DNA from: Phenylobacterium sp.
GTDB taxonomy: Bacteria > Pseudomonadota > Alphaproteobacteria > Caulobacterales > Caulobacteraceae
Length of the DNA stretch: 64,000 nucleotides
Assembly (NCBI RefSeq): GCF_030645195.1
Contig: NZ_JAUSLW010000128.1
Span: forward strand, 1 to 64,000
Direction: 5' to 3'
Position numbers and translations under genes: made by a program. Below are positions 1-64,000 of the stretch, in pieces (within the stretch, counting starts at the first letter, position 1; each line of letters starts with the position of its first letter). The notes under the pieces were generated by a model. The model worked only from the letters and a program-made list of their open reading frames with translations, did no database searches and was not told where the DNA came from.

Positions 1-3000
1 CTCGGCGACCCAGGTCCGGGCGCTGGACACCACCGATGTGGCTGAACTGTCCTCGACCCAGGTCGGCGCCATGTCGGCGGCCCAGATCGGGGCCCTGTCC
101 TCCACCAGCCTGGCCAGCCTGGACTCCACCCAGCTGGGCGCCCTGACGGCGGCCCAGGTCGGCGCCCTGTCGGCCACCAGCCTCTCGGGCCTGGACGGAA
201 CCCAGATCGGCTCACTGACCACCACCCAGGTGGGCGGCCTGACCACCAGCCAGCTCAAGTCCCTGAGCACCACGGACTTCGGCGAGCTCACCTCCACCCA
301 GATCGGCGCCCTGAGCGCCAATCAGCTCGGGGCCCTGTCGGCCACCAACATCTCGGCTCTGGACGCCACCCAGACGGCGGCCTTGTCCACGACCCAGGTC
401 AAGGGCCTGGCCACCACTCAGCTCTCCGCCCTGAACGCCACCGACATCGGCGAATTCACCGCCACCCAGATCGGCGCCCTGTCCAACGCCCAGATCGCGT
501 CGCTGACGGCCACCAACATCTCGGCCCTCGACGCCACCCAGACGGCCGCGCTCTCCACCACCCAGGTCAAGGCGCTGTCGGTCAGCCAGCTGCGGGGCCT
601 CGACGCCACCGACGTCGCTGAGCTCGCCGGCACCCAGATCGCGGCCATGGCCACGACCCAGATCGCGGCCCTGAGCTCCACCAATATCGGCGCGCTGGAC
701 GCCACCCAGCTGGGCGCCCTTACGGCTGCCCAGATCGGCGCCCTGTCGACCACCAGCCTCTCGACCCTGGACGCCACCCAGACCGGCTCGCTGACCACCA
801 CCCAGGTCGGCGGTCTCACCACCACCCAGCTCAAGAGCCTGTCGACCACCGACTTCGGCGAACTGACCTCGACCCAGATCGGCGCCCTGTCGGCCGCCCA
901 GATCGGGGCCCTGTCGGCCACCAACGTCTCGTCGATGGACGCCACCCAGACGGCGGCCCTGACCACCACCCAGGTGAAGGGCCTGGCGACCACCCAGCTC
1001 TCGGGCCTCAACGCCACCGACATTGGCGAACTGACCACCACCCAGATCGGCGCGCTCGGCGGCAGCCAGATCGCGGCGCTCTCGGCCACCAACATCTCGG
1101 CCCTCGACGCCACCCAGGTCGCGGCGCTCTCCACCACCCAGGTGAAGTCCCTGACCACCGGCCAGCTCGCCGGCCTGTCCACCACCGACATCGGCGAGTT
1201 CGCCGACACCCAGATCGGGGCCCTGGCCACCGGCCAGCTGGCCTCGCTGACCGCCACCAACCTGTCGGCGCTGAACGCCACCCAGGTGGCGGCCATCAGC
1301 ACCACTCAGATCAAGGCGCTCACCTCCACGCAGCTGAGGGCGCTGGACACCACCGACGTCAGCGAACTGTCCTCGACCCAGGTCGCGGCCATGTCGGCGG
1401 CCCAGATCGGCGCCCTGTCCTCCACCAGCCTCGGCAGCCTGGACACCACCCAGCTCGGCGCGCTCTCGGCGGCCCAGATCGGCGCCCTGTCGGCCACCAG
1501 CCTCTCGGGCCTGGACGCCACCCAGATCAGCGGTCTGACCACCACCCAGGTGGGCGGTCTGACCACCACCCAGGTGAAGGGGCTCTCCGCCACGGACTTC
1601 GGTGAGCTGACCTCGACCCAACTGGGCGCACTCTCGGCCGCCCAGGTCGGCGCCCTGACCACCACCAATCTCTCCAGCCTGGACGCCACCCAGACGGCGG
1701 CGCTCTCCACCACCCAGGTCAAGGGCCTGGCGACGACCCAGATCTCCGCCCTGAGCGCCACCGATATCGGTGAGTTCACCGCCACCCAGATCGGGGCCCT
1801 GGCCGGCACGCAACTGGCCGCCCTGACGGCGACCAACGTCTCCAACCTCGACGCCACCCAGGTCGCGGCGCTGTCCACGACGCAGGTGAAGTCCCTGACC
1901 ACCGGCCAGCTCGCCGGCCTGTCCACCACCGACATCGCCGAGTTCGCCGACACCCAGATCGGCGCCCTGACTCCGAGCCAGCTCGGCGCCCTGACCGCCA
2001 CCAACATCTCGGCGCTCGACGCCACCCAGGTGGCGGCGATCAGCACCACCCAGATCAAGGCGCTCTCGGCGACCCAGGTCCGGGCGCTGGACACCACCGA
2101 TGTGGCTGAACTGTCCTCGACCCAGGTCGGCGCCATGTCGGCGGCCCAGATCGGGGCCCTGTCCTCCACCAGCCTCGGCAGCCTGGACACCACCCAGCTC
2201 GGCGCCCTGACGGCGGCCCAGATCGGGGCCCTGTCGGCCACCAGCCTCTCGGGCCTGGACGCCACCCAGATCAGCGGCCTGACCACCACCCAGGTGGGCG
2301 GCCTGACCACCAGCCAGCTCAAGTCCCTGAGCACCACCGACTTCGGTGAGCTCACCTCCACCCAGATCGGCGCCCTGAGCGCCAATCAGCTGGCCTCGCT
2401 GACCTCGACCAATCTCTCGGCCCTGGACGCCACCCAGGTCGCGGCCCTCTCCACCACCCAGGTGAAGGGTCTGGCGACCACCCAGCTCTCGGCCTTGAGC
2501 GCCACCGACATCGGGGAGTTCACCGCCACCCAGATTGGCGCGCTGTCGAACGCCCAGCTCGCGTCGCTGACCGCCACCAACATCTCGGCCCTCGACGGGA
2601 CCCAGGTGGCGGCGCTCTCCACCACCCAGGTCAAGGCGCTCACCACGACCCAGCTGAAGGGCCTGGAGATCACCGACATCGGTGAATTCTCCGGTGAGCA
2701 GATCGGCGCCATGACCGCCACCCAGGTCGGCGCCATCACCTCCACCAACCTGGCGGCGATCGATGCGACGCAGATCGGCGCCCTCACCGCGGCCCAGGTC
2801 GGCGCCCTCTCCACCGCCAGCCTCTCGGCCCTGGATGCGACCCAGATCAGCGGCCTGACCACCACCCAGGTGGGCGGCCTGACAACCACCCAGTTGAAGA
2901 GCCTGTCGACCACGGACTTCGGTGAGCTGACCTCGACCCAACTGGGCGCGCTCTCGGCGGCTCAGGTCGGCGCCCTGACCGCCACCAATATCTCCAGCCT

Positions 3001-6000
3001 GGACGCCACCCAGACAGCGGCGCTGACCACGACCCAGGTCAAGGGTCTGGCGACGACCCAGCTGTCGGCCCTGACCTCCACCGACATCGGGGAACTCACC
3101 TCGACCCAGGTCGGCGCGCTCGGCGGCAGCCAGCTGGCGGCGCTGACGGCGACCAATGTGTCGGCCCTGGACGCCACCCAGGTGGCCGCGCTCTCGACCA
3201 CCCAGGTCAAGGCGCTGACCGCGGTCCAGCTGAAGGGCCTGTCCACCACCGATATCGCCGAGTTCGCCGACACCCAGATCGGGGCCCTGACGCCCAGCCA
3301 GATCGGCGCCCTGACGGCCACCAACATCGCCGCGCTCGACGCCACCCAGGTGGCGGCGATCTCGGTGACCCAGGTCAAGGCTCTGTCGACCACCCAGCTC
3401 AAGGCGCTGGACACCACCGATGTGGCCGAACTGTCCTCGACCCAGGTCGGCGCCATGTCGGCGGCCCAGATCGGCTCCCTGTCCTCCACCAGCCTGGCCA
3501 GCCTGGACACCACCCAACTCGGCGCCCTCACGGCCGCCCAGATCGGCGCCCTGTCCAACACCAGCCTGTCGGGCCTGGACGCCACCCAGATCAGCGGCCT
3601 GACCACCACCCAGGTGGGCGGCCTCACCACCAGCCAACTCCGGGGCCTGAGCACCACCGACTTCGGGGAGCTGACCTCGACCCAGATCAACTCGCTGTCG
3701 GCGGCCCAGCTGGGGGCGATCACGGCCACCAACATCGGCTCTCTGGACGCCACCCAGGTCGCGGCCCTGTCGACCACCCAGGTCAAGGGTCTGGCCACCA
3801 CCCAGCTCAGCGCGCTGAGCGGAACCGACGTCGCCGAATTCACCGCCACCCAGATCTCGGCGCTCAGCACCGCCCAGATCGCGGCGGTGACCTCCACCGG
3901 CATCGCGGCCCTGGACGCCACCCAGACGGCGGCCTTGTCCACCACCCAGGTCAAGGCGCTCACCACGACCCAGCTCAGGGGTCTGGACAGCACCGACATC
4001 GGGCAGTTCACCAGCACCCAGGTGGGGGTGCTCACCAGCAGCCAACTCGGCGCCCTGACCACCACCAACATCACCGCCCTGGACGCGACCCAGGTCGGCG
4101 CCCTCACGGCCGCCCAGATCGGTTCGCTCTCGGCGACCAACCTCTCGGCCCTGGACGCAACCCAGACCGGCGCCCTGACCACCACCCAGGTGGCCGGCCT
4201 GACCACGACCCAGCTGCGGTCGATGTCCACCACCGACTTCGGTGAGCTGACCTCGACCCAGATCGGCTCGCTCTCGGCTGGCCAACTCGGCGCCCTGACG
4301 GCCACCAACCTGGCCAGCCTGGACGCCACCCTGGTGGGGGGCCTCTCCACCACCCAGGTCAAGGGTCTGGCGACGACCCAGCTCAGCGCGCTGTCGGCCA
4401 CCGATATCGGCGAGTTCACCTCGACCCAGATCGGCGCCCTGGCGGCGAACCAGGTCGGCGCCCTGACGGCCAACGCCTTCTCGGCTCTGGACGCCACCCA
4501 GGTCGCGGCCCTCTCCACCACCCAGGTGAAGGGCCTCACCACGACCCAGCTGAAGGGCCTCGAGACCACAGATATCGCCGAACTCTCCGCCGACCAGGTC
4601 GGGGCCCTCAGCGCGACCCAACTCGGCTCGCTGACCGCCACCAACATCTCGGCCCTGGACGCGACCCAGGTGGCCGCGCTCTCCGTCACCCAGGTCCGCG
4701 GCCTGAACGCCACCCAACTGAAGGGCCTCGACACCACCGACATCGGTGAGCTCTCGGCCACCCAGGTGGGCGGCCTGACGGCGGCCCAGATCGGGGCGCT
4801 CTCGGCCACCAGCATCCAGACTCTCGACACCACCCAGATCGGCGCCCTGGCCACCACCCAGATCTCGGCCCTGACCAAGGAAGCCCTGTCGGCTCTCGAC
4901 GCCACACAGACCGCCTCCCTGACCACCACCCAGGTCGGCGCCCTGACCACCAGCCAGGTGGCCAACCTCTCGGCCACCGACTTCGGCGAGCTGACCTCGA
5001 CCCAGATCGGGGCGCTGTCGGCCAACCAGGTCGGCGCCCTGACCAGCACCAACCTCTCCAGCCTGGACGCCACCCAGGTGGCGGCGCTCTCCACCACCCA
5101 GGTCAAGGGCCTCACCACCACCCAGCTGAAGAGCCTGCAGGCCACCGACATCGGCGAGTTCACCGCGACCCAGGTGGGCGCGCTGAGCACCGCGCAGGTC
5201 TCGGCCCTGACGGCCACGGCGCTCTCGACCCTGGACGCCACCCAGGTCGCGGCGCTCTCCACCACCCAGGTGAAGGCGCTGACCACCAGCCAGCTGGCCG
5301 GCCTCTCCACCACCGATATCGGCGAGTTCGCCGCCACCCAGATCGGGGCCCTCAGCGCCAGCCAGTTCGCGGCTCTGACCGCCACCAATATCGGAGCCCT
5401 GGACACGACCCAGATCGAGGCCCTCTCCACGGCGCAGATCGGGGCCCTGTCGGCCGCCAGCCTCTCGACCCTGGACGCCACCCAGGTGGGCGCGATCTCC
5501 ACGACCCAGGTCGCGGGCCTGACCACCACCCAGCTGAAGACCCTGACCACGACGGACTTCGGCGATCTGAACTCGACCCAGATCAACGCCCTCTCGGCGG
5601 CGCAACTCGGGGCGCTGACGGCGACGAACATCTCGTCGCTCGACACGACCCAGTTCCAGGCGCTCTCCACCACCCAGGTGAGGGGCCTGACCTCGACCCA
5701 GCTTTCGGGCCTGAGCGTCACCGACGTGGCCGAGTTCGCCGACACCCAGATCGCGGCCCTGACGGCGGCCCAGATCCCCGGCCTGACGGCGACGGCGGTC
5801 TCCGCCCTCGACTCGACCCAGACCGCGGCCCTGAGCACCACCCAGGTCAAGGCCCTGACCACCACCCAGCTCAGGGGCCTGTCCATCACCGACGTCGGCG
5901 AACTGGCCACCACCCAGTTCGGGGCGCTCTCCTCGACCCAGGTGGGCGCGCTGTCGGCCACCGTGATCGCCGGCTTCGATGCGACCCAGGCCAACGCGCT

Positions 6001-6160
6001 GGCGACGACCCAGATCACCGGGCTTACCGCCACCCAGCTCGATGGACTGTCGGCGACCAGCATCTCGGGCATGGACGCCACCCTGCTGAACGCCATGACC
6101 GCCACCCAGGTGCAGAGCCTGGATAACGATCAGGTCGCCGCCTACATCGCCTCCACCTGA
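1..6160 (+). CDS. Giant octapeptide-repeat protein, 5'-truncated by the window
   Basis: The reading frame is open from base 2 to the stop at 6158-6160, giving about 2050 residues with the true start outside the window. Nearly the whole protein is an uninterrupted 8-residue repeat, roughly x-[ST]-[TA]-[QSND]-[IVL]-x-[AGS]-[LM], about 255 copies, rich in Ser, Thr, Ala, Gln and Leu. Acidic octads ending TD[FIV][GA]E[LF] recur every 7 or 10 octads. There are no cysteines, no membrane segments and no RTX glycine-rich nonapeptides in the visible part. The final residues (LDNDQVAAYIAST) break the repeat and may be a C-terminal cap. The [ST]-x-x-Q spacing resembles helix N-capping boxes, so a solenoid of very short helices is possible, but a beta-solenoid cannot be excluded. 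A long surface or secreted fibre or adhesin is an inference from size and composition. The next gene is an OGT-like glycosyltransferase, which makes this Ser/Thr-rich protein a candidate substrate. Function unknown. Confidence 0.85.
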   Translation, partial: SATQVRALDTTDVAELSSTQVGAMSAAQIGALSSTSLASLDSTQLGALTAAQVGALSATSLSGLDGTQIGSLTTTQVGGLTTSQLKSLSTTDFGELTSTQIGALSANQLGALSATNISALDATQTAALSTTQVKGLATTQLSALNATDIGEFTATQIGALSNAQIASLTATNISALDATQTAALSTTQVKALSVSQLRGLDATDVAELAGTQIAAMATTQIAALSSTNIGALDATQLGALTAAQIGALSTTSLSTLDATQTGSLTTTQVGGLTTTQLKSLSTTDFGELTSTQIGALSAAQIGALSATNVSSMDATQTAALTTTQVKGLATTQLSGLNATDIGELTTTQIGALGGSQIAALSATNISALDATQVAALSTTQVKSLTTGQLAGLSTTDIGEFADTQIGALATGQLASLTATNLSALNATQVAAISTTQIKALTSTQLRALDTTDVSELSSTQVAAMSAAQIGALSSTSLGSLDTTQLGALSAAQIGALSATSLSGLDATQISGLTTTQVGGLTTTQVKGLSATDFGELTSTQLGALSAAQVGALTTTNLSSLDATQTAALSTTQVKGLATTQISALSATDIGEFTATQIGALAGTQLAALTATNVSNLDATQVAALSTTQVKSLTTGQLAGLSTTDIAEFADTQIGALTPSQLGALTATNISALDATQVAAISTTQIKALSATQVRALDTTDVAELSSTQVGAMSAAQIGALSSTSLGSLDTTQLGALTAAQIGALSATSLSGLDATQISGLTTTQVGGLTTSQLKSLSTTDFGELTSTQIGALSANQLASLTSTNLSALDATQVAALSTTQVKGLATTQLSALSATDIGEFTATQIGALSNAQLASLTATNISALDGTQVAALSTTQVKALTTTQLKGLEITDIGEFSGEQIGAMTATQVGAITSTNLAAIDATQIGALTAAQVGALSTASLSALDATQISGLTTTQVGGLTTTQLKSLSTTDFGELTSTQLGALSAAQVGALTATNISSLDATQTAALTTTQVKGLATTQLSALTSTDIGELTSTQVGALGGSQLAALTATNVSALDATQVAALSTTQVKALTAVQLKGLSTTDIAEFADTQIGALTPSQIGALTATNIAALDATQVAAISVTQVKALSTTQLKALDTTDVAELSSTQVGAMSAAQIGSLSSTSLASLDTTQLGALTAAQIGALSNTSLSGLDATQISGLTTTQVGGLTTSQLRGLSTTDFGELTSTQINSLSAAQLGAITATNIGSLDATQVAALSTTQVKGLATTQLSALSGTDVAEFTATQISALSTAQIAAVTSTGIAALDATQTAALSTTQVKALTTTQLRGLDSTDIGQFTSTQVGVLTSSQLGALTTTNITALDATQVGALTAAQIGSLSATNLSALDATQTGALTTTQVAGLTTTQLRSMSTTDFGELTSTQIGSLSAGQLGALTATNLASLDATLVGGLSTTQVKGLATTQLSALSATDIGEFTSTQIGALAANQVGALTANAFSALDATQVAALSTTQVKGLTTTQLKGLETTDIAELSADQVGALSATQLGSLTATNISALDATQVAALSVTQVRGLNATQLKGLDTTDIGELSATQVGGLTAAQIGALSATSIQTLDTTQIGALATTQISALTKEALSALDATQTASLTTTQVGALTTSQVANLSATDFGELTSTQIGALSANQVGALTSTNLSSLDATQVAALSTTQVKGLTTTQLKSLQATDIGEFTATQVGALSTAQVSALTATALSTLDATQVAALSTTQVKALTTSQLAGLSTTDIGEFAATQIGALSASQFAALTATNIGALDTTQIEALSTAQIGALSAASLSTLDATQVGAISTTQVAGLTTTQLKTLTTTDFGDLNSTQINALSAAQLGALTATNISSLDTTQFQALSTTQVRGLTSTQLSGLSVTDVAEFADTQIAALTAAQIPGLTATAVSALDSTQTAALSTTQVKALTTTQLRGLSITDVGELATTQFGALSSTQVGALSATVIAGFDATQANALATTQITGLTATQLDGLSATSISGMDATLLNAMTATQVQSLDNDQVAAYIAST
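35..5891 (+). repeat. Higher-order tandem repeat: 24-bp units in 576-bp and 744-bp blocks
   Basis: The octad is 24 bp. Codons for the acidic octad marker at 35, 611, 1355, 2099, 2675, 3419, 3995, 4739, 5315 and 5891 are spaced 576, 744, 744, 576, 744, 576, 744, 576 and 576 bp apart, that is 24 or 31 octads. A 24-octad block splits as 10+7+7 octads (markers at 35, 275, 443, 611). The 31-octad block has one extra 7-octad (168-bp) segment. Bases 1 to about 110 recur almost unchanged at offset 2064 bp, indicating recent segmental duplication. Confidence 0.85.
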
Positions 6161-6180
6161 CCAAGGCGGGCGTGATCTTC

Positions 6181-6206
6181 CGCGCCGGGCCTTCGGGCTC
6201 GGCGCG
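6181..6206 (+). terminator. Strong hairpin with TTCG loop after the repeat gene
   Basis: An 11-bp stem (CGCGCCGGGCC against GGCTCGGCGCG, one G-T pair) closes on a TTCG tetraloop 20 bp after the stop codon. No T-run follows, so it may be a weak terminator or an mRNA-stabilising stem. Confidence 0.45.
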
Positions 6207-6336
6207 GATGGTCGCATTGCGGTTCCCGGTCTGGAATCCAGGCTCCGGAGGCGCCACAACAGGGTGACGGGATCCCCTGGCCGAGTCGCCGGCCGAGCGG
6301 GTCCGGCACGGCTGGAAGGGCAGGCGCGAGACCATA

Positions 6337-8421
6337 ATGTCCCAGGATCTCTTCCTCGCAGCGCTGCAGAAGGCCACGGCGGAGACCCTCGGTCTGGCCG
6401 AGCTGATCAATACCGCCAATGCCCTGAGCGGGGCGGGCAGGGGCGACCTGGCCCAGCAGCTCTACAAAGTCTGGGCCGCCCTCAACCCCACCCATCCGCA
6501 GCTCTATGTGGCCCATTTCAACCGGGGCTGCCTGCAGACCCAGTCCGGCGACCTGCCCGGCGCCATCGAGGCCCTGACCGCCGCCATCACCCTCGATCCG
6601 GACTTCATGCCGGGCTACATCAACCTGGGCGGCGTGCTGGAGCGCAGCGGCCAGCCCGACGAGGCCATCGCCCTGTGGCAGACCGCCCTACAGAAGGTCT
6701 CCGCCATCACCGGCCAGGGGTTCGGCTACAAGCTGTCGACCCTCAAGCAGCTGGCCCGCATCCTCGCCGACACCCAGAAGATCGAGGCCGCCGAACAGGT
6801 CCTGCGCGAGACCCTGACCCTCGATCCCACCCAGCGTGACGTGATCGAGCAGTACCTGGCCATGCGGCTGGTCCAGTGCAAATGGCCGGTGGTGGAGCCG
6901 CTGCCGGGCCTGGAAAGCGCCGACCTGGTCACCAACATCCACCCCCTCTCCATGGCGGCCTATACTGACGATCCCCTGCTGCAGCTGGCCGCCGCCGCGC
7001 GCTATGTCGGCCTCACCGCCGAGACGCCCCTGGCCTCGGCGGGCGAGGATCGCCGGCACGCGCCCATCGACGTCCAGGGCCGCCGCCTGCGGGTGGGCTA
7101 CATCTCCTCGGACCTGCGCGACCACGCGGTGGGCTATCTGATGGCCGAGCTGTGGGAGCTGCACGACAAGGCCAAGGTCGAGGTCTTCGCCTATTACTGC
7201 GGCATCCCCTCGGTGGACGCCCTGAGCCTGCGCACCCGCGCGGCGGTGGAGCACTGGACCGACATCCGGCCGATGAGCGACGCCCAGGCGGCGGCGAAGA
7301 TCGCGGAAGACGGCATCGACATCCTGGTGGACGTCAACGGACACACCCGCGAGTGCCGCACCGGCGTCTTCGCCCTGCGGCCGGCCCCGATCCAGGTCAA
7401 CTGGCTGGGCTATCCCGGCACCATGGGCAGCCCCTACCACCACTACATCATCGCCGATGGCTGGATCGTGCCGCCGGGCTCGGAGATCTACTATTCCGAA
7501 AAGGTCGTGCGGCTGCCCTGCTACCAGCCCAACGACCGCAAGCGGGTGGTGGCGGCCGAGCGTCCGACCCGGGCCGAGGCCGGCCTGCCCGACGACGCCT
7601 TCGTCTTCTGCTGCTTCAACGGCGCCCAGAAGATCAGCCGCGCCACCTTCGAGCGCTGGCTGACCATCCTGAAGCGGGTGGAAGGTAGCGTGCTCTGGCT
7701 GCTGGAGAGCACCGCCGAGACCCATGCCCGCTTGCTGGCTTTCGCGGCGGGGCAGGGGGTGGCGCCCGAGCGCCTGATCTTCGCCCCCAAGCTGCACAAC
7801 GCCCTGCACCTGGCCCGCTACCCCCTGGCCGACCTGTTCCTCGACACCGGAGCCTACGGCGCCCACACCACCGCCTCCGACGCCCTGTGGATGGGGGTGC
7901 CGATGGTCACCCTTTCGGGCCGTGGCTTCGCCGCCCGGGTCTGCGGCAGCCTGGTGCGAGCCTCAGGCCTGGTGGACCTGGTCTGCGCCAGCCCGGACGA
8001 ATACGTCGAGCGCGCCGTCGCCCTGGGGCAGGACCGCGCCCAGATCGCGGCCTACAAGGCCCAGCTCGAGGCCAACCGCGACACCTGCGACCTCTTCAAC
8101 ATGGAGAAGCTGGTGAGCAGCCTGGAGGACCTCTACGCGACCATGGTGGTGGACTATCAGCAGGGCGCCCTCCCGCGCCCCGACCTCACCAATCTCGACG
8201 CCTATATGAAGGCCGGCGTCGATCATGATCACGAGGGCCAGGAGGTCCTGGCCATCGAGGACTACCACGGTCTCTACAAGGCCAAGCTGGCCCGGCGGCA
8301 CCTGGCCCGGCCCATTCCCCCCGACGCGCGCCTCTGGACCCAACAGGACATCGCCCTGGCCGAGGGCGAACCGCCAGTGCCCGAACCCCAGGCCCGCCTT
8401 CGCCGCGCCGCGGCCGACTGA
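6337..8421 (+). CDS. TPR plus SPINDLY/OGT-type (GT41) glycosyltransferase
   Basis: This 694-residue protein has TPR-like helices in about residues 1-190 and a GT41 catalytic region in about 245-620. Visible family motifs are RVGYISSDLRDHAVGYL (with the conserved His), the VDVNGHTRECRTGVFALRPAPIQ stretch around residues 330-350, WLGYPGTMG, a KISRATFERW segment and LDTGAYGAHTTASDALWMGVPMVT. GT41 enzymes transfer a sugar from a nucleotide-sugar to Ser/Thr hydroxyls of proteins in the cytoplasm. Caulobacter FlmG, a flagellin glycosyltransferase, has the same TPR-plus-GT41 plan, and flagellin genes lie 4.4 kb downstream. The immediate upstream neighbour is the Ser/Thr octad-repeat protein, an equally plausible acceptor. 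The enzyme class is well supported. The donor sugar and acceptor are unknown, and no pseudaminic acid genes are in the window. The start at 6337 follows a purine-rich AGGGCAGG. Confidence 0.88.
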   Translation: MSQDLFLAALQKATAETLGLAELINTANALSGAGRGDLAQQLYKVWAALNPTHPQLYVAHFNRGCLQTQSGDLPGAIEALTAAITLDPDFMPGYINLGGVLERSGQPDEAIALWQTALQKVSAITGQGFGYKLSTLKQLARILADTQKIEAAEQVLRETLTLDPTQRDVIEQYLAMRLVQCKWPVVEPLPGLESADLVTNIHPLSMAAYTDDPLLQLAAAARYVGLTAETPLASAGEDRRHAPIDVQGRRLRVGYISSDLRDHAVGYLMAELWELHDKAKVEVFAYYCGIPSVDALSLRTRAAVEHWTDIRPMSDAQAAAKIAEDGIDILVDVNGHTRECRTGVFALRPAPIQVNWLGYPGTMGSPYHHYIIADGWIVPPGSEIYYSEKVVRLPCYQPNDRKRVVAAERPTRAEAGLPDDAFVFCCFNGAQKISRATFERWLTILKRVEGSVLWLLESTAETHARLLAFAAGQGVAPERLIFAPKLHNALHLARYPLADLFLDTGAYGAHTTASDALWMGVPMVTLSGRGFAARVCGSLVRASGLVDLVCASPDEYVERAVALGQDRAQIAAYKAQLEANRDTCDLFNMEKLVSSLEDLYATMVVDYQQGALPRPDLTNLDAYMKAGVDHDHEGQEVLAIEDYHGLYKAKLARRHLARPIPPDARLWTQQDIALAEGEPPVPEPQARLRRAAAD

Positions 8422-8458
8422 CCGCCCAGCGCCCGCGCGCGCCTGAACTGGAAGACGC

Positions 8459-10750
8459 ATGACTCGGAAGGTTCTCGAAGCGCTCCGCGACCAGGGCTAT
8501 GAGCCGGCCTCGATGCTGGACGTCGGCGCCAACATCGGCGGGTTCACCGAGGGGTTCCTGCAGGTCTATCCCGACTGCGTCCCGACCCTGGTGGAGCCCA
8601 ATCCCTATTGTGAGCCCGAGCTGGTGAAGCTGGGCTTCGAACGGCACATGGTGGCCGCCTCCGACACGGCGGGCGTGGCCGAGCTGTTCCTCAGCAAGGA
8701 CTGGCTGCAGTCCACCGGCGTCTCCCTCTACCGCGAGGACACCCACTATTTCAGCGAGGAAAAGGTCCTCAAGCACGCCGTGCCCAAGGTGCGGATCGAC
8801 GACCTGTTCGCCGGTCGCCGCTTCGACTTTGTGAAGATCGACACCCAGGGCGCCGAGGTCGACGTGCTGAAGGGCGGGGCCACCGTCCTGGCGCAGGCCG
8901 ACTACATCCTGCTCGAGGTCTCGATGGTCGAGTACAACATCGGCGGCGCCAAGGCCGAGGATGTGTTCGCCCAGCTGGACGCCATGGGCTTCCACTGCGC
9001 CGAGATCGTCGAGTTCCATCGCCTGGACGACGTGCGCCAGAACGGCCTGCTGCAGATCGACGTGCTGTTCGAGCGCCGCAGCAAGCGGGACAGCGCCTCG
9101 ACACAGGCCCTGTTCCAGCTGGGCCAGGCCCTGGCGGCCGAGGGCCGAACAGCCGACGCCCAGACGGTCTTCGAAAACCTGATCGCCCTGCGTCCGCACG
9201 ACGAGCCGGCGCTGTGGGCCCTGATCGAGATCTACACCGCCCAGGACCGGACCCTGGATGTCCTGCGCGCCCTGCGGTTCATCCGGCAGGGCAGGGCCAA
9301 TCCCAACAGCCTGCTGGAGGAGATCCAGACCCGCGCCATGCCGGCGATCGGCAAGTTCAACGCCCACCTGGAGGCCGGCGAGACCGTCGAGGCCGAGCGC
9401 TACGCCGCCGCCCTGGTGGCCTTGATCCCCAACAGCGAACCGATGCTGACCGCCGCGATGAGCTGCAACCAGGTGCTAAAGCGGTGGGGCGAGGTGGAGC
9501 GCTACGCCCGCGCCCTGCTGAAGGTCGATCCCTCCAACCATGTCGCCCAGATCGTCATGGCCGCCGCCACCCGCACCTTGCCGCCCCCAGCCGCGCCGCC
9601 GGTCGCCGCCGATCCGGCCCTGGCCGAGATCGCCGAGAAGATGGCCCTGGCGCTCGCGCCCGGTGACCTGCACCCGCTGCTGCGTCTGCGCGACATCCAT
9701 GATGTGGTCAGCCTGATCCTCTGCCGGCCCCTGACCCCCAGCAGCGAGGCGCAGATCGCCGCGCTTCTGGCCGCCGCGGCCGCGCTGGAGGTGGTGGTCG
9801 AGCCTGGGTCGGAGTGGGAGGGCTGGCATAAGCACTACCGCCTGCTGCTGGACGCCGTGGACCTGGCGGCCGTCAACGCCCCGACCCCAGCCCCGGCCCC
9901 GGAATCCGAGCTCGCCTTCGTGTCCTCCACCGGCGCCGCCCTTGACTGGAACAGCGTGCGCGCCACGGCCGATCGGCTGGGCGCCCAGGCGGTGTTCTTC
10001 GCCGCCGCCGACGAGACCTATGTCGACCTCTACGCCCGCTGGTATGCGCTTTCGGTGCTCAAGTACTCCGATGTGCCGAGCCTGATCGTCATTCACGTGA
10101 TCGGCGGCAAGGATCGGCTGGCGGCCATCGCGGCCGGGGTCGGGATCAGCGACGAGCGGCTGATCTTCGCGGGCGACGACTTCGACGCCGCTGCTGTGAC
10201 CACCAAGGTCTATGACGCGCCGCCCAAGGGCTTCATCGCCCGCCCGGTCGCCCACTTCCAGTGCGTGCGGTTCCAGCGTCTGGGAACCCTGCTGGCGCGC
10301 CTGGAGCGCCCGGTCTTCGTCTCGGATATCGACCTGATCCTGCAACGCGGCGTGGCCGACCTGCTGGCCCGCGCCGCGCCCGCCGATGTGATGTTCAACG
10401 AGAACGAGATCAGCTTCAACGCTGGCTCCCGCCTGACCGCCAACCTCCTGCTGGTGAACCCCACGGCCGGCGCCCAGGTCTTCCTGGCCTTCCTCCGCGA
10501 CTACATCGAACGCGAGCTGGCCCGGCCTGCGGTGACCCGCTGGATCGACCAGGTCGCCCTGATCTTCGCTCGCCATCACCTCGTGGCCCGGGGCGCCTCG
10601 CCGACCCTCGCCTATTTCGACACCACCACCGACATCAACAACGTCATGTACCCGTCCTATCAGGCCAATCCGTTCCGCTTCCTGTCCCTGTTCCATGGCT
10701 TCGACACCTCGAGCCTGGAAGGGGTGGGGGAGGGCGCGGCCGCGCAGTGA
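8459..10750 (+). CDS. FkbM methyltransferase - TPR - glycosyltransferase-like fusion
   Basis: This 763-residue protein has three parts. Residues 1-210 form an FkbM-type SAM methyltransferase: [15 protein letters not shown] is the SAM-binding loop, followed by [16 protein letters not shown] and YILLEVS. Residues about 215-390 are TPR-like helical repeats ([18 protein letters not shown] and similar). Residues about 490-745 look like a nucleotide-diphospho-sugar transferase with a DxD-type motif in FVSDIDLIL and a downstream [16 protein letters not shown] segment. A Pro/Ala linker separates the last two parts. FkbM enzymes methylate hydroxyls, often on sugars, so one polypeptide could add and methylate a sugar. 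The gene starts 37 bp after the OGT-like gene and probably shares its transcript. The methyltransferase call is firm; the C-terminal call rests on motifs only. Confidence 0.78.
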
Positions 10751-10811
10751 CGCCCAACCCACGGCGCGGAGACTCAGTCTAGGTTGGGGGTTTCAAGGCG
10801 GGGCGGACGGC

Positions 10812-11762
10812 ATGAAGCGCATACTTGTGACCGGCGGCGCCGGCTTTGTCGGCTCGCACCTCTGCGAACGCCTGATCGAGGCTGGCCACGAGGTCCTGTG
10901 CGTCGACAACTATTACACCGGCTCGCGGCGCAACGTGGCCCATCTGCTGGCCAATCCGAACTTCGAGCTGATGCGTCACGACGTGACCTTCCCGCTCTTC
11001 GCCGAGGTGGACGAGATCTACAACCTGGCCTGCCCGGCCTCGCCGATCCACTACCAGTTCGACCCCGTCCAGACGACGAAGACCAGCGTGCATGGCGCCA
11101 TCAACATGCTGGGCCTGGCCAAGCGCCGGAAGGCCAAGATCTTCCAGGCCTCCACCAGCGAGGTCTATGGCGACCCCACCATCCATCCGCAGGTGGAGGA
11201 GTACTGGGGCAATGTGAACCCCATCGGCATCCGCTCCTGCTACGACGAGGGCAAGCGCTGCGCCGAGACCCTGTTCTTCGACTACCACCGCCAGCACAAA
11301 CTGCAGATCAAGGTGGCGCGGATCTTCAACACCTACGGCCCGCGCATGCATCCCAATGACGGCCGCGTGGTCTCCAACTTCATCATGCAGGCCCTGAGGG
11401 GCGAGCCGATCACCCTCTATGGCGAGGGCCTGCAGACGAGGTCCTTCTGCTATGTCGATGACCTGGTGGAGGGCTTCATCCGGCTGATGGCGACGGGCGA
11501 CGAGGTCACCGGCCCCATCAACTTGGGGAATCCCGGCGAGTTCACCATCAAGGCGCTTGCCGAAATGGTGGTGGCCCAGACCGGCTCGGCCTCGAAGATC
11601 ACCTACCAGCCCCTGCCGTCCGACGACCCCAAGCAGCGCCAGCCCGACATCTCCAAGGCCCGCGCCCTGCTGGATGACTGGCAGCCGACCATCGCCCTGG
11701 AGCAGGGCCTGGCCCGGACCATCGTCTATTTCGACGGCCTACTGAAAAACGGCCTGGCCTGA
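10812..11762 (+). CDS. UDP-glucuronate decarboxylase (UDP-xylose synthase)
   Basis: This 316-residue protein is an extended short-chain dehydrogenase that converts UDP-glucuronate to UDP-xylose with bound NAD+ in the cytosol. Evidence is the N-terminal Rossmann motif [24 protein letters not shown], the active-site YxxxK in SCYDEGKR, the conserved [21 protein letters not shown] segment and the C-terminal [15 protein letters not shown]. The chosen ATG begins exactly at the Rossmann fold and is preceded by AAGGCGGGG; in-frame codons upstream add nothing conserved. It lies between glycosyltransferase and methyltransferase genes and is likely to supply a donor nucleotide sugar to this modification cluster. 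UDP-xylose as the physiological product is inferred from family. Confidence 0.9.
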
Positions 11763-11793
11763 CTTCGTTCAGCGGTTCTCGGGGCAGGCGCAG

Positions 11794-12567
11794 ATGGACA
11801 TCAAGGAACACGCCGACCTCAACACCCACATCTACCAGTTCGCGCAGGGCTATCTCGAGACACGCGGCTGGTTCGACAGCCTGGACGGCATCCCGCGCAA
11901 CAAGGATGGCGTGGTGCCCTGGATCACCTATCCGGCCTTCATCCAGCTCTCGCGGATCGTCCGGCCCGACTTCAAGGTGTTCGAGTACGGCTGCGGTGGG
12001 TCATCCCTCTGGTGGTCGGGCAAGGTCGCCGAGGTCACCAGCGTCGAGCACGACAGCCGCTGGGCCGCCCACGTGGCCGAGGGCGCGCAATCCAACCTCA
12101 GGATCGTCGTGCGTGAGATGGACGAGGCGGTCGACGAGGCGCGCCGTGCGGCGGTCGCCCCCTTCTTCGCCGATCCGCCCAATCTGCCCCTGTCCCCCAA
12201 GGAGGCGCACAACAGGCTGCACGGCCTGATGTCTGAGGAGTTCGTCGCCTACGCCACCGAGATCATGGCCTTCCCCAAGGCCCACTTCGACGTGATCGTC
12301 ATCGACGGGATGGCCAGGGTCCTGAGCACCTGGGTGGCGATCTCCCATCTCAAGCCGGGCGGCTTCATCCTGTTCGATAACTCCGACCGCTGGCAGTACA
12401 ACGCCGCCTACCAGATGCTGCACGCCGCGGGCTTCCGCCGGATCGACTATTACGGTCCCGGACCGGTGAACAAGCTCGAGTGGTGCACCTCGCTGTTCGT
12501 CCGTGACCTGAGCGTCTTTGAAGCCGCGGTCGACAGTGCGTCCACCGTCTCCGACATGGGCTGGTAG
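11794..12567 (+). CDS. Class I SAM-dependent methyltransferase-like protein
   Basis: This 257-residue protein has a Rossmann-type core: FKVFEYGCGGSSLWW matches a SAM-binding motif I, VTSVEHDSRW the acidic post-strand-2 residue, and FDVIVIDGMAR plus HLKPGGFILFDNSD the motif IV/V region. It has no signal peptide. The gene starts 32 bp after the UDP-glucuronate decarboxylase and ends the glycan block before the flagellin promoter region, so methylation of a sugar or of a protein such as flagellin is an inference. The substrate is not identifiable from sequence. Confidence 0.7.
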   Translation: MDIKEHADLNTHIYQFAQGYLETRGWFDSLDGIPRNKDGVVPWITYPAFIQLSRIVRPDFKVFEYGCGGSSLWWSGKVAEVTSVEHDSRWAAHVAEGAQSNLRIVVREMDEAVDEARRAAVAPFFADPPNLPLSPKEAHNRLHGLMSEEFVAYATEIMAFPKAHFDVIVIDGMARVLSTWVAISHLKPGGFILFDNSDRWQYNAAYQMLHAAGFRRIDYYGPGPVNKLEWCTSLFVRDLSVFEAAVDSASTVSDMGW

Positions 12568-12649
12568 CGGCCAAGCCACCCCGCCCCTTCAAGTATCTTG
12601 CTCCACTAGGCAGAATCGAGTCCTGCCGGAGGGGGCGTTGCTTTCCTCC

Positions 12650-12664
12650 CGGCAAGTCATGCCG
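12650..12664 (+). promoter_or_regulatory. FlbD-type (ftr) palindrome upstream of flagellin 1
   Basis: CGGCAAGTCATGCCG is a CGGCA-N5-TGCCG palindrome about 100 bp upstream of the sigma54 promoter, where the FlbD activator binds ftr elements in Caulobacter flagellar promoters. Very similar palindromes occur upstream of flagellin 2. The assignment is by pattern and position. Confidence 0.55.
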
Positions 12665-12728
12665 AGGCGGCAAATCATCCCCGGTATGATTAATTCGCCT
12701 CCCCACGGGCGGAAATATTATTCAATAA

Positions 12729-12741
12729 AATCAGCATCTTA
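12729..12741 (+). promoter_or_regulatory. IHF binding site
   Basis: AATCAGCATCTTA matches the IHF consensus WATCARNNNNTTR at every fixed position and sits in an AT-rich stretch between the ftr-like palindrome and the sigma54 promoter. This is the place where IHF bends DNA to bring FlbD to the polymerase. Confidence 0.6.
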
Positions 12742-12764
12742 AAAAGTGAACGCGCGGCCAGAAC

Positions 12765-12779
12765 TGGCCCGCCGCTTGC
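12765..12779 (+). promoter_or_regulatory. Sigma54 (-24/-12) promoter of flagellin 1
   Basis: TGGCCCGCCGCTTGC has GG and GC dinucleotides spaced as required for RpoN promoters. It lies 80 bp upstream of the start codon, leaving a roughly 70-nt leader, and is preceded by the IHF and ftr-like sites. Confidence 0.8.
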
Positions 12780-12859
12780 GAGGGTGTTGGCAAGGCGAAA
12801 AACCCGCCCCGCAGGCAAAAGCCGCAAACTCTCTCCCGACCAGAATGGAAGGATCCCAA

Positions 12860-13711
12860 ATGCCGTTTAATTCGGTGAACACCAACGTGGGCGCGATGGT
12901 CGCGCTCCAAAACCTCAATGCGACCAACTCCGACCTGGCGATGGCTCAGAACCGCATCAACACTGGCAAGAAGGTGGCGAACGCCAAGGACAACGGCGCT
13001 ATCTGGGCGATCGCCCAGAACCAGCGCGCGGCGTCCGGATCGTTGAACGCCGTCCGGGATTCACTGCAACGCAGTCAGTCCACGGTCGACGTCGCCATTG
13101 CTGGTGGGGAAACGGTTTCCGACCTTCTGCTTCAGATGAAGGAAAAGGCTCTGGCGTCCTCTGACAGCAGCCTGGATAGCGCGTCCCGCAATGCCCTGAA
13201 CGAAGACTTCATGGCCCTGCGCGACCAGATCCAGAAGGCGGTCGGGAATGCATCGTTCAACGGCGTGAATATGTTGAACGGAGCGGGTGTCGGTGGTGCG
13301 GTGACGATCTCGGCCCTCGCCGATGAATCTGGAATTTCCAGGCTCACGGTGCTGGCTCAGGATATGTCCCTCAACACTCCCGGCAGCGCGGTGGGGCTGT
13401 TGTCGACCGACTCCATTGGGACCCAAGTAGGCGCCACGGCTATGATCACTTCGGTTGCGACCGCTATTGCGAATGTCTCGACCGCTCTGTCAAAGCTGGG
13501 CACCGGTTCCAAGTCGCTCGCCAACCACCTGACCTTCATCAACAAGCTACAGGACGCGGTCGACGCCGGCGTGGGCAACCTCGTCGATGCCGACCTCGCC
13601 AAGGAGAGCGCAAGGCTCACCTCGCTACAGACAAAGCAGCAACTCGGTGTCCAAGCGCTGTCGATCGCCAATCAGATGCCACAGACGATTATGTCTCTGT
13701 TCCGCAGCTAG
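12860..13711 (+). CDS. Flagellin 1 (Caulobacter FljK type)
   Basis: This 283-residue structural subunit of the flagellar filament is exported by the flagellar type III system. The N-terminal D0/D1 region ([18 protein letters not shown], then [20 protein letters not shown]) and the C-terminal region ([31 protein letters not shown]) are typical of flagellins. The central variable domain is almost absent, as in Caulobacter filament proteins of about 275 residues. The ATG at 12860 has AAGGA upstream and gives the canonical N-terminus; an upstream in-frame ATG would add an uncharacteristic Arg/Pro-rich extension. It is about 75% similar by eye to flagellin 2. The sigma54, IHF and ftr-like sites imply late flagellar-class expression, and the Ser/Thr-rich middle could be glycosylated. 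Confidence 0.93.
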
Positions 13712-13721
13712 TTGGTCGCAG

Positions 13722-13771
13722 CGCCGGGCGGGCGCCCCCCGAAAGGGGTGGCCCCGCCCGGCGAGCTCTTT
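13722..13771 (+). terminator. Terminator after flagellin 1
   Basis: An 11-bp perfect outer stem (CGCCGGGCGGG with CCCGCCCGGCG) encloses a second CCCC-GAAA-GGGG hairpin, followed by a short AGCTCTTT. It ends 11-60 bp past the stop codon and separates the two flagellin units. Confidence 0.65.
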
Positions 13772-13802
13772 GAACTGCTGGGCGCCGTTTGCCGCATGAG
13801 GT

Positions 13803-13847
13803 CGGCAATTTCTGCCCAAGCGCCGTTGAGGTAGGCAAGTCCTGCCG
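13803..13847 (+). promoter_or_regulatory. Two FlbD-type (ftr) palindromes upstream of flagellin 2
   Basis: CGGCAATTTCTGCC (13803-13816) and GGCAAGTCCTGCCG (13834-13847) share the CGGCA...TGCCG form of the element upstream of flagellin 1 and lie 85-130 bp upstream of the sigma54 promoter. An AT-rich stretch at about 13871-13903 separates them from the promoter and may hold an IHF site, although the match there is poor. The 13712-14020 spacer holds the terminator, these sites and the promoter, and no gene. Confidence 0.55.
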
Positions 13848-13932
13848 TGCGCAAACGTCCCTAACAAGGGTTTAATCCAACCATTTCAATATTTTGTGGC
13901 GGGCCGATAGCCCGTGGGCGCTGGCCCTGACC

Positions 13933-13947
13933 TGGCCCGAAATTTGC
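13933..13947 (+). promoter_or_regulatory. Sigma54 (-24/-12) promoter of flagellin 2
   Basis: TGGCCCGAAATTTGC is a near-perfect RpoN promoter followed by TTTT, 73 bp upstream of the start codon at 14021. Confidence 0.82.
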
Positions 13948-14020
13948 TTTTAACCACGTGGGCAAAATGCCTGCGGTCAGCAAAATGCAGACCGGTGACC
14001 TGAGAAAAAGGACACCTCTG

Positions 14021-14842
14021 ATGCCGAATAGCGTCAATACCAACGTCGGGGCGATGGTCGCCCTTCAAAACCTCAACGCCACCAACGCCGACCTGATGAC
14101 GGTTCAAAACCGCGTCAACACCGGCAAGAAGATCGCCTCGGCGAAGGACAACGGCGCCATCTGGGCCATCGCTCAGAACCAACGCGCCACCTCCGGCTCC
14201 CTGAATGCGGTCAAGGACTCCCTTCAGCGCTCGCAATCCACCGTCGATGTCGCCATCGCCGGCGGTGAAGCTGTCTCCGATTTGCTTCTGCAGATGAAGG
14301 AAAAGGCCTTGGCCGCCTCCGACTCCAGCCTCGACACCGCTTCGCGGACCGCCCTGAACGACGACTTCAACGCCATGCGCGACCAGATCGCGAAGTCGGT
14401 TTCGAACGCCACGTTCAACGGCGTGAACATGATCAGCGCCACCGGCACCACCATCGCCGCCCTGGCCAATGACGACGGCAGCTCGAAGATCACGGTCCAG
14501 GCCCAGGACCTTTCCCTGGCCGGCATCAGCCTGGACACCGGGTCGATTTCGACCCAGGCGACAGCTGAAGCCATGATCGCCACCGTCGGCGCCGCCATCA
14601 CCACGGTCTCGACCGCTCTGTCGAAGATGGGAACGGGCTCCAAGTCGCTCGGGGCCCACCTGACCTTCATCGGCAAGCTGCAGGACTCGATCGACGCCGG
14701 GGTGGGTAACCTCGTCGACGCCGACCTGGCCAAGGAAAGCGCCCGCCTCACCTCGCTGCAGACCAAGCAGCAGCTGGGTGTCCAGGCGCTCTCGATCGCC
14801 AACAGCTCTTCCTCGGGTCTGCTCAGCCTCTTCCGCGGCTAG
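14021..14842 (+). CDS. Flagellin 2 (Caulobacter FljK type)
   Basis: This 273-residue filament subunit is closely similar to flagellin 1, including the shared blocks [30 protein letters not shown] and [19 protein letters not shown]. It differs mainly in a shorter, Thr/Ser/Ala-rich central part ([18 protein letters not shown]). The start at 14021 gives the canonical [16 protein letters not shown]-terminus and has AAAAAGGA upstream; the longer frame would begin inside the leader. It has its own sigma54 promoter and terminator-like hairpins, so it is a separate late-class transcript from flagellin 1. Tandem duplication is the likely origin of the pair. Confidence 0.93.
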
Positions 14843-14852
14843 GGCAGGCGCG

Positions 14853-14912
14853 CGAGGCGGCGACGCCTCGTCACCGGCGGGACCTGGCGGGGAGGGCGAA
14901 GTCCTCCCCGCC
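14853..14912 (+). terminator. Twin hairpins after flagellin 2
   Basis: A CGAGGCG-GCGA-CGCCTCG stem-loop at 14853-14870 is followed by a perfect 10-bp stem GGCGGGGAGG/CCTCCCCGCC at 14886-14912. The trailing GATTTCGG has only a weak T tract, so partial read-through into flaG is possible. Confidence 0.55.
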
Positions 14913-14965
14913 GATTTCGGTCAAACAGGGACGTTCACGGGCAACCCCCGTCAACGAAGGGAGAA

Positions 14966-15250
14966 ATGGAAACCAAGGCTACAAAACTGGCGTCGATCAC
15001 CGACCGGACCCTCAACCAGCAACCGCAGGTTCACGCCGCACCCGCACCGCTCGCGGTCAGGATCGCGGCCGGGGACGAAAGTCAGGCGGACTTCCGGCTG
15101 GTCATTGAGGAACACGCCGGCTCCTACGTCTACAAGACAGTCGACCGGCGGACCGGTGACATTGTGGCGCAGTATCCGAGGGAAGAACTCCTGAAGATGC
15201 GGGAGGAAGAGGATTACGCCGCCGGCACGGTAATCCGCGCCAAGGTCTGA
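14966..15250 (+). CDS. flaG: FlaG family flagellar protein
   Basis: This 94-residue cytoplasmic protein has a disordered first half. The C-terminal FlaG domain shows the family pattern of a beta hairpin then helix: YVYKTVDRRTGDIVAQYP then REELLKMREE. FlaG proteins affect flagellar filament length or assembly in several bacteria; the exact mechanism is not established. The ATG is preceded by AAGGGAGAA at good spacing. It lies between flagellins 2 and 3, supporting a filament-related role. No separate sigma54 promoter is visible in the 53 bp before it, so it may depend on read-through from flagellin 2. Confidence 0.85.
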   Translation: METKATKLASITDRTLNQQPQVHAAPAPLAVRIAAGDESQADFRLVIEEHAGSYVYKTVDRRTGDIVAQYPREELLKMREEEDYAAGTVIRAKV

Positions 15251-15436
15251 CGAGGCTCAACAGCCTCTGAATCTGCATGGTCTCACTGCCCCGGGAAACC
15301 GGTCGGCAGCCGCTCGCATATGGGCGTTAACCTTCTGGACACCATGATTCCATAGCTTCCAGCGCAGGAAGACCGGTCCCACCGACTCGCAAAAAGAGAC
15401 GGTTGAAGGGGTCGGGCGCGCCAAGGAGGCCGGGTA

Positions 15437-16264
15437 GTGTCAATCAGCGTTCATACCAACAAGTCAGCCCTCGTCGCGCTGCAGAACCTGAACAAGACCA
15501 ACGATGAACTGAGTGACGTTCAGAACCGTATCAATACGGGCCTGTCGATCGCGAACGCCAAGGACAACGCCTCGGTGTGGTCCATCGCCCAGGGGCAGCG
15601 CGCCGACATCGGCGCCCTCTCGGCGGTGAAGATGAGCCTGGACCGCGCCCAGTCCATCGCCGAGGTCTCCATGGCCGCCGGCGAATCCATCTCCGACCTG
15701 CTGGTGCAGCTGAAGGAAAAGGTGGTCTCCGCCCAGGACCCTTCCCTCGACGCCAACTCCCGCGGCGCCCTGGACGCCGACTTCAAATCGATCCTGCGTC
15801 AAATCGCCCAGGTCGGCCAGAACGCCTCCTTCGACGGCGCCGACATCCTGGACGGCACCACGCCCTCGATCCGCTTCCTGGCCAACGCCGACGCCAACGC
15901 CTACATCACCCTGTCTGGCCAGGACATGAGCCTAGGCGGTCTGATCATCACCCTGGCCACCACCGCCTCGATCTCCACGGTCACCGACGCCCAGACGGCG
16001 CTCGCCGACCTCACCACCTCGATCGCCAACGTCAACCAGGCGCTGGGCAACCTCGGCGCCCAGGCCAAGCAGATCGAGAACCACAACAAGTTCGTCTCCA
16101 AGCTGACCGACGTGCTGCAGGCCGGGATCGGCAACCTGGTGGACGCCGACGTCGCCAAGGAAAGCGCCCACCTCCAGGCCCTCCAGGTCCAGCAGCAACT
16201 CGGCGCCCAGGCCCTGTCGATCGCCAACCAGGCGCCCCAGATCATCCTGTCGCTGTTCAAGTAA
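15437..16264 (+). CDS. Flagellin 3, divergent paralog
   Basis: This 275-residue flagellin has a canonical N-terminus (SISVHTNKSALVALQNLNK, QNRINTGLSIANAKDNASVW) and C-terminus ([36 protein letters not shown]). It is clearly more divergent than flagellins 1 and 2: the first block reads VHTNKSALVAL rather than [11 protein letters not shown]. It uses a GTG start at 15437, supported by a strong AAGGAGG seven bases upstream. No TGGC-N7-TTGC promoter or ftr-like palindrome was found in the 186 bp before it, in contrast to the other two genes. Caulobacter filaments use distinct flagellins at the base and along the filament, so a hook-proximal role like FljJ is possible but inferred. Confidence 0.9.
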   Translation: MSISVHTNKSALVALQNLNKTNDELSDVQNRINTGLSIANAKDNASVWSIAQGQRADIGALSAVKMSLDRAQSIAEVSMAAGESISDLLVQLKEKVVSAQDPSLDANSRGALDADFKSILRQIAQVGQNASFDGADILDGTTPSIRFLANADANAYITLSGQDMSLGGLIITLATTASISTVTDAQTALADLTTSIANVNQALGNLGAQAKQIENHNKFVSKLTDVLQAGIGNLVDADVAKESAHLQALQVQQQLGAQALSIANQAPQIILSLFK

Positions 16265-16315
16265 TTGAACCCCGTCCCACAGTCCGGGCGTCTTGAGGCT
16301 CGAGCCATCCAGGCT

Positions 16316-16365
16316 CGGGCCTTTGCTGTTCAAGCCAAAGGGCTTGAACAGCAAGAAAAGGCCCG
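16316..16365. terminator. Long hairpin terminator after flagellin 3
   Basis: A perfect 14-bp stem (TTGCTGTTCAAGCC with its complement) closes on AAAG. An outer CGGGCCTT/AAGGCCCG pairing extends it to a 50-base inverted repeat 52 bp past the flagellin 3 stop. It could terminate transcription from either side. Confidence 0.65.
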
Positions 16366-16378
16366 ATCTTCAAGGATC

Positions 16379-16428
16379 AGAGCGTGACCGGCGCCGAAAC
16401 CGGAGACCACTTTCGGCTGTCACGCTCT
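16379..16428 (+). repeat. Dispersed palindrome family A, copy 1
   Basis: A 50-bp element with a perfect 10-bp outer arm (AGAGCGTGAC/GTCACGCTCT), a 7-bp inner arm (GCCGAAA/TTTCGGC) and an asymmetric centre CCGGAGACCAC. Two related copies lie at 48093 and 50559. Confidence 0.75.
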
Positions 16429-16523
16429 GGCGCCTTTTGCGTCTTAACGCTGCGGCTTAACGTCCCGTCATCCCTGGCCGTGGCAAGGTTGGCCGGCGGA
16501 ACCCTGTCCGCGGACGGCGGATC

Positions 16524-19331
16524 ATGACGATCACCTTCGACACCAGCATCCTGGTCAACTACTACGCGGCGCGCTCGGGCGTGTCGTCGGGTGGGACCAC
16601 GACCGCTTCGGGGACCAGCACCGCCAAGAAATACGCCCCCAGCGCCCCCTGGCTGCCCGGAGCGAAGACCGCCTCCAACACACCGGCCTTGATGACCACG
16701 GCGGTCAAGAAGGCCATGCTGGGGCACAAGTTGATCGACGAGAACGCCGCCCAGCTCGACCTGGCCGGCGCCAGTTCCGACTACAAGAAGCTGTTCGCCC
16801 TATATCAGGGCCTCGACACCCTGGCCGGCGTCGTCGACCAGATCGGCGGCAAGGGCCTGACCAGCGTCGACAAGGATCGGATCAAGTCGGTGTTCGGCAA
16901 GGGCCTAGCCGAGGTCACCGCCTATACCGACCAGCTGGAGATGGACCAGATCCGCCTGACCCGCGCCGAGGTGACCGACAAGGCCAAGTCCAAGCTGGGG
17001 GTGGCCAAGGCCAAGACCGACTACACCACCCCGCCCCTGGTCTCCGGGGACGTCTCGGCCCCCGTCGACGCCTTCCAGGGCGACGTGAAGTTCAACATCT
17101 CGATCAAGCGCGTGGGCGTGACCCACGACATCACCATCGACCTGGCCGACATGGGCGCCACGCCCCGGAACATGTCCAACGTGATGTCCTACATCAACAC
17201 CCAGCTCAGCGACGCCGGCGTCGGCACGCGGGTGGCCTCCCTGCGCATCCCCGGCGGCGACCGCACCGTCCAGGTGGCCGGCAAGGCGGTGAAGGTGGGG
17301 GTCAATCCCGACCAGTGGGCGATGAAGTTCAACGTCGATTCCGGCGACACCCTGACCTTCTCTGCGCCGAAGACCGAACCGGCCATCTACCTGGCCCAGA
17401 GCGTCGGCAACCCCGATCCGGACGGCAAGGCCTCCACCAAGGACGGCGTGGTCCTCAGCCAGCTGATGAAGGTGCAGACCGACACCGTCGACGTGACGCC
17501 GCCGCCCCAGGCCACCGGCGACGCAAACTATGTCGACGGTCGGGTCTGGGCCAAGGACATGGAAAAGACGGTGGGGACGGTCCATGCCACCCAGGTCGGC
17601 TCCGATGGTTCGGTCTATGTGCTGGCCGACGTCACCGGCAAGACCTCGGGTCAGGACATCAAGGGCGATCAGGACGTCGCCCTGCTGAAATACGACTCCG
17701 CCGGCAAGCTGCTCTTCACCCGCACCCTGGGCGCCTCGTCCAACGCCAGCGGCCTGGCCCTGGCGATCTCCGCCGACGGTCAGATCGCCGTCGCCGGCAA
17801 GGTCACCGGGGGCTTGAGCGGGGCGACCGAAGGGGCGCTGAATTCGGGCGCCACCGGCAGCTTCGCCACCAGTTCCGACAGCTTCGTCACGGTGTTGAAC
17901 ACCGAGGGCGAGGAACTCTGGACCCAGCGCCGCGGCGCGCGCCAGAACGACGAGGCCACCCAGATCGCCTTCGGCGCCGACGGGGCGGTCTATGTCGCCG
18001 GCCGCGCCCAGTCGAGCCTGCCGGGAACCACCGCGCTGGGCGGCTGGGACGCCTATATCGAGGGCTTCAAGGCCGACGCCGCGGGCAAGGTCTCCACCCT
18101 TTTCACCCAGAGCGTGGGCTCGGCCGGCTCGGACCGGCCCGGCGGCCTGGTGGTGGACGGCTCGACCCTGCACCTGGCCAACAACGAGGACGGCCATGCC
18201 GTCCTGCACCGTTTCGACCTCTCCGGCGGAACCCCGGTGGAGACCGCCTCCCGCGACCTGGGCGACCTCTCCGGCGGCGAGATCGCGGGCCTGGCCCTGG
18301 ACGGCGGCCAGCTGGTCATAGCCGGATCGACCCGCAACGATTCCATGGCGGCCGGGGCGGTCACCCGCGGCTATAGCGGCGGGACCGACGGCTTCGCCGC
18401 GCGGATCGCGGCCGATCTCAGCCTCAACGCCAGCGACCGCATGGCCTATTACGGCGGCGCCGGCGACGACCGGGTCTCGGGCCTGGCCATGGCCGAGGGC
18501 CGCATCTATCTCACCGGCCAGGCCGGGACCGACCTGCCGGGCGAGGATCCGGTGGCCAAGAAGGACGGCTTCCTGGCCGAGCTGGACGTCAACAGCGGCG
18601 CTGTGGGCTTCTCCCGGCGCTTCAGCGGCAAGGACGGTTACGCCACCCCCACGGCCATCGCCATCGACGCCTCCGGGGCCAGCGCGCTCGATCGCCTGGG
18701 CCTGCCCAAGGGGCTGCTGGACCTGAGCGACTCCCCGCAGCTCACCGCCGTCAGCTCGGTGCGGGCCGGCGACCAGTTCCAGGTGCGCACCGGCGAGGCC
18801 GGCGCCTTCAAGACCATCACCATGGAGGCCAACGACACGTTGGAGACCCTGGTCACCAAGCTGAAGCGCGGCCTGAACTATCAGGCCAAGGTGGAGATCG
18901 TCACCTCGGGCGGCGTACGGTCCATTCAGGTCAAGCCGCTCAACGCGCGCACCATCCTGGAGTTCTCCGCCGGCAAGACCGGCAAGGACGCCCTGGACCT
19001 GTTGGGCCTTCCCGAGGGCGTCGTGCGCGCCACCGTCACCGACAAGAAGGGCAAGACCACGCCGGCGGACGGGAAGGGGGCCTTCTACGGCCTGGGCCTG
19101 GAAAAGGACCTCAACCTCGACGACGCCGACGGCGTCTCCCACGCCAAGGCCGCCCTGGCCACGGCCCTGGGCGTGATCCGCAACGCCTACAAGGACCTCA
19201 AGGAGGCGGCCACGCCGCTCAGCCAACGGGCGTCCGAGAAGGCCAAGGCCGAGGGGCCGGTGCCGGCCTATCTGACCAACCAGATCGCCAACTACCAGGC
19301 CGCCCTCGACCGCCTGGGTGGCGGCAGCTGA
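16524..19331 (+). CDS. Large flagellar-locus protein with propeller-like repeats and a flagellin hook IN-like motif
   Basis: This 935-residue protein has no cleavable signal peptide. It opens with a Ser/Thr-rich low-complexity stretch (about 16-40). Residues about 350-720 contain repeated blades of the kind [GD]GSVYVLADVTG, GQIAVAGKVTG, GAVYVAGRAQS, GRIYLTGQAG, alternating with KYDSAGKLLFTRTLG-like strands, which suggests an SBBP/PQQ-type beta-propeller. Near residues 765-810, TMEANDTLETLVTKLKRGLN resembles the flagellin hook IN motif found in hook-associated proteins. The position right after three flagellins and FlaG, and the size, recall the protein annotated FlaEY beside Caulobacter flagellin genes. 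That correspondence is a recollection, not verified, so no symbol is given. A role in filament assembly or export is inferred from context. Confidence 0.6.
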   Translation: MTITFDTSILVNYYAARSGVSSGGTTTASGTSTAKKYAPSAPWLPGAKTASNTPALMTTAVKKAMLGHKLIDENAAQLDLAGASSDYKKLFALYQGLDTLAGVVDQIGGKGLTSVDKDRIKSVFGKGLAEVTAYTDQLEMDQIRLTRAEVTDKAKSKLGVAKAKTDYTTPPLVSGDVSAPVDAFQGDVKFNISIKRVGVTHDITIDLADMGATPRNMSNVMSYINTQLSDAGVGTRVASLRIPGGDRTVQVAGKAVKVGVNPDQWAMKFNVDSGDTLTFSAPKTEPAIYLAQSVGNPDPDGKASTKDGVVLSQLMKVQTDTVDVTPPPQATGDANYVDGRVWAKDMEKTVGTVHATQVGSDGSVYVLADVTGKTSGQDIKGDQDVALLKYDSAGKLLFTRTLGASSNASGLALAISADGQIAVAGKVTGGLSGATEGALNSGATGSFATSSDSFVTVLNTEGEELWTQRRGARQNDEATQIAFGADGAVYVAGRAQSSLPGTTALGGWDAYIEGFKADAAGKVSTLFTQSVGSAGSDRPGGLVVDGSTLHLANNEDGHAVLHRFDLSGGTPVETASRDLGDLSGGEIAGLALDGGQLVIAGSTRNDSMAAGAVTRGYSGGTDGFAARIAADLSLNASDRMAYYGGAGDDRVSGLAMAEGRIYLTGQAGTDLPGEDPVAKKDGFLAELDVNSGAVGFSRRFSGKDGYATPTAIAIDASGASALDRLGLPKGLLDLSDSPQLTAVSSVRAGDQFQVRTGEAGAFKTITMEANDTLETLVTKLKRGLNYQAKVEIVTSGGVRSIQVKPLNARTILEFSAGKTGKDALDLLGLPEGVVRATVTDKKGKTTPADGKGAFYGLGLEKDLNLDDADGVSHAKAALATALGVIRNAYKDLKEAATPLSQRASEKAKAEGPVPAYLTNQIANYQAALDRLGGGS

Positions 19332-19388
19332 CGGCGCGTCCGATCACGAACGCTTGAAACCGTCACACGCGCGGTCTAGCGAGGGGGC

Positions 19389-20087
19389 ATGGATATCTTC
19401 AACGACCGGCGAATTGTTCTCGCCTTGATCGGCGGGGCGCTCGCCCTCCTGGCTGGCCTCGGCATCGCCATCGGCATGGTCTCCAAGACCCGCGGCGAGA
19501 AGCACGCCGCCCCGCCCGCCTCCCAGGGCGGCCTGGTGGTGGAAACCACCGCGGTCGACGACGGCGGCATCGATCCCGCCCGGCCGCTACGCTGCTTCGT
19601 CGCCGGCCAGTATGTCGGCGAGGTCACCCTGGCGCAGTGCGCCCAGAAGAACGGCGTGGCCACCGGCGCCCTGGATGTCGGCGTCGATTCCAGCGGCAAC
19701 CTGGCCGCCGCCGACCAGGCCGGCACCGTCCTGACCCCCCTGCCGCCGGTCCAGACCGAGCCTGTCCTGGCCCAGGCGCCCGCCGCCGCCGCCGCGCCGA
19801 GCGCCGCCAGCACGCCGACCACCCCCGCGGCCGGCGGCCCGGCCGGAACCTGCTGGCGCTATTCGGGCGCGGCCTGGTCCAAGCTGCCCTCGGAAATGTC
19901 GCTCGGCGCCTGCGTCCAGGCCCTGTTCGCCGGCCACTGCGAACGCTCCGGCGGCGCGACCTATGGCCGCTGGATGGCCCAGACCCTGCGTCTGGTTCCG
20001 GGCAAGGTCGAGGTCTCCGGCGACAACCGCAGCTTCCGCACCCTGGTGGAGCAGGGCCCCGGCTGCGCCATCCCGTCGATCGGCTAG
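19389..20087 (+). CDS. Membrane-anchored periplasmic protein of unknown function
   Basis: This 232-residue protein has one N-terminal membrane helix (about residues 10-31, VLALIGGALALLAGLGIAIGM). A linker and two Cys-containing segments follow (LRCFVAGQYVGEVTLAQCAQ near 60-80 and CWRYSGAAWSKLP ... CVQALFAGHC around 155-185), separated by an Ala/Pro-rich spacer (about 120-150). Cysteine pairs and the exported topology suggest disulfides in the periplasm. The two Cys segments look like a loose internal duplication. It follows the propeller-like flagellar-locus gene by 57 bp. Family not recognised. Confidence 0.6.
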   Translation: MDIFNDRRIVLALIGGALALLAGLGIAIGMVSKTRGEKHAAPPASQGGLVVETTAVDDGGIDPARPLRCFVAGQYVGEVTLAQCAQKNGVATGALDVGVDSSGNLAAADQAGTVLTPLPPVQTEPVLAQAPAAAAAPSAASTPTTPAAGGPAGTCWRYSGAAWSKLPSEMSLGACVQALFAGHCERSGGATYGRWMAQTLRLVPGKVEVSGDNRSFRTLVEQGPGCAIPSIG

Positions 20088-20137
20088 AGCCCTTTCCGAT
20101 CTGATTGTTTCAATCAGATCGGATGAAAAGGGCTCTA
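20085..20137 (+). repeat. Dispersed palindrome family B, copy 1
   Basis: TAGAGCCCTTT and AAAAGGGCTCTA arms enclose a CCGATCTGATTG/CAATCAGATCGG inner stem, making a nearly complete 53-bp palindrome that starts at the stop codon of the preceding gene. It probably also acts as a terminator. Confidence 0.7.
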
Positions 20138-20148
20138 CTTCCAAAGGT

Positions 20149-20200
20149 TAGAGCATTTTTCGATCCGATAACCGTTTCACACTTATCGGAAAATGCTCTA
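20149..20200 (+). repeat. Dispersed palindrome family B, copy 2
   Basis: A 52-bp palindrome 11 bp after copy 1: TAGAGCATTTT and AAAATGCTCTA outer arms with a CCGATAA/TTATCGG inner stem around CCGTTTCACAC. It shares the TAGAGC...GCTCTA ends and CGAT core with copy 1, so the two are tandem family members. Confidence 0.7.
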
Positions 20201-20248
20201 GCACAAAGGCCACTCGCGCGCCGCAATCGGGCTGTGTAGTCTGACGCC

Positions 20249-20626
20249 ATGGTTCGCAATCTCCTCCTGCTCGGCGCCGCCCTCATCGCTCTCGGCGCCT
20301 GCGCCAAACGCACCGTGCCGCCCGGCGACGTGGGCGTCTGCTACGTGGTCCAGTTCCAGAAGGACGGGACGCTGAAGTACAACAAGCTGGTGAGCGGCCT
20401 CTCGGATCTCGAGCACTGCGCCGCGTCCCTGGAAGCCATGCGGGTCAAGTTCCTGCGCATGGGTGGCAGCCAGTACGAGATCACCGGCGCCTATCAGGGC
20501 AACTTCATCTTCCTCCAGAAGGAGGGGGTGCTGACCGCGCCCTCCCTGGAGGCCCACCGCTATGTGGCCCTGGTCCGCACCGGCGACGGCCGGCTCGCCG
20601 TCCCCGGCGCCATGCCGCGGGAATAG
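20249..20626 (+). CDS. Small lipoprotein, paralog of the one at 47728
   Basis: This 125-residue protein has a lipoprotein signal (LLLLGAALIALGAC, lipobox LGAC with Cys at about 18), predicting a lipid-anchored periplasmic product. The mature part has GVCYVVQF, LEHCAASLEAMRVKF and GAYQGNFIFLQ. The same spaced motifs (GVC, a CAxxLExxRxK block, GAYQGxxIF) recur in the lipoprotein at 47728-48093. Two conserved cysteines could pair. Function unknown. Confidence 0.65.
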   Translation: MVRNLLLLGAALIALGACAKRTVPPGDVGVCYVVQFQKDGTLKYNKLVSGLSDLEHCAASLEAMRVKFLRMGGSQYEITGAYQGNFIFLQKEGVLTAPSLEAHRYVALVRTGDGRLAVPGAMPRE

Positions 20627-20688
20627 GCGCGCGACCCTACGCCACGCGCCGCCGAGCCAATGGGCTGTGGACGGTCTGCGCCAAACGT

Positions 20689-20703
20689 GAACGAAGGCAG
20701 AAC
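20689..20703 (+). promoter_or_regulatory. LexA (SOS) box upstream of ssb
   Basis: GAACGAAGGCAGAAC is an exact GAAC-N7-GAAC, the complement of the alphaproteobacterial LexA operator GTTC-N7-GTTC, 88 bp before the ssb start. It predicts damage-inducible ssb expression. Confidence 0.75.
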
Positions 20704-20790
20704 ATTAACATTGATCGCGCGCGACGCCTCGTCTAGCGTGCCGCGCATGGACCGACGGTCCGCATCTACGGAAAAGACAGGAACAGCGAC

Positions 20791-21276
20791 ATGGCGGGCA
20801 GCGTCAACAAGGTCATTCTGGTCGGCAATCTGGGCGCCGACCCCGAAATTCGCAGCCTCGGCTCGGGCGATCGCGTCGCCAATCTGCGCATCGCCACGTC
20901 GGAGACCTGGCGCGACAAGAGCTCGGGCGAGCGCAAGGAAAAGACCGAGTGGCACCGGGTGGTGATCTTCAACGAGAACCTCGTGAAGGTGGCCGAGAAC
21001 TATCTGAAGAAGGGCTCCAAGGTCTATATCGAGGGCTCGATTCAGACCCGCAAATGGACCGACCAGTCGGGCGTGGAGAAGTTCTCCACCGAGATCGTGC
21101 TGCAGAAGTTCCGCGGCGAACTCACCATGCTGGACGGCCGCGGCGACGCCGAACGCGACGAAGGTGGCGGCTATGGCGCCTCCGATCGCGGCGGCTTCTC
21201 CTCCGGTCCCCGCGCCCAGAGCTCGGCCCCCCGGGAGGACTTCTCCGCCGACCTGGACGACGAGATCCCGTTCTAG
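20791..21276 (+). CDS. ssb: Single-stranded DNA-binding protein
   Basis: This 161-residue SSB binds and protects single-stranded DNA in replication, repair and recombination. The OB-fold (about residues 1-110) has the usual [16 protein letters not shown] start, [19 protein letters not shown] and [18 protein letters not shown] Gly/Ser-rich disordered linker follows. The acidic tip DLDDEIPF is the site that docks partner repair and replication enzymes. Length is normal for the family. It is preceded by an exact LexA box and converges with the oxygenase gene, whose stop lies 10 bp away. Confidence 0.96.
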
Positions 21277-21285
21277 GCTTACGCC

Positions 21286-22347
21286 CTAATCCTCCACCGG
21301 CTCCGTGCCCTCCAGGCTCCCGAGGTTCGCCCGCCGGACCTCGGCGGCCTCGGCGTCGTAGAGGAAGGGCAGGAAGGCGTAGCGGCGGCCCTTGGTCACC
21401 GGCGTCGCCTCATGCAGCAGGGCGCAGGAGAACACCACCGCTCCGCCGGTGGGCGGGCGATAGGTCTTGCTGCCGAATTCCGCGAAGGTCAGATTCCCGC
21501 CCTCGAAGTCCTCGGCGTTGAGGTTGATGGAACAGGCGAAGCGGCGGTGGGCGGTCCCCGGCGTGGTGTCGTCGCGATGCGGCTTGAAGTAGCCGCCCTC
21601 CTCGGCGCTGTAGCAGGCCACCAGATAACGCTCGATGTGGGTGACCTTGAACTGGAACACCTTGCGGATCTGCGGGATCAGCCGGTGGGTCAGGGCCAGC
21701 CGGGTTTCCCGCGCCAACTCGGGATCGCTGATCATTGTGTCGCGGCGTTTCTTGTAGTCGTCGAGCATGCCGACCGTCTTGCCGCCGATCTCCCGCATCA
21801 CCCCTGACGGGGTCCCGCCGTCGGCCTCGTAGTGGGCGATCAGCCGCCGGCAGAGGTCGGGCTCGAAGATCCGCGGGGCGATCAGCACCGGGGCGTGCAG
21901 CGGGACCCCGGCATGGTCCTCCGGGGCGGGAAGCCTGCGCAGCAGCTCGAACAGCCGCTCGGCCTTGTCTATGTCGGTGATCCCCAGGATGCACTCGGCC
22001 GGGTCCAGCAGCACCCAGCGGGGCCGGGCCTGGCCCTGGGCGTCCAGGGCCTCGAAAAGCCGGCTCACCGCCCCGTCGCGATCCAGGAACCAGCGCAGGC
22101 CCTGCTGGTCGCGCGCCATGGCGATCGCGCCTTCGTCGCGCAGCACGCCATAGGCCGACAGGCGGACGTCGTCGAACAGGTCGCGGTGGGCCACGATCTG
22201 GGCCAGGGCCTGACGCCGGCCCGCCTCGTCGGTCGGCAGGAAGCCCAGCAGGATGTAACGGCCCCCGAAGGCGGCTGAGGTGTAACGCGGATTGCTGGTC
22301 GTCGGGCAGACGAACCGCGGCGCTAGGGCGCCCAGAACCATAGCCAT
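21286..22347 (-). CDS. 2OG-Fe(II) oxygenase (prolyl hydroxylase-like) with peroxiredoxin-like N-terminus
   Basis: This 353-residue protein has two parts. Residues about 180-345 form a jelly-roll dioxygenase: YFKPHRDD supplies the His-x-Asp iron ligands, LLHEATPV the distal His and KGRRYAFLPFLY the 2-oxoglutarate-binding Arg region. Residues 1-150 look like a thioredoxin/peroxiredoxin fold (LGALAPRFVCPTTSNPRY, YILLGFLPTDE, RWFLDRDGAVSRLF), but without a convincing peroxidatic Cys motif. Such enzymes hydroxylate protein or small-molecule substrates using O2 and 2-oxoglutarate. It is monocistronic and convergent with ssb. The substrate is unknown. Confidence 0.8.
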   Translation of the reverse strand: MAMVLGALAPRFVCPTTSNPRYTSAAFGGRYILLGFLPTDEAGRRQALAQIVAHRDLFDDVRLSAYGVLRDEGAIAMARDQQGLRWFLDRDGAVSRLFEALDAQGQARPRWVLLDPAECILGITDIDKAERLFELLRRLPAPEDHAGVPLHAPVLIAPRIFEPDLCRRLIAHYEADGGTPSGVMREIGGKTVGMLDDYKKRRDTMISDPELARETRLALTHRLIPQIRKVFQFKVTHIERYLVACYSAEEGGYFKPHRDDTTPGTAHRRFACSINLNAEDFEGGNLTFAEFGSKTYRPPTGGAVVFSCALLHEATPVTKGRRYAFLPFLYDAEAAEVRRANLGSLEGTEPVED

Positions 22348-22409
22348 TCTTGAGGTTGCGGCCCGGCGCTCACGGTTGCAAGGCGTCTGTGAGCGCCGGG
22401 ACCCCGCGC

Positions 22410-22937
22410 CTACCCCTTCGAAATCGCGCCGCAGGCTATGCGCGGGCCCGCGCCGCCGATGGGCTGAGTCTTGTGGTCGTCGGGATTGGCGTGGATCACC
22501 AGGGCCGAGCCGTCGGCGTCCATCAGCTCGGGTTTGGCCCCGCCGCCCCCCAGGGTGACATAGGGGGCGAACAGCTCGGCGGTTCCGGTTCCATCGGCGG
22601 CGACATGGAGGTTGGGCAGGTCGCCGGCCTCGTTGCCGTCGGGGTTCAGCAGGCCGTGCGCGACGCCGGCCTGGCCGTGGACGTGGGCCCCGGCCGAGGT
22701 GAAGCCGCTCGCCGAGCAGTCGCCCTTTTCATGGAAGTGCAGGCCGTGCCAGCCCGGCGCCAGGCCCTTGACCTCCAGCTTCAGCAGCACGCCGTTCGGG
22801 GCCCCGGAGAGGGTTGCGGTTCCGGCTGAGCCGCCGGTGGAATTCTTCAAATCGATCCGAAGGTTGGCCGGAGGCGTGGCGGCGAGCGCCGCGGTCGCGG
22901 TCAGGCCGGCGATCAGTCCGGGCAGGGCATATCTCAT
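22410..22937 (-). CDS. sodC: Periplasmic Cu/Zn superoxide dismutase
   Basis: This 175-residue exported enzyme dismutates superoxide in the periplasm. The signal peptide is MRYALPGLIAGLTATAALAA. Metal ligands are visible in WHGLHFHEKGDCS, AGAHVHGQ, AHGLLNPDGNEAGDLPNLHV and the C-terminal HANPDDHKTQPIGGAGPRIACG, and the two Cys can form the conserved disulfide. The ATG at 22937 is preferred because it starts directly at the signal peptide; a longer form from 22967 adds ten residues before it. Transcribed away from gyrA. Confidence 0.94.
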   Translation of the reverse strand: MRYALPGLIAGLTATAALAATPPANLRIDLKNSTGGSAGTATLSGAPNGVLLKLEVKGLAPGWHGLHFHEKGDCSASGFTSAGAHVHGQAGVAHGLLNPDGNEAGDLPNLHVAADGTGTAELFAPYVTLGGGGAKPELMDADGSALVIHANPDDHKTQPIGGAGPRIACGAISKG

Positions 22938-23047
22938 GGCGGCTCCAAAGGCGTTTCCCGGGCTCACGAAGGTTGGCCTCGGGGGTCCTGGGATGTTAAC
23001 AACTGAACTCTGATTTCCAGTCCGATTCCAACGGCGAAAAATTCCCC

Positions 23048-25828
23048 TTGAGCGACGACAGCACCATCCCTCCGGACGACGGCCGGCGCGGGGGCATCGC
23101 CCCTATCGCCATCGAGGACGAACTCAAGAAGTCCTACCTCGACTACGCCATGAGCGTCATCGTCAGCCGCGCCCTTCCAGACGTGCGCGACGGCCTGAAA
23201 CCGGTGCATCGCCGCATCCTGTTCTCGATGAGCGAGCAGGGGCACACCCCTGACCGCTCCTATGTGAAGTCGGCCCGCGTCGTCGGCGACGTGATGGGTA
23301 AGTATCACCCGCACGGCGACCTCGCGATCTACGACACCCTGGTCCGCCTGGCCCAGCCGTTCTCCATGAGCCAGCTGCTGATCGACGGTCAGGGCAATTT
23401 CGGCTCGGTGGACAACGACCCGCCGGCGGCCATGCGCTACACCGAGTGCCGCCTGACCAAGGCGGCCATGGCCATCCTGGCCGATCTCGACAAGGACACG
23501 GTCGACTTCAAGGACAACTACGACGGCTCCGAGCACGAGCCCGTGGTCCTGCCCTCGCGCATCCCCAACCTGCTGGTGAACGGCGCGGGCGGCATCGCCG
23601 TCGGCATGGCCACCAACATCCCGCCCCATAACCTGGGCGAGATCGTCGACGCCTGCCTGGCCTATGTCGACAATCCCGAGATCGGGACCGACGAGCTGCT
23701 GGACATCGTGCCCGGCCCCGACTTCCCCACCGGCGGCGAGATCATCGGCCGCACCGGGGCGCGCAACGCCCTGATGACCGGGCGCGGCTCTGTGATCATG
23801 CGCGGCAAGGCCGCCATCGAAGAGGTCCGCAAGGACCGCGAAGCCATCATCATCACCGCCATCCCCTACCAGGTGAACAAGGCCTCCCTGGTGGAGCGCA
23901 TCGCCGAACTGGTGCGGGAAAAGCGCGTCGAGGGCGTCGCCGACCTGCGCGACGAGAGCGACCGCCAGGGCATGCGCGTGGTCGTCGAGCTCAAGCGCGA
24001 CGCCTCGGCCGACGTGGTGCTGAACCAGCTCTACCGGTTCACCCCGCTGCAGAGCTCCTTCGGCGTCAACATGCTGGCCCTGAACCGCGGCCGTCCGCTG
24101 CAGATGGGCCTGCGCGAGATGATCGTGGCCTTCATCGAGTTCCGTGAGGAAGTCGTTGTCCGCCGCGAGAAGTTCGAGCTCTCCAAGGCCCGCGACCGCG
24201 GTCACGTCTTGGTGGGCTTGGCCATCGCCGTGGCCAATATCGACGAGTTCATCCACATCATCCGCTCGTCCAAGGACCCGGCCGAGGCGCGCGAGCGCAT
24301 TGTCGCCAAGGGCTGGCCGGCGAGCGACATGATGCCCCTGGTTGAGCTGATCGCCGACCCGCGCACGGTTCTGGAAGCCGGCGGCCTGATCCGCCTGACC
24401 GAGGAGCAGGCGCGCGCCATCCTGGCGCTCACCCTCTCGCGCCTCACCGGCCTTGGCCGTGACGAGATCTTCGGCGAGGCCGAGACCCTGGCCGGCGCCA
24501 TCCAGGGCCACCTGAGCCTGCTGTCGTCGCGCGACAACATCATGGCCGTGGTCCGTCAGGAGCTGGTGGAGGTGCGCGCCGCCTTCGCCGTGCCGCGCCG
24601 CACCGAGATCGTCGACGGCGACGCCGACGTCGAGGACGAGGACCTGATCGCCCGCGAGGACATGGTCATCACCGTGACCCACGGCGGCTATGTGAAGCGC
24701 ACCCCGCTGGTGACCTACCGGACCCAGCATCGCGGCGGCAAGGGCCGCTCGGGCATGTCCACCAAGGACGAGGATGCGGTCACCCGCGTCTTCTCGGCCA
24801 ACACCCATACCCCGATGCTGTTCTTCTCCTCCGGCGGCAAGGTCTACCAGCTCAAGGTCTGGCGTCTGCCGGTGGGCACGCCGACCTCGCGCGGCAAGGC
24901 CTTCGTGAACCTGCTGCCCATCGAGCCCGGCGAGAGCATCACCTCGATCCTGCCCCTGCCCGAGGACGAGGCCACCTGGGATCAGTACGACGTCATGTTC
25001 TCCACCCGCTCCGGCGGCGTGCGACGCAACAAGCTGTCGGACTTCGTCGGCATCAAGCGCAACGGCAAGATCGCCATGAAGCTGGACGAGGGCGACTCCA
25101 TCATTGGCGTCGGCGTCTGCAACGCCCAGGCCAACGACATTCTGCTGACCACCGCGCTTGGGCGTTGTATCCGCTTCGCCACGGAGGAGGTCCGGGTCTT
25201 CGCCGGCCGTGAATCCACCGGCGTGCGCGGTATCCGCCTGGCCGAAGGCGACAGCGTCATCTCCATGGCCGTCCTGCGGTCTGTCACCGCCACGCCCGCC
25301 GAACGCGCGGCCTATGTGAAGCACGCCAACGCCATGCGCCGCGCCGTCTCCGGCGAGGGCGAGGATATCGAGGACGCCGCGGCGCCCGAGGACGACGACG
25401 AGGCCGGCGAGGAAGCCGCCCTGTCGGGCGATCGGATCGCCGAACTGGGTGCGGCCGAGGAGTTCATCCTCACCGTCTCCACCGAAGGCTACGGCAAGCG
25501 CAGCTCGGCCTACGAGTTCCGCCGCACCGGCCGGGGCGGGCAGGGGCTGCTGGCCCAGGACCTCACCAAGAAGGGCAAGGGCGGGCGTCTGGCCGCCTCC
25601 TTCCCGGTGGAGGAGTTCGACGAAATCCTGCTGGTCACCGACCAGGGCCAGCTCATCCGCACCCCCGTCGCCCAGGTCCGCGTCATCAGCCGCAACACCT
25701 CCGGCGTGACCATCTTCCGCACCGCCCAGGACGAGCACGTCGTCTCCGTCGAGCGCCTCGCCGACCAGGGCGGCGGCGAGGATGAGGGCGCCGAGGAAGC
25801 CTCCGAAGGCGGGGGCGACCAAACTTAG
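23048..25828 (+). CDS. gyrA: DNA gyrase subunit A
   Basis: This 926-residue subunit breaks and rejoins DNA in the A2B2 gyrase that introduces negative supercoils. Visible are [30 protein letters not shown], in part near residues 29-58, the KYHPHGD helix and catalytic Tyr131 in [10 protein letters not shown]-terminal beta-pinwheel repeats from about 530 onward include a GyrA-box-like GGKGRSG and GRGGQG. An acidic insertion near 770-800 ([20 protein letters not shown]) is unusual. At the position equivalent to E. coli Ser83 the residue is Leu92 ([10 protein letters not shown]); the Asp87 equivalent is kept (Asp96). Translation appears to start at TTG 23048, since no in-frame ATG precedes the conserved core. 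A long antisense frame here is a codon-bias shadow. Confidence 0.97.
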
Positions 25829-25892
25829 CGCTTGCCATCGCCGGTCCGCCCGGCCAAAGCCGAGCCTAAGAACAGTTGGGGAAGACAGGCGA

Positions 25893-26396
25893 ATGGCCAC
25901 CCGCGTCGGGCTCTATCCGGGCACCTTCGACCCGATCCACAATGGCCACACCGACATTATCGGGCGGGCCGTGAAGCTGGTGGACAAGCTGGTGATCGGG
26001 GTGGCGATCAACGCCGGCAAGGGCCCGATGTTCGACCTTGAGGAACGTGTGGCGATCCTGCGGGACCAGACGGCCAGCCTCTCCGGCGCCACCGAGGTCG
26101 TGGTCCAGCCCTTCAAGGGCCTGCTGATCCACTTCGCCCGCGAGGTCGGGGCCTCGATGATCGTGCGCGGCCTGCGCGCCGTGGCCGACTTCGAATACGA
26201 ATTCCAGATGACCGCGATGAACCAGCAGCTCGACCGCGACATCGACACCGTGTTCCTGATGGCCGACCCCCGTCACCAGGCGGTGTCCTCGCGCCTGATC
26301 AAGGAAATCGCCATCCTGGGCGGCGACGTCAGCAAGTTCGTCAGCCCCGGCGTCAAGGACGCCCTGATGGCCAAGGTGGCCGCGGCCCAGGCCTAG
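25893..26396 (+). CDS. coaD: Phosphopantetheine adenylyltransferase
   Basis: This 167-residue enzyme makes dephospho-CoA from 4'-phosphopantetheine and ATP, the penultimate step of CoA synthesis. It has the nucleotidyltransferase signature GTFDPIHNGHTDII (HxGH), the RGLRAVADFEYE segment and the SSRLIKEI motif corresponding to ISSTxxR. Length is normal. The ATG at 25893 follows GGGGAAG and begins at the conserved MATRVGLYPGTFDP start. It is 64 bp after gyrA and may be co-transcribed. Confidence 0.97.
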   Translation: MATRVGLYPGTFDPIHNGHTDIIGRAVKLVDKLVIGVAINAGKGPMFDLEERVAILRDQTASLSGATEVVVQPFKGLLIHFAREVGASMIVRGLRAVADFEYEFQMTAMNQQLDRDIDTVFLMADPRHQAVSSRLIKEIAILGGDVSKFVSPGVKDALMAKVAAAQA

Positions 26397-26464
26397 TTCT
26401 TTCGTCGAACGAACTTGCCCGCCGCGGGTGGCGGTCTTGGCCGCGCGCGGCTAGGAGAGAAGCC

Positions 26465-27337
26465 ATGATCCGCACCCTCCTGATCTCCGCCGCGGCCCTG
26501 GCGCTCGCCGGCGCCGCCACCGCCGCCCCCAAGGCCAAGACTCCGCCGGCGCCCGTCGCGCCCCCGGCTCCGGGCGCACCCTCCGCCGCCGACTGGCGCA
26601 CGCCTGATCCCGAGAACGTCCTGGTGATCGACACCACCAAGGGCCGCATCCTGGTCGAGCTGTCCCCCGAGGTCGCCCCCACCCACGTGGTCCGGGTCAA
26701 GGAGCTGACCCGCACGGGGCTCTATGATGGCCGCCTGTTCTTCCGGGTGATCGACGCCTTCATGGCCCAGACCGGCGACCCCAAGGACACCGGGGAGGGC
26801 AATTCCGACAAGCCCGACCTGGCCGCCGAGTTCAGCTTCCGCCGCGGCCCCGCCACCCCCTTCGTCCAGGTCGCCGACCAGACCGTGGCCGAGATCGGCT
26901 TCGTGGGCGCCCTGCCGGTCATGACCCAGAGCTCGATGCTCATGCCCATGACCACCGACGGCAAGGTCTCCGGCTGGGGCCTCTACTGCCCCGGCGTCGC
27001 CGGCATGGCCCGCGGCGAGGCCAATGACAGCGCCAATAGCCAGTTCTTCCTGATGCGCCAGGCCTATCCGTCTCTGGAGAAGCGCTACACTGCCTTCGGA
27101 CGAGTGATCTCGGGCCTGGACGTGGTGCGCGCCATCAAGATCGGCGAACCTGTGGTCGATCCCGATAAGATGTTGAAGGTCCGCGTGATGGCGGATATTC
27201 CGGCCGCCGAACGCCCCAAGGTCCGGGTGATCGACCCCAACAGCGCCTGGTTCAAGGCCGAGGTCGCCAATGTGCGCGGCGCGATGGGCGCCGATTTCAC
27301 GGCCTGCGCAATCAAGATTCCCTCAGAGGTGAAGTAA
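26465..27337 (+). CDS. Exported cyclophilin-type peptidyl-prolyl isomerase
   Basis: This 290-residue protein has a signal peptide (MIRTLLISAAALALAGAATAA) and a Pro/Ala-rich linker before a cyclophilin domain. Motifs include RILVELSPEVAPTHVVRVKEL, LFFRVIDAFMAQTGDP and MARGEANDSANSQFFLM. It should act as a proline cis-trans isomerase on periplasmic proteins. An insertion of about 40 residues (roughly 130-170) separates the substrate-binding motifs compared with the short cytoplasmic form next door, and a C-terminal tail extends past the domain. It overlaps the following cyclophilin by one base (TAATG), so the two form a translationally coupled pair. Confidence 0.9.
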   Translation: MIRTLLISAAALALAGAATAAPKAKTPPAPVAPPAPGAPSAADWRTPDPENVLVIDTTKGRILVELSPEVAPTHVVRVKELTRTGLYDGRLFFRVIDAFMAQTGDPKDTGEGNSDKPDLAAEFSFRRGPATPFVQVADQTVAEIGFVGALPVMTQSSMLMPMTTDGKVSGWGLYCPGVAGMARGEANDSANSQFFLMRQAYPSLEKRYTAFGRVISGLDVVRAIKIGEPVVDPDKMLKVRVMADIPAAERPKVRVIDPNSAWFKAEVANVRGAMGADFTACAIKIPSEVK

Positions 27338-27798
27338 TGGACGCCGAAAATACCCTGATCATGACGCTGGAAAGCGGCCCGGTGACGATCAAGCTTCGCC
27401 CGGACCTGGCGCCCGGCCACGTCGAGCGGATCAAGGAACTCGCCCGCGAGGGCTTCTATGACGGCGTGGTCTTCCACCGCGTGATCCCGGGCTTCATGGC
27501 CCAGGGCGGCGACCCGACCGGCACCGGCACCAGCGGCTCGGACAAGCCGAACCTGACCGCCGAGTTCTCCAAGGAGCCTCACGTCCGCGGCGTCTGCTCG
27601 ATGGCCCGCACCAACAACCCGAACTCCGCCAACAGCCAGTTCTTCATCTGCTTCGACGACGCCAAGTTCCTGGACGGCCAGTACACCGTCTGGGGCGAAG
27701 TCACCGAGGGCATGGACCTGGTGGACGGCCTGCCCAAGGGCGAGCCCCCGCGCGCGCCCGGCAAGATCGTCTCCATGAAGGTCGCGGCCGACGCGTGA
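27337..27798 (+). CDS. Cytoplasmic cyclophilin-type peptidyl-prolyl isomerase
   Basis: This 153-residue single-domain cyclophilin has no signal peptide. It shows FYDGVVFHRVIPGFMAQGGDPTGTG, in which Arg of FHRVI and the Gln of MAQGG are catalytic-site residues, then VCSMARTNNPNSANSQFFICF and the closing VWGEVTEGMDLVD. It catalyses proline isomerisation during folding in the cytosol. The gene overlaps its exported paralog by one base upstream and the HD-domain gene by four bases downstream (GTGA), forming a three-gene operon. Confidence 0.94.
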   Translation: MDAENTLIMTLESGPVTIKLRPDLAPGHVERIKELAREGFYDGVVFHRVIPGFMAQGGDPTGTGTSGSDKPNLTAEFSKEPHVRGVCSMARTNNPNSANSQFFICFDDAKFLDGQYTVWGEVTEGMDLVDGLPKGEPPRAPGKIVSMKVAADA

Positions 27799-28352
27799 CC
27801 CCGGACCTGGAAGCCGCCTACGCGCAGCCGCATAGGCGCTACCATACGCGGGCCCATATCGAGCAGTGCCTGGCGCTGCTCCACCAGGTCCCCGACCTGA
27901 TGGACTCCGAGCGCCAGGTGCTGACCTACGCCATCTGGTGGCACGATGCGGTCTATGACCCGACCGCCTCGGACAACGAGGCCAGGAGCGCGGAGATGGC
28001 CAAGCGCGATCTCCGCGACCTCGACGTTTCCCTGCATGCTCGCGAGGAGGTGGCCCGGCTGATCCGCCTCACCGCCGGCCATGTGGTGGAGGAAGAGGAC
28101 CGGCTAGGCGAGATCCTGGTCTCCATCGACCTGGCCATCCTCGCCGCCGCGCCGCTGGACTACGACGCCTACGCCCGTCAGGTGCGCGAGGAGTACATCC
28201 ACGTCCCCGACGAGGCCTGGCGCGCCGGCCGCAGGCAAGTGATGCAACGCTTCCTGGAGGCCCCGGTCATCTATCCCGACCCGGCCTTCCGCCGCCTGTT
28301 CGAGGCGGTGGCCCGGGCCAATATCGCCCGGGAAATCGCCTCTCTCGCTTAA
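27795..28352 (+). CDS. Predicted HD-superfamily metal-dependent phosphohydrolase
   Basis: This 185-residue protein starts at GTG 27795, overlapping the cyclophilin stop. The motif set RRYHTRAHIEQCL, WHDAVYDPTASDNE, TAGHV and ISIDLAIL-like VSIDLAILAA gives the H...HD...D metal-ligand order of HD hydrolases of the uncharacterised type often listed as predicted metal-dependent phosphohydrolases. The substrate is not known. It converges on and shares stop-codon bases with the EEP gene at 28349. Confidence 0.8.
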   Translation: MTPDLEAAYAQPHRRYHTRAHIEQCLALLHQVPDLMDSERQVLTYAIWWHDAVYDPTASDNEARSAEMAKRDLRDLDVSLHAREEVARLIRLTAGHVVEEEDRLGEILVSIDLAILAAAPLDYDAYARQVREEYIHVPDEAWRAGRRQVMQRFLEAPVIYPDPAFRRLFEAVARANIAREIASLA

Positions 28353-29323
28353 CTGGCCCGCGCGAGGGTGACGATCACCGGATAGTGGTCCGACCCCAGC
28401 CTGGGGCCCCGCTTGACGCTCACGGTCCGCCAGGCCTTGCCGGCATAGACATGGTCGATGGGCAGGAAGGGGAAGGGGACCTTCACCCGCTCGCGGGAGA
28501 CCTCTCCGGCCGGCCAGGAGAACAGGGCCCGTGTCCGCCGCTCCAGTCCGAACATCCGGTCCTCGCGCCGACGCGAGAAGGACCACGGCGTGGAGTTGAA
28601 ATCCCCCGCCAGGATCATGGGGTCCTTCGGGTACTGGTCGAGGATCCAGGCCAGGCGCTGGCCCTGCTGCTGTTGCAGAGAGCCCTTGGTGGGCCAGGTG
28701 TAGTGGGCGCCCACCACGGTGAAGTCGCCAGACGCGCCGCGATAGGCTCCGCGCGCGATCGGCGGTCGCGGCAAGCCGTGGGGCGTGTCGACGACCCCGC
28801 TGTCGATGGTCGGCAGTTTGCTGAAGATCATCACCTGGCACTTTCCGCAGACCACATGATAGGCGCGGCGCTGCAGGATGGCGTCGCGGATGGCCGGCGT
28901 GGCCTCCTCGATCACCACCACGTCGGGGTCCTGGTCGACGATCCATTGGGCGGTGTCGGACAGGTCGTTGTTGCGGCCCCAGACGTTGAACTGGATCAGT
29001 TTCAGTTGATACGGCGCGCTGGCCGGGGCGCGGGGGCTCATGGGGCGCACGTACTCCGGCAGGACAAGCGATCCGGCGGCGATGACCCCCATCCCGCCCA
29101 GGGTCAGGAAGATGGTCCTCAGCGGCCTCGGCGCCAGCAGCAGGGCGTAGGCCACCACCACCAGGGCGCCCGCCAGCCAGAACGGCGCGAAGTGGGTCAG
29201 GATGTCCAGGCTGGGCCGGATGCGCCCGCCCTGGGCGATCAGGGCGGCCACGGCGCAGGCCAAGCCCTGGGCGAACATCAGGCCGGCGACCAGGCCGGAA
29301 ATCGCGACTCGGAGGAATCCCAT
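28349..29323 (-). CDS. Membrane-anchored endonuclease/exonuclease/phosphatase family protein
   Basis: This 324-residue protein has three hydrophobic N-terminal segments (about 5-30, 45-65 and 70-90) followed by an EEP catalytic domain. Motifs are LIQFNVWGRNN, VVVIEEAT (Glu ligand), VGAHYTWP, ILAGDFNSTPWS (catalytic Asp-x-Asn) and RLGSDHYPVIVTL (terminal SDHxP). The topology places the active domain outside the cytoplasm or at the membrane face, as in related phosphodiesterases, so the substrate may be a lipid or nucleic acid; this cannot be decided here. It is monocistronic and divergent from queA. Confidence 0.82.
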   Translation of the reverse strand: MGFLRVAISGLVAGLMFAQGLACAVAALIAQGGRIRPSLDILTHFAPFWLAGALVVVAYALLLAPRPLRTIFLTLGGMGVIAAGSLVLPEYVRPMSPRAPASAPYQLKLIQFNVWGRNNDLSDTAQWIVDQDPDVVVIEEATPAIRDAILQRRAYHVVCGKCQVMIFSKLPTIDSGVVDTPHGLPRPPIARGAYRGASGDFTVVGAHYTWPTKGSLQQQQGQRLAWILDQYPKDPMILAGDFNSTPWSFSRRREDRMFGLERRTRALFSWPAGEVSRERVKVPFPFLPIDHVYAGKAWRTVSVKRGPRLGSDHYPVIVTLARAS

Positions 29324-29387
29324 GCCTCGCCTCTAGCATGGTCTGGCGCTTGACGCGTGACGGCGCGCATGGCCTTCACGCCCCCAC

Positions 29388-30467
29388 ATGCAACTCGCCG
29401 ATTTCGACTTCGACCTGCCCGACGACCACATCGCCCTGCGGCCGGCCAGCCCGCGGGATTCCGCCCGCATGCTGCGGGTCGCGCCGGGCCAGCCCCTGGC
29501 CGACCTGACCGTGGCCGATCTGCCCGAGCAGCTCCGGGCGGGAGACATCCTGGTGCTGAACGACACCCGTGTGATCCCCGCGCGGCTGAAGGGGATCCGC
29601 TACCGGGAAGAGCGCCAGGTGGCCTGCGAGGCCACTCTGCACCGCCGTCTGTCTCCCAGCCGCTGGACCGCTTTCATGCGGCCGGGCAAGCGCCTGGCCG
29701 TGGGCGACCGCGTCGCCTTCGGAGAGACCGACGACCAGGCCTGCCTGCTGGGCGCCTTGGACGCCACCATCGTCGAGAAGGGGGAGGGCGGGGAACTGAC
29801 CCTGTCCTTCGATCTGGCCGGCCCCGATCTCGACGCCGCCATCGCCGAGCGCGGCGCCATGCCCCTGCCGCCCTATATCGCCGCCAAGCGCCCCGAGGAC
29901 GCCCGCGACCGGGCCGACTACCAGACCATCTACGCCAAGGACGACGGCTCGGTCGCCGCCCCCACGGCCGGGCTGCACTTCACCCCGGAGCTGATGGCGC
30001 GGCTGCAGGCCAGGGGCGTCGGCGTCGCCTTCGTCACCCTGCACGTGGGCGCCGGCACCTTCCTGCCGGTGAAGACCGACGACCTGGCCGACCACAGGAT
30101 GCACGCCGAGTACGGTGAAGTGGTTCAGGAAACCGCCGACGTCCTCAACGTCGCCAAGGCGGCCGGCGGCCGCGTCGTCTGCGTCGGCACCACCTCCCTG
30201 CGCCTGCTGGAGAGCGCGACGGGGGAGGACGGCGTGGTCCGCCCCTTCGCCGCCGAGACGGCCATCTTCATCACCCCCGGCTACCGGTTCCGCGTCGTGG
30301 ACGGGCTGATGACCAACTTCCATCTGCCCAAGTCGACCCTGTTCATGCTGGTCTGCGCCTTCGCGGGGTTCGAGACCATGCACGCGGCCTACGCCCACGC
30401 CATCGCCACGGGCTACCGGTTCTATTCCTATGGCGACGCCAGCCTGCTCTGGAGGGCGAACCCTTGA
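29388..30467 (+). CDS. queA: S-adenosylmethionine:tRNA ribosyltransferase-isomerase
   Basis: This 359-residue enzyme transfers the ribosyl group of SAM to 7-aminomethyl-7-deazaguanine in tRNA, giving epoxyqueuosine. The N-terminus [24 protein letters not shown], the central [11 protein letters not shown], the [18 protein letters not shown] block, [11 protein letters not shown] and [17 protein letters not shown] are typical. Length matches the family. It is followed without a gap by tgt (the TTGA overlap), so the two queuosine steps are translationally coupled. Confidence 0.96.
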
Positions 30468-31576
30468 GCGCCTTCCCCTTCGAGATCACCGCCACCGAGG
30501 GCAAGGCCCGCACCGGGGTGCTGAAGACCGCCCGCGGCGACATCCGCACGCCAGCCTTCATGCCGGTGGGGACGGCGGCCACCGTCAAGGCGCTGACCGT
30601 CGACCAGGTGGCCTCCACCGGCGCCGACATCATCCTGGGCAACACCTATCACCTGATGCTGCGCCCGGGCGCCGAACGGGTCGCCCGGCTGGGCGGCCTG
30701 CACAACTTCATGCGCTGGGACAAACCTATCCTCACCGACAGCGGCGGCTTCCAGGTGATGAGCCTGTCGAAGATCGCCAAGGTCACCGAGCAGTCGGTGG
30801 CCTTCCAGAGCCATATCGACGGCTCCAAGCACGTGCTGACGCCGGAGCGCTCCATCGAGATCCAGGCCGACCTGCTGGGCTCGGACATCGTCATGCAGCT
30901 GGACGAATGCGTCGCCTGGCCGGCCGAGGAGAACCGGGCGCGGGAGGCCATGCTGCTCTCGGCCCGCTGGGGCCAGCGCTCCAAGGCCGCCTTCGGCGAG
31001 CGCGACCGCCAGGCCCTGTTCGGCATCCAGCAGGGCTCCACCTTCGAGCACCTGCGCCGGGAGTCCGCCGAACGCCTGATCGAGACCGGCTTCGACGGCT
31101 ACGCCCTGGGGGGCCTGGCGGTGGGGGAGGGGCACGAGGCCATGTGCGAGGTGCTGGACTATGCGCCCGACCTGCTGCCCGCCGACCGGCCGCGCTATCT
31201 GATGGGGGTCGGCAAGCCCATCGACCTGGTGGAGGCCGTGGCCCGGGGCGTGGACATGTTCGACTGCGTCCTGCCCACCCGTTCGGGCCGCCACGGCCAG
31301 GCCTGGACCTGGGAAGGCTCCGTCAACCTGAAGAACGCCCGCTTCGCCGAGGACGATACACCGCTGGACGAGACCAGCCCCTGTCCGGCCTCCAGCCACT
31401 ATTCCAAGGCCTACCTGCACCACCTGGTGAAGTCCGAGGAGATCCTCGGCCAGGTCCTGCTCTCCTGGCACAACATCGCCTTCTTCCAGGCCCTGACGGC
31501 GGCCATGCGGCACGCCATCGCCGAGGGGCGGTTTGAGGCGTTCCGGAAAGACTTCAAGAGCCGCTTGGCGGTCTAG
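30464..31576 (+). CDS. tgt: tRNA-guanine transglycosylase
   Basis: This 370-residue enzyme exchanges G34 of GUN-anticodon tRNAs for preQ1. It has [14 protein letters not shown], the first catalytic Asp in [20 protein letters not shown] and the nucleophile region [15 protein letters not shown]. The zinc site, normally CxCxxC plus a distal His, reads [17 protein letters not shown]. Only the middle Cys remains and the first and third are Ser, while the distal His ([10 protein letters not shown]) is kept. Start TTG 30464 overlaps the queA stop. The catalytic residues argue for activity despite the altered zinc site. Confidence 0.94.
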
Positions 31577-32160
31577 CGGATCGGGAACCGGGGCTTCAGG
31601 GTCTCGCTCATCGGCGGCTCGCGCTCCATCAGGCTGTGGGCGGGGGTCGCCGGCGGCTTGCAGCCGCGGGACTCCCCCAGGCCCTTCAGATAGGCCCTGC
31701 GCACCGCGCCGGCATTGATCGCCGCGGTGACCAGGCCGTCGTGGCGTTCGGCGCCGGAGAGCTTGCGCACCCAGCCCCGGAAGGGGATCAGGCCGGAGGC
31801 CGCGCTCGCCACCGCCCCCAGGGCCGCGCCGCGCCCGCGCACCATCAGGTCGTCCTCGTCCACCTGCGGCTCGTCCAGGTCCGCCCCCAGCGCCCCGTTC
31901 AGCGGCAGGATCAGGCCGGTGATCCGCGCGCAGTTGGTGGGGACCGGCAGGGCGTAGGGATCGGCCATGGCGTCCAGCAGCACCTGGGGGATCTTGGTCC
32001 TCAGGACATTGACGTCCCGCAGGGGTGAGACGACCGCGCCCTGCATGCTTTCCCGGTTGGCGGCCGATCTCGTCTGGATCTCCGGTGATCCGTCGGCCGG
32101 CGCGGTGGTGCAGGCGCCGGCGAGGGCCAGGATCGGAAGGGCGGACAGGGCGGCGCGCAT
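31573..32160 (-). CDS. Putative lipoprotein of unknown function
   Basis: This 195-residue protein begins with a lipoprotein signal ([14 protein letters not shown], lipobox AGAC with Cys at about 17), so it is predicted to be lipid-anchored in the periplasm. The mature part has [26 protein letters not shown] and a helical glycine/alanine stretch ([19 protein letters not shown]) that could associate with membrane. The C-terminal tail is Pro/Arg-rich. It converges on tgt with overlapping stop codons. Family not recognised. Confidence 0.65.
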
Positions 32161-32280
32161 GAGCCAATTGTACAGCTTGGCTCCGCGCCTTGGAAAGCCC
32201 GCGCGCGGCCTTGCCCAGGGCAGGGACGCACCCTATGGTCCGCGCCGCTTCGCCCGGCGCGCATCTGCACGCCGCGCTTA

Positions 32281-32355
32281 GGGCCGGTAGCTCAGTGGTA
32301 GAGCATTCGACTTTTAATCGAATGGTCGTGGGTTCGACCCCCACCCGGCCTACCA
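32281..32355 (+). tRNA. tRNA-Lys (anticodon TTT)
   Basis: A complete 75-nt cloverleaf with encoded CCA: acceptor GGGCCGG with CCGGCCT (first pair G-U), D arm GCTC-AGTGGTA-GAGC, anticodon arm TTCGA-CTTTTAA-TCGAA with TTT at positions 34-36, five-base variable region and T arm GTGGG-TTCGACC-CCCAC. It decodes AAA/AAG. Confidence 0.97.
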
Positions 32356-32479
32356 AACCGTCGGACGTGTCGTCGCCGGGGCGGGAAGATGTCCTTGCGG
32401 GTCATCGGCTTCACGACGCACTTATTGTCGTTCAAGAGCCTGACCGCGAACGCCGCCGTCTTCCGCCAAGGGATGAACC

Positions 32480-33874
32480 ATGGATCTCGCCGCCCTTGTC
32501 CGCGCCGGCCGTCAGGCCGAGCTCTTCGCCGATCTTGAGCCCAGGTCGAAGGCCGGCGATCACGCGGCGTCCAACAACCTGGCCCTCGTGCATCGCTGGC
32601 TCGGCAACCAGATGCTGGAGCTGGCCTATGCGCTGCGGGCCTTCCAGCAGGATCCCTCGTCCCTTGCGGGGATCAACACCCTGTTCCGGGCGCTGGGGGC
32701 CGCCGCCCAGTTCCGGGTTCTGACCGACATCTATGCCGGCCTGCCCAACAAGCGGTTGCTCAATCGCCACCAGAAACTTCTCGTGGCGATCGCCTATCGT
32801 GAATGCAATCGCCTCGCCCAATCCCAGGCGGTTCTCAAGGGCGTCCCCGACTTCCCGCAGGAGAACGCGGTGGAGCTGGACGTGGCGATGCGGTTCGCCC
32901 AGGCCGCCTCCGACCACGCCTCGGCGCTAGCCCTGATCGACCGCCTGGAGGCGGTGGGGGTCGATGGGCGCCGGCAGCGCCTGTCCGAACGGTTCACCTC
33001 CGGCGACATGGCCGGCGCCCTGCAGATCTACGAGGACGGCTGGCGTAGCGATCCCGACTTGGTCGAGGACGCCAAGACGGCCCTGTTCTGCGCCATCGCC
33101 CTCGATGACCGCGCCATCGTCGAGCGGCTGGCGCCCAGCATGGTCGGCGGGGCCCGCGAGGTGGCGAGACTCTATCTTGAGGGCGCCCGCGAGGTGGTGG
33201 TCCAGGGCGCCGCCCGCACCTATCGCTTTCCGTTCGAACCGACGAACCTGTCGATCGCCCTGCGTCACGCCGCGGGGCAGTTCTACGAGATTCAGACCCT
33301 GCAGCGCCTGGCGCCGCTGCTGTCGCCGGGGGACGAGGTGGTCGACGTCGGCGCCAATATCGGCAACCACACCATCTACTTCGCTGGCGAACTCGGGTGC
33401 CGGGTGACGCCCTTCGAGTGCAATCCCAGGCTCGCGCCGCTGCTGTGCAAGGTGGTGGAGGACGCGGGCCTCGCGGGCCAGGTGGACCTCCGCCACGTGG
33501 GGAAGGCCGTCTCCGACGGGGCGGGCGAGGTGTTCTTCAACTATATCCGCAACGACTATTCCAACGTCTCCAAGGACTCCGACGGCGGCCGAACCGGGGT
33601 TCCGGCCATGGCCCTGGACAGCCTCGACCTGCCGTCCTGCCGCCTGTTGAAGGTCGATGTGGACGGCGGGGAGATCGGGGTGCTGCGTGGCGCGGAAGCC
33701 TTCCTGGCCAAGCACCGCCCGCTCCTGGTCATCGAGGTGATGAACTTCAACACCGCCGAAGCCCTGAGCCTGATTGAGAAGGCGGGCTACGCCATGATCC
33801 GCGAGAACGTCGAGGCCCGGACCCACAGCGACTTCGTGTTCTCGCCGGTCGAGCGTGATCCGCCCTTGCTCTAG
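32480..33874 (+). CDS. TPR-like plus FkbM methyltransferase
   Basis: This 464-residue protein has a helical TPR-like N-terminal half (about 1-200, with NNLALVHRWLGNQMLELAYAL). An FkbM-type SAM methyltransferase follows: EVVDVGANIGNHTIYFAGEL is the SAM loop, then TPFECNP, KVDVDGGEIGVLRGAE and LLVIEVMNF. It resembles the first two thirds of the fusion at 8459, with the domain order reversed and no glycosyltransferase part. FkbM enzymes commonly O-methylate glycans. It stands alone 125 bp downstream of tRNA-Lys. The substrate is unknown. Confidence 0.8.
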   Translation: MDLAALVRAGRQAELFADLEPRSKAGDHAASNNLALVHRWLGNQMLELAYALRAFQQDPSSLAGINTLFRALGAAAQFRVLTDIYAGLPNKRLLNRHQKLLVAIAYRECNRLAQSQAVLKGVPDFPQENAVELDVAMRFAQAASDHASALALIDRLEAVGVDGRRQRLSERFTSGDMAGALQIYEDGWRSDPDLVEDAKTALFCAIALDDRAIVERLAPSMVGGAREVARLYLEGAREVVVQGAARTYRFPFEPTNLSIALRHAAGQFYEIQTLQRLAPLLSPGDEVVDVGANIGNHTIYFAGELGCRVTPFECNPRLAPLLCKVVEDAGLAGQVDLRHVGKAVSDGAGEVFFNYIRNDYSNVSKDSDGGRTGVPAMALDSLDLPSCRLLKVDVDGGEIGVLRGAEAFLAKHRPLLVIEVMNFNTAEALSLIEKAGYAMIRENVEARTHSDFVFSPVERDPPLL

Positions 33875-34033
33875 CGTCGGTGGGGGCGGGGCGGCGCGCA
33901 GATGGCGTAGGGCGGCGCCAAACGTGATGAACAGGGAATGACCACGGCCGTTCAAAGCCGGTTCAGCGCCCGAGTCGCACCTTGGGGACAACGCCGACAG
34001 CCCTCCGGCTTGAGGCTCCCGAAGGACACGCTC

Positions 34034-34480
34034 ATGAAACGCGCAATCGCCGCCGCCCTGGCCATCTCCCTGCTGGGCGGCACGGCCGCCATGGCCCAGC
34101 CTGCGCAGTATCAGCGCGACTATCAGGGTCAGTATCAAGGCCAATACCAGGGCCGATATCAGCAAGGCTACGCCGACCAGCGCGACGATCGCTACAACGA
34201 CCGCCGCGACAACCGCTACGGCGACCGTCGCGATGACCGGCGCGGCGGCTGGGACAATCGCGGCGGCCAGCGCCATCACGGCGGCCATTCCTGGCGCCGG
34301 GGCGAGCGTCTGCCGAGCCAGTATCGCAGCGCCAACTACTACGTGAACGACTATGGCCGTTACGGCCTGCGTCAGCCGCCGCGCGGTTACCGCTGGGTCC
34401 GCGCCGACAACGACTACGTCCTGGCCGCCCTGGCCACCGGCCTGATCGTCCAGGTGCTGAGCAACGGTTACGGCCGCTAG
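34034..34480 (+). CDS. RcnB-family periplasmic protein
   Basis: This 148-residue exported protein has a signal peptide ([21 protein letters not shown]). A short tandem repeat follows ([17 protein letters not shown]), then an Arg/Asp-rich tract, and a C-terminal RcnB-like region ([18 protein letters not shown] then [27 protein letters not shown]). RcnB in E. coli tunes nickel/cobalt efflux from the periplasm; many alphaproteobacterial members are uncharacterised. The start at 34034 sits directly at the signal peptide with GAAGGA upstream, and a longer frame from 33938 lacks sense. No metal transporter is adjacent, so metal specificity is not claimed. Confidence 0.82.
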
Positions 34481-34507
34481 GTCCAAAGCCCATCCTAGCG
34501 TGTCGGC

Positions 34508-34540
34508 AGCCCCGTCCTCACCATGAGGGCGGGGCTTTCT
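34508..34540 (+). terminator. Rho-independent terminator after the RcnB-like gene
   Basis: AGCCCCG pairs with CGGGGCT around an inner CCTCA-CCA-TGAGG stem, followed by TTTCT, 27 bp past the stop codon. Confidence 0.85.
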
Positions 34541-34602
34541 CGTGGGCGGTGGTCAGGCTTTCAGGCCTCGCCCTCAGAAATGCGATATTGGCTACAGATT
34601 AG

Positions 34603-35220
34603 CTAGGAATTAGCTCGTGTCTCCGCCGCCGGTCGGCGATTCCGGGATTCGCGCTCAGCCTGGGCGTCACGGTCACCCTCCTGTCGACCATCGTCCTGAT
34701 CCCGATGCTGGCGGTCGCGCTGAAGGCCACGCAGCAGAGTTTCCCGGAGTTCCTGGACGCCGCCTTCTCCGAGCGGGCGCTCGCCGCCTACCGCCTGTCC
34801 TTCGGTGCGGCCCTCATCGCGGCCCTGATCAATGGCGCGTTCGGCCTGGCCACCGCCTGGGCCCTGGTCCGCTATGAGTTTCCCGGCAAGGGGGTGGACG
34901 AGGAGGAGGCTTCGGTGTCCCTCGGCGCCTCGGGCCTGCGCACCTTCTGGAGCGTCACGGCCCCCAATATCCTGCTCTAAGGCGTCCTGCTCTGCAACGC
35001 CCGCGCCATGGGGGAGTTCGGGGCGGTGTCGGTGGTCTCGGGCCACATCCGGGGCCTGACCAACACCATGCCGTTGCATGTGGAGATCCTCTACAACGAG
35101 TATGACTTCGTCGGCGCCTTCGCCGTCGCCGCCCTTCTCTGTTTCCTGGCCATCGTCACCCTCGCCCTTAAGACCCTGCTCGAGATGGTCCAGCCGCAGT
35201 CGCGGCCGGCCCGTCACTGA
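34603..35220 (+). pseudogene. Decayed sulfate permease: cysT N-terminus fused in frame to cysW C-terminus
   Basis: In one frame from 34603, the sequence first encodes the N-terminal part of CysT (AIPGFALSLGVTVTLLSTIVLIPM, in two stretches, then YRLSFGAALIAALINGAFGLATAW and VRYEFPGKG). At about 34890-34900 it passes without a gap into the C-terminal part of CysW (DEEEASVSLGASGLRTFW). Roughly a kilobase coding for the CysT C-terminus and CysW N-terminus is missing. An in-frame TAA at 34978-34980 then interrupts [19 protein letters not shown], where family members read LLYGV, so a Tyr codon has become a stop and a few residues before it are lost. The frame resumes ([20 protein letters not shown]) to 35220. 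No start codon or sulfate-binding protein gene is upstream. This is a non-functional remnant of a sulfate/thiosulfate ABC permease operon. Confidence 0.88.
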
Positions 35221-35239
35221 CTAAGAGACGAACCGTCCC

Positions 35240-36274
35240 ATGACCATTTCCATCCGCTCGGTGGAGAAGACCTTCGGCCGCTATCCGGCGCTGAACGGCG
35301 TGAGCCTGGAGATCGCCGACGGCGAGCTGCTGGCCCTGCTGGGCCCCTCGGGCTCGGGCAAGACCACCCTGCTGCGGGCCATCGCCGGCCTGGAATTCCC
35401 GGAGAAGGGCCAGATCCTGTTCGACGGCCAGGACATGACCTATGCCAGCGCCGCGGCGCGCCAGGTGGGCTTCGTCTTCCAGCAGTACGCCCTGTTCCGC
35501 CACATGACGCTCGCCCGCAACATCAGCTTCGGTCTCGACGTCCGCAAGGGCGCGGCCAAGCCCTCCAAGGCGCAGATCGCCGGGCGGGTGGAGGAGCTGC
35601 TCAATCTTGTGGAGCTGCCGGGCCTGGGAAAACGCTACCCCGCCCAGCTCTCCGGCGGCCAGCGCCAGCGGGTGGCGCTCGCCCGCGCCCTCGCCGTCAG
35701 CCCCAGCGTCCTGCTGCTGGACGAGCCCTTCGGCGCCCTGGACGCCACCGTGCGCAAGTCCCTGCGCAAGGAACTGCGCCGCATCCACGACGCCACCGGC
35801 GTCACCACCATCTTCGTCACCCATGACCAGGAGGAGGCCCTGGAGCTGGCCGACCGGGTCGCCATCCTGAACCACGGCGTGATCCAGCAGGTGGGCACGC
35901 CGCAACAGGTGCACGACGAGCCGGAAGGCGCCTTCGTGGCCGGGTTCGTGGGCGAGGCCAACCGGCTGGAGGGGATTGTCCGGGCCGGCCGCTTCCAGGC
36001 CGGGGAGATCGCCGTTCCCGCGCCGGCCGCGGCCGAGGGCGCGGCGATCGGCTACATCCGCCCACACGACCTGATCCGCGCGGCGGCCGGCCAGGAGAGT
36101 TTCTACATCACCGCCGATCGGATAAATGTGCAGGGTCCTGTGGCCCGGATCGAGGGCAGGACCCCGGGCGGCCAGAGGATCGAGGCGGCCTTCGAGCGCA
36201 ATGCGTCCGAGGGCCTGGCGCCTGGCGCGCGCATCGGATTGACCGTCCAGCGGTCATACATCTTCAGCGCGTAA
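35240..36274 (+). CDS. cysA: Sulfate/thiosulfate ABC transporter ATP-binding protein
   Basis: This 344-residue ATPase would power sulfate uptake together with CysT, CysW and a binding protein. Walker A is GPSGSGKTT, the Q-loop is FVFQQYALF, the signature is [15 protein letters not shown], Walker B is [12 protein letters not shown] and the switch His lies in [15 protein letters not shown]-like regulatory C-terminus (about 240-344) follows. The gene itself is intact, but its only permease partner upstream is a broken CysT-CysW remnant and no periplasmic binding protein is nearby. It is either an orphan or serves a transporter elsewhere. It starts 19 bp after the remnant. Confidence 0.92.
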
Positions 36275-36320
36275 CGACATCAGCTCAACTTTAACGAGAG
36301 ATTCACTATTTGGCGGCGTT

Positions 36321-36455
36321 ATGCCGCACATGGATCATCTACTCCGATTTCTCGTGACCCTCCGCACCTCGCCACGGCGCGCGATGATGGTCGAGATCGG
36401 CTTCATCGCGGTGGGCGCCTTCCTGCTCGGACTGACGCTCTTCCGCTTGGTGTAG
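36321..36455 (+). CDS. Possible small single-pass membrane protein (44 aa)
   Basis: An ATG-initiated frame encodes 44 residues: a short basic N-terminus (RTSPRRAMM) followed by one hydrophobic helix (VEIGFIAVGAFLLGLTLF) and a closing RLV. The basic-then-hydrophobic layout fits an inner-membrane microprotein. There is no strong ribosome-binding site before 36321 (ATG at 36330 is an alternative). It lies in the 229-bp gap between cysA and the convergent response regulator. Not homologous to anything I recognise; it could be chance. Confidence 0.35.
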   Translation: MPHMDHLLRFLVTLRTSPRRAMMVEIGFIAVGAFLLGLTLFRLV

Positions 36456-36503
36456 CCGACCTCGCACCCCGCTGATTGAGGGGGCCGACACGTCCGCGAT
36501 CGC

Positions 36504-36920
36504 TCAAGGCGCCGCCTCAACGGCAGCCGGCCTTGGTTCGCCCATGACCGGCCCTTCTGGCGTCAGCAGTCCCGCCAGGGTCTCGCCCAAGTCCGAACGC
36601 TGAAAGGGTTTCTGCAAGACCGGGCAGTCTCTGTAGGCGGCCAGCAGCCTGTCCTTGGCATAGCCTGTCGAGAAGACGAAGGGCACGCCGCGTGCCGTGA
36701 GCGCGTCGGCGATGGGGTAGCTGAACTGTCCATTGAGGTTCACGTCGAGCACCGCCGCGCCGATGGCCTGGGCGTCGATGATCGCCAACGCCAGATCGAT
36801 GCGCGCGACAGGGCCAACCACTTCGCAGCCCAGCTCGTTGAGCATGTCTTCCAGCATCCAGGACACGATCATCTCGTCCTCCACCAGGAGGACGCGGCAG
36901 CCGGTGAGGGGACTATCCAT
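36504..36920 (-). CDS. Single-domain response regulator (LovR-like)
   Basis: This 138-residue receiver domain has acidic residues in VLLVEDEMIV, the phospho-acceptor Asp in AAVLDVNLNG, a switch Ser/Thr in FVFSTGYAK and the Lys of VLQKPF. No output domain follows. It overlaps the end of the upstream kinase gene by 8 bp, so the two are coupled. Caulobacter encodes a LovK (LOV-HWE kinase) and LovR (single-domain receiver) pair with the same arrangement, feeding into the general stress response. Orthology is an inference. Confidence 0.88.
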   Translation of the reverse strand: MDSPLTGCRVLLVEDEMIVSWMLEDMLNELGCEVVGPVARIDLALAIIDAQAIGAAVLDVNLNGQFSYPIADALTARGVPFVFSTGYAKDRLLAAYRDCPVLQKPFQRSDLGETLAGLLTPEGPVMGEPRPAAVEAAP

Positions 36921-37962
36921 GGGTTGGGGCCTGGGGCAGCGGCATGACGATCTCGCAAGTCAGTCCGGTGCGCGCATAGTCGAGGCGCACCTGTCCGTCG
37001 ATGGCCTGCGCCAGTCCGGTCTGGATCAGGCGCGACCCGAAGCCCTTGTGGAGAGGCGCCGTCACCGGCGGCCCGCCGCTTTCCCGCCACTGCAGCCGCA
37101 TCGAGCGCCCCTGCGGACTTGGCTCAACCTGCCAGCTGATGTCGATCTGTCCGCCGCCGTTGGAGAAAGCCCCATGCTTCACGGCGTTGGTGGCCAACTC
37201 GTGGAACACCATCGCGAGGGTCAAGGCGGCCTTGGGAGGCAGCGTCATGTCCTCGCCCTGGAGGACGAACCGCGTGACCCGGCGGTCGCCGAGCCCAAAA
37301 GGCTCCAGTATCTGGTCGAGAACGTCGCGCAGGCTGAGCGCCTGCCAGTTCTCACGCCCCAGCAGGCCGTGGGCCTTCGACAGCGCCAGAATCCGGCCTT
37401 CGAACAGGTCGTAGACGTCCTTGTCGATCGCCGCGCGCAGGGTCTGGGCGGCGATCGCCTGCACGGTGGCCAGCGTGTTCTGTGTCCGGTGGTTCAACTC
37501 GTCCAGGAGAAAGCGGAGCCGGTCCTCCTCTCGCTTGTGCCGGCTGAGGTCGGCCAGCGAGACAAAGTGCTCCACGATCGCGCCGACCTTATCGCGGACT
37601 GGACTGATGAAGGTGGAGGCCCAGAACGTGCTGGCGTCCTTGCGGCGATACTCGACATCAAAGCCCGCGGCGCCACTGGCGAAGGCGGCCTTCACCTGCG
37701 TCAGCACCTGCGGGTCGGCGGCCTGCGCCAACAGGAAATTGAATCTCTGGCCCATCACTTCCTCACGCGCGTAGCCGGTGAGCGACAGATAGCTGTCGTT
37801 GGCGAAGATGATCGGGTTGCCGGCTTCCTTCGCGTTGGTGAACACCATCGCCATTCTGGTCGTCTCGGCGGCGACGACGAAGGGGCCGAGGCCGTCTTGA
37901 AAGCCCCCGACGTCGGCTTCGGCTCGTTCCTGCTTGATGGACTTCGCCTCTTCGCCGGGCAT
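36913..37962 (-). CDS. LOV-like PAS / HWE histidine kinase lacking the photoactive cysteine
   Basis: This 349-residue soluble kinase has a LOV-like PAS domain at about 25-150: NPIIFANDSYLSLTGYAREE and then EYRRKDASTFWASTF. An HWE-type kinase core follows at about 150-345, with the phospho-acceptor His in ELNHRTQNTLATVQ, the N box HELATNAVKHGAFS and ESGGPPVTAPLHKGFGSRL. In blue-light LOV domains the flavin-linking Cys sits in GRNCRFLQ; here the aligned sequence is GQRFNFLL, with Phe74 in its place. The ATG at 37962 is chosen because GGAG precedes it and the PAS domain follows promptly; the frame is open far upstream. It may still bind flavin and sense redox state, or be insensitive to light. 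Confidence 0.86.
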   Translation of the reverse strand: MPGEEAKSIKQERAEADVGGFQDGLGPFVVAAETTRMAMVFTNAKEAGNPIIFANDSYLSLTGYAREEVMGQRFNFLLAQAADPQVLTQVKAAFASGAAGFDVEYRRKDASTFWASTFISPVRDKVGAIVEHFVSLADLSRHKREEDRLRFLLDELNHRTQNTLATVQAIAAQTLRAAIDKDVYDLFEGRILALSKAHGLLGRENWQALSLRDVLDQILEPFGLGDRRVTRFVLQGEDMTLPPKAALTLAMVFHELATNAVKHGAFSNGGGQIDISWQVEPSPQGRSMRLQWRESGGPPVTAPLHKGFGSRLIQTGLAQAIDGQVRLDYARTGLTCEIVMPLPQAPTHG

Positions 37963-38116
37963 CAGTTCGCCAACTCCGGGGCGAACGACACGGTCATGGT
38001 CTTGCGAATGGGCATGAGGCGACGCCTCCAGGGAGCCACCCTGTGTCAAGGATTGACACGGCGATTGGTTCCACCCTGACGGGCGGGTGTTGGCGCCTCG
38101 CCTTAAGGAGGCCGGC

Positions 38117-39094
38117 CTACTGCTGTTGTTGCTGTTGCTGATCGTACTGCAGTGACCCGGGCGCGGCGCGTCGGCGGCCCGTGCGGTTGAAGGACGGCTG
38201 GGCCACCCGGATGAACTCAGGCTCGGTGAGCGCCGCCCGCGCCCGGCGCACCGACACCCCCACCGCCAGTTGGCTCTCGGCCTCGCCCTTGTAGACCCCC
38301 CGCGACGGCGGCACGTCGTTGTAGTCCCGGCCCACGGCGGCGGCGATGTGGCGCTCTCCGGCCTCGACATTGTTGGTGGGGTCCAGACCCACCCAGCGTA
38401 GGGAGGGCAGGAAGACCTCCACCCAGGCGTGCGTCGCGTCCGGGTCGGAGCGGTCCCCGCCCTTGCGGTCGGTGAACAGGTAGCCCGAGACATAACGCGC
38501 CGGGATTCCCCAGGAGCGACAGATGGCGATCATGATGTGGGCGAAGTCCTGGCAGACGCCGCGCTTGGCGTTCAGCGCCAGGTCGATGGGGCTCTCGGCG
38601 TCGGTGACGCCGGCCTCGTAGCCGAAGGACTGGTAGATGATGGTGGAGAGCTCGCGCACGGCGGTCAGCGGGTCGCGCACCCGCAGCTGGTCGATGCCGC
38701 TCTCGGCCACGAAGGTCCTCAGGGCCTGGGTTTCCACCGCGAAGCCGTGATGGTGCAGGAAGTCGAAGTTCTCGCCGCGCACGAAGTCGCTCTTCAGCCG
38801 GTCCCACTCGCCGGTGTCCAGGGCGATGGGGAGGGCGGCCGGCGCCTGGGTCTCCACCGCCGAGCGGGCCAGGATGCTCAGCCGGTCATGGGGCTGGGGC
38901 ACGTCGAAATGGTAGACGGCGTTGCCGAAGGCGTCGGCGTAGGAGAACAGCTGGGCCGGCGGGTCCAGCTCCAGGTCGAAGCTCACCAGCCGCTGGCGGG
39001 CGCCCTTCTGGGGCTGCATCCACAGCTCCATGACGCTTTCGCGCACATTGGCGGCGTAGTGGTACTGGGTGACGTGGCGCACTTCCAAAAGCAT
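38117..39094 (-). CDS. Transglutaminase-like protein
   Basis: This 325-residue protein has the bacterial transglutaminase N-terminal domain (MLLEVRHVTQYHYAANVRESVMELWMQPQ) and a transglutaminase core. The catalytic Cys lies in KRGVCQDFAHIMIAICR, the His in DATHAWVEVFLPS and the Asp in WVGLDPTNN. It ends in a run of Gln encoded by CAG/CAA repeats (bases 38120-38143), a possible slippage site. The start at 39094 shares a base with the stop of the alpha-E gene (TGATG), and the longer upstream frame has no conserved content. It is the third gene of the ATP-grasp/alpha-E/transglutaminase operon. The substrate is unknown; family members may cleave or crosslink peptides. Confidence 0.9.
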   Translation of the reverse strand: MLLEVRHVTQYHYAANVRESVMELWMQPQKGARQRLVSFDLELDPPAQLFSYADAFGNAVYHFDVPQPHDRLSILARSAVETQAPAALPIALDTGEWDRLKSDFVRGENFDFLHHHGFAVETQALRTFVAESGIDQLRVRDPLTAVRELSTIIYQSFGYEAGVTDAESPIDLALNAKRGVCQDFAHIMIAICRSWGIPARYVSGYLFTDRKGGDRSDPDATHAWVEVFLPSLRWVGLDPTNNVEAGERHIAAAVGRDYNDVPPSRGVYKGEAESQLAVGVSVRRARAALTEPEFIRVAQPSFNRTGRRRAAPGSLQYDQQQQQQQ

Positions 39095-40032
39095 CAGGCT
39101 GGCAACCGCATCTCGAGGGAATAGGCGACGAAGGTGTCGTAGATCGCGGTGTGGATCGCCTGGCACTCGTCCAGCACGGTCGACAGCAGGGCGCCGGCGC
39201 CCACCAGCTCCATGTTCTCCACGTCGGCATATTGCAGGCGGGCCTTCAGGCGACCGGCCAGGCGCTCGGGCCCGGCGTGACCGGCGTCCACATAGCGGCT
39301 GGCCGCCGACAGGTGTTCCTCGATGCGGGCGGTGGAGAAGCGGATCGAGCGGGGGAAATCCTCGTCGAACATCAGGAATTCCAGGATCAGCTCGGGCCGC
39401 ACGTCGGCGGTGTAGCGCCGCAGATAGGGCTCCAGCGCGCAGCTCATGCGCAGCAGGCTGGTGAGCGCGAAGTGGTCGGTGAGCGGCCGGCGGCGGTCGC
39501 CGAAACAGACCTCCAGCAGGCGGCCGATCAGCTGGGCCCGCTCCAGATAGACCCCCAGCAACAGGAACCGCCAGCCCTCGCCGTGGCTCATGGTGGCGTC
39601 GGCGGCGCCCTTGAACAGGTGCAGGTCGGCGATGATGTCATGTAGGAAGGCCGAGGAGCCGTCGGCGAACTGCTTGGCCGCCCCCGGGCCGGTGACCCGC
39701 AGATAGATCAGGTTGAGCCGTTCCCAGGTCTCGCTGGTGATCTGGTCGCGCACCTGGCGGGCGTTCTCCCGGGCGCGGGACAGCGAGGTGGTGATCGAGC
39801 CGCCATCCTCCCGGTCCAGAGCCAGGGACAGGGCCGCGTCATAGGGCGCATTGGCCTTGGAGGGATCGTTGTCGCCCACGGCGGCCAGGACGATGCGGGC
39901 CACCTGGCTGGCGGCCTCGGTGCGATCGAGGGTGGCGTTGAGCATCACGTCCGACAGGCGGCACATGTGCTCGGCGCGCTCCACATAGCGCCCCATCCAG
40001 TAGAGGCTGTCGGCCACGCGGGCGAGCATCAT
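39094..40032 (-). CDS. Alpha-E domain protein
   Basis: This 312-residue all-helical protein starts with the signature MLARVADSLYWMGRYVERAEHMCRL, seen in parts across residues 1-25. It continues with NARQVRDQITSETWERLN and AFLHDIIADLHLFKGAADATMSHGEGWRFLLLGVYLERAQ, the last in stretches around 145-185. Alpha-E proteins accompany circularly permuted ATP-grasp enzymes and transglutaminases in many bacteria, and comparative genomics links the trio to peptide formation or modification. The start is ATG 40032 (overlapping the ATP-grasp stop) or 40029; both give the same protein less one Met. Confidence 0.9.
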   Translation of the reverse strand: MMLARVADSLYWMGRYVERAEHMCRLSDVMLNATLDRTEAASQVARIVLAAVGDNDPSKANAPYDAALSLALDREDGGSITTSLSRARENARQVRDQITSETWERLNLIYLRVTGPGAAKQFADGSSAFLHDIIADLHLFKGAADATMSHGEGWRFLLLGVYLERAQLIGRLLEVCFGDRRRPLTDHFALTSLLRMSCALEPYLRRYTADVRPELILEFLMFDEDFPRSIRFSTARIEEHLSAASRYVDAGHAGPERLAGRLKARLQYADVENMELVGAGALLSTVLDECQAIHTAIYDTFVAYSLEMRLPA

Positions 40033-41516
40033 GGCTGAACGTCCTTGCTGTCGCCGGCCAGGATCCAGGTGTCCTTGGAGCCCCCGCCCTGGCTGGAGTT
40101 CACCACCAGGGAGCCCTTCTTCAGGGCCACGCGGGTGAGCGCCCCCGGCGTCACGATGATCTTCTCGCCCGACAGGATGAAGGGCCGCAGGTCGACGTGG
40201 CGCGGGTCGATCTGGCCGTCGATCAGGCAAGGCGCGGTGGAGAGCTGGATGGTGGGCTGGGCGATGTAGTTGGCCGGATCGGCTCGCAGGGCGTCGGCGA
40301 AGTCGCTGCGCTCCTGGGCGCTGGCGTGGGGCCCGATCAGCATGCCGTAGCCGCCGGACGCGCCGACGGCCTTGACCACCAGCTTGTCGAGATTGGCCAG
40401 CACATGGCTCAGCTGGGCCGGCTCGCGGCAGAGGAAGGTCTCGATATTGGGCAGGATGGCGTCCTCGCCCAGGTAGTATTTGATGATCTCCGGGACATAG
40501 GCATAGACCGCCTTGTCGTCGGCCACTCCGGTGCCCGGCGCGTTGCAGATCACCACATTGCCGGCCCGGTAGGCGTTGAACAGGCCCGCGACCCCGAGGC
40601 CTGAGTCTCGGCGGAAGGTGAGGGGGTCGATGAAGTCGTCGTCCACCCGCCGGTAGATCACGTCGATGCGCCGCAGGCCGGTGGTAGTCCGCATGTAGAC
40701 CATGTTGTCATGGACCACGAGGTCGCGGCCCTCCACCAGGGGCGCCCCCATCAGCCGGGCCAGATAGGCATGCTCGTAATAGGCCGAATTGTAGACCCCT
40801 GGCGTCAGCACCACGACCTGGGGATTGGGCCGCCAGTCGGCCGCCATGCCCTTAAGGGTCGAGAGCAGCAGGTCCGGATAACGGTCGATGGCCCGCACGT
40901 TGGAGGCGCGGAAGGTGCCTGGGAAGGTCCGTTTCGAGGCCTCGCGGTTGGCCAGCATGTAGGAGACGCCGGAGGGCACCCGCAGATTGTCCTCCAGCAC
41001 GGCGAAGGCGCCGTCCGGCTGGCGGATCAGATCCGAGCCGCAGACATTGGCGTAGGCTTGGTGCGGCACATAGAGATTCTGCATCTCCCGCCGGTAGGAG
41101 GGGGCCATCAGCACCAGCTCGCGCGGCACCACCCCGTCCATCAGGATCTGCTGCTCGCCATAGATGTCGGCCAGGAACATGTTCAGGGCCCGCAGGCGCT
41201 GGGTCAGGCCCTTCTCGATGGTCGCCCATTCCTCGGCCGGGATGATCCGGGGCAGAAGGTCGGTGGGGATGATCCGTTCGGTGGAGCTCTCGGCCCCGTA
41301 GACGGTGAAGGTGATGCCCTGCAGCAGGAAGAACCGCTCCAGTGTCCTCTGCCGCTCGGACATGTCCTCCTGGGCCAGGGTGGCGATGCGCTGATCGAGG
41401 GCCGCGTAATGGTCGCGCACGTCGCCGGACGCCGTGATCATCTCGTCATAGGGCGTCGCCGCCCCGGATGGCGGCTCTACGGCGTTGGTGTCACCCGTTC
41501 TTCGCGCCGTCGCCAC
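40029..41516 (-). CDS. Circularly permuted ATP-grasp protein
   Basis: This 495-residue protein belongs to the circularly permuted ATP-grasp type 2 family. Typical stretches are RRTLERFFLL-like ERQRTLERFFLLQGITFTVY, ALNMFLADIYGEQQIL, FAVLEDNLRVPSGVSYML, VVLTPGVYNSAYYEHAYLA, VVKAVGASGGYGMLIGP (ATP-binding loop) and the C-terminal VNSSQGGGSKDTWIL. ATP-grasp enzymes ligate a carboxylate to an amine using ATP, so a peptide-bond product is expected. GTG 41516 is chosen as start: AAGGTGGAG precedes it and the length fits. The much longer frame upstream runs through the divergent tamA region and is spurious. First gene of its operon. Confidence 0.88.
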   Translation of the reverse strand: MATARRTGDTNAVEPPSGAATPYDEMITASGDVRDHYAALDQRIATLAQEDMSERQRTLERFFLLQGITFTVYGAESSTERIIPTDLLPRIIPAEEWATIEKGLTQRLRALNMFLADIYGEQQILMDGVVPRELVLMAPSYRREMQNLYVPHQAYANVCGSDLIRQPDGAFAVLEDNLRVPSGVSYMLANREASKRTFPGTFRASNVRAIDRYPDLLLSTLKGMAADWRPNPQVVVLTPGVYNSAYYEHAYLARLMGAPLVEGRDLVVHDNMVYMRTTTGLRRIDVIYRRVDDDFIDPLTFRRDSGLGVAGLFNAYRAGNVVICNAPGTGVADDKAVYAYVPEIIKYYLGEDAILPNIETFLCREPAQLSHVLANLDKLVVKAVGASGGYGMLIGPHASAQERSDFADALRADPANYIAQPTIQLSTAPCLIDGQIDPRHVDLRPFILSGEKIIVTPGALTRVALKKGSLVVNSSQGGGSKDTWILAGDSKDVQP

Positions 41517-41741
41517 GCCCCACTCCACCTTGAGATAATCCTTCCGCCGCGACCTGGTTCCGACCCTAGGGAGCGCCTTGGCCAAAGGGGCGGCTTTTCG
41601 GAATCGGCGAGCGTCGTGGCGGGGACTGCCCACTATTTGGGCAGGCTTCCGCCTGGTTTGAAAGCACCTTCCGCGCGACGGGCGGGGTGACAATCTTAGG
41701 CGACCCGCTGTAGACCCCAGGACGGGGGCGGCAGGGGAATC

Positions 41742-43532
41742 TTGACGTTGGGACGACTGGTCTTCGCCGTCGCCGCCTCGGCGGCGCTTTGCGCTCAGGG
41801 GGCGGCGGGTTCCGCGCGCGCCGCGGCGCCGAAGGCCGCCGTCGAGGGCGAGCTGAGCGACAGCCTGCGCGCCGCTATTGGCGTCGCGGTGGGCGAGACC
41901 GACAAGCCTATCGAGAACCGCTTCGAAGCCCGCCGCCGCGCCCGCGAGGCCGCCGAGGACGCCGTCGCCGTCCTGCGCTCGGAGGGCTACTACGCCAACG
42001 CCGTCGAGGCCGACGTCACCGAGACCGAACCGGCCCAGCCCATCGTGCGGGTGACGCCGGGCCAGCGCTTCCGGATCCAGGATCCCAAGGTCGAGTGGAT
42101 CGCCCCCGAACCCGATCCCGGCGTGCAACTGGCCGGGGAGGCGGTGATGGGCCTCGCCAACGGTCAGGCCGGCCGCGCCGCCGACGTCCTGGGCGCCGAG
42201 GGCCGCATCCTGGCCGCGGTCCAGAAGCGCGGCTATGCCGATGTCGCGCCGGGCGAGCGCCAGGTGATCGTCGACCACGCCGACCAGTCGGTGCGGCCCA
42301 CCTTCCGCATCGTCTCGGGCGAGCTGGTGCGCCTGGACGGCGTCGAGCTGGTGACGCCGGGCCGCACCAACACCGCCTGGCTGAAGAACCTGGCCCCCTG
42401 GAAGGTCGGCGACGCCTACGATCCCGACGACGTCGGCGAGCTGGAGCGCCGGCTGCTGGATACCGGGGTCTATGACAGCGTTACCGTCGCCCTGGCCGGC
42501 AAGGAGAAGGCGACCCCCGACGGCCTGCGTCCGGTCATCGTCAGCATCGCCGACCGCAAGCGCCGGACCCTCGAACTGGGCGCCAGCTATTCCACCAGCG
42601 AGGGCGCCGGCGCCGACGCCCGCTGGACCCGCTACAACGTGCTGGGCCGCGCCGACACGCTCTCCTACTACGGCCGCGCCTCGACGGTGGACAGCCGCCT
42701 GGGCGCCGAGCTGACCCTGCCGCACTGGCGCCGCGCCCAGCAGACCCTGAAGGGCCAGGCCGGCCTCTACCGCGTCCGCACCGACGCCTATGACGAGACT
42801 GGGGTCGGGGTCCGCGCCGACGTGGAGCGGCGCTACGGCAAGACCTCCTATGTCACCGTGGGCGCCTCCCTGGACTACAGCCAGACGCAGGAGCGGCAGG
42901 CCGGGACCCTGTCGTCGCTGGGCCGCAAGCTGGTGACCGCCTCGGTGCTGGGGGCCATGGCCCTCGACCGCTCCGACGATCCGCTGGATCCCAAGCGCGG
43001 CTGGCGGGTGGAGGCGCGGCTGGAGCCGACCCTGATCGTGGGCGCCGACACCCTGCCGTACCTCAAGGCCCAGACCCAGGGTTCCATCTACGTCCCCTTC
43101 GACGAGAAGGGCCGCACGGTCCTGGCCGGCCGCCTGAAGGCGGGCTCCATCGTCGGGGGCCTGATCCCGGAGGTCCCGGCCTCCCGGCGGTTCTATTCCG
43201 GCGGCGGCGGCTCGGTGCGCGGCTACGCCTACCAGGCCATCGGTCCGCGCCTGGCCGACAACACCCCGCAGGGGGGACTGGCCGTGCTGGAGGCCTCGGT
43301 GGAACTGCGCCAGAAGATCGGCAGGCGCTGGGGCGTTGTGGCCTTCGTGGACGCCGGTTCCGTGGGCTCCGACCAGATCCCCAGCGGCAAGGACCTCAGC
43401 CTGGGGGCGGGCCTGGGCGTGCGCTACGACCTGGGCTTCGGCCCCATCCGCGCCGACATCGCCATCCCGCTGGAGAAACGCCGGGGTGACGCCCCGTTCC
43501 AGGTCTATCTCAGCATCGGACAGAGCTTTTGA
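41742..43532 (+). CDS. tamA: Translocation and assembly module outer-membrane protein TamA
   Basis: This 596-residue Omp85-family protein has a signal peptide (LVFAVAASAALCAQGAAGSARA), POTRA domains at about 30-265 and a 16-strand barrel. Features of the barrel are SRRFYSGGGGSVRGYAYQAIGP (the VRGY motif, in part), AVLEASVELRQKI, VAFVDAGSVGS and a final aromatic residue in LSIGQSF. With TamB it helps insert outer-membrane proteins and moves lipids between membranes. Start TTG 41742 has AGGGGA close upstream. tamB begins inside its stop codon (TTGA), so the pair is coupled. Confidence 0.92.
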   Translation: MTLGRLVFAVAASAALCAQGAAGSARAAAPKAAVEGELSDSLRAAIGVAVGETDKPIENRFEARRRAREAAEDAVAVLRSEGYYANAVEADVTETEPAQPIVRVTPGQRFRIQDPKVEWIAPEPDPGVQLAGEAVMGLANGQAGRAADVLGAEGRILAAVQKRGYADVAPGERQVIVDHADQSVRPTFRIVSGELVRLDGVELVTPGRTNTAWLKNLAPWKVGDAYDPDDVGELERRLLDTGVYDSVTVALAGKEKATPDGLRPVIVSIADRKRRTLELGASYSTSEGAGADARWTRYNVLGRADTLSYYGRASTVDSRLGAELTLPHWRRAQQTLKGQAGLYRVRTDAYDETGVGVRADVERRYGKTSYVTVGASLDYSQTQERQAGTLSSLGRKLVTASVLGAMALDRSDDPLDPKRGWRVEARLEPTLIVGADTLPYLKAQTQGSIYVPFDEKGRTVLAGRLKAGSIVGGLIPEVPASRRFYSGGGGSVRGYAYQAIGPRLADNTPQGGLAVLEASVELRQKIGRRWGVVAFVDAGSVGSDQIPSGKDLSLGAGLGVRYDLGFGPIRADIAIPLEKRRGDAPFQVYLSIGQSF

Positions 43533-46500
43533 CCGGCCCGTCAGACATCGAGGAGACCGTCGCCGAGGTCGCCCACGAGGTGGCCGAGGAGGTGGTGAAG
43601 GTCGCCAAGAGCCGCGGCCTGCCCAAGGCCATCGTCGCCATCTGCGCCATCATCGCCATCGTCCTGGGCGGCGTCCTGCTCACCACCCGCTATGGCGTCC
43701 TGCTGCCCCAGGGGCGGCTGCTCATCGAGGCCCGCGCCAATGGGCTGAAGCTCGGCCGCTTCGGCAAGCTGCGGATCGAGGGCCTGGCCGGCGACGTCTG
43801 GCGCGACTTCACCATCGCCCGGCTGACCATCTCCGACGAGAAGGGGATCTGGCTCGAAGCCAGGAAGCTCGAAATCTCATGGCACTATGCTGAACTCCTT
43901 ACGCGAAACTTCCATGCCGAGACGGTCACCGCCCAGCAGGTCACCGTCCTGCGCCGCCCGACCCTGACGCCCAAGCAGAAGTCGCGTGGCCTGCCGGTCT
44001 CCTTCGACATCGACCTGATCCAGGCCCGGCTGGAGATGAAGCCCGCCTTCTCCTCGGTGCGCGGCGTGTTCGACCTCACCGGCGACCTCGATGTCCGCCG
44101 CGCCGGCGGCGGCCAGCAGGGGATGATCTCCGTCCGCAGCGTGCTGCATCCCGGCGATCGCCTGGCGGTCCAGTTCGACGTCAACAAGAAGCGGCCTCTG
44201 CTGCTGGTGGCCAACGCCCACGAGGCCCAGGGCGGGGCGCTGGCCGGCGCCGTCGGCCTGCCCGCCGACCAGCCCTTCGACCTCCAGGTCAGCGCCACCG
44301 GCAAGACCTCGGAAGGCCGCCTGATCGCCTTCGCCAGCTCCGGCGTCACCAAGCCCATCGACATCCAGGGCGCCTGGACCCCGAAGGGCGGGGAGGCCAG
44401 CGGCAAGATCCTGCTGACCGCCTCGACCCTGACCCGCAAGCTGGCCGCGCGGCTGGGGCCCGAGGCCCTGTTCGTCCTCACCGGGACCCGGGCCGAGCCC
44501 GCCCTCTACGACCTGTCGGCCCGCGCGACCTCGGCCAACCTCGCCGTCACCGCCAAGGGCAAGGGCAATCTCGGCGAGCGCCGCCTGGGGCCCAAGGGCC
44601 TGGCGCTGACCCTGGACACCCCCAACCTGTCGCAGATCAGCGGCGGCCCCCAGATGGGCCCGTCCCGCGCCGTCGGCGTGCTCACGGGGACTCTCGACGA
44701 CCTGCGCTTCGCCGGCGATGTGGCCATCACTGGCTTCAAGCTGGGATCCTACGGCCTGGATCGGATCACCGGTCCGCTGCAGCTCACCCGCAAGGCCAAG
44801 GTCTGGGGCGTCAAGGCGACGGCCACGGGCGCGGGCGGGCAGGGGACCGGCCTGCTGGCCGCGGTGCTCGGCGCCAAGCCGGTGGCGACCTTCGATGGCC
44901 AGCGCCTGGCCGATGGGCGGCTTGCCCTGCGCGATCTCCAGGCCACGGGGGCGGGGCTGAAGGTCCAGGCCAGCGGCGGCCGCGGTCTGATCGGCGGCCT
45001 CAACTTCAAGGGTCGCGCCGAGGTCTCGAACCTGGCCGCGGCCCGGCCCGGCGCCAGCGGCTCGGCGCTCGCCACCTGGAGCGCCACCCAGTCTGGCCCC
45101 GGTAAGCCCTGGACCCTGTCGGCCGACGCCAAGGGCGCCAGGTTCGCCTCCGGCTACGCCGAGCTCGACCGCCTGCTGGGCGGCGCCCCCAGCCTCTCGG
45201 CCACGGGCAATATCGAGGGCGCCAAGCTCTCCCTGGCCAGCGCCGACCTCAAGGGCGCGGCCGTGAAGGCCTCCGGGGCCGGGGTGCGCGAGGCCGACGG
45301 CGCCCTGAAGTTCAAGCTGGACTGGACCGCCGACGGTCCCTTCCGCGCCGGTCCTGTGGAGATCACCGGCAAGGCCAAGGGCTCGGGCGCCATCACCGGA
45401 ACCCTGGCCGAGCCCCGCGCCGACCTGCTGGCCGATTTCGACGCCCTCGACGTGCCCCGCCTGCCGCTCAAGGCCGCCCACATGACGCTCACCTTCATGC
45501 GCCGCCCCGACGGCTCCAGCGGCCTGGTCACCCTGGCGGCGGCCAGCGCGTACGGGCCCGCGGTGGGCAAGGCCGCCTTCCGCTTCCCGCAGGGCGGGGT
45601 GGACCTCAGCGACCTGGCGGTGGACGCCGGCGGGCTGAAGGCCTCGGGCGCGCTCTCCCTGCGCCGCAGCGCCCCGTCGTCCGCCGATCTCAAGATCGCG
45701 CTTTCCAAGGGCGCCTTCCTGGCCGCCGGAACCGTCACCGGGGCGGTGAAGATCGTCGACGCCCCAGGCGGCCCCCGCGCCAGTCTCGACCTGCGCGCCG
45801 AGAAGGCGATTCCCCCCGGCGCCCAGCTGGAGATCCGCACCGCCCACGTCACCGCCGATGGCCTGCTCGCCCGGCTGCCCTATCAGGCCCAGGCCGCGGG
45901 GATGTCGCGCAACGGCGGCTGGAGCCTGGATGGCCGGGGCCTGCTCACCGACACCAAGCCCGGCCGCCTCCTGACCTTCGACGGCCAGGGCCGCTACGGA
46001 CGCCGCGACCTGAAGACCGTGGAGACCGCCACCTTCCGCTTCGGCGGGCCCGAGCGCAGCGCCCGGCTGCGGCTGGCGGCCGCCGAGGGCGGTCAGATCG
46101 ACCTGGACGCCAAGCTGGCCGGCGACAGCGCCGAGGTCCGCGCCCAGATCCGCCAGCTGGGCCTCGGTTTGTTCAACGAGGACCTCACCGGCAAGGTCGA
46201 CGCCAGCCTGTCCCTGTCGGGCCGGGGCGCCCGCCTGGACGGCGTGATGACCGCCAGGCTGGACGGGGCGCGGGGCCGGGGCTCGCCGACCTCCCAGGGC
46301 CTGGACGGCACGCTGAACGCCCGGCTGGCCGACAGCAGCATGACCCTCGACGCGGCCTTCACCAATCCTTCCGGCCTGAAGGCCAACGCGAATCTGGTGT
46401 TGCCGGCGGAGGCCTCGGCCGCGCCCTTCCGCGTCGCCATCAATCGCCAGAAGCCGCTGCGCGGCCACGTCTTCGCCGACGGCGAGGTCAAGCCGCTCTG

Positions 46501-47725
46501 GGACCTGCTGGTGGGCGGGGAGCGGGAGCTGGCCGGCCGCGTGCGCCTGGACGGGACCCTGAGCGGCTCCCTGGCCGACATCAGGACCCGGGGCGAGGCT
46601 TCGGTGGATGACGGCCGGTTCTCCGACGGGGCGACCGGTCTGGTCCTGCGCGAGGTGGTCATGCGCGCCACCCTCACCGACAACGTGATCAATGTGACCC
46701 GCGCCACCGGCGCCGACGGCCATGGCGGCTCGGCCACCGGCTCGGGCCGGATCAGCCAGGACGGGGTCAGCACCTTCAAGCTCGACCTCATAGGCTTCCG
46801 GCTGATCGACAACGACCAGGCCACCGCCTCGGCCAGCGGCCAGGTCACCCTGGACCGCGACGCCGGCGGCAAGGTCCGCCTGGCCGGCAAGCTGCTGGTG
46901 GAACGCGCCGACGTCTCTGCCCGCACCCCGACCCCCTCCGGCGTGGTCCCCATGGACGTCATCGAGGTCAACAAGCCCATCGACCTGGGGACGGCCCAGC
47001 AGGCCGTGGTCCGCCAGGGGTTGGGGATGAATCTCGACGTCACCCTGACCGCCCCGCGCCGGATCTATCTGCGCGGCCGCGGCCTGGACGTGGAGCTGTC
47101 CCTCGACGCCCATGTCGGCGGCACCACCAACAAGCCGGTGCTGTCGGGCGTCGCCCGCGTGGTGCGCGGCGACTACGACTTCGCCGGCAAGCGGTTCGAG
47201 TTCGACCAGCGCGGCGTGGTCTATCTGGCCACCTCGCCCCGCGACATCCGCCTCAGCCTGTCGGCCACCCGCGACGACCCGGCGCTGACAGCCGTGGTCA
47301 GCATCCGCGGCACGGCGGCCAAGCCGGAGATCACGCTCACCTCCACCCCGGTCCTGCCCAATGACGAGGTGCTGTCCCAGGTGCTGTTCGGCCGCTCGGC
47401 CTCGCAGCTCTCCCCCCTGGAGGCCGCCCAGCTGGCCTCGGCGCTCTCGTCCCTGGCCGGCGGCGGCGGCTTCGACGTCATCGGCAACCTGCGCACCTTC
47501 GCCGGCCTCGACCGCCTCGCCCTGGGGGGCGGCGGCGAAAGCGGTATGACAATTTCCGGCGGCAAGTATCTGACCGACGACGTCTATCTGGAACTCACCG
47601 GCGGCGGCCGCACCGGCCCCTCGGCCCAGGTGGAGTGGCGCATCGGCAAGAACCTGTCCATCATCTCCAAGCTGGCCGGCCAGGGGGACGGCAAGCTCGC
47701 CGTGCGTTGGCGCAAGGACTACTGA
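43529..47725 (+). CDS. tamB: Translocation and assembly module inner-membrane protein TamB
   Basis: This 1398-residue AsmA-like protein is anchored by one N-terminal helix (about 33-55, AIVAICAIIAIVLGGVLLTT) and spans the periplasm as a long beta-rich groove. The C-terminal TamB domain (formerly DUF490) shows RIYLRGRGLDVELSLDAHVGG, in parts, then VRGDYDFAGKRFEFDQRGVVYL, VSIRGTAAKPEITLTSTP, LPNDEVLSQVLFGRS and the end WRIGKNLSIISKLAGQGDGK. Length is normal. It starts at TTG 43529, overlapping tamA by 4 bp. A 1078-codon frame on the other strand is a GC-bias shadow. Confidence 0.94.
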   Translation: MTGPSDIEETVAEVAHEVAEEVVKVAKSRGLPKAIVAICAIIAIVLGGVLLTTRYGVLLPQGRLLIEARANGLKLGRFGKLRIEGLAGDVWRDFTIARLTISDEKGIWLEARKLEISWHYAELLTRNFHAETVTAQQVTVLRRPTLTPKQKSRGLPVSFDIDLIQARLEMKPAFSSVRGVFDLTGDLDVRRAGGGQQGMISVRSVLHPGDRLAVQFDVNKKRPLLLVANAHEAQGGALAGAVGLPADQPFDLQVSATGKTSEGRLIAFASSGVTKPIDIQGAWTPKGGEASGKILLTASTLTRKLAARLGPEALFVLTGTRAEPALYDLSARATSANLAVTAKGKGNLGERRLGPKGLALTLDTPNLSQISGGPQMGPSRAVGVLTGTLDDLRFAGDVAITGFKLGSYGLDRITGPLQLTRKAKVWGVKATATGAGGQGTGLLAAVLGAKPVATFDGQRLADGRLALRDLQATGAGLKVQASGGRGLIGGLNFKGRAEVSNLAAARPGASGSALATWSATQSGPGKPWTLSADAKGARFASGYAELDRLLGGAPSLSATGNIEGAKLSLASADLKGAAVKASGAGVREADGALKFKLDWTADGPFRAGPVEITGKAKGSGAITGTLAEPRADLLADFDALDVPRLPLKAAHMTLTFMRRPDGSSGLVTLAAASAYGPAVGKAAFRFPQGGVDLSDLAVDAGGLKASGALSLRRSAPSSADLKIALSKGAFLAAGTVTGAVKIVDAPGGPRASLDLRAEKAIPPGAQLEIRTAHVTADGLLARLPYQAQAAGMSRNGGWSLDGRGLLTDTKPGRLLTFDGQGRYGRRDLKTVETATFRFGGPERSARLRLAAAEGGQIDLDAKLAGDSAEVRAQIRQLGLGLFNEDLTGKVDASLSLSGRGARLDGVMTARLDGARGRGSPTSQGLDGTLNARLADSSMTLDAAFTNPSGLKANANLVLPAEASAAPFRVAINRQKPLRGHVFADGEVKPLWDLLVGGERELAGRVRLDGTLSGSLADIRTRGEASVDDGRFSDGATGLVLREVVMRATLTDNVINVTRATGADGHGGSATGSGRISQDGVSTFKLDLIGFRLIDNDQATASASGQVTLDRDAGGKVRLAGKLLVERADVSARTPTPSGVVPMDVIEVNKPIDLGTAQQAVVRQGLGMNLDVTLTAPRRIYLRGRGLDVELSLDAHVGGTTNKPVLSGVARVVRGDYDFAGKRFEFDQRGVVYLATSPRDIRLSLSATRDDPALTAVVSIRGTAAKPEITLTSTPVLPNDEVLSQVLFGRSASQLSPLEAAQLASALSSLAGGGGFDVIGNLRTFAGLDRLALGGGGESGMTISGGKYLTDDVYLELTGGGRTGPSAQVEWRIGKNLSIISKLAGQGDGKLAVRWRKDY

Positions 47726-47727
47726 AG

Positions 47728-48093
47728 ATGCGGGCGGTTGTGATCGGGTCGATCCTGCTGGCGCTCGCCGCCTGCGACAGGCCGCTGAAGCCCCCGACCC
47801 ACACCGGCGTCTGCTGGCGGCTGGCCGAGGGCATGAACGGCGCCCAGGACTTCAAGCCCATGACCAACAGCGTCGAGAACCTGCAGGCCTGCGCCGTCCA
47901 GCTCGAGGGCCTGCGCCTGAAGCACAAGATTCCCATGACCGGCGCCTATCAGGGCCAGATCATCTTCGTCACCGACCAGGAGATCAGCGCCGCGGCCAGC
48001 ACGAAGGCCAGGCGCTACCCCCTGTTCACGCCCGAGCAGCGGGCGGAGATGGATCGCGGCTTGGAGCTGCTGCTGGAGCAGGAGGGGCGCTAG
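47728..48093 (+). CDS. Small lipoprotein, paralog of the one at 20249
   Basis: This 121-residue protein starts two bases after the tamB stop (ATG 47728). It has a lipoprotein signal (MRAVVIGSILLALAAC, lipobox LAAC). The mature part has GVCWRLAEG, a LQACAVQLEGLRLKHK block and GAYQGQIIFV, matching the motif order of the 20249 lipoprotein, with both cysteines conserved. The C-terminal helix is Glu-rich. Position suggests co-expression with tamAB, though a role there is only inferred. Confidence 0.72.
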   Translation: MRAVVIGSILLALAACDRPLKPPTHTGVCWRLAEGMNGAQDFKPMTNSVENLQACAVQLEGLRLKHKIPMTGAYQGQIIFVTDQEISAAASTKARRYPLFTPEQRAEMDRGLELLLEQEGR

Positions 48094-48140
48094 GCGTGAC
48101 AGCCTGAAGTGGCTGCCGGTTCAGGCGCCCGTCACGCTCT
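48093..48140 (-). repeat. Dispersed palindrome family A, copy 2 (inverted)
   Basis: Outer arms GCGTGAC/GTCACGC and inner arms GCCTGAA/TTCAGGC flank GTGGCTGCCGG. The centre is the reverse complement of the CCGGnnnCCAC centre of copies 1 and 3, so this copy lies in the opposite orientation. It begins at the stop codon of the lipoprotein gene. Confidence 0.75.
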
Positions 48141-48155
48141 ACACATTAACAGGCT

Positions 48156-49145
48156 CTAGCCCCCAAACTGCGCCAGGTTGCGGGTGTCCCCCGCTTGGCC
48201 GCGGGCCAAGTCATGGCCGCTGGCCTTGCCCGTCAGGGCCTGGGCGATCCGCGCCTCCAGCTGGTCTGAAGCCCCCGCCCCCGCCTCGGCCGCCAGCAGA
48301 TCGCGCAGATCCACCCCGCCCTGCCCGAACAGGCACAGCCGCAGGAGGCCCTGGGCGGTGACCCGCAGGCGGTTGCAGCCGTCGCAGAACCCGGCGCCAT
48401 AGGGGGCGATCAGGCCGATCCGTCCGGCGAAGTCCGGATGCTCATACTCCGTCGCCGGGCCATCGTCGGAGGCCCGCGCCCGGGCGCTCCAGCCCCCCCG
48501 CGCCAGCCAGGCCTTCAGGCTCTCGCCGCTGACATGCTGGTCGGCGAAATAGGCGGCGTTGTCGGCCGTGCGCATCAGCTCGATGAAGCGGACGGCCACG
48601 GGACGCCGGCGGACGAACTCGGCGAAATCGGCGAAGCCGTTCTCCAGGCTGTCCCGAAGCAGAACCGCGTTGACCTTCACGCTCGGGACCCCGATGGCCA
48701 GGGCCTGGTCCAGGCCGGCCACCACCTGGCCGAGGCGGTCGTGGCCCGTGAGGCGGGTGAAGGCGTCTCGGTCCAGGGTGTCGATGGAGACATTGAGATT
48801 GGTCAGGCCCGCGGCGCGCCAGCCGGCCACATGGCGGTCCAGGTTCCAGCCGTTGGTGGTCATGGCGACCTTGGCGATCCCGGGGACCTCGGCGACCCGG
48901 GCGATGATCTGGCCGATGTCCTTGCGAACCGTCGGCTCCCCACCGGTCAGCCGCACCTTTTCGATCCCCAGCCGCTGGAAGGTGGAGGCCAGGGCGCCGA
49001 TCTCGTCGACGCCGAGGAAGGCGGGCCCGGCGATCTTCCGATAGCCGTCGGGCAGGCAGTAGGTGCAGCGGAAGTTGCAGACCTCAGTCACCGAGAGACG
49101 CAGGTAGCGGAAGCGGCGGCCGAACCCGTCGATCAGGGGGTCCAT
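48156..49145 (-). CDS. moaA: GTP 3',8-cyclase (molybdenum cofactor synthesis)
   Basis: This 329-residue radical SAM enzyme makes 3',8-cyclo-GTP, the first step of molybdopterin synthesis. The N-terminal cluster motif is CNFRCTYC, GGEPTVRKD follows, and the second 4Fe-4S cluster uses CDGCNRLRVTAQGLLRLC. The C-terminal Gly-Gly needed for catalysis is present (AQFGG). Length is normal. The 197-bp spacer upstream contains two strong hairpins on its strand. It belongs to a dispersed set with moeA and moaB. Confidence 0.95.
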   Translation of the reverse strand: MDPLIDGFGRRFRYLRLSVTEVCNFRCTYCLPDGYRKIAGPAFLGVDEIGALASTFQRLGIEKVRLTGGEPTVRKDIGQIIARVAEVPGIAKVAMTTNGWNLDRHVAGWRAAGLTNLNVSIDTLDRDAFTRLTGHDRLGQVVAGLDQALAIGVPSVKVNAVLLRDSLENGFADFAEFVRRRPVAVRFIELMRTADNAAYFADQHVSGESLKAWLARGGWSARARASDDGPATEYEHPDFAGRIGLIAPYGAGFCDGCNRLRVTAQGLLRLCLFGQGGVDLRDLLAAEAGAGASDQLEARIAQALTGKASGHDLARGQAGDTRNLAQFGG

Positions 49146-49260
49146 GGGACAGGTTCCTCACGGGACAGAAGAGGCGCCGGTTTCCCGGCGCCCCAAGACC
49201 CGGCGGTTCGCCGGTGTCGACGTCACCCAAGCCGACGCCGGAGGGAGGAATGGCGTCGCG
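49146..49260 (-). promoter_or_regulatory. Structured leader of moaA (possible riboswitch or attenuator)
   Basis: On the minus strand the moaA leader contains GGCGCCGG-GAAA-CCGGCGCC (49169-49188 region), a perfect 8-bp stem with a GNRA loop. Just upstream lies a CCGGCG-AAC-CGCCGG stem framed by GAC/GTC. moaA leaders can carry Moco-type RNA elements in Gammaproteobacteria; I could not align this to that motif. Confidence 0.35.
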
Positions 49261-49342
49261 CACAACGGGCGGATCAAGGGTGAGCCTAGGGGGCCGCGGT
49301 CGCCCTGGGTATGACGGCTGAGGGCCCGCGCCTTGACTTCGG

Positions 49343-50530
49343 TTAAGCCGGCATGGCCCCGCGACGCGGACGGGCGGGCCAGCCCAGCAGCATTGGCCCA
49401 TAGGCCAGGGCGAAGCCGCCATAGGCGGCGCTCCACAGGACGCCGGAGGTCGCCAGCAAGACCGGCGGCCCGCCGAAGCCGGCGCAAACCCGCACCAGGG
49501 CCCCGGTGTTGACCAGCAGATAGATGGCCAGCGTCCAGCCGTCGGCGACCAGGGGCCGCCCGCTGTGGCCGCGGGTGGCCCGGGTCATCATGGCGAGCGT
49601 CATGACCCCCACCGCGCCGGCGGTGAGGGCGTGGACGCCCCCCGTGCGCGGAACGATGTCGGGCGCCAGGATGGTGAGGCCGATCAGGATCAGGCCGACC
49701 CCCAGCCAGGCGTAGCCAAGGTGGAGGACCCAGACCAGGGGCTCGGTCAGGGTCCGCAGGCCCTGCCAGCGCGCCAGGCGGGCCAGGGCCGCGAGACCCG
49801 AAGCGGTCAGCAGCGCGCCGGCCAGGGGGGTTTCGGGAGCCGCCACCCAGGCGGCCACCGCCAGGGTGGTGAGGATCAGGGCGGCCATGTCGGCCCGGTC
49901 GGCGGGGGCGGGCAGCGGGCCAGCGTCACGCTGGCTCAGCCAGTTACGGGTGAAGCTGGGGGTGACCCGGCCGCCGATCAGGGCGATCAGCAGGGCGATG
50001 GCGCCGAGCGCGGCCCGCTGGCCTGCCGCCTCCGGCGCCAGGGCGCCCAGGTGGAAGGCGATGTTGGCGCAGGCGAGCACGGTGACCAGGCCGCAGACGG
50101 CCAGATTGCGCCAGTTGCGCCCAGCCAGGACCTCGCGCCAGACCACGCCTGCGAACACCACCAGGAAGGCGCTGTCGATCACGCTGGCCCAGACCCCCAG
50201 TTCGATCGCCGCCAGCATGGCCAGGCGTCCAGCCAGCCACAGGGCCGCCAGGGCCGCCAGCGGCGCCCCCATCACCGGCATGCGGCCGGTCCAATTGGGG
50301 ACGGCGGTCAGCAGGAAGCCGGCGACGATGCCGGCCAGCACCCCGAACAGCATCTCGTGGATGTGCCATTCGCGGGAGAGCGCGGCCCAGGGCAGATAGC
50401 CGGTGAAGGACAACAGCCAGAGGGGGACAACGAGCGCCGCCCAGATCGAGGCGGCGAGGAAGAAGGGGCGGAAGCCATAGCTGAAGAGCTTGGGCCCCCG
50501 GTAGGCGCGCCGATCGGCGGCGGTGGCCAT
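49343..50530 (-). CDS. nnrS: NnrS family haem- and copper-containing membrane protein
   Basis: This 395-residue polytopic protein has about 12 hydrophobic segments. Family-typical stretches are FSYGFRPFFLAASIWAAL, the His-bearing EWHIHEMLFGVLAGIVAGFLLTAVPNWTG in parts near 55-85, GGRVTPSFTRNW and MTRATRGHSGRPL. NnrS proteins help bacteria withstand nitric oxide stress, and their genes usually respond to NO or low oxygen. The ATG at 50530 gives the normal N-terminus. The genes around it (nrdJ, ytfE, Moco genes) fit the same physiology. Confidence 0.9.
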   Translation of the reverse strand: MATAADRRAYRGPKLFSYGFRPFFLAASIWAALVVPLWLLSFTGYLPWAALSREWHIHEMLFGVLAGIVAGFLLTAVPNWTGRMPVMGAPLAALAALWLAGRLAMLAAIELGVWASVIDSAFLVVFAGVVWREVLAGRNWRNLAVCGLVTVLACANIAFHLGALAPEAAGQRAALGAIALLIALIGGRVTPSFTRNWLSQRDAGPLPAPADRADMAALILTTLAVAAWVAAPETPLAGALLTASGLAALARLARWQGLRTLTEPLVWVLHLGYAWLGVGLILIGLTILAPDIVPRTGGVHALTAGAVGVMTLAMMTRATRGHSGRPLVADGWTLAIYLLVNTGALVRVCAGFGGPPVLLATSGVLWSAAYGGFALAYGPMLLGWPARPRRGAMPA

Positions 50531-50558
50531 GACGGACTCCGGACGTTTTCTTATGTTT

Positions 50559-50608
50559 GGAGCGTGACGGACGCCTGAACCGGTATCCACTTCAGGCTGT
50601 CACGCTCC
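50559..50608 (+). repeat. Dispersed palindrome family A, copy 3
   Basis: Perfect 10-bp outer arms GGAGCGTGAC/GTCACGCTCC and 7-bp inner arms GCCTGAA/TTCAGGC surround CCGGTATCCAC. It has the same orientation as copy 1 and lies between nnrS and the end of nrdJ. Confidence 0.78.
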
Positions 50609-50678
50609 AGGGGACAGGCCCTCCTTCTAGCCCCGTCTCCGCCCGCCGCGCTTGTCGGACATCAAGCGCCGGCGCAGC

Positions 50679-52895
50679 TCACGCGCATTTGGAGTAGCCG
50701 CAGCCGAAACAGGTGTCGCAGCCCTCCTTGCGGACGAGTTCGAGCCCGCCGCACTGCGGGCAGCAGGCCTTGCCGGAGGTGTGCGCGTGAGGAACCGCCG
50801 CGGCATGGGCCGGCGCGGCGGCGGCCTCGATCCTCAGGTGGCGCTCGATCACCCCGCCGATGGCCGCCGGCAGCGAGGGCACGTAGCGCCCGTCGATCCA
50901 GCCGCCGCCGCTCGGATCGAACACCGCTTTCAACTCCTCGGCCACGAAGGAGACGTCGCCGCCCCGGCGGAACACCGCCGAGATCATCCGCGTCAGGCCC
51001 AGCGTCCAGGCGTAGTGCTCCATGTTCTTGGAATTGACGAAGATCTCGAAGGGCCGCGGCCCCTCGCCGGTGTCGGCGTCGTTGATGGTCACATAGACCG
51101 CGTGCGCGCTCTGGGGCCATTTGATCTTGTAGGTGGCGCCTTCCAGGACGTCGGGCCGGGGCGAGAGCTTTGGCTCGGGCGCAGGCGCCGCTTCTGGCGC
51201 GGGGGCGACCGACAGCACCGAGCCGGTGACGGCGTTGGGCCGATAGGTGGTCAGGCCCTTGCAGCCCAGGCGGTAGCCTTCCAGGTAGATCTGCGAGAAG
51301 TCGGAAAAGGCGATGTCTTCCGGGCAGTTGACGGTCTTGGAGATGGAGCTGTCGATGCAGGCCTGGGCCGCGGCCTGCATGCGCAGATGGTCGGCGGGCG
51401 TCAGGTCCTGGGCGCTGACGAACAGCTCCGGCGGCGGCGGGGCGTCGCCCTTCAGCCCCCGCCAGACGGCCAGGGCATAGTCCTCCACCTGCTCGTCGCG
51501 CGACGACCCGTCGGGCTGACGCACCTTGCGGGTATAGGCATAGGCGAAGACCGGCTCGACGCCGGAGGAGACATTCCCCGCCAGCAGCGAGGTGGTGCCC
51601 GTCGGCGCGATGGAGGTCAGGCAGCCGTTGCGCAGCCCATGCCGGGCGATCAGGGCGCGGGTCTCCTCGTCCAGGCTCAGCAGGTTGGGTCGGTCGAGGA
51701 TTTGCGGGTCGTAGAGCGGGAAGCAGCCCTTCTCGGCGGCCAGCTGCGCCGAGGCGCGATAGGCCTCGCGCTTGATCACTCCAAGCCAGCGCTGAGTCAG
51801 GGCCACGGCCTCGTCCCGGCCATAGCGGGCGCCGCAGAACAGCAGGGCGTCGGCCAGGCCGGTGACGCCGATGCCGATCCGCCGCTTGGCCCGGGCCTCG
51901 GCGGCCTGGGCCTCAAGCGGGAAGCGCGAGATGTCGATGACATTGTCCAGCATGCGCACCGCCGTCCGGGTCAGTCCGCCCAGACGCGCCTCGTCCAGCA
52001 CCGCGGCGTCGGAGAACGGCGCCTCCACCAGCCGCGCCAGGTTGAGGGATCCCAGCAGGCAGGCGCCATAGGCCGGCAGCATCTGCTCGCCGCAGGGATT
52101 GCTGGCCAGGATCTCCTCGCAATAGGCCAGGTTGTTGTTGGCGTTGACCCGGTCGATGAAGATCACGCCGGGTTCGGCCGCGTCGTAGGTGGCGGTCATC
52201 AGCCGCGCCCAGAGGTCGGCGGCCCGCACATTGCGGTGGACCTTGCCGTCGAACACCAGCGGCCATTCGGCGTCCGCCGCCAGGGCCTGCATGAAGGGGT
52301 CGGTCACCAGGACCGAGAGGTTGAAGTTGCGCAGGCGGCCAGGCTCGCGCTTGGCGTCGATGAAGGCCTCGATGTCGGGGTGGTCGATGCGCAGGCAGCC
52401 CATCATCGCCCCGCGGCGCTGGCCCGCCGAGAGGATGGTGCGGCACATGGAGTCCCACACATCCATGAAGCTGAGCGGCCCCGAGGCGTCGGCGCCGACG
52501 CCTCGGACCAGGGCCCCGCTCGGCCGCACGGAGGAGAAGTCCATGCCCACCCCGCCGCCCTGCTGGAGGGTGACGGCGGCCTCGCGGACATGCTCGAAGA
52601 TGGCGCCCAGGTCGTCGGGGATCACCCCCATGACGAAGCAGTTGAACAGGGTCACCGACCGCTGGGTGCCGGCCCCCGCGAGGATGCGGCCGGCCGGCAG
52701 GAACCTGTAGTCGGTCAGGGCCTCCATCACCTCGGCGCGGAAAGCCTCGCGGCGCTCGGGCGCCTCGGGCTCGCTTACCGCGCGGGCGACACGGGCCCAG
52801 GTCTCGTTGAGGGTGGCGTCCCCTCCCCCGCCGGGCGGGGCGAAGCGGTACTTGCTGGACCAGATTTCTCCGGCGAAGGGATTGTCGAAGGCCAT
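50679..52895 (-). CDS. nrdJ: Adenosylcobalamin-dependent (class II) ribonucleotide reductase
   Basis: This 738-residue enzyme reduces ribonucleotides to deoxyribonucleotides without needing oxygen. Evidence is the GGGVGMDFSSVRPSGA region, the active-site NPCGEQMLPAYGAC segment, SIAPTGTTSLLAGNVSSGVEP and the SISKTVNCPEDI stretch. The C-terminal zinc-ribbon-like end CCPQCGGLELVRKEGCDTCFGCGYSKC, seen in parts, carries the redox cysteines. The ATG at 52895 begins the standard MAFDNPFAGEIWSSKYR start. No B12-riboswitch core was recognised upstream. An FNR-like half-palindrome lies about 100 bp upstream in the spacer shared with ytfE. A long opposite-strand frame is a shadow. Confidence 0.94.
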   Translation of the reverse strand: MAFDNPFAGEIWSSKYRFAPPGGGGDATLNETWARVARAVSEPEAPERREAFRAEVMEALTDYRFLPAGRILAGAGTQRSVTLFNCFVMGVIPDDLGAIFEHVREAAVTLQQGGGVGMDFSSVRPSGALVRGVGADASGPLSFMDVWDSMCRTILSAGQRRGAMMGCLRIDHPDIEAFIDAKREPGRLRNFNLSVLVTDPFMQALAADAEWPLVFDGKVHRNVRAADLWARLMTATYDAAEPGVIFIDRVNANNNLAYCEEILASNPCGEQMLPAYGACLLGSLNLARLVEAPFSDAAVLDEARLGGLTRTAVRMLDNVIDISRFPLEAQAAEARAKRRIGIGVTGLADALLFCGARYGRDEAVALTQRWLGVIKREAYRASAQLAAEKGCFPLYDPQILDRPNLLSLDEETRALIARHGLRNGCLTSIAPTGTTSLLAGNVSSGVEPVFAYAYTRKVRQPDGSSRDEQVEDYALAVWRGLKGDAPPPPELFVSAQDLTPADHLRMQAAAQACIDSSISKTVNCPEDIAFSDFSQIYLEGYRLGCKGLTTYRPNAVTGSVLSVAPAPEAAPAPEPKLSPRPDVLEGATYKIKWPQSAHAVYVTINDADTGEGPRPFEIFVNSKNMEHYAWTLGLTRMISAVFRRGGDVSFVAEELKAVFDPSGGGWIDGRYVPSLPAAIGGVIERHLRIEAAAAPAHAAAVPHAHTSGKACCPQCGGLELVRKEGCDTCFGCGYSKCA

Positions 52896-52994
52896 GGCGG
52901 TCTCTCTGCGTGGGAGAGCGAGGCTGTCCGATTCCCTGCGGCGTCCCGGACGCGCAATGGGTGTCGCAGGCCGCCAAATCGGCCAGGCCTCCAC

Positions 52995-53008
52995 TTGGCG
53001 AAGATCAA
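52995..53008. promoter_or_regulatory. Possible FnrL/FixK-type site between nrdJ and ytfE
   Basis: TTGGCGAAGATCAA matches TTGAT-N4-ATCAA at all but two bases of one half-site. It is in the divergent spacer of two genes expected to respond to low oxygen or NO. Weak evidence by sequence alone. Confidence 0.3.
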
Positions 53009-53079
53009 GCCAGCGTCCGGCCACGTTCAATGCGCGCGCGACGAGGGCGGCCTAGGCTGACCTCATTGAGGAGGCCGAT

Positions 53080-53688
53080 ATGATCCCGATCCCCACCCCC
53101 GGACTCAACCTCTGGGCCCGCGAGCTGGTCAAGCGATCCCCCGAGGCCAATGACATCTTCCGCGTCCAGGGTCCCCTGACGACAGTGGAGAAGCTTGAGC
53201 GCGACCTGACCCTGGCCGGCCGGGGCGACAAGGCCGCCCACCGCGCCGTCGCGGGGCTGATCGAGCACATCCTGGAGCGTTATCACGAGACCCATCGCCG
53301 GGAGTTCCCCAAGGCGATCGATCTGGCGCGCACCGTCGAGCGAGTCCACGCCGCCGATCCCGCCTGCCCCCGAGGCCTCGCCGACCACCTGGCGATCATG
53401 TCCGACGACCTGGAGGGCCACCAGCGCAAGGAGGAGAACATCCTCTTCCCCACCATGCTGGCCGGCTCCTGCGGCGTGTTGCGCTTCCCTATCTCGCGCA
53501 TGATGTCCGAGCACGGCGACGTCTATGAGCAGCTGGCCCGCCTGGAGACCCTCACCAAGGACTTCACCCCTCCTCAGGGCGCCTGCCAGACCTGGCGCGC
53601 GCTCTCCCAGGCCTGCCGCAAGCTCGACCGCGACCTGCGCGAGCACATGCGCCTGGAGAACGACGTCCTCTTCCTTCACTTCCTGTGA
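53080..53688 (+). CDS. ytfE: RIC/YtfE-family di-iron protein (iron-sulfur cluster repair)
   Basis: This 202-residue hemerythrin-like protein has the RIC pattern: IEHILERYHETHRREFPK, RTVERVHAADPACPRGL, DLEGHQRKEENILFP, MMSEHGDVYEQLARLE, ACQTWRAL and the closing REHMRLENDVLF. Together these provide the His and Glu ligands of a di-iron site. RIC proteins repair iron-sulfur clusters damaged by NO or peroxide. The usual N-terminal ScdA domain with its Cys-Cys pair appears degenerate: residues about 8-45 resemble it but have no cysteines. It is divergent from nrdJ, with an FNR-like site between. Confidence 0.85.
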   Translation: MIPIPTPGLNLWARELVKRSPEANDIFRVQGPLTTVEKLERDLTLAGRGDKAAHRAVAGLIEHILERYHETHRREFPKAIDLARTVERVHAADPACPRGLADHLAIMSDDLEGHQRKEENILFPTMLAGSCGVLRFPISRMMSEHGDVYEQLARLETLTKDFTPPQGACQTWRALSQACRKLDRDLREHMRLENDVLFLHFL

Positions 53689-53705
53689 GCCCGGCCTGAG
53701 GCTCT

Positions 53706-54893
53706 TCAGAAATCGAGAACCTCGACCCTGTCCCCAATCGCGGCGGCGGGGTCGCCGGGGCGACGGCGGATGAGCGCGTCGGCAAGGGCCAGCGCCTTCT
53801 GCGACGAAGAATCCTGGTCCGGCAGGGGCGCGACACCAGCTGGTGTGTTCCGCGCCCGCACGAAGGTTTCCCGATCGCCGCACGCCGCCAGGGCCAAGGC
53901 CAGGGGCGCCTCGCGCCAAGCCAGGGCCCGGTTCGGATCCTGCCCGCCCAGGCCCGCGATCAGGGGCGCCAGCAGCAGGCGCGCCGTCACCAGGGCCGCG
54001 GTGGGATTGCCGGGCAGGCCCACCACCAGCCTGCCGCCGGCGCGTCCGAGCCAGACAGGTTTTCCGGGCTTGATGGCCACCTTGGCGAAGGCGCAGTCCA
54101 GGCCGAAGGGCGTGAACATCGCCTTGGCGTAGTCCCGCTGCCCGACCGAGGCCCCGCCGGTGACCACCACCAGGTCGGCGGCCCGCAGGGCTTCGCCCGC
54201 CGCCGCCTGCAAGACGGACAGATCATCGCCGGTCCGCCGACGCCCGATCACCTCGCCGCCCCAGGCGCGGACCAGGGCGGCCAGACCGAAGGAGACGCTC
54301 TCGGGGATCGACGCCCCTCCGCCCGGGCCATGCCCGGGTTCATGCAATTCGTCGCCGGTGCTGAGGATCATCACCCTCGGCCGTGCCACCACCTCAAGTT
54401 CGGCCAGGTCGGCGGCGGCCGCGGCGACCAGGCGCTGCGGGGTCAGGCGCAGGCCCGCGGCCACCAACTGGTCGCCGGCCTGGAAATCACAACCGACGGC
54501 GCGAAGGTGCCGCCCCCCGCACGGAGCTTGCGGAAAGAAGGCCAGTTCGCCCTCGTCGCCCACCGCCTCCTGCATGACGACGCGGTCGGCCCCGGCCGGC
54601 ACGGGGGCGCCGGTGAAGATCCGCACGCAGGCGCCGGGCGCGAGCGGGCCGTCGAAGCCTCGGCCCGCGAAGGCGGTCCCCATCACCGGAAGCCGGACGG
54701 CGCCCAGGGAGACATCGGCCTCCCGCACCGCATAGCCGTCCATGGCCGACACCGCCGCGGCCGGCGACGCGTGGCGCGCCAGGAGGGGCGCGGCCAGGAC
54801 CCGGCCGTCGGCCTGGTCGAGCCTCACCCGTTCGCTCGGGAGGGCGCGGGCCAGACCCGCGACCAGGGCCGTGGCGTCGTCGAAGCTGATCAA
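53706..54893 (-). CDS. moeA: Molybdopterin molybdenumtransferase
   Basis: This 395-residue enzyme inserts molybdate into adenylated molybdopterin. It shows ASPAAAVSAMDGYAVR, VRIFTGAPVPAGADRVVMQE, RVMILSTGDELHEPG, VVTGGASVGQRDYAK and VVGLPGNPTAALV, with a C-terminal beta-barrel domain IV at about 320-395. Length is typical. Its ATG overlaps the moaB stop by four bases (ATGA), so the two are translationally coupled. Confidence 0.95.
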   Translation of the reverse strand: MISFDDATALVAGLARALPSERVRLDQADGRVLAAPLLARHASPAAAVSAMDGYAVREADVSLGAVRLPVMGTAFAGRGFDGPLAPGACVRIFTGAPVPAGADRVVMQEAVGDEGELAFFPQAPCGGRHLRAVGCDFQAGDQLVAAGLRLTPQRLVAAAAADLAELEVVARPRVMILSTGDELHEPGHGPGGGASIPESVSFGLAALVRAWGGEVIGRRRTGDDLSVLQAAAGEALRAADLVVVTGGASVGQRDYAKAMFTPFGLDCAFAKVAIKPGKPVWLGRAGGRLVVGLPGNPTAALVTARLLLAPLIAGLGGQDPNRALAWREAPLALALAACGDRETFVRARNTPAGVAPLPDQDSSSQKALALADALIRRRPGDPAAAIGDRVEVLDF

Positions 54894-55429
54894 TTGCAGA
54901 CGCCCCGATAGCGCGGGATCTGGCCCACCAGGGAACAGGGGCGGAAGCGGCTGTCGAACTCCTCGGCCAGCACCAGGTCCCAGGCATCCTTGCAGGCGCC
55001 GGTCGAGCCGGGCACGCAGAAGATGAAGGTCTCACCGATCTGGCCGGCCAGGGCGCGCGACTGCAGGGTCGAGACCCCCACCGTGTCCCGGCTGGCCTGG
55101 TGGAACACCACCGAGAAGCCGTCCATGGTCCGGTCCAGCAGGGGCTGGACCGCCTCGGGCGTCACGTCGCGCGGCGAGAATCCGGTGCCGCCGGTGGTCA
55201 GGATGACGTCGACCTCGGCCGCCGCCGCCCAGGCGCGGACCTGGGCCGCTATGGCCTCCACCTCGTCGGCCACGATGGCCCGACCAGCCAGGACGTGACC
55301 GGCGCTTGTCAGACGATCGACCAGCAGGCCGCCGGAGGTGTCGGTGACCTGGGTCCGGGTGTCGGAGATGGTCAGGACCGCGATGTTCAGCGGGTGGAAG
55401 GGCAGCCGCTCGTCGATGCCGGTCTTCAT
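54890..55429 (-). CDS. moaB: Molybdenum cofactor biosynthesis protein B
   Basis: This 179-residue MoaB/Mog-type protein adenylates molybdopterin before molybdenum insertion. Motifs are NIAVLTISDTRT, ILTTGGTGFSPRDVTPEAV and FCVPGSTGACKDAWDLVL. It is the first gene of a moaB-moeA operon and complements moaA located 6 kb away on the same strand. No molybdoenzyme gene is present in the window, so the end user of the cofactor is not visible here. Confidence 0.94.
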   Translation of the reverse strand: MKTGIDERLPFHPLNIAVLTISDTRTQVTDTSGGLLVDRLTSAGHVLAGRAIVADEVEAIAAQVRAWAAAAEVDVILTTGGTGFSPRDVTPEAVQPLLDRTMDGFSVVFHQASRDTVGVSTLQSRALAGQIGETFIFCVPGSTGACKDAWDLVLAEEFDSRFRPCSLVGQIPRYRGVCN

Positions 55430-55457
55430 GGGAGATCAGGTTCCAGAATTTGTGGGT

Positions 55458-56747
55458 CTAGGCCGGCTTCGGGACCTGCCCGGCGTCCAGCGGCGCCCCG
55501 TCGCGCCAGGCCCTCAGGCGGGCGCCGTGGCGGCCCATCTCCAGCTTGGCGATGGCCCGCTTATGCACCTCGTCGGGGCCGTCGGCGATCCGCAGGGCGC
55601 GCATGCCGGCATAGGCCCGGGCCAGGCCGAAGTCCTCCGACATCCCCGCCCCGCCGTGGGCCTGCATGGCGGCGTCCAGCACCTTCAGGGCGGTGCGCGG
55701 CGCGGCCACCTTGATCATGGCGATCACCAGCTGGGCGGCCTGGTTGCCCACCTTGTCCATCATGTCGGCGGCCTTCAGGCACAGCAGCCGGGTCATCTCG
55801 ATCTCCAGCCGCGCCTCGCCGATCCGTTCCTCCCAGACCGACTGGTCGGCCAGCCTCTTGCCGAAGGCCACGCGGGAGAGCAGGCGGTCGACCATCTTCT
55901 CCAGGGCCACCTCGGTGGCGCCGAGCGCGCGCATGCAGTGGTGGATGCGGCCGGGGCCGAGCCGCCCCTGGGCGATCTCGAAGCCGCGCCCCTCCCCCAG
56001 GATCAGGTTCTCCACGGGAACGCGGACGTCGCGCAGCATCACCTCGGCGTGGCCGTGGGGGGCGTCGTCATAGCCGAAGACCGGCAGCATGCGCACCACC
56101 TCGAAGCCCGGCGCGTCGGTGGGGATCAGGATCTGCGACTGCTGGGAATGGCGGGCGCCCTCGGGGTCGGTCTTGCCCATCAGGATGGCGAGCTTGCAGC
56201 GCGGATCCCCGATGCCCGACGACCACCACTTGCGGCCGTTGATGACGTAGCTGTCGCCGTCGCGGCGGATCGAGGTCTGGATGTTGGTGGCGTCGGAGGA
56301 GGCCACGTCTGGCTCGGTCATCAGGAAGGCCGAGCGGATCTCGCCGTCCATCAGGGGACGCAGCCACTGGGCCTTCTGGCGGGCCGAGCCGTACTGGCGC
56401 AGCACCTCCATGTTGCCGGTGTCCGGCGCCGAGCAGTTGAACACCTCCGAGGCGAAGCCGACCCGGCCCATCTCCTCGGCGCACAGCGCGTATTCGAGGT
56501 TGCTGAGGCCCGGCCCCTTGAACTCGTCGTCGTCCTGCTCCGACGGATTGAGGAACAGATTCCACAACCCCTCGGAAAAGGCGCGCGCCTTCAGTTCCTC
56601 GACGATCGGGATGACGCTCCAGCGGGCCGCGCCCTCGCGGTCGGTCTGCTTCTGATAGACCGGGATGGCGGGATAGACGTGGGCCGCCATGAAGGTCCGC
56701 ACGCGGTCGCGCCACATGGTCTCACGCTCGGAAAGGCCGAAGTCCAT
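55458..56747 (-). CDS. Acyl-CoA dehydrogenase family protein
   Basis: This 429-residue flavoprotein has the N-terminal helical domain ([39 protein letters not shown]). The FAD-binding middle has [19 protein letters not shown] and [16 protein letters not shown]. The C-terminal helical bundle has [33 protein letters not shown] in parts near 370-405, typical of the family and containing the usual Arg and Glu regions. It should oxidise an acyl-CoA to the enoyl-CoA in fatty-acid-type catabolism. Chain-length or branched-substrate preference cannot be read from the sequence. It is monocistronic. Confidence 0.9.
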
Positions 56748-56989
56748 GGGCAGGCTCCCTCAAGGTCGATGGCAACCCTTAGGCCGAGCGCGCGCCATAC
56801 GCCTTGATGGCGGTCAAACCGCCCCTCGACCATGATCACCCGCCTCGCCGTAAGCCGGCTTTCCCATCCGCGCCCCGCGGGCGACTCGGCCGTCAACAAG
56901 TTGCGGCGCGATCACCAATGTTTCTCGCCAGCGTGACCTAATCGAATCGGTGGCCCCCTAGACGTGATCTCCTCACCGGAGGGGTCAAC

Positions 56990-59671
56990 ATGAAGTTTCG
57001 GCACAGTCATCGCGAGGCCGCGCTTTGCGGCGCGGCGTTATCAGTCCTCATCCTGGCCGGCGCATCGCCCGCCTGGGCGGCGGACGCGGCGGACGCCGAC
57101 GGGGCGGTTTCGGAATTGGTGGTCACAGCGCCGATCCGCGAAAGCCTGGAAAAGTCGCTGGCCATCCAGAAGGAAGCCGACAACGTCGTCAACGTCATCG
57201 CCGCCGACACCATCGGCCGCTTCCCCGACGCCACGGCCGCCGGCGCGCTGGCCCGCCTGCCCGGCATCGGCGTGCAGCGCGACCAGGGCCAGGAGCGCTA
57301 CATCCAGATCCGCGGCGCGCCGACCCGCTGGACCACCGTCGCCCTCGACGGGATCAACGTCCTGGGCGCCGAGGACCGCATCTTCCGCTTCGACTCCGTG
57401 CCGGCGGCCCAGATCAGCCAGGTGGTGCTGAACAAGACCCTGCTGCCGGACATGCCGGCGGAATCCCTGGCCGGCCGGGTGAACATCGAGACCTTCTCGC
57501 CCCTGAGCATGCCCGGCTTCCACGGTACGTTCGACGCTGGCGGCGGTTTCGTCGATCTGGGCGACGGACCAGTGAAGCAGTATTCCGGCCGCCTGTCCTG
57601 GGCCAACGACACCTGGGGCTTCAGCCTGATCGGCTCGCACTACTCCTTCGAGCAACAGACCGACAATTCGGAGCCCCGGTTCGACGCGACCGGCATCACC
57701 CAGCTGCGGATCACCAAATACATCATCACCCGGCAGACCGAATCCTACTCTGCGAAGGTCGAGTACGCTCCGAACGACGACAATCGATTTTCGTTCACTC
57801 ACCTGAAGACCGAGTTCAACGACTTCGAGGAGCGCAACCAGTACCGCTTCCAGTACAGCAACGCCTTCTCCGGAACGCGCAACTTCCAGACCGCCGACCT
57901 GATCGGCGTGCCGCAGGACGCCTCGTTCGAGGACGGGATCTATTCCAACGGCGTGTGGTTCACCGTGCTGCACGGCGAGCACAAGCTCTCCGACTGGAAC
58001 ATCGACTGGAATCTCGCCCACACCTCCACCGAGTTCAACACCTATACGCCCCTCACCACCCAACAGACCTCGACGGGGCTGGGGCGTCCGTCGGCGGCCA
58101 ACGCCCTGCTGCTGCCCTCCATGCAGCTCCAGGTGAACGCCATTGCGGGAGGCATCCCGTTCGCCACCCTCTACGACACGGTCAGCGTCGGTGGGGTTCT
58201 GACCCGCGGGCCGCAGCGGACCTCTCTCAACCAACTCAGCCTGAACGAGGAGTTCGCCAGCGAATTCAGCTCGCGGCTGGAAACCCAAGCCGTCACCGCC
58301 AAGTTCGACATCAACCGAGACTGGACCAGCTTCGGCGCCGAAGCCACCTTCAGCGCCGGCTTCCAGTATGACGACCGCAGCCAAGAGAACCAGGACGTCG
58401 CCCTGGTGCGGGCCGACGGCACGGTGGTCTCCAACAATCGCTCCGGCTTCAACCTGCGCAACGTGGCAACGCAACTCGGCCTGCCGTGGAATCCGAAGGC
58501 CTTTGTGACGTCCAACGCCTGGGACACCGGCTTCAACTTCGGCTTCACCGCCAACTACATCCACAACCCCGCCTGGGCCTATCAGCAGCGGCTGCTGATG
58601 GAGACGGCGCGGGCGGCCAACAAGGCGGGCACGGGCAATTTCGCGGTCTATGACTTCGATCCGCGCTCGGCCAATACGGTGGACGAGACCGTGGCCTCCG
58701 CCTACGCCATGAACAGGTGGAAGTGGGACCGCCACACCCTGATCGCAGGTCTCCGCGCCGAACGCACCGAGGTGACCACGGAGGGCCTGGCCATCGCCGG
58801 GACGGCGCTGATTCCGCTCAACTTCGCCAGCGAAGAGACCCACGTCTTCCCCAGCCTGCACTACACCTTCGACTATGCCGACGACGTGAAGCTGAGAGCG
58901 GCCTTCATCTCGGGCGCGGCGCGGCCCAGCCTTGCCGACATGCGCGCCTCGGTGACGGTCAACGACACGGCCCAGACCGTCACCGGCGGCAACCCCTTCC
59001 TGACGCCGGAAACCGCCTACGGCGTCGACGTCTCGGCCGAATGGTACTTCGCCCCGGCCTCCCTGCTCGCGGTCAGCGCCTATCACCGCGAGATCAAGGA
59101 CGTGCTGTTCGACGCCTCCACCCCGGTGGGCGACGACAGCTACAACTTCGGCGGCGTCAACCGGAGCGGTTATACCTTCAACACCACCCTGAACGGCGGC
59201 GCGGGACATCTCAGCGGGGTCGAGTTCGTCTACTACCAGCCCTGGACCTTCCTGCCAGGATGGACCTCCGGCTTCGGCTTCCAGGGCAGCCTGGCCCTCA
59301 CCAAGGGAGAGTTCGAGACCCCGGACGGCGCGACCGTAGAGTTCCCCGGCACCTCGGACAGGATCATCGGCGCCACGCTGTTCTACGAGAAATACGGTCT
59401 TTCGACCCGTCTAACCTATCAGTACCGCACGGACTGGCTGGACGAGGTGTTCCCCAGCGGCAGCGCGGCCAACTCGAACCTTTACTGGGACGAGACCACC
59501 CGCCTCGACCTCTCGGTCCGTTACCAGGTGAACGATACTCTCTCGCTGTTCATGGACGCCAACAACCTCACCAACGAGCGTGGCGTCCGCTACCAGGGCC
59601 AGGAAAACCGACCCTACGAGGTCGAAGGCTTCGGCCGCAAGTACCTGTTCGGCGTCCGCGCCAGCTTCTGA
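56990..59671 (+). CDS. TonB-dependent outer-membrane receptor
   Basis: This 893-residue receptor has a signal peptide (about residues 1-30, ending SPAWAADAA), a TonB-box-like segment (SELVVTAP), a plug domain (NVIAADTIGRFPDATAAGALARLPGIGVQRDQG, in parts near 68-105; RYIQIRGAP; VALDGINV) and a 22-strand barrel ending GRKYLFGVRASF with the terminal Phe. Caulobacteraceae encode many such receptors for sugars, iron chelates and other nutrients. The plug sequence (IGRFPD, ALARLPGI) resembles the TonB-dependent receptor subgroup linked to carbohydrate uptake. The ligand is not known, and the neighbours (acyl-CoA dehydrogenase, phn genes) are on other transcripts. Confidence 0.92.
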   Translation: MKFRHSHREAALCGAALSVLILAGASPAWAADAADADGAVSELVVTAPIRESLEKSLAIQKEADNVVNVIAADTIGRFPDATAAGALARLPGIGVQRDQGQERYIQIRGAPTRWTTVALDGINVLGAEDRIFRFDSVPAAQISQVVLNKTLLPDMPAESLAGRVNIETFSPLSMPGFHGTFDAGGGFVDLGDGPVKQYSGRLSWANDTWGFSLIGSHYSFEQQTDNSEPRFDATGITQLRITKYIITRQTESYSAKVEYAPNDDNRFSFTHLKTEFNDFEERNQYRFQYSNAFSGTRNFQTADLIGVPQDASFEDGIYSNGVWFTVLHGEHKLSDWNIDWNLAHTSTEFNTYTPLTTQQTSTGLGRPSAANALLLPSMQLQVNAIAGGIPFATLYDTVSVGGVLTRGPQRTSLNQLSLNEEFASEFSSRLETQAVTAKFDINRDWTSFGAEATFSAGFQYDDRSQENQDVALVRADGTVVSNNRSGFNLRNVATQLGLPWNPKAFVTSNAWDTGFNFGFTANYIHNPAWAYQQRLLMETARAANKAGTGNFAVYDFDPRSANTVDETVASAYAMNRWKWDRHTLIAGLRAERTEVTTEGLAIAGTALIPLNFASEETHVFPSLHYTFDYADDVKLRAAFISGAARPSLADMRASVTVNDTAQTVTGGNPFLTPETAYGVDVSAEWYFAPASLLAVSAYHREIKDVLFDASTPVGDDSYNFGGVNRSGYTFNTTLNGGAGHLSGVEFVYYQPWTFLPGWTSGFGFQGSLALTKGEFETPDGATVEFPGTSDRIIGATLFYEKYGLSTRLTYQYRTDWLDEVFPSGSAANSNLYWDETTRLDLSVRYQVNDTLSLFMDANNLTNERGVRYQGQENRPYEVEGFGRKYLFGVRASF

Positions 59672-59680
59672 TCCCCTCGT

Positions 59681-59760
59681 CCGGGCGCCGTTGGATCCCC
59701 GTACGGCGCCCGGTCGACCACTCAGCGTCCCTGCATGCCCAGCAGGGACGCCTTTTCTTT
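59681..59760 (+). terminator. Tandem terminators after the TonB-dependent receptor
   Basis: A perfect 11-bp stem CCGGGCGCCGT/ACGGCGCCCGG (59681-59713) is followed by GCGTCCCTGC-ATGCCCA-GCAGGGACGC and then CTTTTCTTT (59725-59760), a classic intrinsic terminator. Confidence 0.92.
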
Positions 59761-59883
59761 GGGGCTAAGGCCAGGCCGATGGCGTTGGGATCGAGCGCGA
59801 CCGGCCGTCCCGCCTCAACGGCGGCCGGCGCGGACAGTCGCCCTGATTCTTCAAGATGTTGAGGGTGGCGATCCGCGCGGGCC

Positions 59884-61014
59884 TTAGGCCGCCCGAGCGC
59901 CCTCGACCCAGACGCCGCGCACCACCGGCAGGCCGCCGCGGGTGCTGACCCGGATCAGGTCGGCGCGGCGGCCGGCCTCGATGACGCCGCGGTCGTGCAG
60001 CTGCGCGGCGCGGGCCGGCGCCTCGGTCACCAGGGCCACGGCGCGGGCCAGGCTCCAGTTGAATGGCGCCTCCGTAAGGGCGAAGGCGCACTCGATCAGG
60101 CTGCGGGGCACGTAGTCGGAGGCGAAGGCGTCCAGCAGGTCGGCTTCGGCGAGCTCCGAGGCCGGGACATTGCCCGAATAGGAGCCGCCGCGGATCAGGT
60201 TGGGACCGCCCATCACCACGATCATGCCGCGCTCCCGGGCGCGGCGCGCGGCCTCGATGGTCACCGGGAATTCCGAGACGGTGGCGCCCAGGTCGGCGGC
60301 CTCGTCGATGTGCTCGACATCCTCGTCGTCGTGGCTGGCCAGCGGAATGCCCCGGTCCTTGGCCAGGGCGGCCACCAGTCGGCGGTGGTTCACAGCGTTG
60401 CGGCTCTGGCGGTCGCGGATGCCGGCCATGCGCTCGTCGATGTCCTGGGCGGACATGCCGCCCGCGGCCCAGTTGGCCAGGTGCTTCTCGATATTGCGGT
60501 ACTGCCTCTGGCCCGGCGTGTGGTCCATCAGCGAGAACAGCGAGGTCAGGGGATGACCCGCCAGCTGCTCCAACCGCGCCGGCAGGTCGTCGGCCGGAGT
60601 CTCGCAGCGCCAGTGCAGGCGATGGTCGCCCTTCAGCAGGCCGGCGTCGCGCGCCGACAGCAGACCCTGCGCCAGCCGGGGCAGGTTGTCATGGTTCCGC
60701 GCGATGGACGGGTTGAAGGTTCCGATGCTCAGGCTGTCGAACACCGTGGTCACCCCCACCGACAAGCAGCAGCCGTCGTGGGTTACCGCCGCCGAGACCG
60801 GGTTCCAGTCGATGTTGGGGCGCGGAAAGAAGTGCTTTTCCAGGTTGTCGGTGTGCAGGTCGATGACGCCTGGCATCAGGACGTCGCCGTCCAGGTCCTC
60901 GCCCACGCCGCCGCCACGATCCACCGCGACGATCCGGCCGTCGCGCACCCGCACCGATCCGAGGAAGGAGTCGTCGGCGGTAACGATCCGGGCGTTCTTG
61001 AAGGCGAGGTCCAA
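59884..61014 (-). CDS. phnM: Alpha-D-ribose 1-methylphosphonate 5-triphosphate diphosphatase
   Basis: This 376-residue amidohydrolase-fold enzyme releases pyrophosphate from the C-P lyase intermediate after the PhnGHIJKL step. Metal-binding motifs include VIDLHTDNLEKHFFPRP, LASHDDEDVEHIDEA and FPVTIEAARRARERGM, and the C-terminus has the VTEAPARAAQLHDRGVIEAGRRADLI stretch in parts. TTG 61014 is chosen as start: AAAGGA lies just upstream and the length equals the E. coli enzyme. An ATG at 61047 would overlap phnF by 10 bp. It follows phnF on the same strand. Confidence 0.9.
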   Translation of the reverse strand: MDLAFKNARIVTADDSFLGSVRVRDGRIVAVDRGGGVGEDLDGDVLMPGVIDLHTDNLEKHFFPRPNIDWNPVSAAVTHDGCCLSVGVTTVFDSLSIGTFNPSIARNHDNLPRLAQGLLSARDAGLLKGDHRLHWRCETPADDLPARLEQLAGHPLTSLFSLMDHTPGQRQYRNIEKHLANWAAGGMSAQDIDERMAGIRDRQSRNAVNHRRLVAALAKDRGIPLASHDDEDVEHIDEAADLGATVSEFPVTIEAARRARERGMIVVMGGPNLIRGGSYSGNVPASELAEADLLDAFASDYVPRSLIECAFALTEAPFNWSLARAVALVTEAPARAAQLHDRGVIEAGRRADLIRVSTRGGLPVVRGVWVEGARAA

Positions 61015-61037
61015 GGCGGTTCCTTTCGGGTTTCGGA

Positions 61038-61745
61038 TCAGGTCCACTCTGGATCTGGGAAATCGATCACCACCTCTGTCGCCGAGCGCGAGATCCCATA
61101 TTCCAGGGGCCGGCCGAGACCGTCGATGTTGAGATAGCGGTGCACCAGCAGGGGCACGTGCCGCGGAATGCGCAGCTGCTCGGCTTCCTCGACGGTGGGC
61201 AGGCGCGCCGAGATGGCGGTCCGGCGGCGCGTATAGTCCGGGATTCCGGAGTCGATCAGGGTCTGGGTGATCGAGCCCCGGGACCGGTACATCTCGATGA
61301 AGGTCGGGAATCGCTCGTGGCTGAAATGGTGCTGGCTGATGCCGGTGGGCTCATCGTCGATGAATCGGCGGCGCTCCAGATAGATCACCGGCTGTCCGGG
61401 CCGCAGGCCGAGCTGCGCGGCGATCTTGGCGTCCGACGCGCGCGTCGTCAGCTTCAGGGTCTCGGTGCGCGGGATCCGGCCCCGCTCGCGCACACGCTCG
61501 GAGAACCGGGGTCGCCGTTGCAGCTGCATGGGCGTCGAGGGCCGCCGGACATAGCTGCCCCGGCCCTGGGTGGACTCCACGATCCCTTTGTCCTGCAGGT
61601 CCGACAGCGCCCGGCGGACCGTGTGTCGGTTGACCATGAACTCCCGCGACAGCTCGAACTCGGTGGGCAGCTTGTCGCCGGGCGTCAGCTCCCGAGCCAG
61701 AATCCGGCTCTCCAAGGACTGTGAGATCGTTCGCCATAGGGCCAT
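61038..61745 (-). CDS. phnF: Phosphonate-operon GntR-family regulator
   Basis: This 235-residue protein has an N-terminal GntR winged helix (LPTEFELSREFMVNRHTVRRALSDLQDKGIV in parts near 27-57) and a C-terminal UTRA effector domain (AQLGLRPGQPVIYLERRRFI, ISQHHFSHERFP, HVPLLVHRYLNIDG, SATEVVIDF). It is the HutC-subfamily member that usually controls C-P lyase genes. It is transcribed away from phnG, so the 166-bp spacer should contain its operator and the phosphate-starvation signal site. Confidence 0.9.
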   Translation of the reverse strand: MALWRTISQSLESRILARELTPGDKLPTEFELSREFMVNRHTVRRALSDLQDKGIVESTQGRGSYVRRPSTPMQLQRRPRFSERVRERGRIPRTETLKLTTRASDAKIAAQLGLRPGQPVIYLERRRFIDDEPTGISQHHFSHERFPTFIEMYRSRGSITQTLIDSGIPDYTRRRTAISARLPTVEEAEQLRIPRHVPLLVHRYLNIDGLGRPLEYGISRSATEVVIDFPDPEWT

Positions 61746-61793
61746 GGCGACATCGGTATCAGATACTCTTAGCAGTATTGCGACATCGAACTA

Positions 61794-61825
61794 GACAAGT
61801 CTTACTTGTGTCAAAGAACCTTCAT
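61794..61825 (+). promoter_or_regulatory. Candidate PhnF operator and overlapping Pho-box-like sequence
   Basis: GACAAGTCTTACTTGTGTC (61794-61812) contains a perfect ACAAGT-N3-ACTTGT inverted repeat, preceded by CTA as in HutC-type TAGAC operators. GTGTCAA-N4-CCTTCAT (61808-61825) resembles two Pho-box half-sites (CTGTCAT), each with two mismatches. Both are in the phnF-phnG divergent spacer. Pattern-based only. Confidence 0.42.
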
Positions 61826-61911
61826 CATTGGTTTGTTGCCGGACAACCCTCGCTCAACTAACACTAAACTTAATTGAATACAACAACCTGCCTACTTGTC
61901 GGAGTTTTGGA

Positions 61912-62382
61912 ATGGTGGTCAAACCAGTTGTCGAGGCGGCGCAGGAACGGCGGCGCTGGCTTTCCATCCTGGCCAAGGCGCAGCCGGGCGAGGTTCTGAG
62001 CGCCTGGGAAGACCTGGAGGCCCGCCCCGAATACCGCGCCCTGCGCAGCCCCGAGATCGGCATGGTCCTGGTGCGCGGCCGCATGGGCGGGACGGGGGAC
62101 GCCTTCAATCTCGGCGAGATGACCGTGACCCGCGCCGCGGTGCGGCTCGACAGCGGCGAGACCGGGATCGGCTATGCCGCCGGCCGCGACCGCAAGCACG
62201 CCGAGATCGCCGCGGCGGTGGACGCGATGATGCAGTCGGCTGATCTGCGCCCCGCCGTCGAGGGCGCCGTGATCGCCAAGCTGGCCCGCACCCAGGACGA
62301 ACGCCGCAGCACCTCCGCGCGCAAGGCCGCCGCCACCAAGGTCGACTTCTTCACCATGGTCCGCACGCGGAGCCCCGGCTGA
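61912..62382 (+). CDS. phnG: C-P lyase core subunit PhnG
   Basis: This 156-residue subunit is part of the PhnGHIJ complex that attaches phosphonate to ATP and cleaves the carbon-phosphorus bond. Visible signatures are RRRWLSILAKAQPGEV, VLVRGRMGGTGDAFNLGEMTVTRAAVRL in parts near 55-80, GYAAGRDRKHAEIAAAVDA and a C-terminal TKVDFFTMVRTR. The ATG at 61912 has GGAG seven bases upstream; an earlier frame opening gives an unlikely Cys-rich leader. It overlaps phnH by one base (TGATG). Confidence 0.94.
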   Translation: MVVKPVVEAAQERRRWLSILAKAQPGEVLSAWEDLEARPEYRALRSPEIGMVLVRGRMGGTGDAFNLGEMTVTRAAVRLDSGETGIGYAAGRDRKHAEIAAAVDAMMQSADLRPAVEGAVIAKLARTQDERRSTSARKAAATKVDFFTMVRTRSPG

Positions 62383-62996
62383 TGTCCGCCCTCCTCGATC
62401 TCGCCGACATCGCGCCGGCCTTCCCCGACCCCACCCGCGGCAGCCAGGCGGTCTTCCGCAAGGTGATGGAGGCCATGGCTCGGCCGGGCGTCATCCATGA
62501 CCTCGGCTTCGCGCCCGACGCGCCCCAGGGCCTGGATCGCGCCGCCGGCGCCATCGCGCTGACCCTCTTCGACTTCGAGACCAAGGTCTGGCTCGATCCC
62601 GCCCTGCGGGGCGGGCTGGCCGAAGGCTGGATGCGCTTCCACTGCGGCGCGCCGTTGACGCAGGACCCGATGGCCGCCGCCTTCGCCCTGGTGACCGATC
62701 TCGCCGCGGCGCCGGCCCTGGCCGCCTTCAACATGGGCGACGCCAAGTATCCGGACCGCTCCACCACCCTGATCATCCAGCTGCCGGCCCTGGAGGGCGG
62801 GCCGCAGGTCGTGCTCACCGGCCCCGGGATCAAGGCGGAGATGAGCCTGGCGCTCGCGGGCCTGCCCGAAGGCTTCTGGCCCCAGGTCCAGGCCAACCAT
62901 GAACAATTCCAGTTCGGCGTCGACCTCATCTTCGTCGCCGGCGACCGCGTGACGGCGCTGCCGCGCTCGACGCGCGTCACCATCAAGGGAGACTGA
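62382..62996 (+). CDS. phnH: C-P lyase core subunit PhnH
   Basis: This 204-residue subunit of the C-P lyase core has the family start LADIAPAFPDPTRGSQAVFRKVMEAMARPG in parts near 7-36, LFDFETKVWLDPAL, FALVTDLAAAPAL, GDAKYPDRSTTLIIQ and GFWPQVQANHEQFQFGVDLIF. It is coupled to phnG by a shared base and precedes phnI by one base. Confidence 0.94.
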   Translation: MSALLDLADIAPAFPDPTRGSQAVFRKVMEAMARPGVIHDLGFAPDAPQGLDRAAGAIALTLFDFETKVWLDPALRGGLAEGWMRFHCGAPLTQDPMAAAFALVTDLAAAPALAAFNMGDAKYPDRSTTLIIQLPALEGGPQVVLTGPGIKAEMSLALAGLPEGFWPQVQANHEQFQFGVDLIFVAGDRVTALPRSTRVTIKGD

Positions 62997-62997
62997 C

Positions 62998-64000
62998 ATG
63001 GCCTATGTGGCAGTTAAGGGCGGCGAGCGGGCGATCACCAACGCCCACCGCTGGCTCGCCGAGGATCGCCGCGGCGATGTGGCCATCCCGGAGATCGAGA
63101 CCGATCAGATCCGCGAGCAGCTCTCGCTCTCCGTCGACCGGGTGATGAGCGAGGGGTCCTGCTACGACCGCGACCTCGCCGCCCTGGCCGTGAAGCAGGC
63201 GGGCGGAGACCTGCCGGAAGCCATCTTCCTGATGCGGGCCTACCGCACCACCCTGCCCCGCTTCGGCGCCTCCCTGCCGGTGGAGACGGGTCAGATGGCC
63301 GTGCGGCGCCGCATCTCCGCGGCCTTCAAGGACATCCCCGGCGGCCAGGTGCTGGGCCCGACCTTCGACTACACCCACCGCCTGCTGGACTTCACCCTGG
63401 CCGCCAACGGCGAGACCCCGCTGGAGGGCGCGCTTGAGGCCGAGGAGCCCCAGGCCTATCCCATGGCCACCATCGCCTCGGTCTTCGCCCACGAGGACCT
63501 GCTGGAGCCCGACGCCCGGACCGAAGATGCGCCGGCGCCCTTCGACCTGACCCGTGAGCCCATGGCCTTCCCGGCCGGCCGCGACCAGCGGCTGCAGGCC
63601 CTGGCCCGTGGCGATGAGGGCTTCCTGCTCTCCCTGGCCTACTCCTCCCAGCGCGGCTGGGGCTCGACCCACCCGCTCTGCGCCGAGATCCGCCTGGGCG
63701 AGGTGGCCGTCGAGTTCGTGCCCGACGAGCTGGGCTTCGCCATCGAGATCGGCGACCTGACCCTGACCGAGTGCCAGATGATCTCCACCTACGGCGGCGG
63801 GATCGACACCGCCCCGCAGTTCACCCGCGGCTATGGCCTGACCTTCGGCCACTGCGAGCGCAAGGCGATGTCCATGGCCATCGTCGACCGCGCCCTGCGG
63901 GACGCCGCCGCCGGCGAGGCCTCGGCCCCCTGCCAGGACGAGGAATTCGTCCTCTACCACTCCGACAATGTGGAGGCCTCCGGCTTCGTGCAGCACCTGA
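62998..64000 (+). CDS. phnI: C-P lyase core subunit PhnI, truncated by the window end
   Basis: The first 334 codons are present and the frame is open at the window edge. PhnI is the subunit that displaces adenine from ATP with phosphonate as nucleophile, aided by PhnG, PhnH and PhnL. The start AYVAVKGGERAITNAHRWLA, GQMAVRRRISAAFKDIPGGQ, LGPTFDYTHRLLDF, AYSSQRGWGSTHP and GYGLTFGHCERKAMSMAIVDR are characteristic. The sequence stops at SDNVEASGFVQHL. phnJ, phnK and phnL are expected just beyond the window. Confidence 0.94.
   Translation, partial: MAYVAVKGGERAITNAHRWLAEDRRGDVAIPEIETDQIREQLSLSVDRVMSEGSCYDRDLAALAVKQAGGDLPEAIFLMRAYRTTLPRFGASLPVETGQMAVRRRISAAFKDIPGGQVLGPTFDYTHRLLDFTLAANGETPLEGALEAEEPQAYPMATIASVFAHEDLLEPDARTEDAPAPFDLTREPMAFPAGRDQRLQALARGDEGFLLSLAYSSQRGWGSTHPLCAEIRLGEVAVEFVPDELGFAIEIGDLTLTECQMISTYGGGIDTAPQFTRGYGLTFGHCERKAMSMAIVDRALRDAAAGEASAPCQDEEFVLYHSDNVEASGFVQHL

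Follow-up and report, generated by a model that had tools for sequence, protein, structure and literature searches.

A giant octapeptide-repeat protein of Phenylobacterium, predicted to form a charged superhelical rod, is linked to a probable TPR-GT41 glycosyltransferase of its own

The cytoplasmic O-glycosyltransferase FlmG of Caulobacter consists of TPR substrate-binding and GT domains and modifies flagellin, with pseudaminic acid as the donor, before the substrate is exported (excerpts of PMC7591256). In the HMW1C-HMW1 system, a GT41-family enzyme is paired with an adhesin (PMC3012730 and PMC3983070). The locus described here differs from the former in that an OGT-type GT41 is linked to the gene of an octapeptide-repeat solenoid. 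As in the latter, a single giant protein would have an enzyme dedicated to it, but HMW1C forms N-links on a two-partner-secreted adhesin, and the present GT41 lies far from HMW1C and near OGT (E values below). The repeat family concerned, PF20080, is represented in the library used only by a repeat model; a literature search found no paper on PF20080 and none containing the word ALTTAQ. HeliScrew4 (PDB 9zem), a 120-residue protein whose name alone suggests that it was designed and for which our literature search found no paper, likewise has an 8-residue repeat, of the form LTPEQIAA, and matches our protein with a phmmer E value of 4.1e-13 over 102 residues. Pro predominates at its index 1 and Glu/Asp at its index 2, positions at which the protein described here has A/T and Thr. 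Mesothelin and its kin are superhelices with ARM-type repeats (PMC2628672 and PMC10035497). The 24/7 lattice, the stripes and the GT41 partner of the PF20080 protein come from the present analysis.

The window, a stretch of 64,000 nucleotides from a Phenylobacterium sp. contig, begins within the octapeptide-repeat (octad) ORF (Table 1). Read in phase, this ORF comprises 256 octads and the tail IAST without a frame or phase break, in line with the roughly 255 octapeptides of the first-pass annotation. That annotation considered neither family nor fold nameable, which did not hold: a profile search identified the ORF as a member of Pfam PF20080 (ALTTAQ repeat; E=1.8e-267, 89 stretches, 863 bits against a curated cut-off of 26.4), and HeliScrew4, a solved protein, matches by sequence. 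The forward frame is under selection (dN/dS of 0.18-0.22 against three orthologues), which together with the PF20080 E value shows that the ORF is not a chance frame. A complete orthologue of 2496 residues is encoded at locus L049, and this length is found in all three near orthologues. The octad protein has a mass of ~245 kDa in Phenylobacterium and of several hundred kDa elsewhere; no signal peptide was seen in the N-termini of octad proteins. In the plasmid records examined, octad ORFs are annotated as hypothetical.

The protein contains 32 octads with the TD marker (TD octads), and all 31 intervals between them measure either 10 octads (nine intervals) or 7 octads (22 intervals). The super-register noted in the first-pass annotation is thereby borne out, and the sequence divides into blocks of 24 (576 bp) or 31 octads (744 bp), that is, 10+7+7(+7). 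Within the 22 7-octad groups, octad 0 bears TD-x-G/A/S-E in 21, octad +3 bears N at index 3 in 18, octad +4 bears D at index 0 (DATQ) in 21, and octad +5 bears Q-V/I-K/R in all. In the nine 10-octad groups, octads +4 and +7 have D at index 0 (9/9 each), octad +9 has K/R at index 5 (8/9), and octad +3 has N in only four. The fixed TN-DATQ-QVK order reported earlier therefore applies to the 7-octad groups (18-22 of 22); the 10-octad groups bear a different set. Identity among the blocks amounts to 63-79% for the 31-octad and 70-90% for the 24-octad type, which supports growth by whole-block duplication as history, but the present length is fixed in the near orthologues.

Table 1. Coordinates of features in the window, and loci with an exporter beside the octad ORF
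Feature	Position	Strand	Basis or remark
Octapeptide-repeat ORF (PF20080)	2..6160	+	single open frame, 2052 aa; 5' end truncated at contig start
24-octad block (10+7+7)	26..601	+	in-phase reading
31-octad block (10+7+7+7)	602..1345	+	in-phase reading
31-octad block	1346..2089	+	in-phase reading; segment modelled with AlphaFold2 (pLDDT 95.5, 31 helices)
24-octad block	2090..2665	+	in-phase reading
31-octad block	2666..3409	+	in-phase reading
24-octad block	3410..3985	+	in-phase reading
31-octad block	3986..4729	+	in-phase reading
24-octad block	4730..5305	+	in-phase reading
Final 31-octad block	5306..6049	+	most divergent, 63-65% to other 31-octad blocks
C-terminal end, TATQVQSL DNDQVAAY IAST and stop	6050..6160	+	in-phase reading
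TPR + GT41 (OGT-type) protein glycosyltransferase	6337..8421	+	linked gene; Pfam, alignments, tree
FkbM-type methyltransferase domain + TPR + C-terminal region	8459..10750	+	BLAST-cluster members in 23/80 loci
NAD-dependent epimerase/dehydratase	10695..11762	+	BLAST-cluster members in 19/80 loci
Possible methyltransferase	11794..12567	+	PF13578 below cut-off
ABC exporter + HlyD protein beside octad ORF	L128, L183, L184, L185, L186, L189, L191, L192

Structure prediction, a step proposed with the first-pass annotation, supports one short helix per octad in the models. AlphaFold2 gave a pTM of 0.86 for the 31-octad segment (Table 1) with 42 aligned blocks, and a pLDDT of 93.2 with 62 helices for 62 octads without any alignment. 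In the latter model helix lengths oscillate with a period of 3.47, a signal reached in 1 of 500 permutations. S/T/D/N at index 0 would cap each helix, with Q at index 3 completing the capping box, while the core would be made up of I/V/L at index 4 and L at index 7. Successive helices are predicted to wind as a continuous superhelix of ~24 octads per 7 turns (3.43 octads or 27.4 residues per turn); we estimate a rod length of perhaps 90 nm. The best solved matches to the model in Foldseek were of the mesothelin type (8cx3, E=4e-4), with a TM-score of 0.31-0.34 and 13% identity, which amounts to a general likeness only. HeliScrew4 was not among the best 50 matches listed by Foldseek or VIA-align (library to April 2026).

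The value of 3.43 octads per turn, supported by computation, is read from the sequence period and not from model coordinates; the period fits a rotation per octad of +105 and -105 degrees alike. In four groups of proteins, named after record titles and not checked taxonomy (some metagenome-assembled genome titles may be wrong, such as Marinimicrobia for L125 and L128), the distances between TD-x-GE octads agree with a period of 3.42-3.44 octads. The mean cosine of the fit was 0.94 for the window (n=29), 0.94 for other Phenylobacterium-like proteins (n=82), 0.95 for Caulobacter-like proteins (n=170) and 0.85 for Hyphomonadaceae and others (n=81), against maxima over 500 null draws of 0.52, 0.35, 0.29 and 0.33, respectively. 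Judged by its unique spacings, the window alone leaves the period unfixed (63 of 500 nulls as good). A marker-free spectrum peaked at 3.425-3.448 octads in all eight groups first tested, including an Opitutaceae and Rhodospirillales-type proteins without the TD marker, and at 3.39-3.46 octads in four further sets. The near-copies of the window (L049, L050 and L103) were left out of the spacing groups and spectra as well as of the stripe and Thr counts below; ORFs of <1000 residues were left out of spacing tests and spectra. Spectra used one octad ORF per locus, and L098 belongs to no group. At this pitch, 7 and 10 octads both correspond to near-integer numbers of turns, which accounts for the two intervals between marks.

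With a pitch of ~3.43 octads, the TD-x-GE and DATQ octads would therefore align as an acidic stripe and the K/R octads opposite them as a basic stripe. Among 66 proteins (ORFs of >500 residues and segments of at least 60 octads, proteins with few charges being left out), the acidic stripe was significant in 61, the basic one in 55 and both in 51; in the latter, the angle between them averaged 180.0 degrees (R 0.91) and fell below 120 degrees in four. Models and relatives thus support the solenoid with a regular charged face that had been suggested from the sequence, and place an acidic and a basic face on opposite sides of it; with the duplication history this part of the earlier interpretation stands, and the unnamed family does not. 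The helix, superhelix and 7/10-stripe steps are supported by computation. We infer stripe-to-stripe packing of the rods: through their opposite stripes, neighbouring rods would associate laterally as sheets or bundles, probably in the extracellular space. The stripes may instead serve folding or solubility.

The main biological lead, the adjacent GT41 gene, falls beyond the coordinates covered by the first-pass annotation. The GT41 contains N-terminal TPRs (several models above cut-off) and a PF13844 catalytic domain (278 bits against a cut-off of 25, E=1.5e-82). It aligned with human OGT (E=2e-100), with conserved stretches, and with XcOGT (4e-85), compared with E=7.6e-4 for HMW1C (3q3e). The 32 linked-clade GT41s sampled form one clade with a support of 100/100. 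An octad ORF was located directly upstream of the linked-clade GT41 in 78 of the 79 testable loci (77 of 80 by the detector, the 78th by eye). The 80 loci are not 80 independent cases, since an alignment of linked GT41s served to find them and near-copies are among them. In the 77 detector loci the gap from octad stop to GT41 start ranged from -71 to 276 bp. The exception is L058, whose complete flank contains the GT41 and the epimerase and lacks an octad ORF. No octad ORF accompanied other GT41s at the 20 control loci. Across 80 genomes of the family, all ten GT41s of 51-100% identity were at an octad ORF, nine adjacent and one (L035) one gene off. A GT41 match was present in 58 plasmid records, ten of which were sampled; an octad ORF lay within 10 kb in all eight at 44-52% identity and in neither of the two at 40-41%. 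In the family f37, a GT41 lay within the stretch in only four of 14 loci and, for the others, further along the same contig; the GT41s sampled from f37 loci form another clade.

We favour, with a probability of about 0.62, the reading that a giant glycoprotein of rod-like shape is encoded in the window together with its own modifying enzyme, the long acidic solenoid being O-glycosylated in the cytosol by the GT41. The enzyme would recognise the rod, probably via its TPR, and would O-glycosylate surface Thr/Ser of the octads, as FlmG does flagellin. Thr at index 2 occurs in 205 of the 256 octads and is distributed all round the window rod (R 0.17); the Thr-coat and GT41 steps are supported by gene linkage and composition. 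We infer the glycosylation, export and function of the rod. The sugar might be supplied by the neighbouring epimerase/dehydratase, which we take to resemble UDP-glucuronic acid decarboxylase (UDP-xylose synthase), and be altered by the methyltransferases. The true start of the epimerase is probably further in than the coordinate in Table 1 because of the overlap with the preceding gene. At L191, a gene annotated as UDP-glucuronic acid decarboxylase, not aligned to the window epimerase, precedes the GT41.

A possible though doubtful alternative is that the protein is exported by type I secretion as a large adhesin or a component of the extracellular matrix, with a dedicated secretion system as its main partner and glycosylation as a secondary feature. 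At eight loci (Table 1), the octad ORF adjoins genes for an HlyD protein and for an ABC exporter that shares 57-66% identity with the L191 exporter, a C39 peptidase domain scored above cut-off in two of three exporters scanned, and the lack of a visible signal peptide would fit. Yet the Phenylobacterium genome contains no such exporter at E<1e-100, and 13 of the 80 family genomes have only relatives of 38-40% identity, just three of which (G014, G053 and G061) are among the 12 genomes with PF20080. Type I secretion is compatible with the glycosylated rod rather than opposed to it.

It is unlikely that the octad protein is a naked, unglycosylated structural solenoid and that the GT41 serves to make or modify a different product of the operon. 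Octad proteins whose examined flanks lack a GT41 (L033, L034, L038, L042, L044, L045 and L047) do show the same lattice, and the preference for Thr may reflect helix starts rather than sugars. This is countered by the linkage: one GT41 clade accompanies octad genes in Caulobacterales, Rhodospirillales, Acetobacteraceae and an Opitutaceae, and GT41s of 44-47% identity, outside the tree, do so on Rhizobiaceae plasmids. Linked proteins are also Thr-enriched and Pro-avoiding: the median for Thr at index 2 was 0.74 in 73 proteins from GT41-linked loci and 0.53 in seven unlinked ones (p=6e-4), a comparison confounded by kinship because only seven proteins are unlinked, some of them Thr-rich (L033, 0.71). 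Pro at index 1 was 0.008 and 0.086, respectively. The Thr test was done without the f37 proteins, in which Thr at index 2 varies from 0.37 to 0.90; among the latter, the mis-phased fragment L190_3 is to be disregarded.

Still less probable is that the GT41 modifies flagellin like FlmG, itself a cytoplasmic TPR and GT enzyme acting on flagellins (excerpts of PMC7591256), and that the octad gene is merely a neighbour in a flagellar locus. The Phenylobacterium cassette does lie between flbT-flaF and flagellin genes, with FlbT and FlaF preceding the octad gene in L031, L049, L050 and L103, and flagellins downstream in the window, L049, L103 and L110 and near in L196 and L197. As a rule for the GT41, however, flagellin linkage was not found: flagellin occurs in six of 123 sources, one being the window, and FlbT or FlaF in five, against the octad ORF at 78 of 79 GT41s. 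Moreover, the Phenylobacterium genome holds a second octad copy (contig C112) with a GT41 of its own. That the 7/10 register is a tandem-duplication relic without structural meaning is very improbable, since, in spite of internal blocks that are 63-90% identical, Hyphomonadaceae-type proteins with TD spacings of 7 to 123 octads and the mostly TD-less Rhodospirillales-type proteins share the 3.43 period, and acid lies opposite base in most of the 66 proteins.

If the glycosylated-rod reading is correct, a Pfam repeat family gains both a partner in biology and a probable class of function, and a clade of bacterial O-GlcNAc transferase relatives gains a natural substrate. More tentatively, the locus might belong to a widespread undescribed surface system in which cytosol-glycosylated screw rods, some with their own exporter, zip laterally by their stripes into a sheet or cable; this would be a natural material of fixed length that assembles itself and is passed on as a pair of genes in Alphaproteobacteria and beyond. 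With its sequence-readable pitch and two opposite charged stripes, the octad screw would offer a simple template from nature for the construction of rods and sheets.

Read in phase, the octad ORF of the window comprises 256 octads followed by a four-residue tail. With the residues of each octad numbered from index 0 to 7, one of S, T, D, A, N and G occupies index 0 in 253 of the 256 octads (S, T, D or N in 231). T stands at index 2 in 205, Q at index 3 in 180, I, V or L at index 4 in 232 and L at index 7 in 223. The intervals between the 32 TD octads (the acidic marker) are without exception 10 octads (nine times) or 7 octads (22 times), so that the 576- and 744-bp blocks described in the first-pass annotation proved exact. 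A profile search assigned the repeat to Pfam PF20080 (ALTTAQ repeat; E=1.8e-267), and the dN/dS of the ORF against three orthologues is 0.18-0.22. The open frame on the opposite strand most likely arises as a side effect of the repeat's high GC content.

Features of the window
Feature	Position	Strand	Remarks
Octad ORF (PF20080)	2-6160	+	Single open reading frame, 2052 aa; 5' end truncated at the start of the contig (C121)
Open frame	212-6259	-	2015 aa
TPR + GT41 glycosyltransferase	6337-8421		Gene next after the octad ORF
Three flagellin genes	12746-16264		Downstream of the octad cassette, at a distance of a few genes
ORF adjoining the flagellins	16524-19331		935 aa; no Pfam match at E<=0.001

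The entire gene is present in a near orthologue from a MAG labelled Phenylobacterium sp. (locus L049), whose product is 95.5% identical to the window protein, gap-free across its 2052 residues; the length of 2496 aa is common to loci L049, L050 and L103. The L049 protein starts with MAISSLSAAQIGALS, consists of octads almost end to end and contains no Cys or Trp but 751 Ser and Thr residues (calculated pI 4.05). By eye, neither a signal peptide nor a second domain was seen in the N- and C-termini of the relatives.

For one 31-octad block together with 42 aligned blocks, AlphaFold2 predicted 31 helices (pLDDT 95.5, pTM 0.86), and for 62 octads without an alignment it predicted 62 helices (pLDDT 93.2, pTM 0.77). 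Because the helices in these models mostly run from index 1 to 5 or 6, the usual helix-capping rules would make index 0 the N-cap, with the Q at index 3 suited to a capping box. The best solved sequence relative of the window protein is HeliScrew4 (PDB 9zem; E=4.1e-13), in which, however, index 2 is mostly Glu/Asp and index 1 mostly Pro; the LRR matches ranking below it were taken as spurious, and fold searches with the octad model gave no close hit among the matches listed. This composition suggests that a repeat of this kind does not require Thr at index 2. The median frequency of Thr at index 2 is 0.74 in 73 proteins from GT41-linked loci versus 0.53 in 7 unlinked proteins (p=6e-4), and Pro at index 1 amounts to 0.008 versus 0.086; the comparison is limited by the small number of unlinked proteins and by shared ancestry.

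The 7/10 register can be read as a helical lattice: in a superhelix of about 3.43 octads per turn, 7 octads would make 2.04 turns, 10 would make 2.92, 17 would make 4.96 and 24 would make exactly 7. In other species, where 25 of 620 intervals were not multiples of 8, the commonest marker spacings are 7, 10, 17, 14, 3, 24, 34, 38, 31, 21, 27 and 48 octads. The period fitted to the TD-x-GE spacings is 3.42 for the window and 3.43, 3.44 and 3.43 for three other groups, the quality of fit far exceeding that of nulls in which every spacing was shifted by at most 3 octads. When each distinct spacing was counted once, the window alone was not significant (63 of 500 nulls equally good), while the three other groups were matched by 0, 1 and 0 of 500. 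A marker-free spectrum that took in every octad position and residue peaked at 3.425-3.448 in all eight groups. The peak was weakest for L127, a group of one protein (1.89, with shuffled sequences reaching at most 1.31). Two sets from one bacterial family of another class (f37) and two sets without GT41 peaked at 3.39-3.46. Helix lengths in the single-sequence model gave a period peak of 3.47. In a torsion scan with imposed spacing, a coil of this kind proved sterically possible with turns stacked 8-12.5 Å apart; on this assumed pitch, the 312-octad protein would be an estimated 73-114 nm long.

On the 3.43 lattice, the 124 acidic residues of the window protein cluster (R 0.75), as do its 43 K/R residues (R 0.58), at 177 degrees from the acidic cluster. 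Among 66 proteins with a segment of at least 60 octads, clustering was significant for acidic residues in 61, for basic residues in 55 and for both in 51. The mean acid-base angle of these 51 proteins is 180.0 degrees (R 0.91). The angle is wider than 120 degrees in 47 of them and smaller in L054 (117), L125 (83) and the first ORF of each of L104 (119) and L128 (110).

Among solved proteins, the window GT41 (OGT-type family) is closest in sequence to human OGT (E=2e-100), followed by XcOGT (4e-85) and SPINDLY (5e-54), and is distant from HMW1C (7.6e-4). Across 80 genomes of the same family it has ten matches at E<=1e-60 (51-100% identity, nine genomes) and no further match above 44% identity; nine directly adjoin an octad ORF, and the tenth (L035) lies one gene away. 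A GTDB contig search with an alignment of these ten matched 432 relatives, of which the best 80 were returned (loci L049-L128). An octad ORF lies directly upstream on the same strand in 77 of these 80, a count that measures linkage within the clade and not independent events because linked GT41s supplied the query and the loci include near copies. The octad ORF of L053 is truncated by the contig end (by eye), L087 falls outside the test with just 123 bp upstream, and L058 lacks an octad ORF. In L104, L125 and L128, a second octad ORF follows the GT41. Of 20 control loci with other GT41s, taken from this bacterial family and in part located on short contigs, none contained an octad ORF. In a tree of 57 GT41s, the 32 sampled members of the linked clade, including L058, group together (100/100), with 21 control rows and four f37 rows outside.

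Ten plasmid matches were fetched from 58 records. At 44-52% identity, octad ORFs lie within 10 kb in 8/8, on either strand and side, with low octad density in L193 and L197 and broken frames in L191; at 40-41% identity they were found in 0/2. Annotated records list the octad ORFs as hypothetical protein and the GT41s as O-linked N-acetylglucosamine transferase, glycosyl transferase, tetratricopeptide repeat protein or hypothetical protein. Of the 14 octad loci fetched from f37, four include a GT41 inside the stretch (in one of the 14, L187, the detector found no octad ORF), and some others have one farther away on the same contig (e.g. G155:C76, G112:C2). On contigs G030:C16, G019:C1 and G183:C92, many GT41 units are arrayed or fused; a 2499-aa and a 3781-aa open frame, for example, each contain several GT41 matches.

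PF20080 is present in 12 of the 80 family genomes, a set that includes the own genome, and in 18 of 299 genomes of the phylum (the own genome, one class-mate and 16 from f37, where octad ORFs reach 6436 aa). An uncultured Caudovirales phage protein (BFVD A0A6J7X2V1) matches the octad model at 41% identity over 108 columns. The own genome holds three additional octad ORFs, on contigs C182, C112 and C170. Those on C182 (L031; 1220 aa, N-terminal part) and C112 (L032; 772 aa, C-terminal part, accompanied by a separate GT41 gene and FkbM gene) are large pieces truncated by a contig edge, each about 77% identical to the corresponding end of L049. They may represent one second copy split by assembly; a comparison of the C182 end with the window and with C112 revealed no exact overlap. 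Octad genes broken across several frames in L067, L081, L095 and L191 are either assembly errors or decayed copies.

The Phenylobacterium octad cassette sits within a flagellin locus, and in L049, L050 and L103 the octad gene is preceded upstream by FlbT and FlaF. Some lineages may export the octad protein, because an ABC exporter and an HlyD protein adjoin the octad ORF in eight loci of distant lineages (L128, L183-L186, L189, L191 and L192), the ABC part being 57-66% identical to that of L191. No exporter of this type was found in the own genome at E<1e-100. The repeat (in Pfam) and its sequence relative (in PDB) are not new in themselves; for the gene pair, the 24/7 lattice and the opposite stripes, no description was found in the literature searched, subscription papers and preprints excluded.

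The working model is of the FlmG type. As described in PMC7591256, FlmG acts in the cytoplasm, where its TPR part binds the substrate and its GT part adds the sugar before export. For the octad protein, the analysis supports the helices, the lattice, the stripes and the linkage; glycosylation, the donor sugar, lateral packing and surface location are what we infer. With the octad rod taking the place of flagellin, the substrate of FlmG, the TPR part of the GT41 would hold the rod and the GT part would glycosylate it before export.
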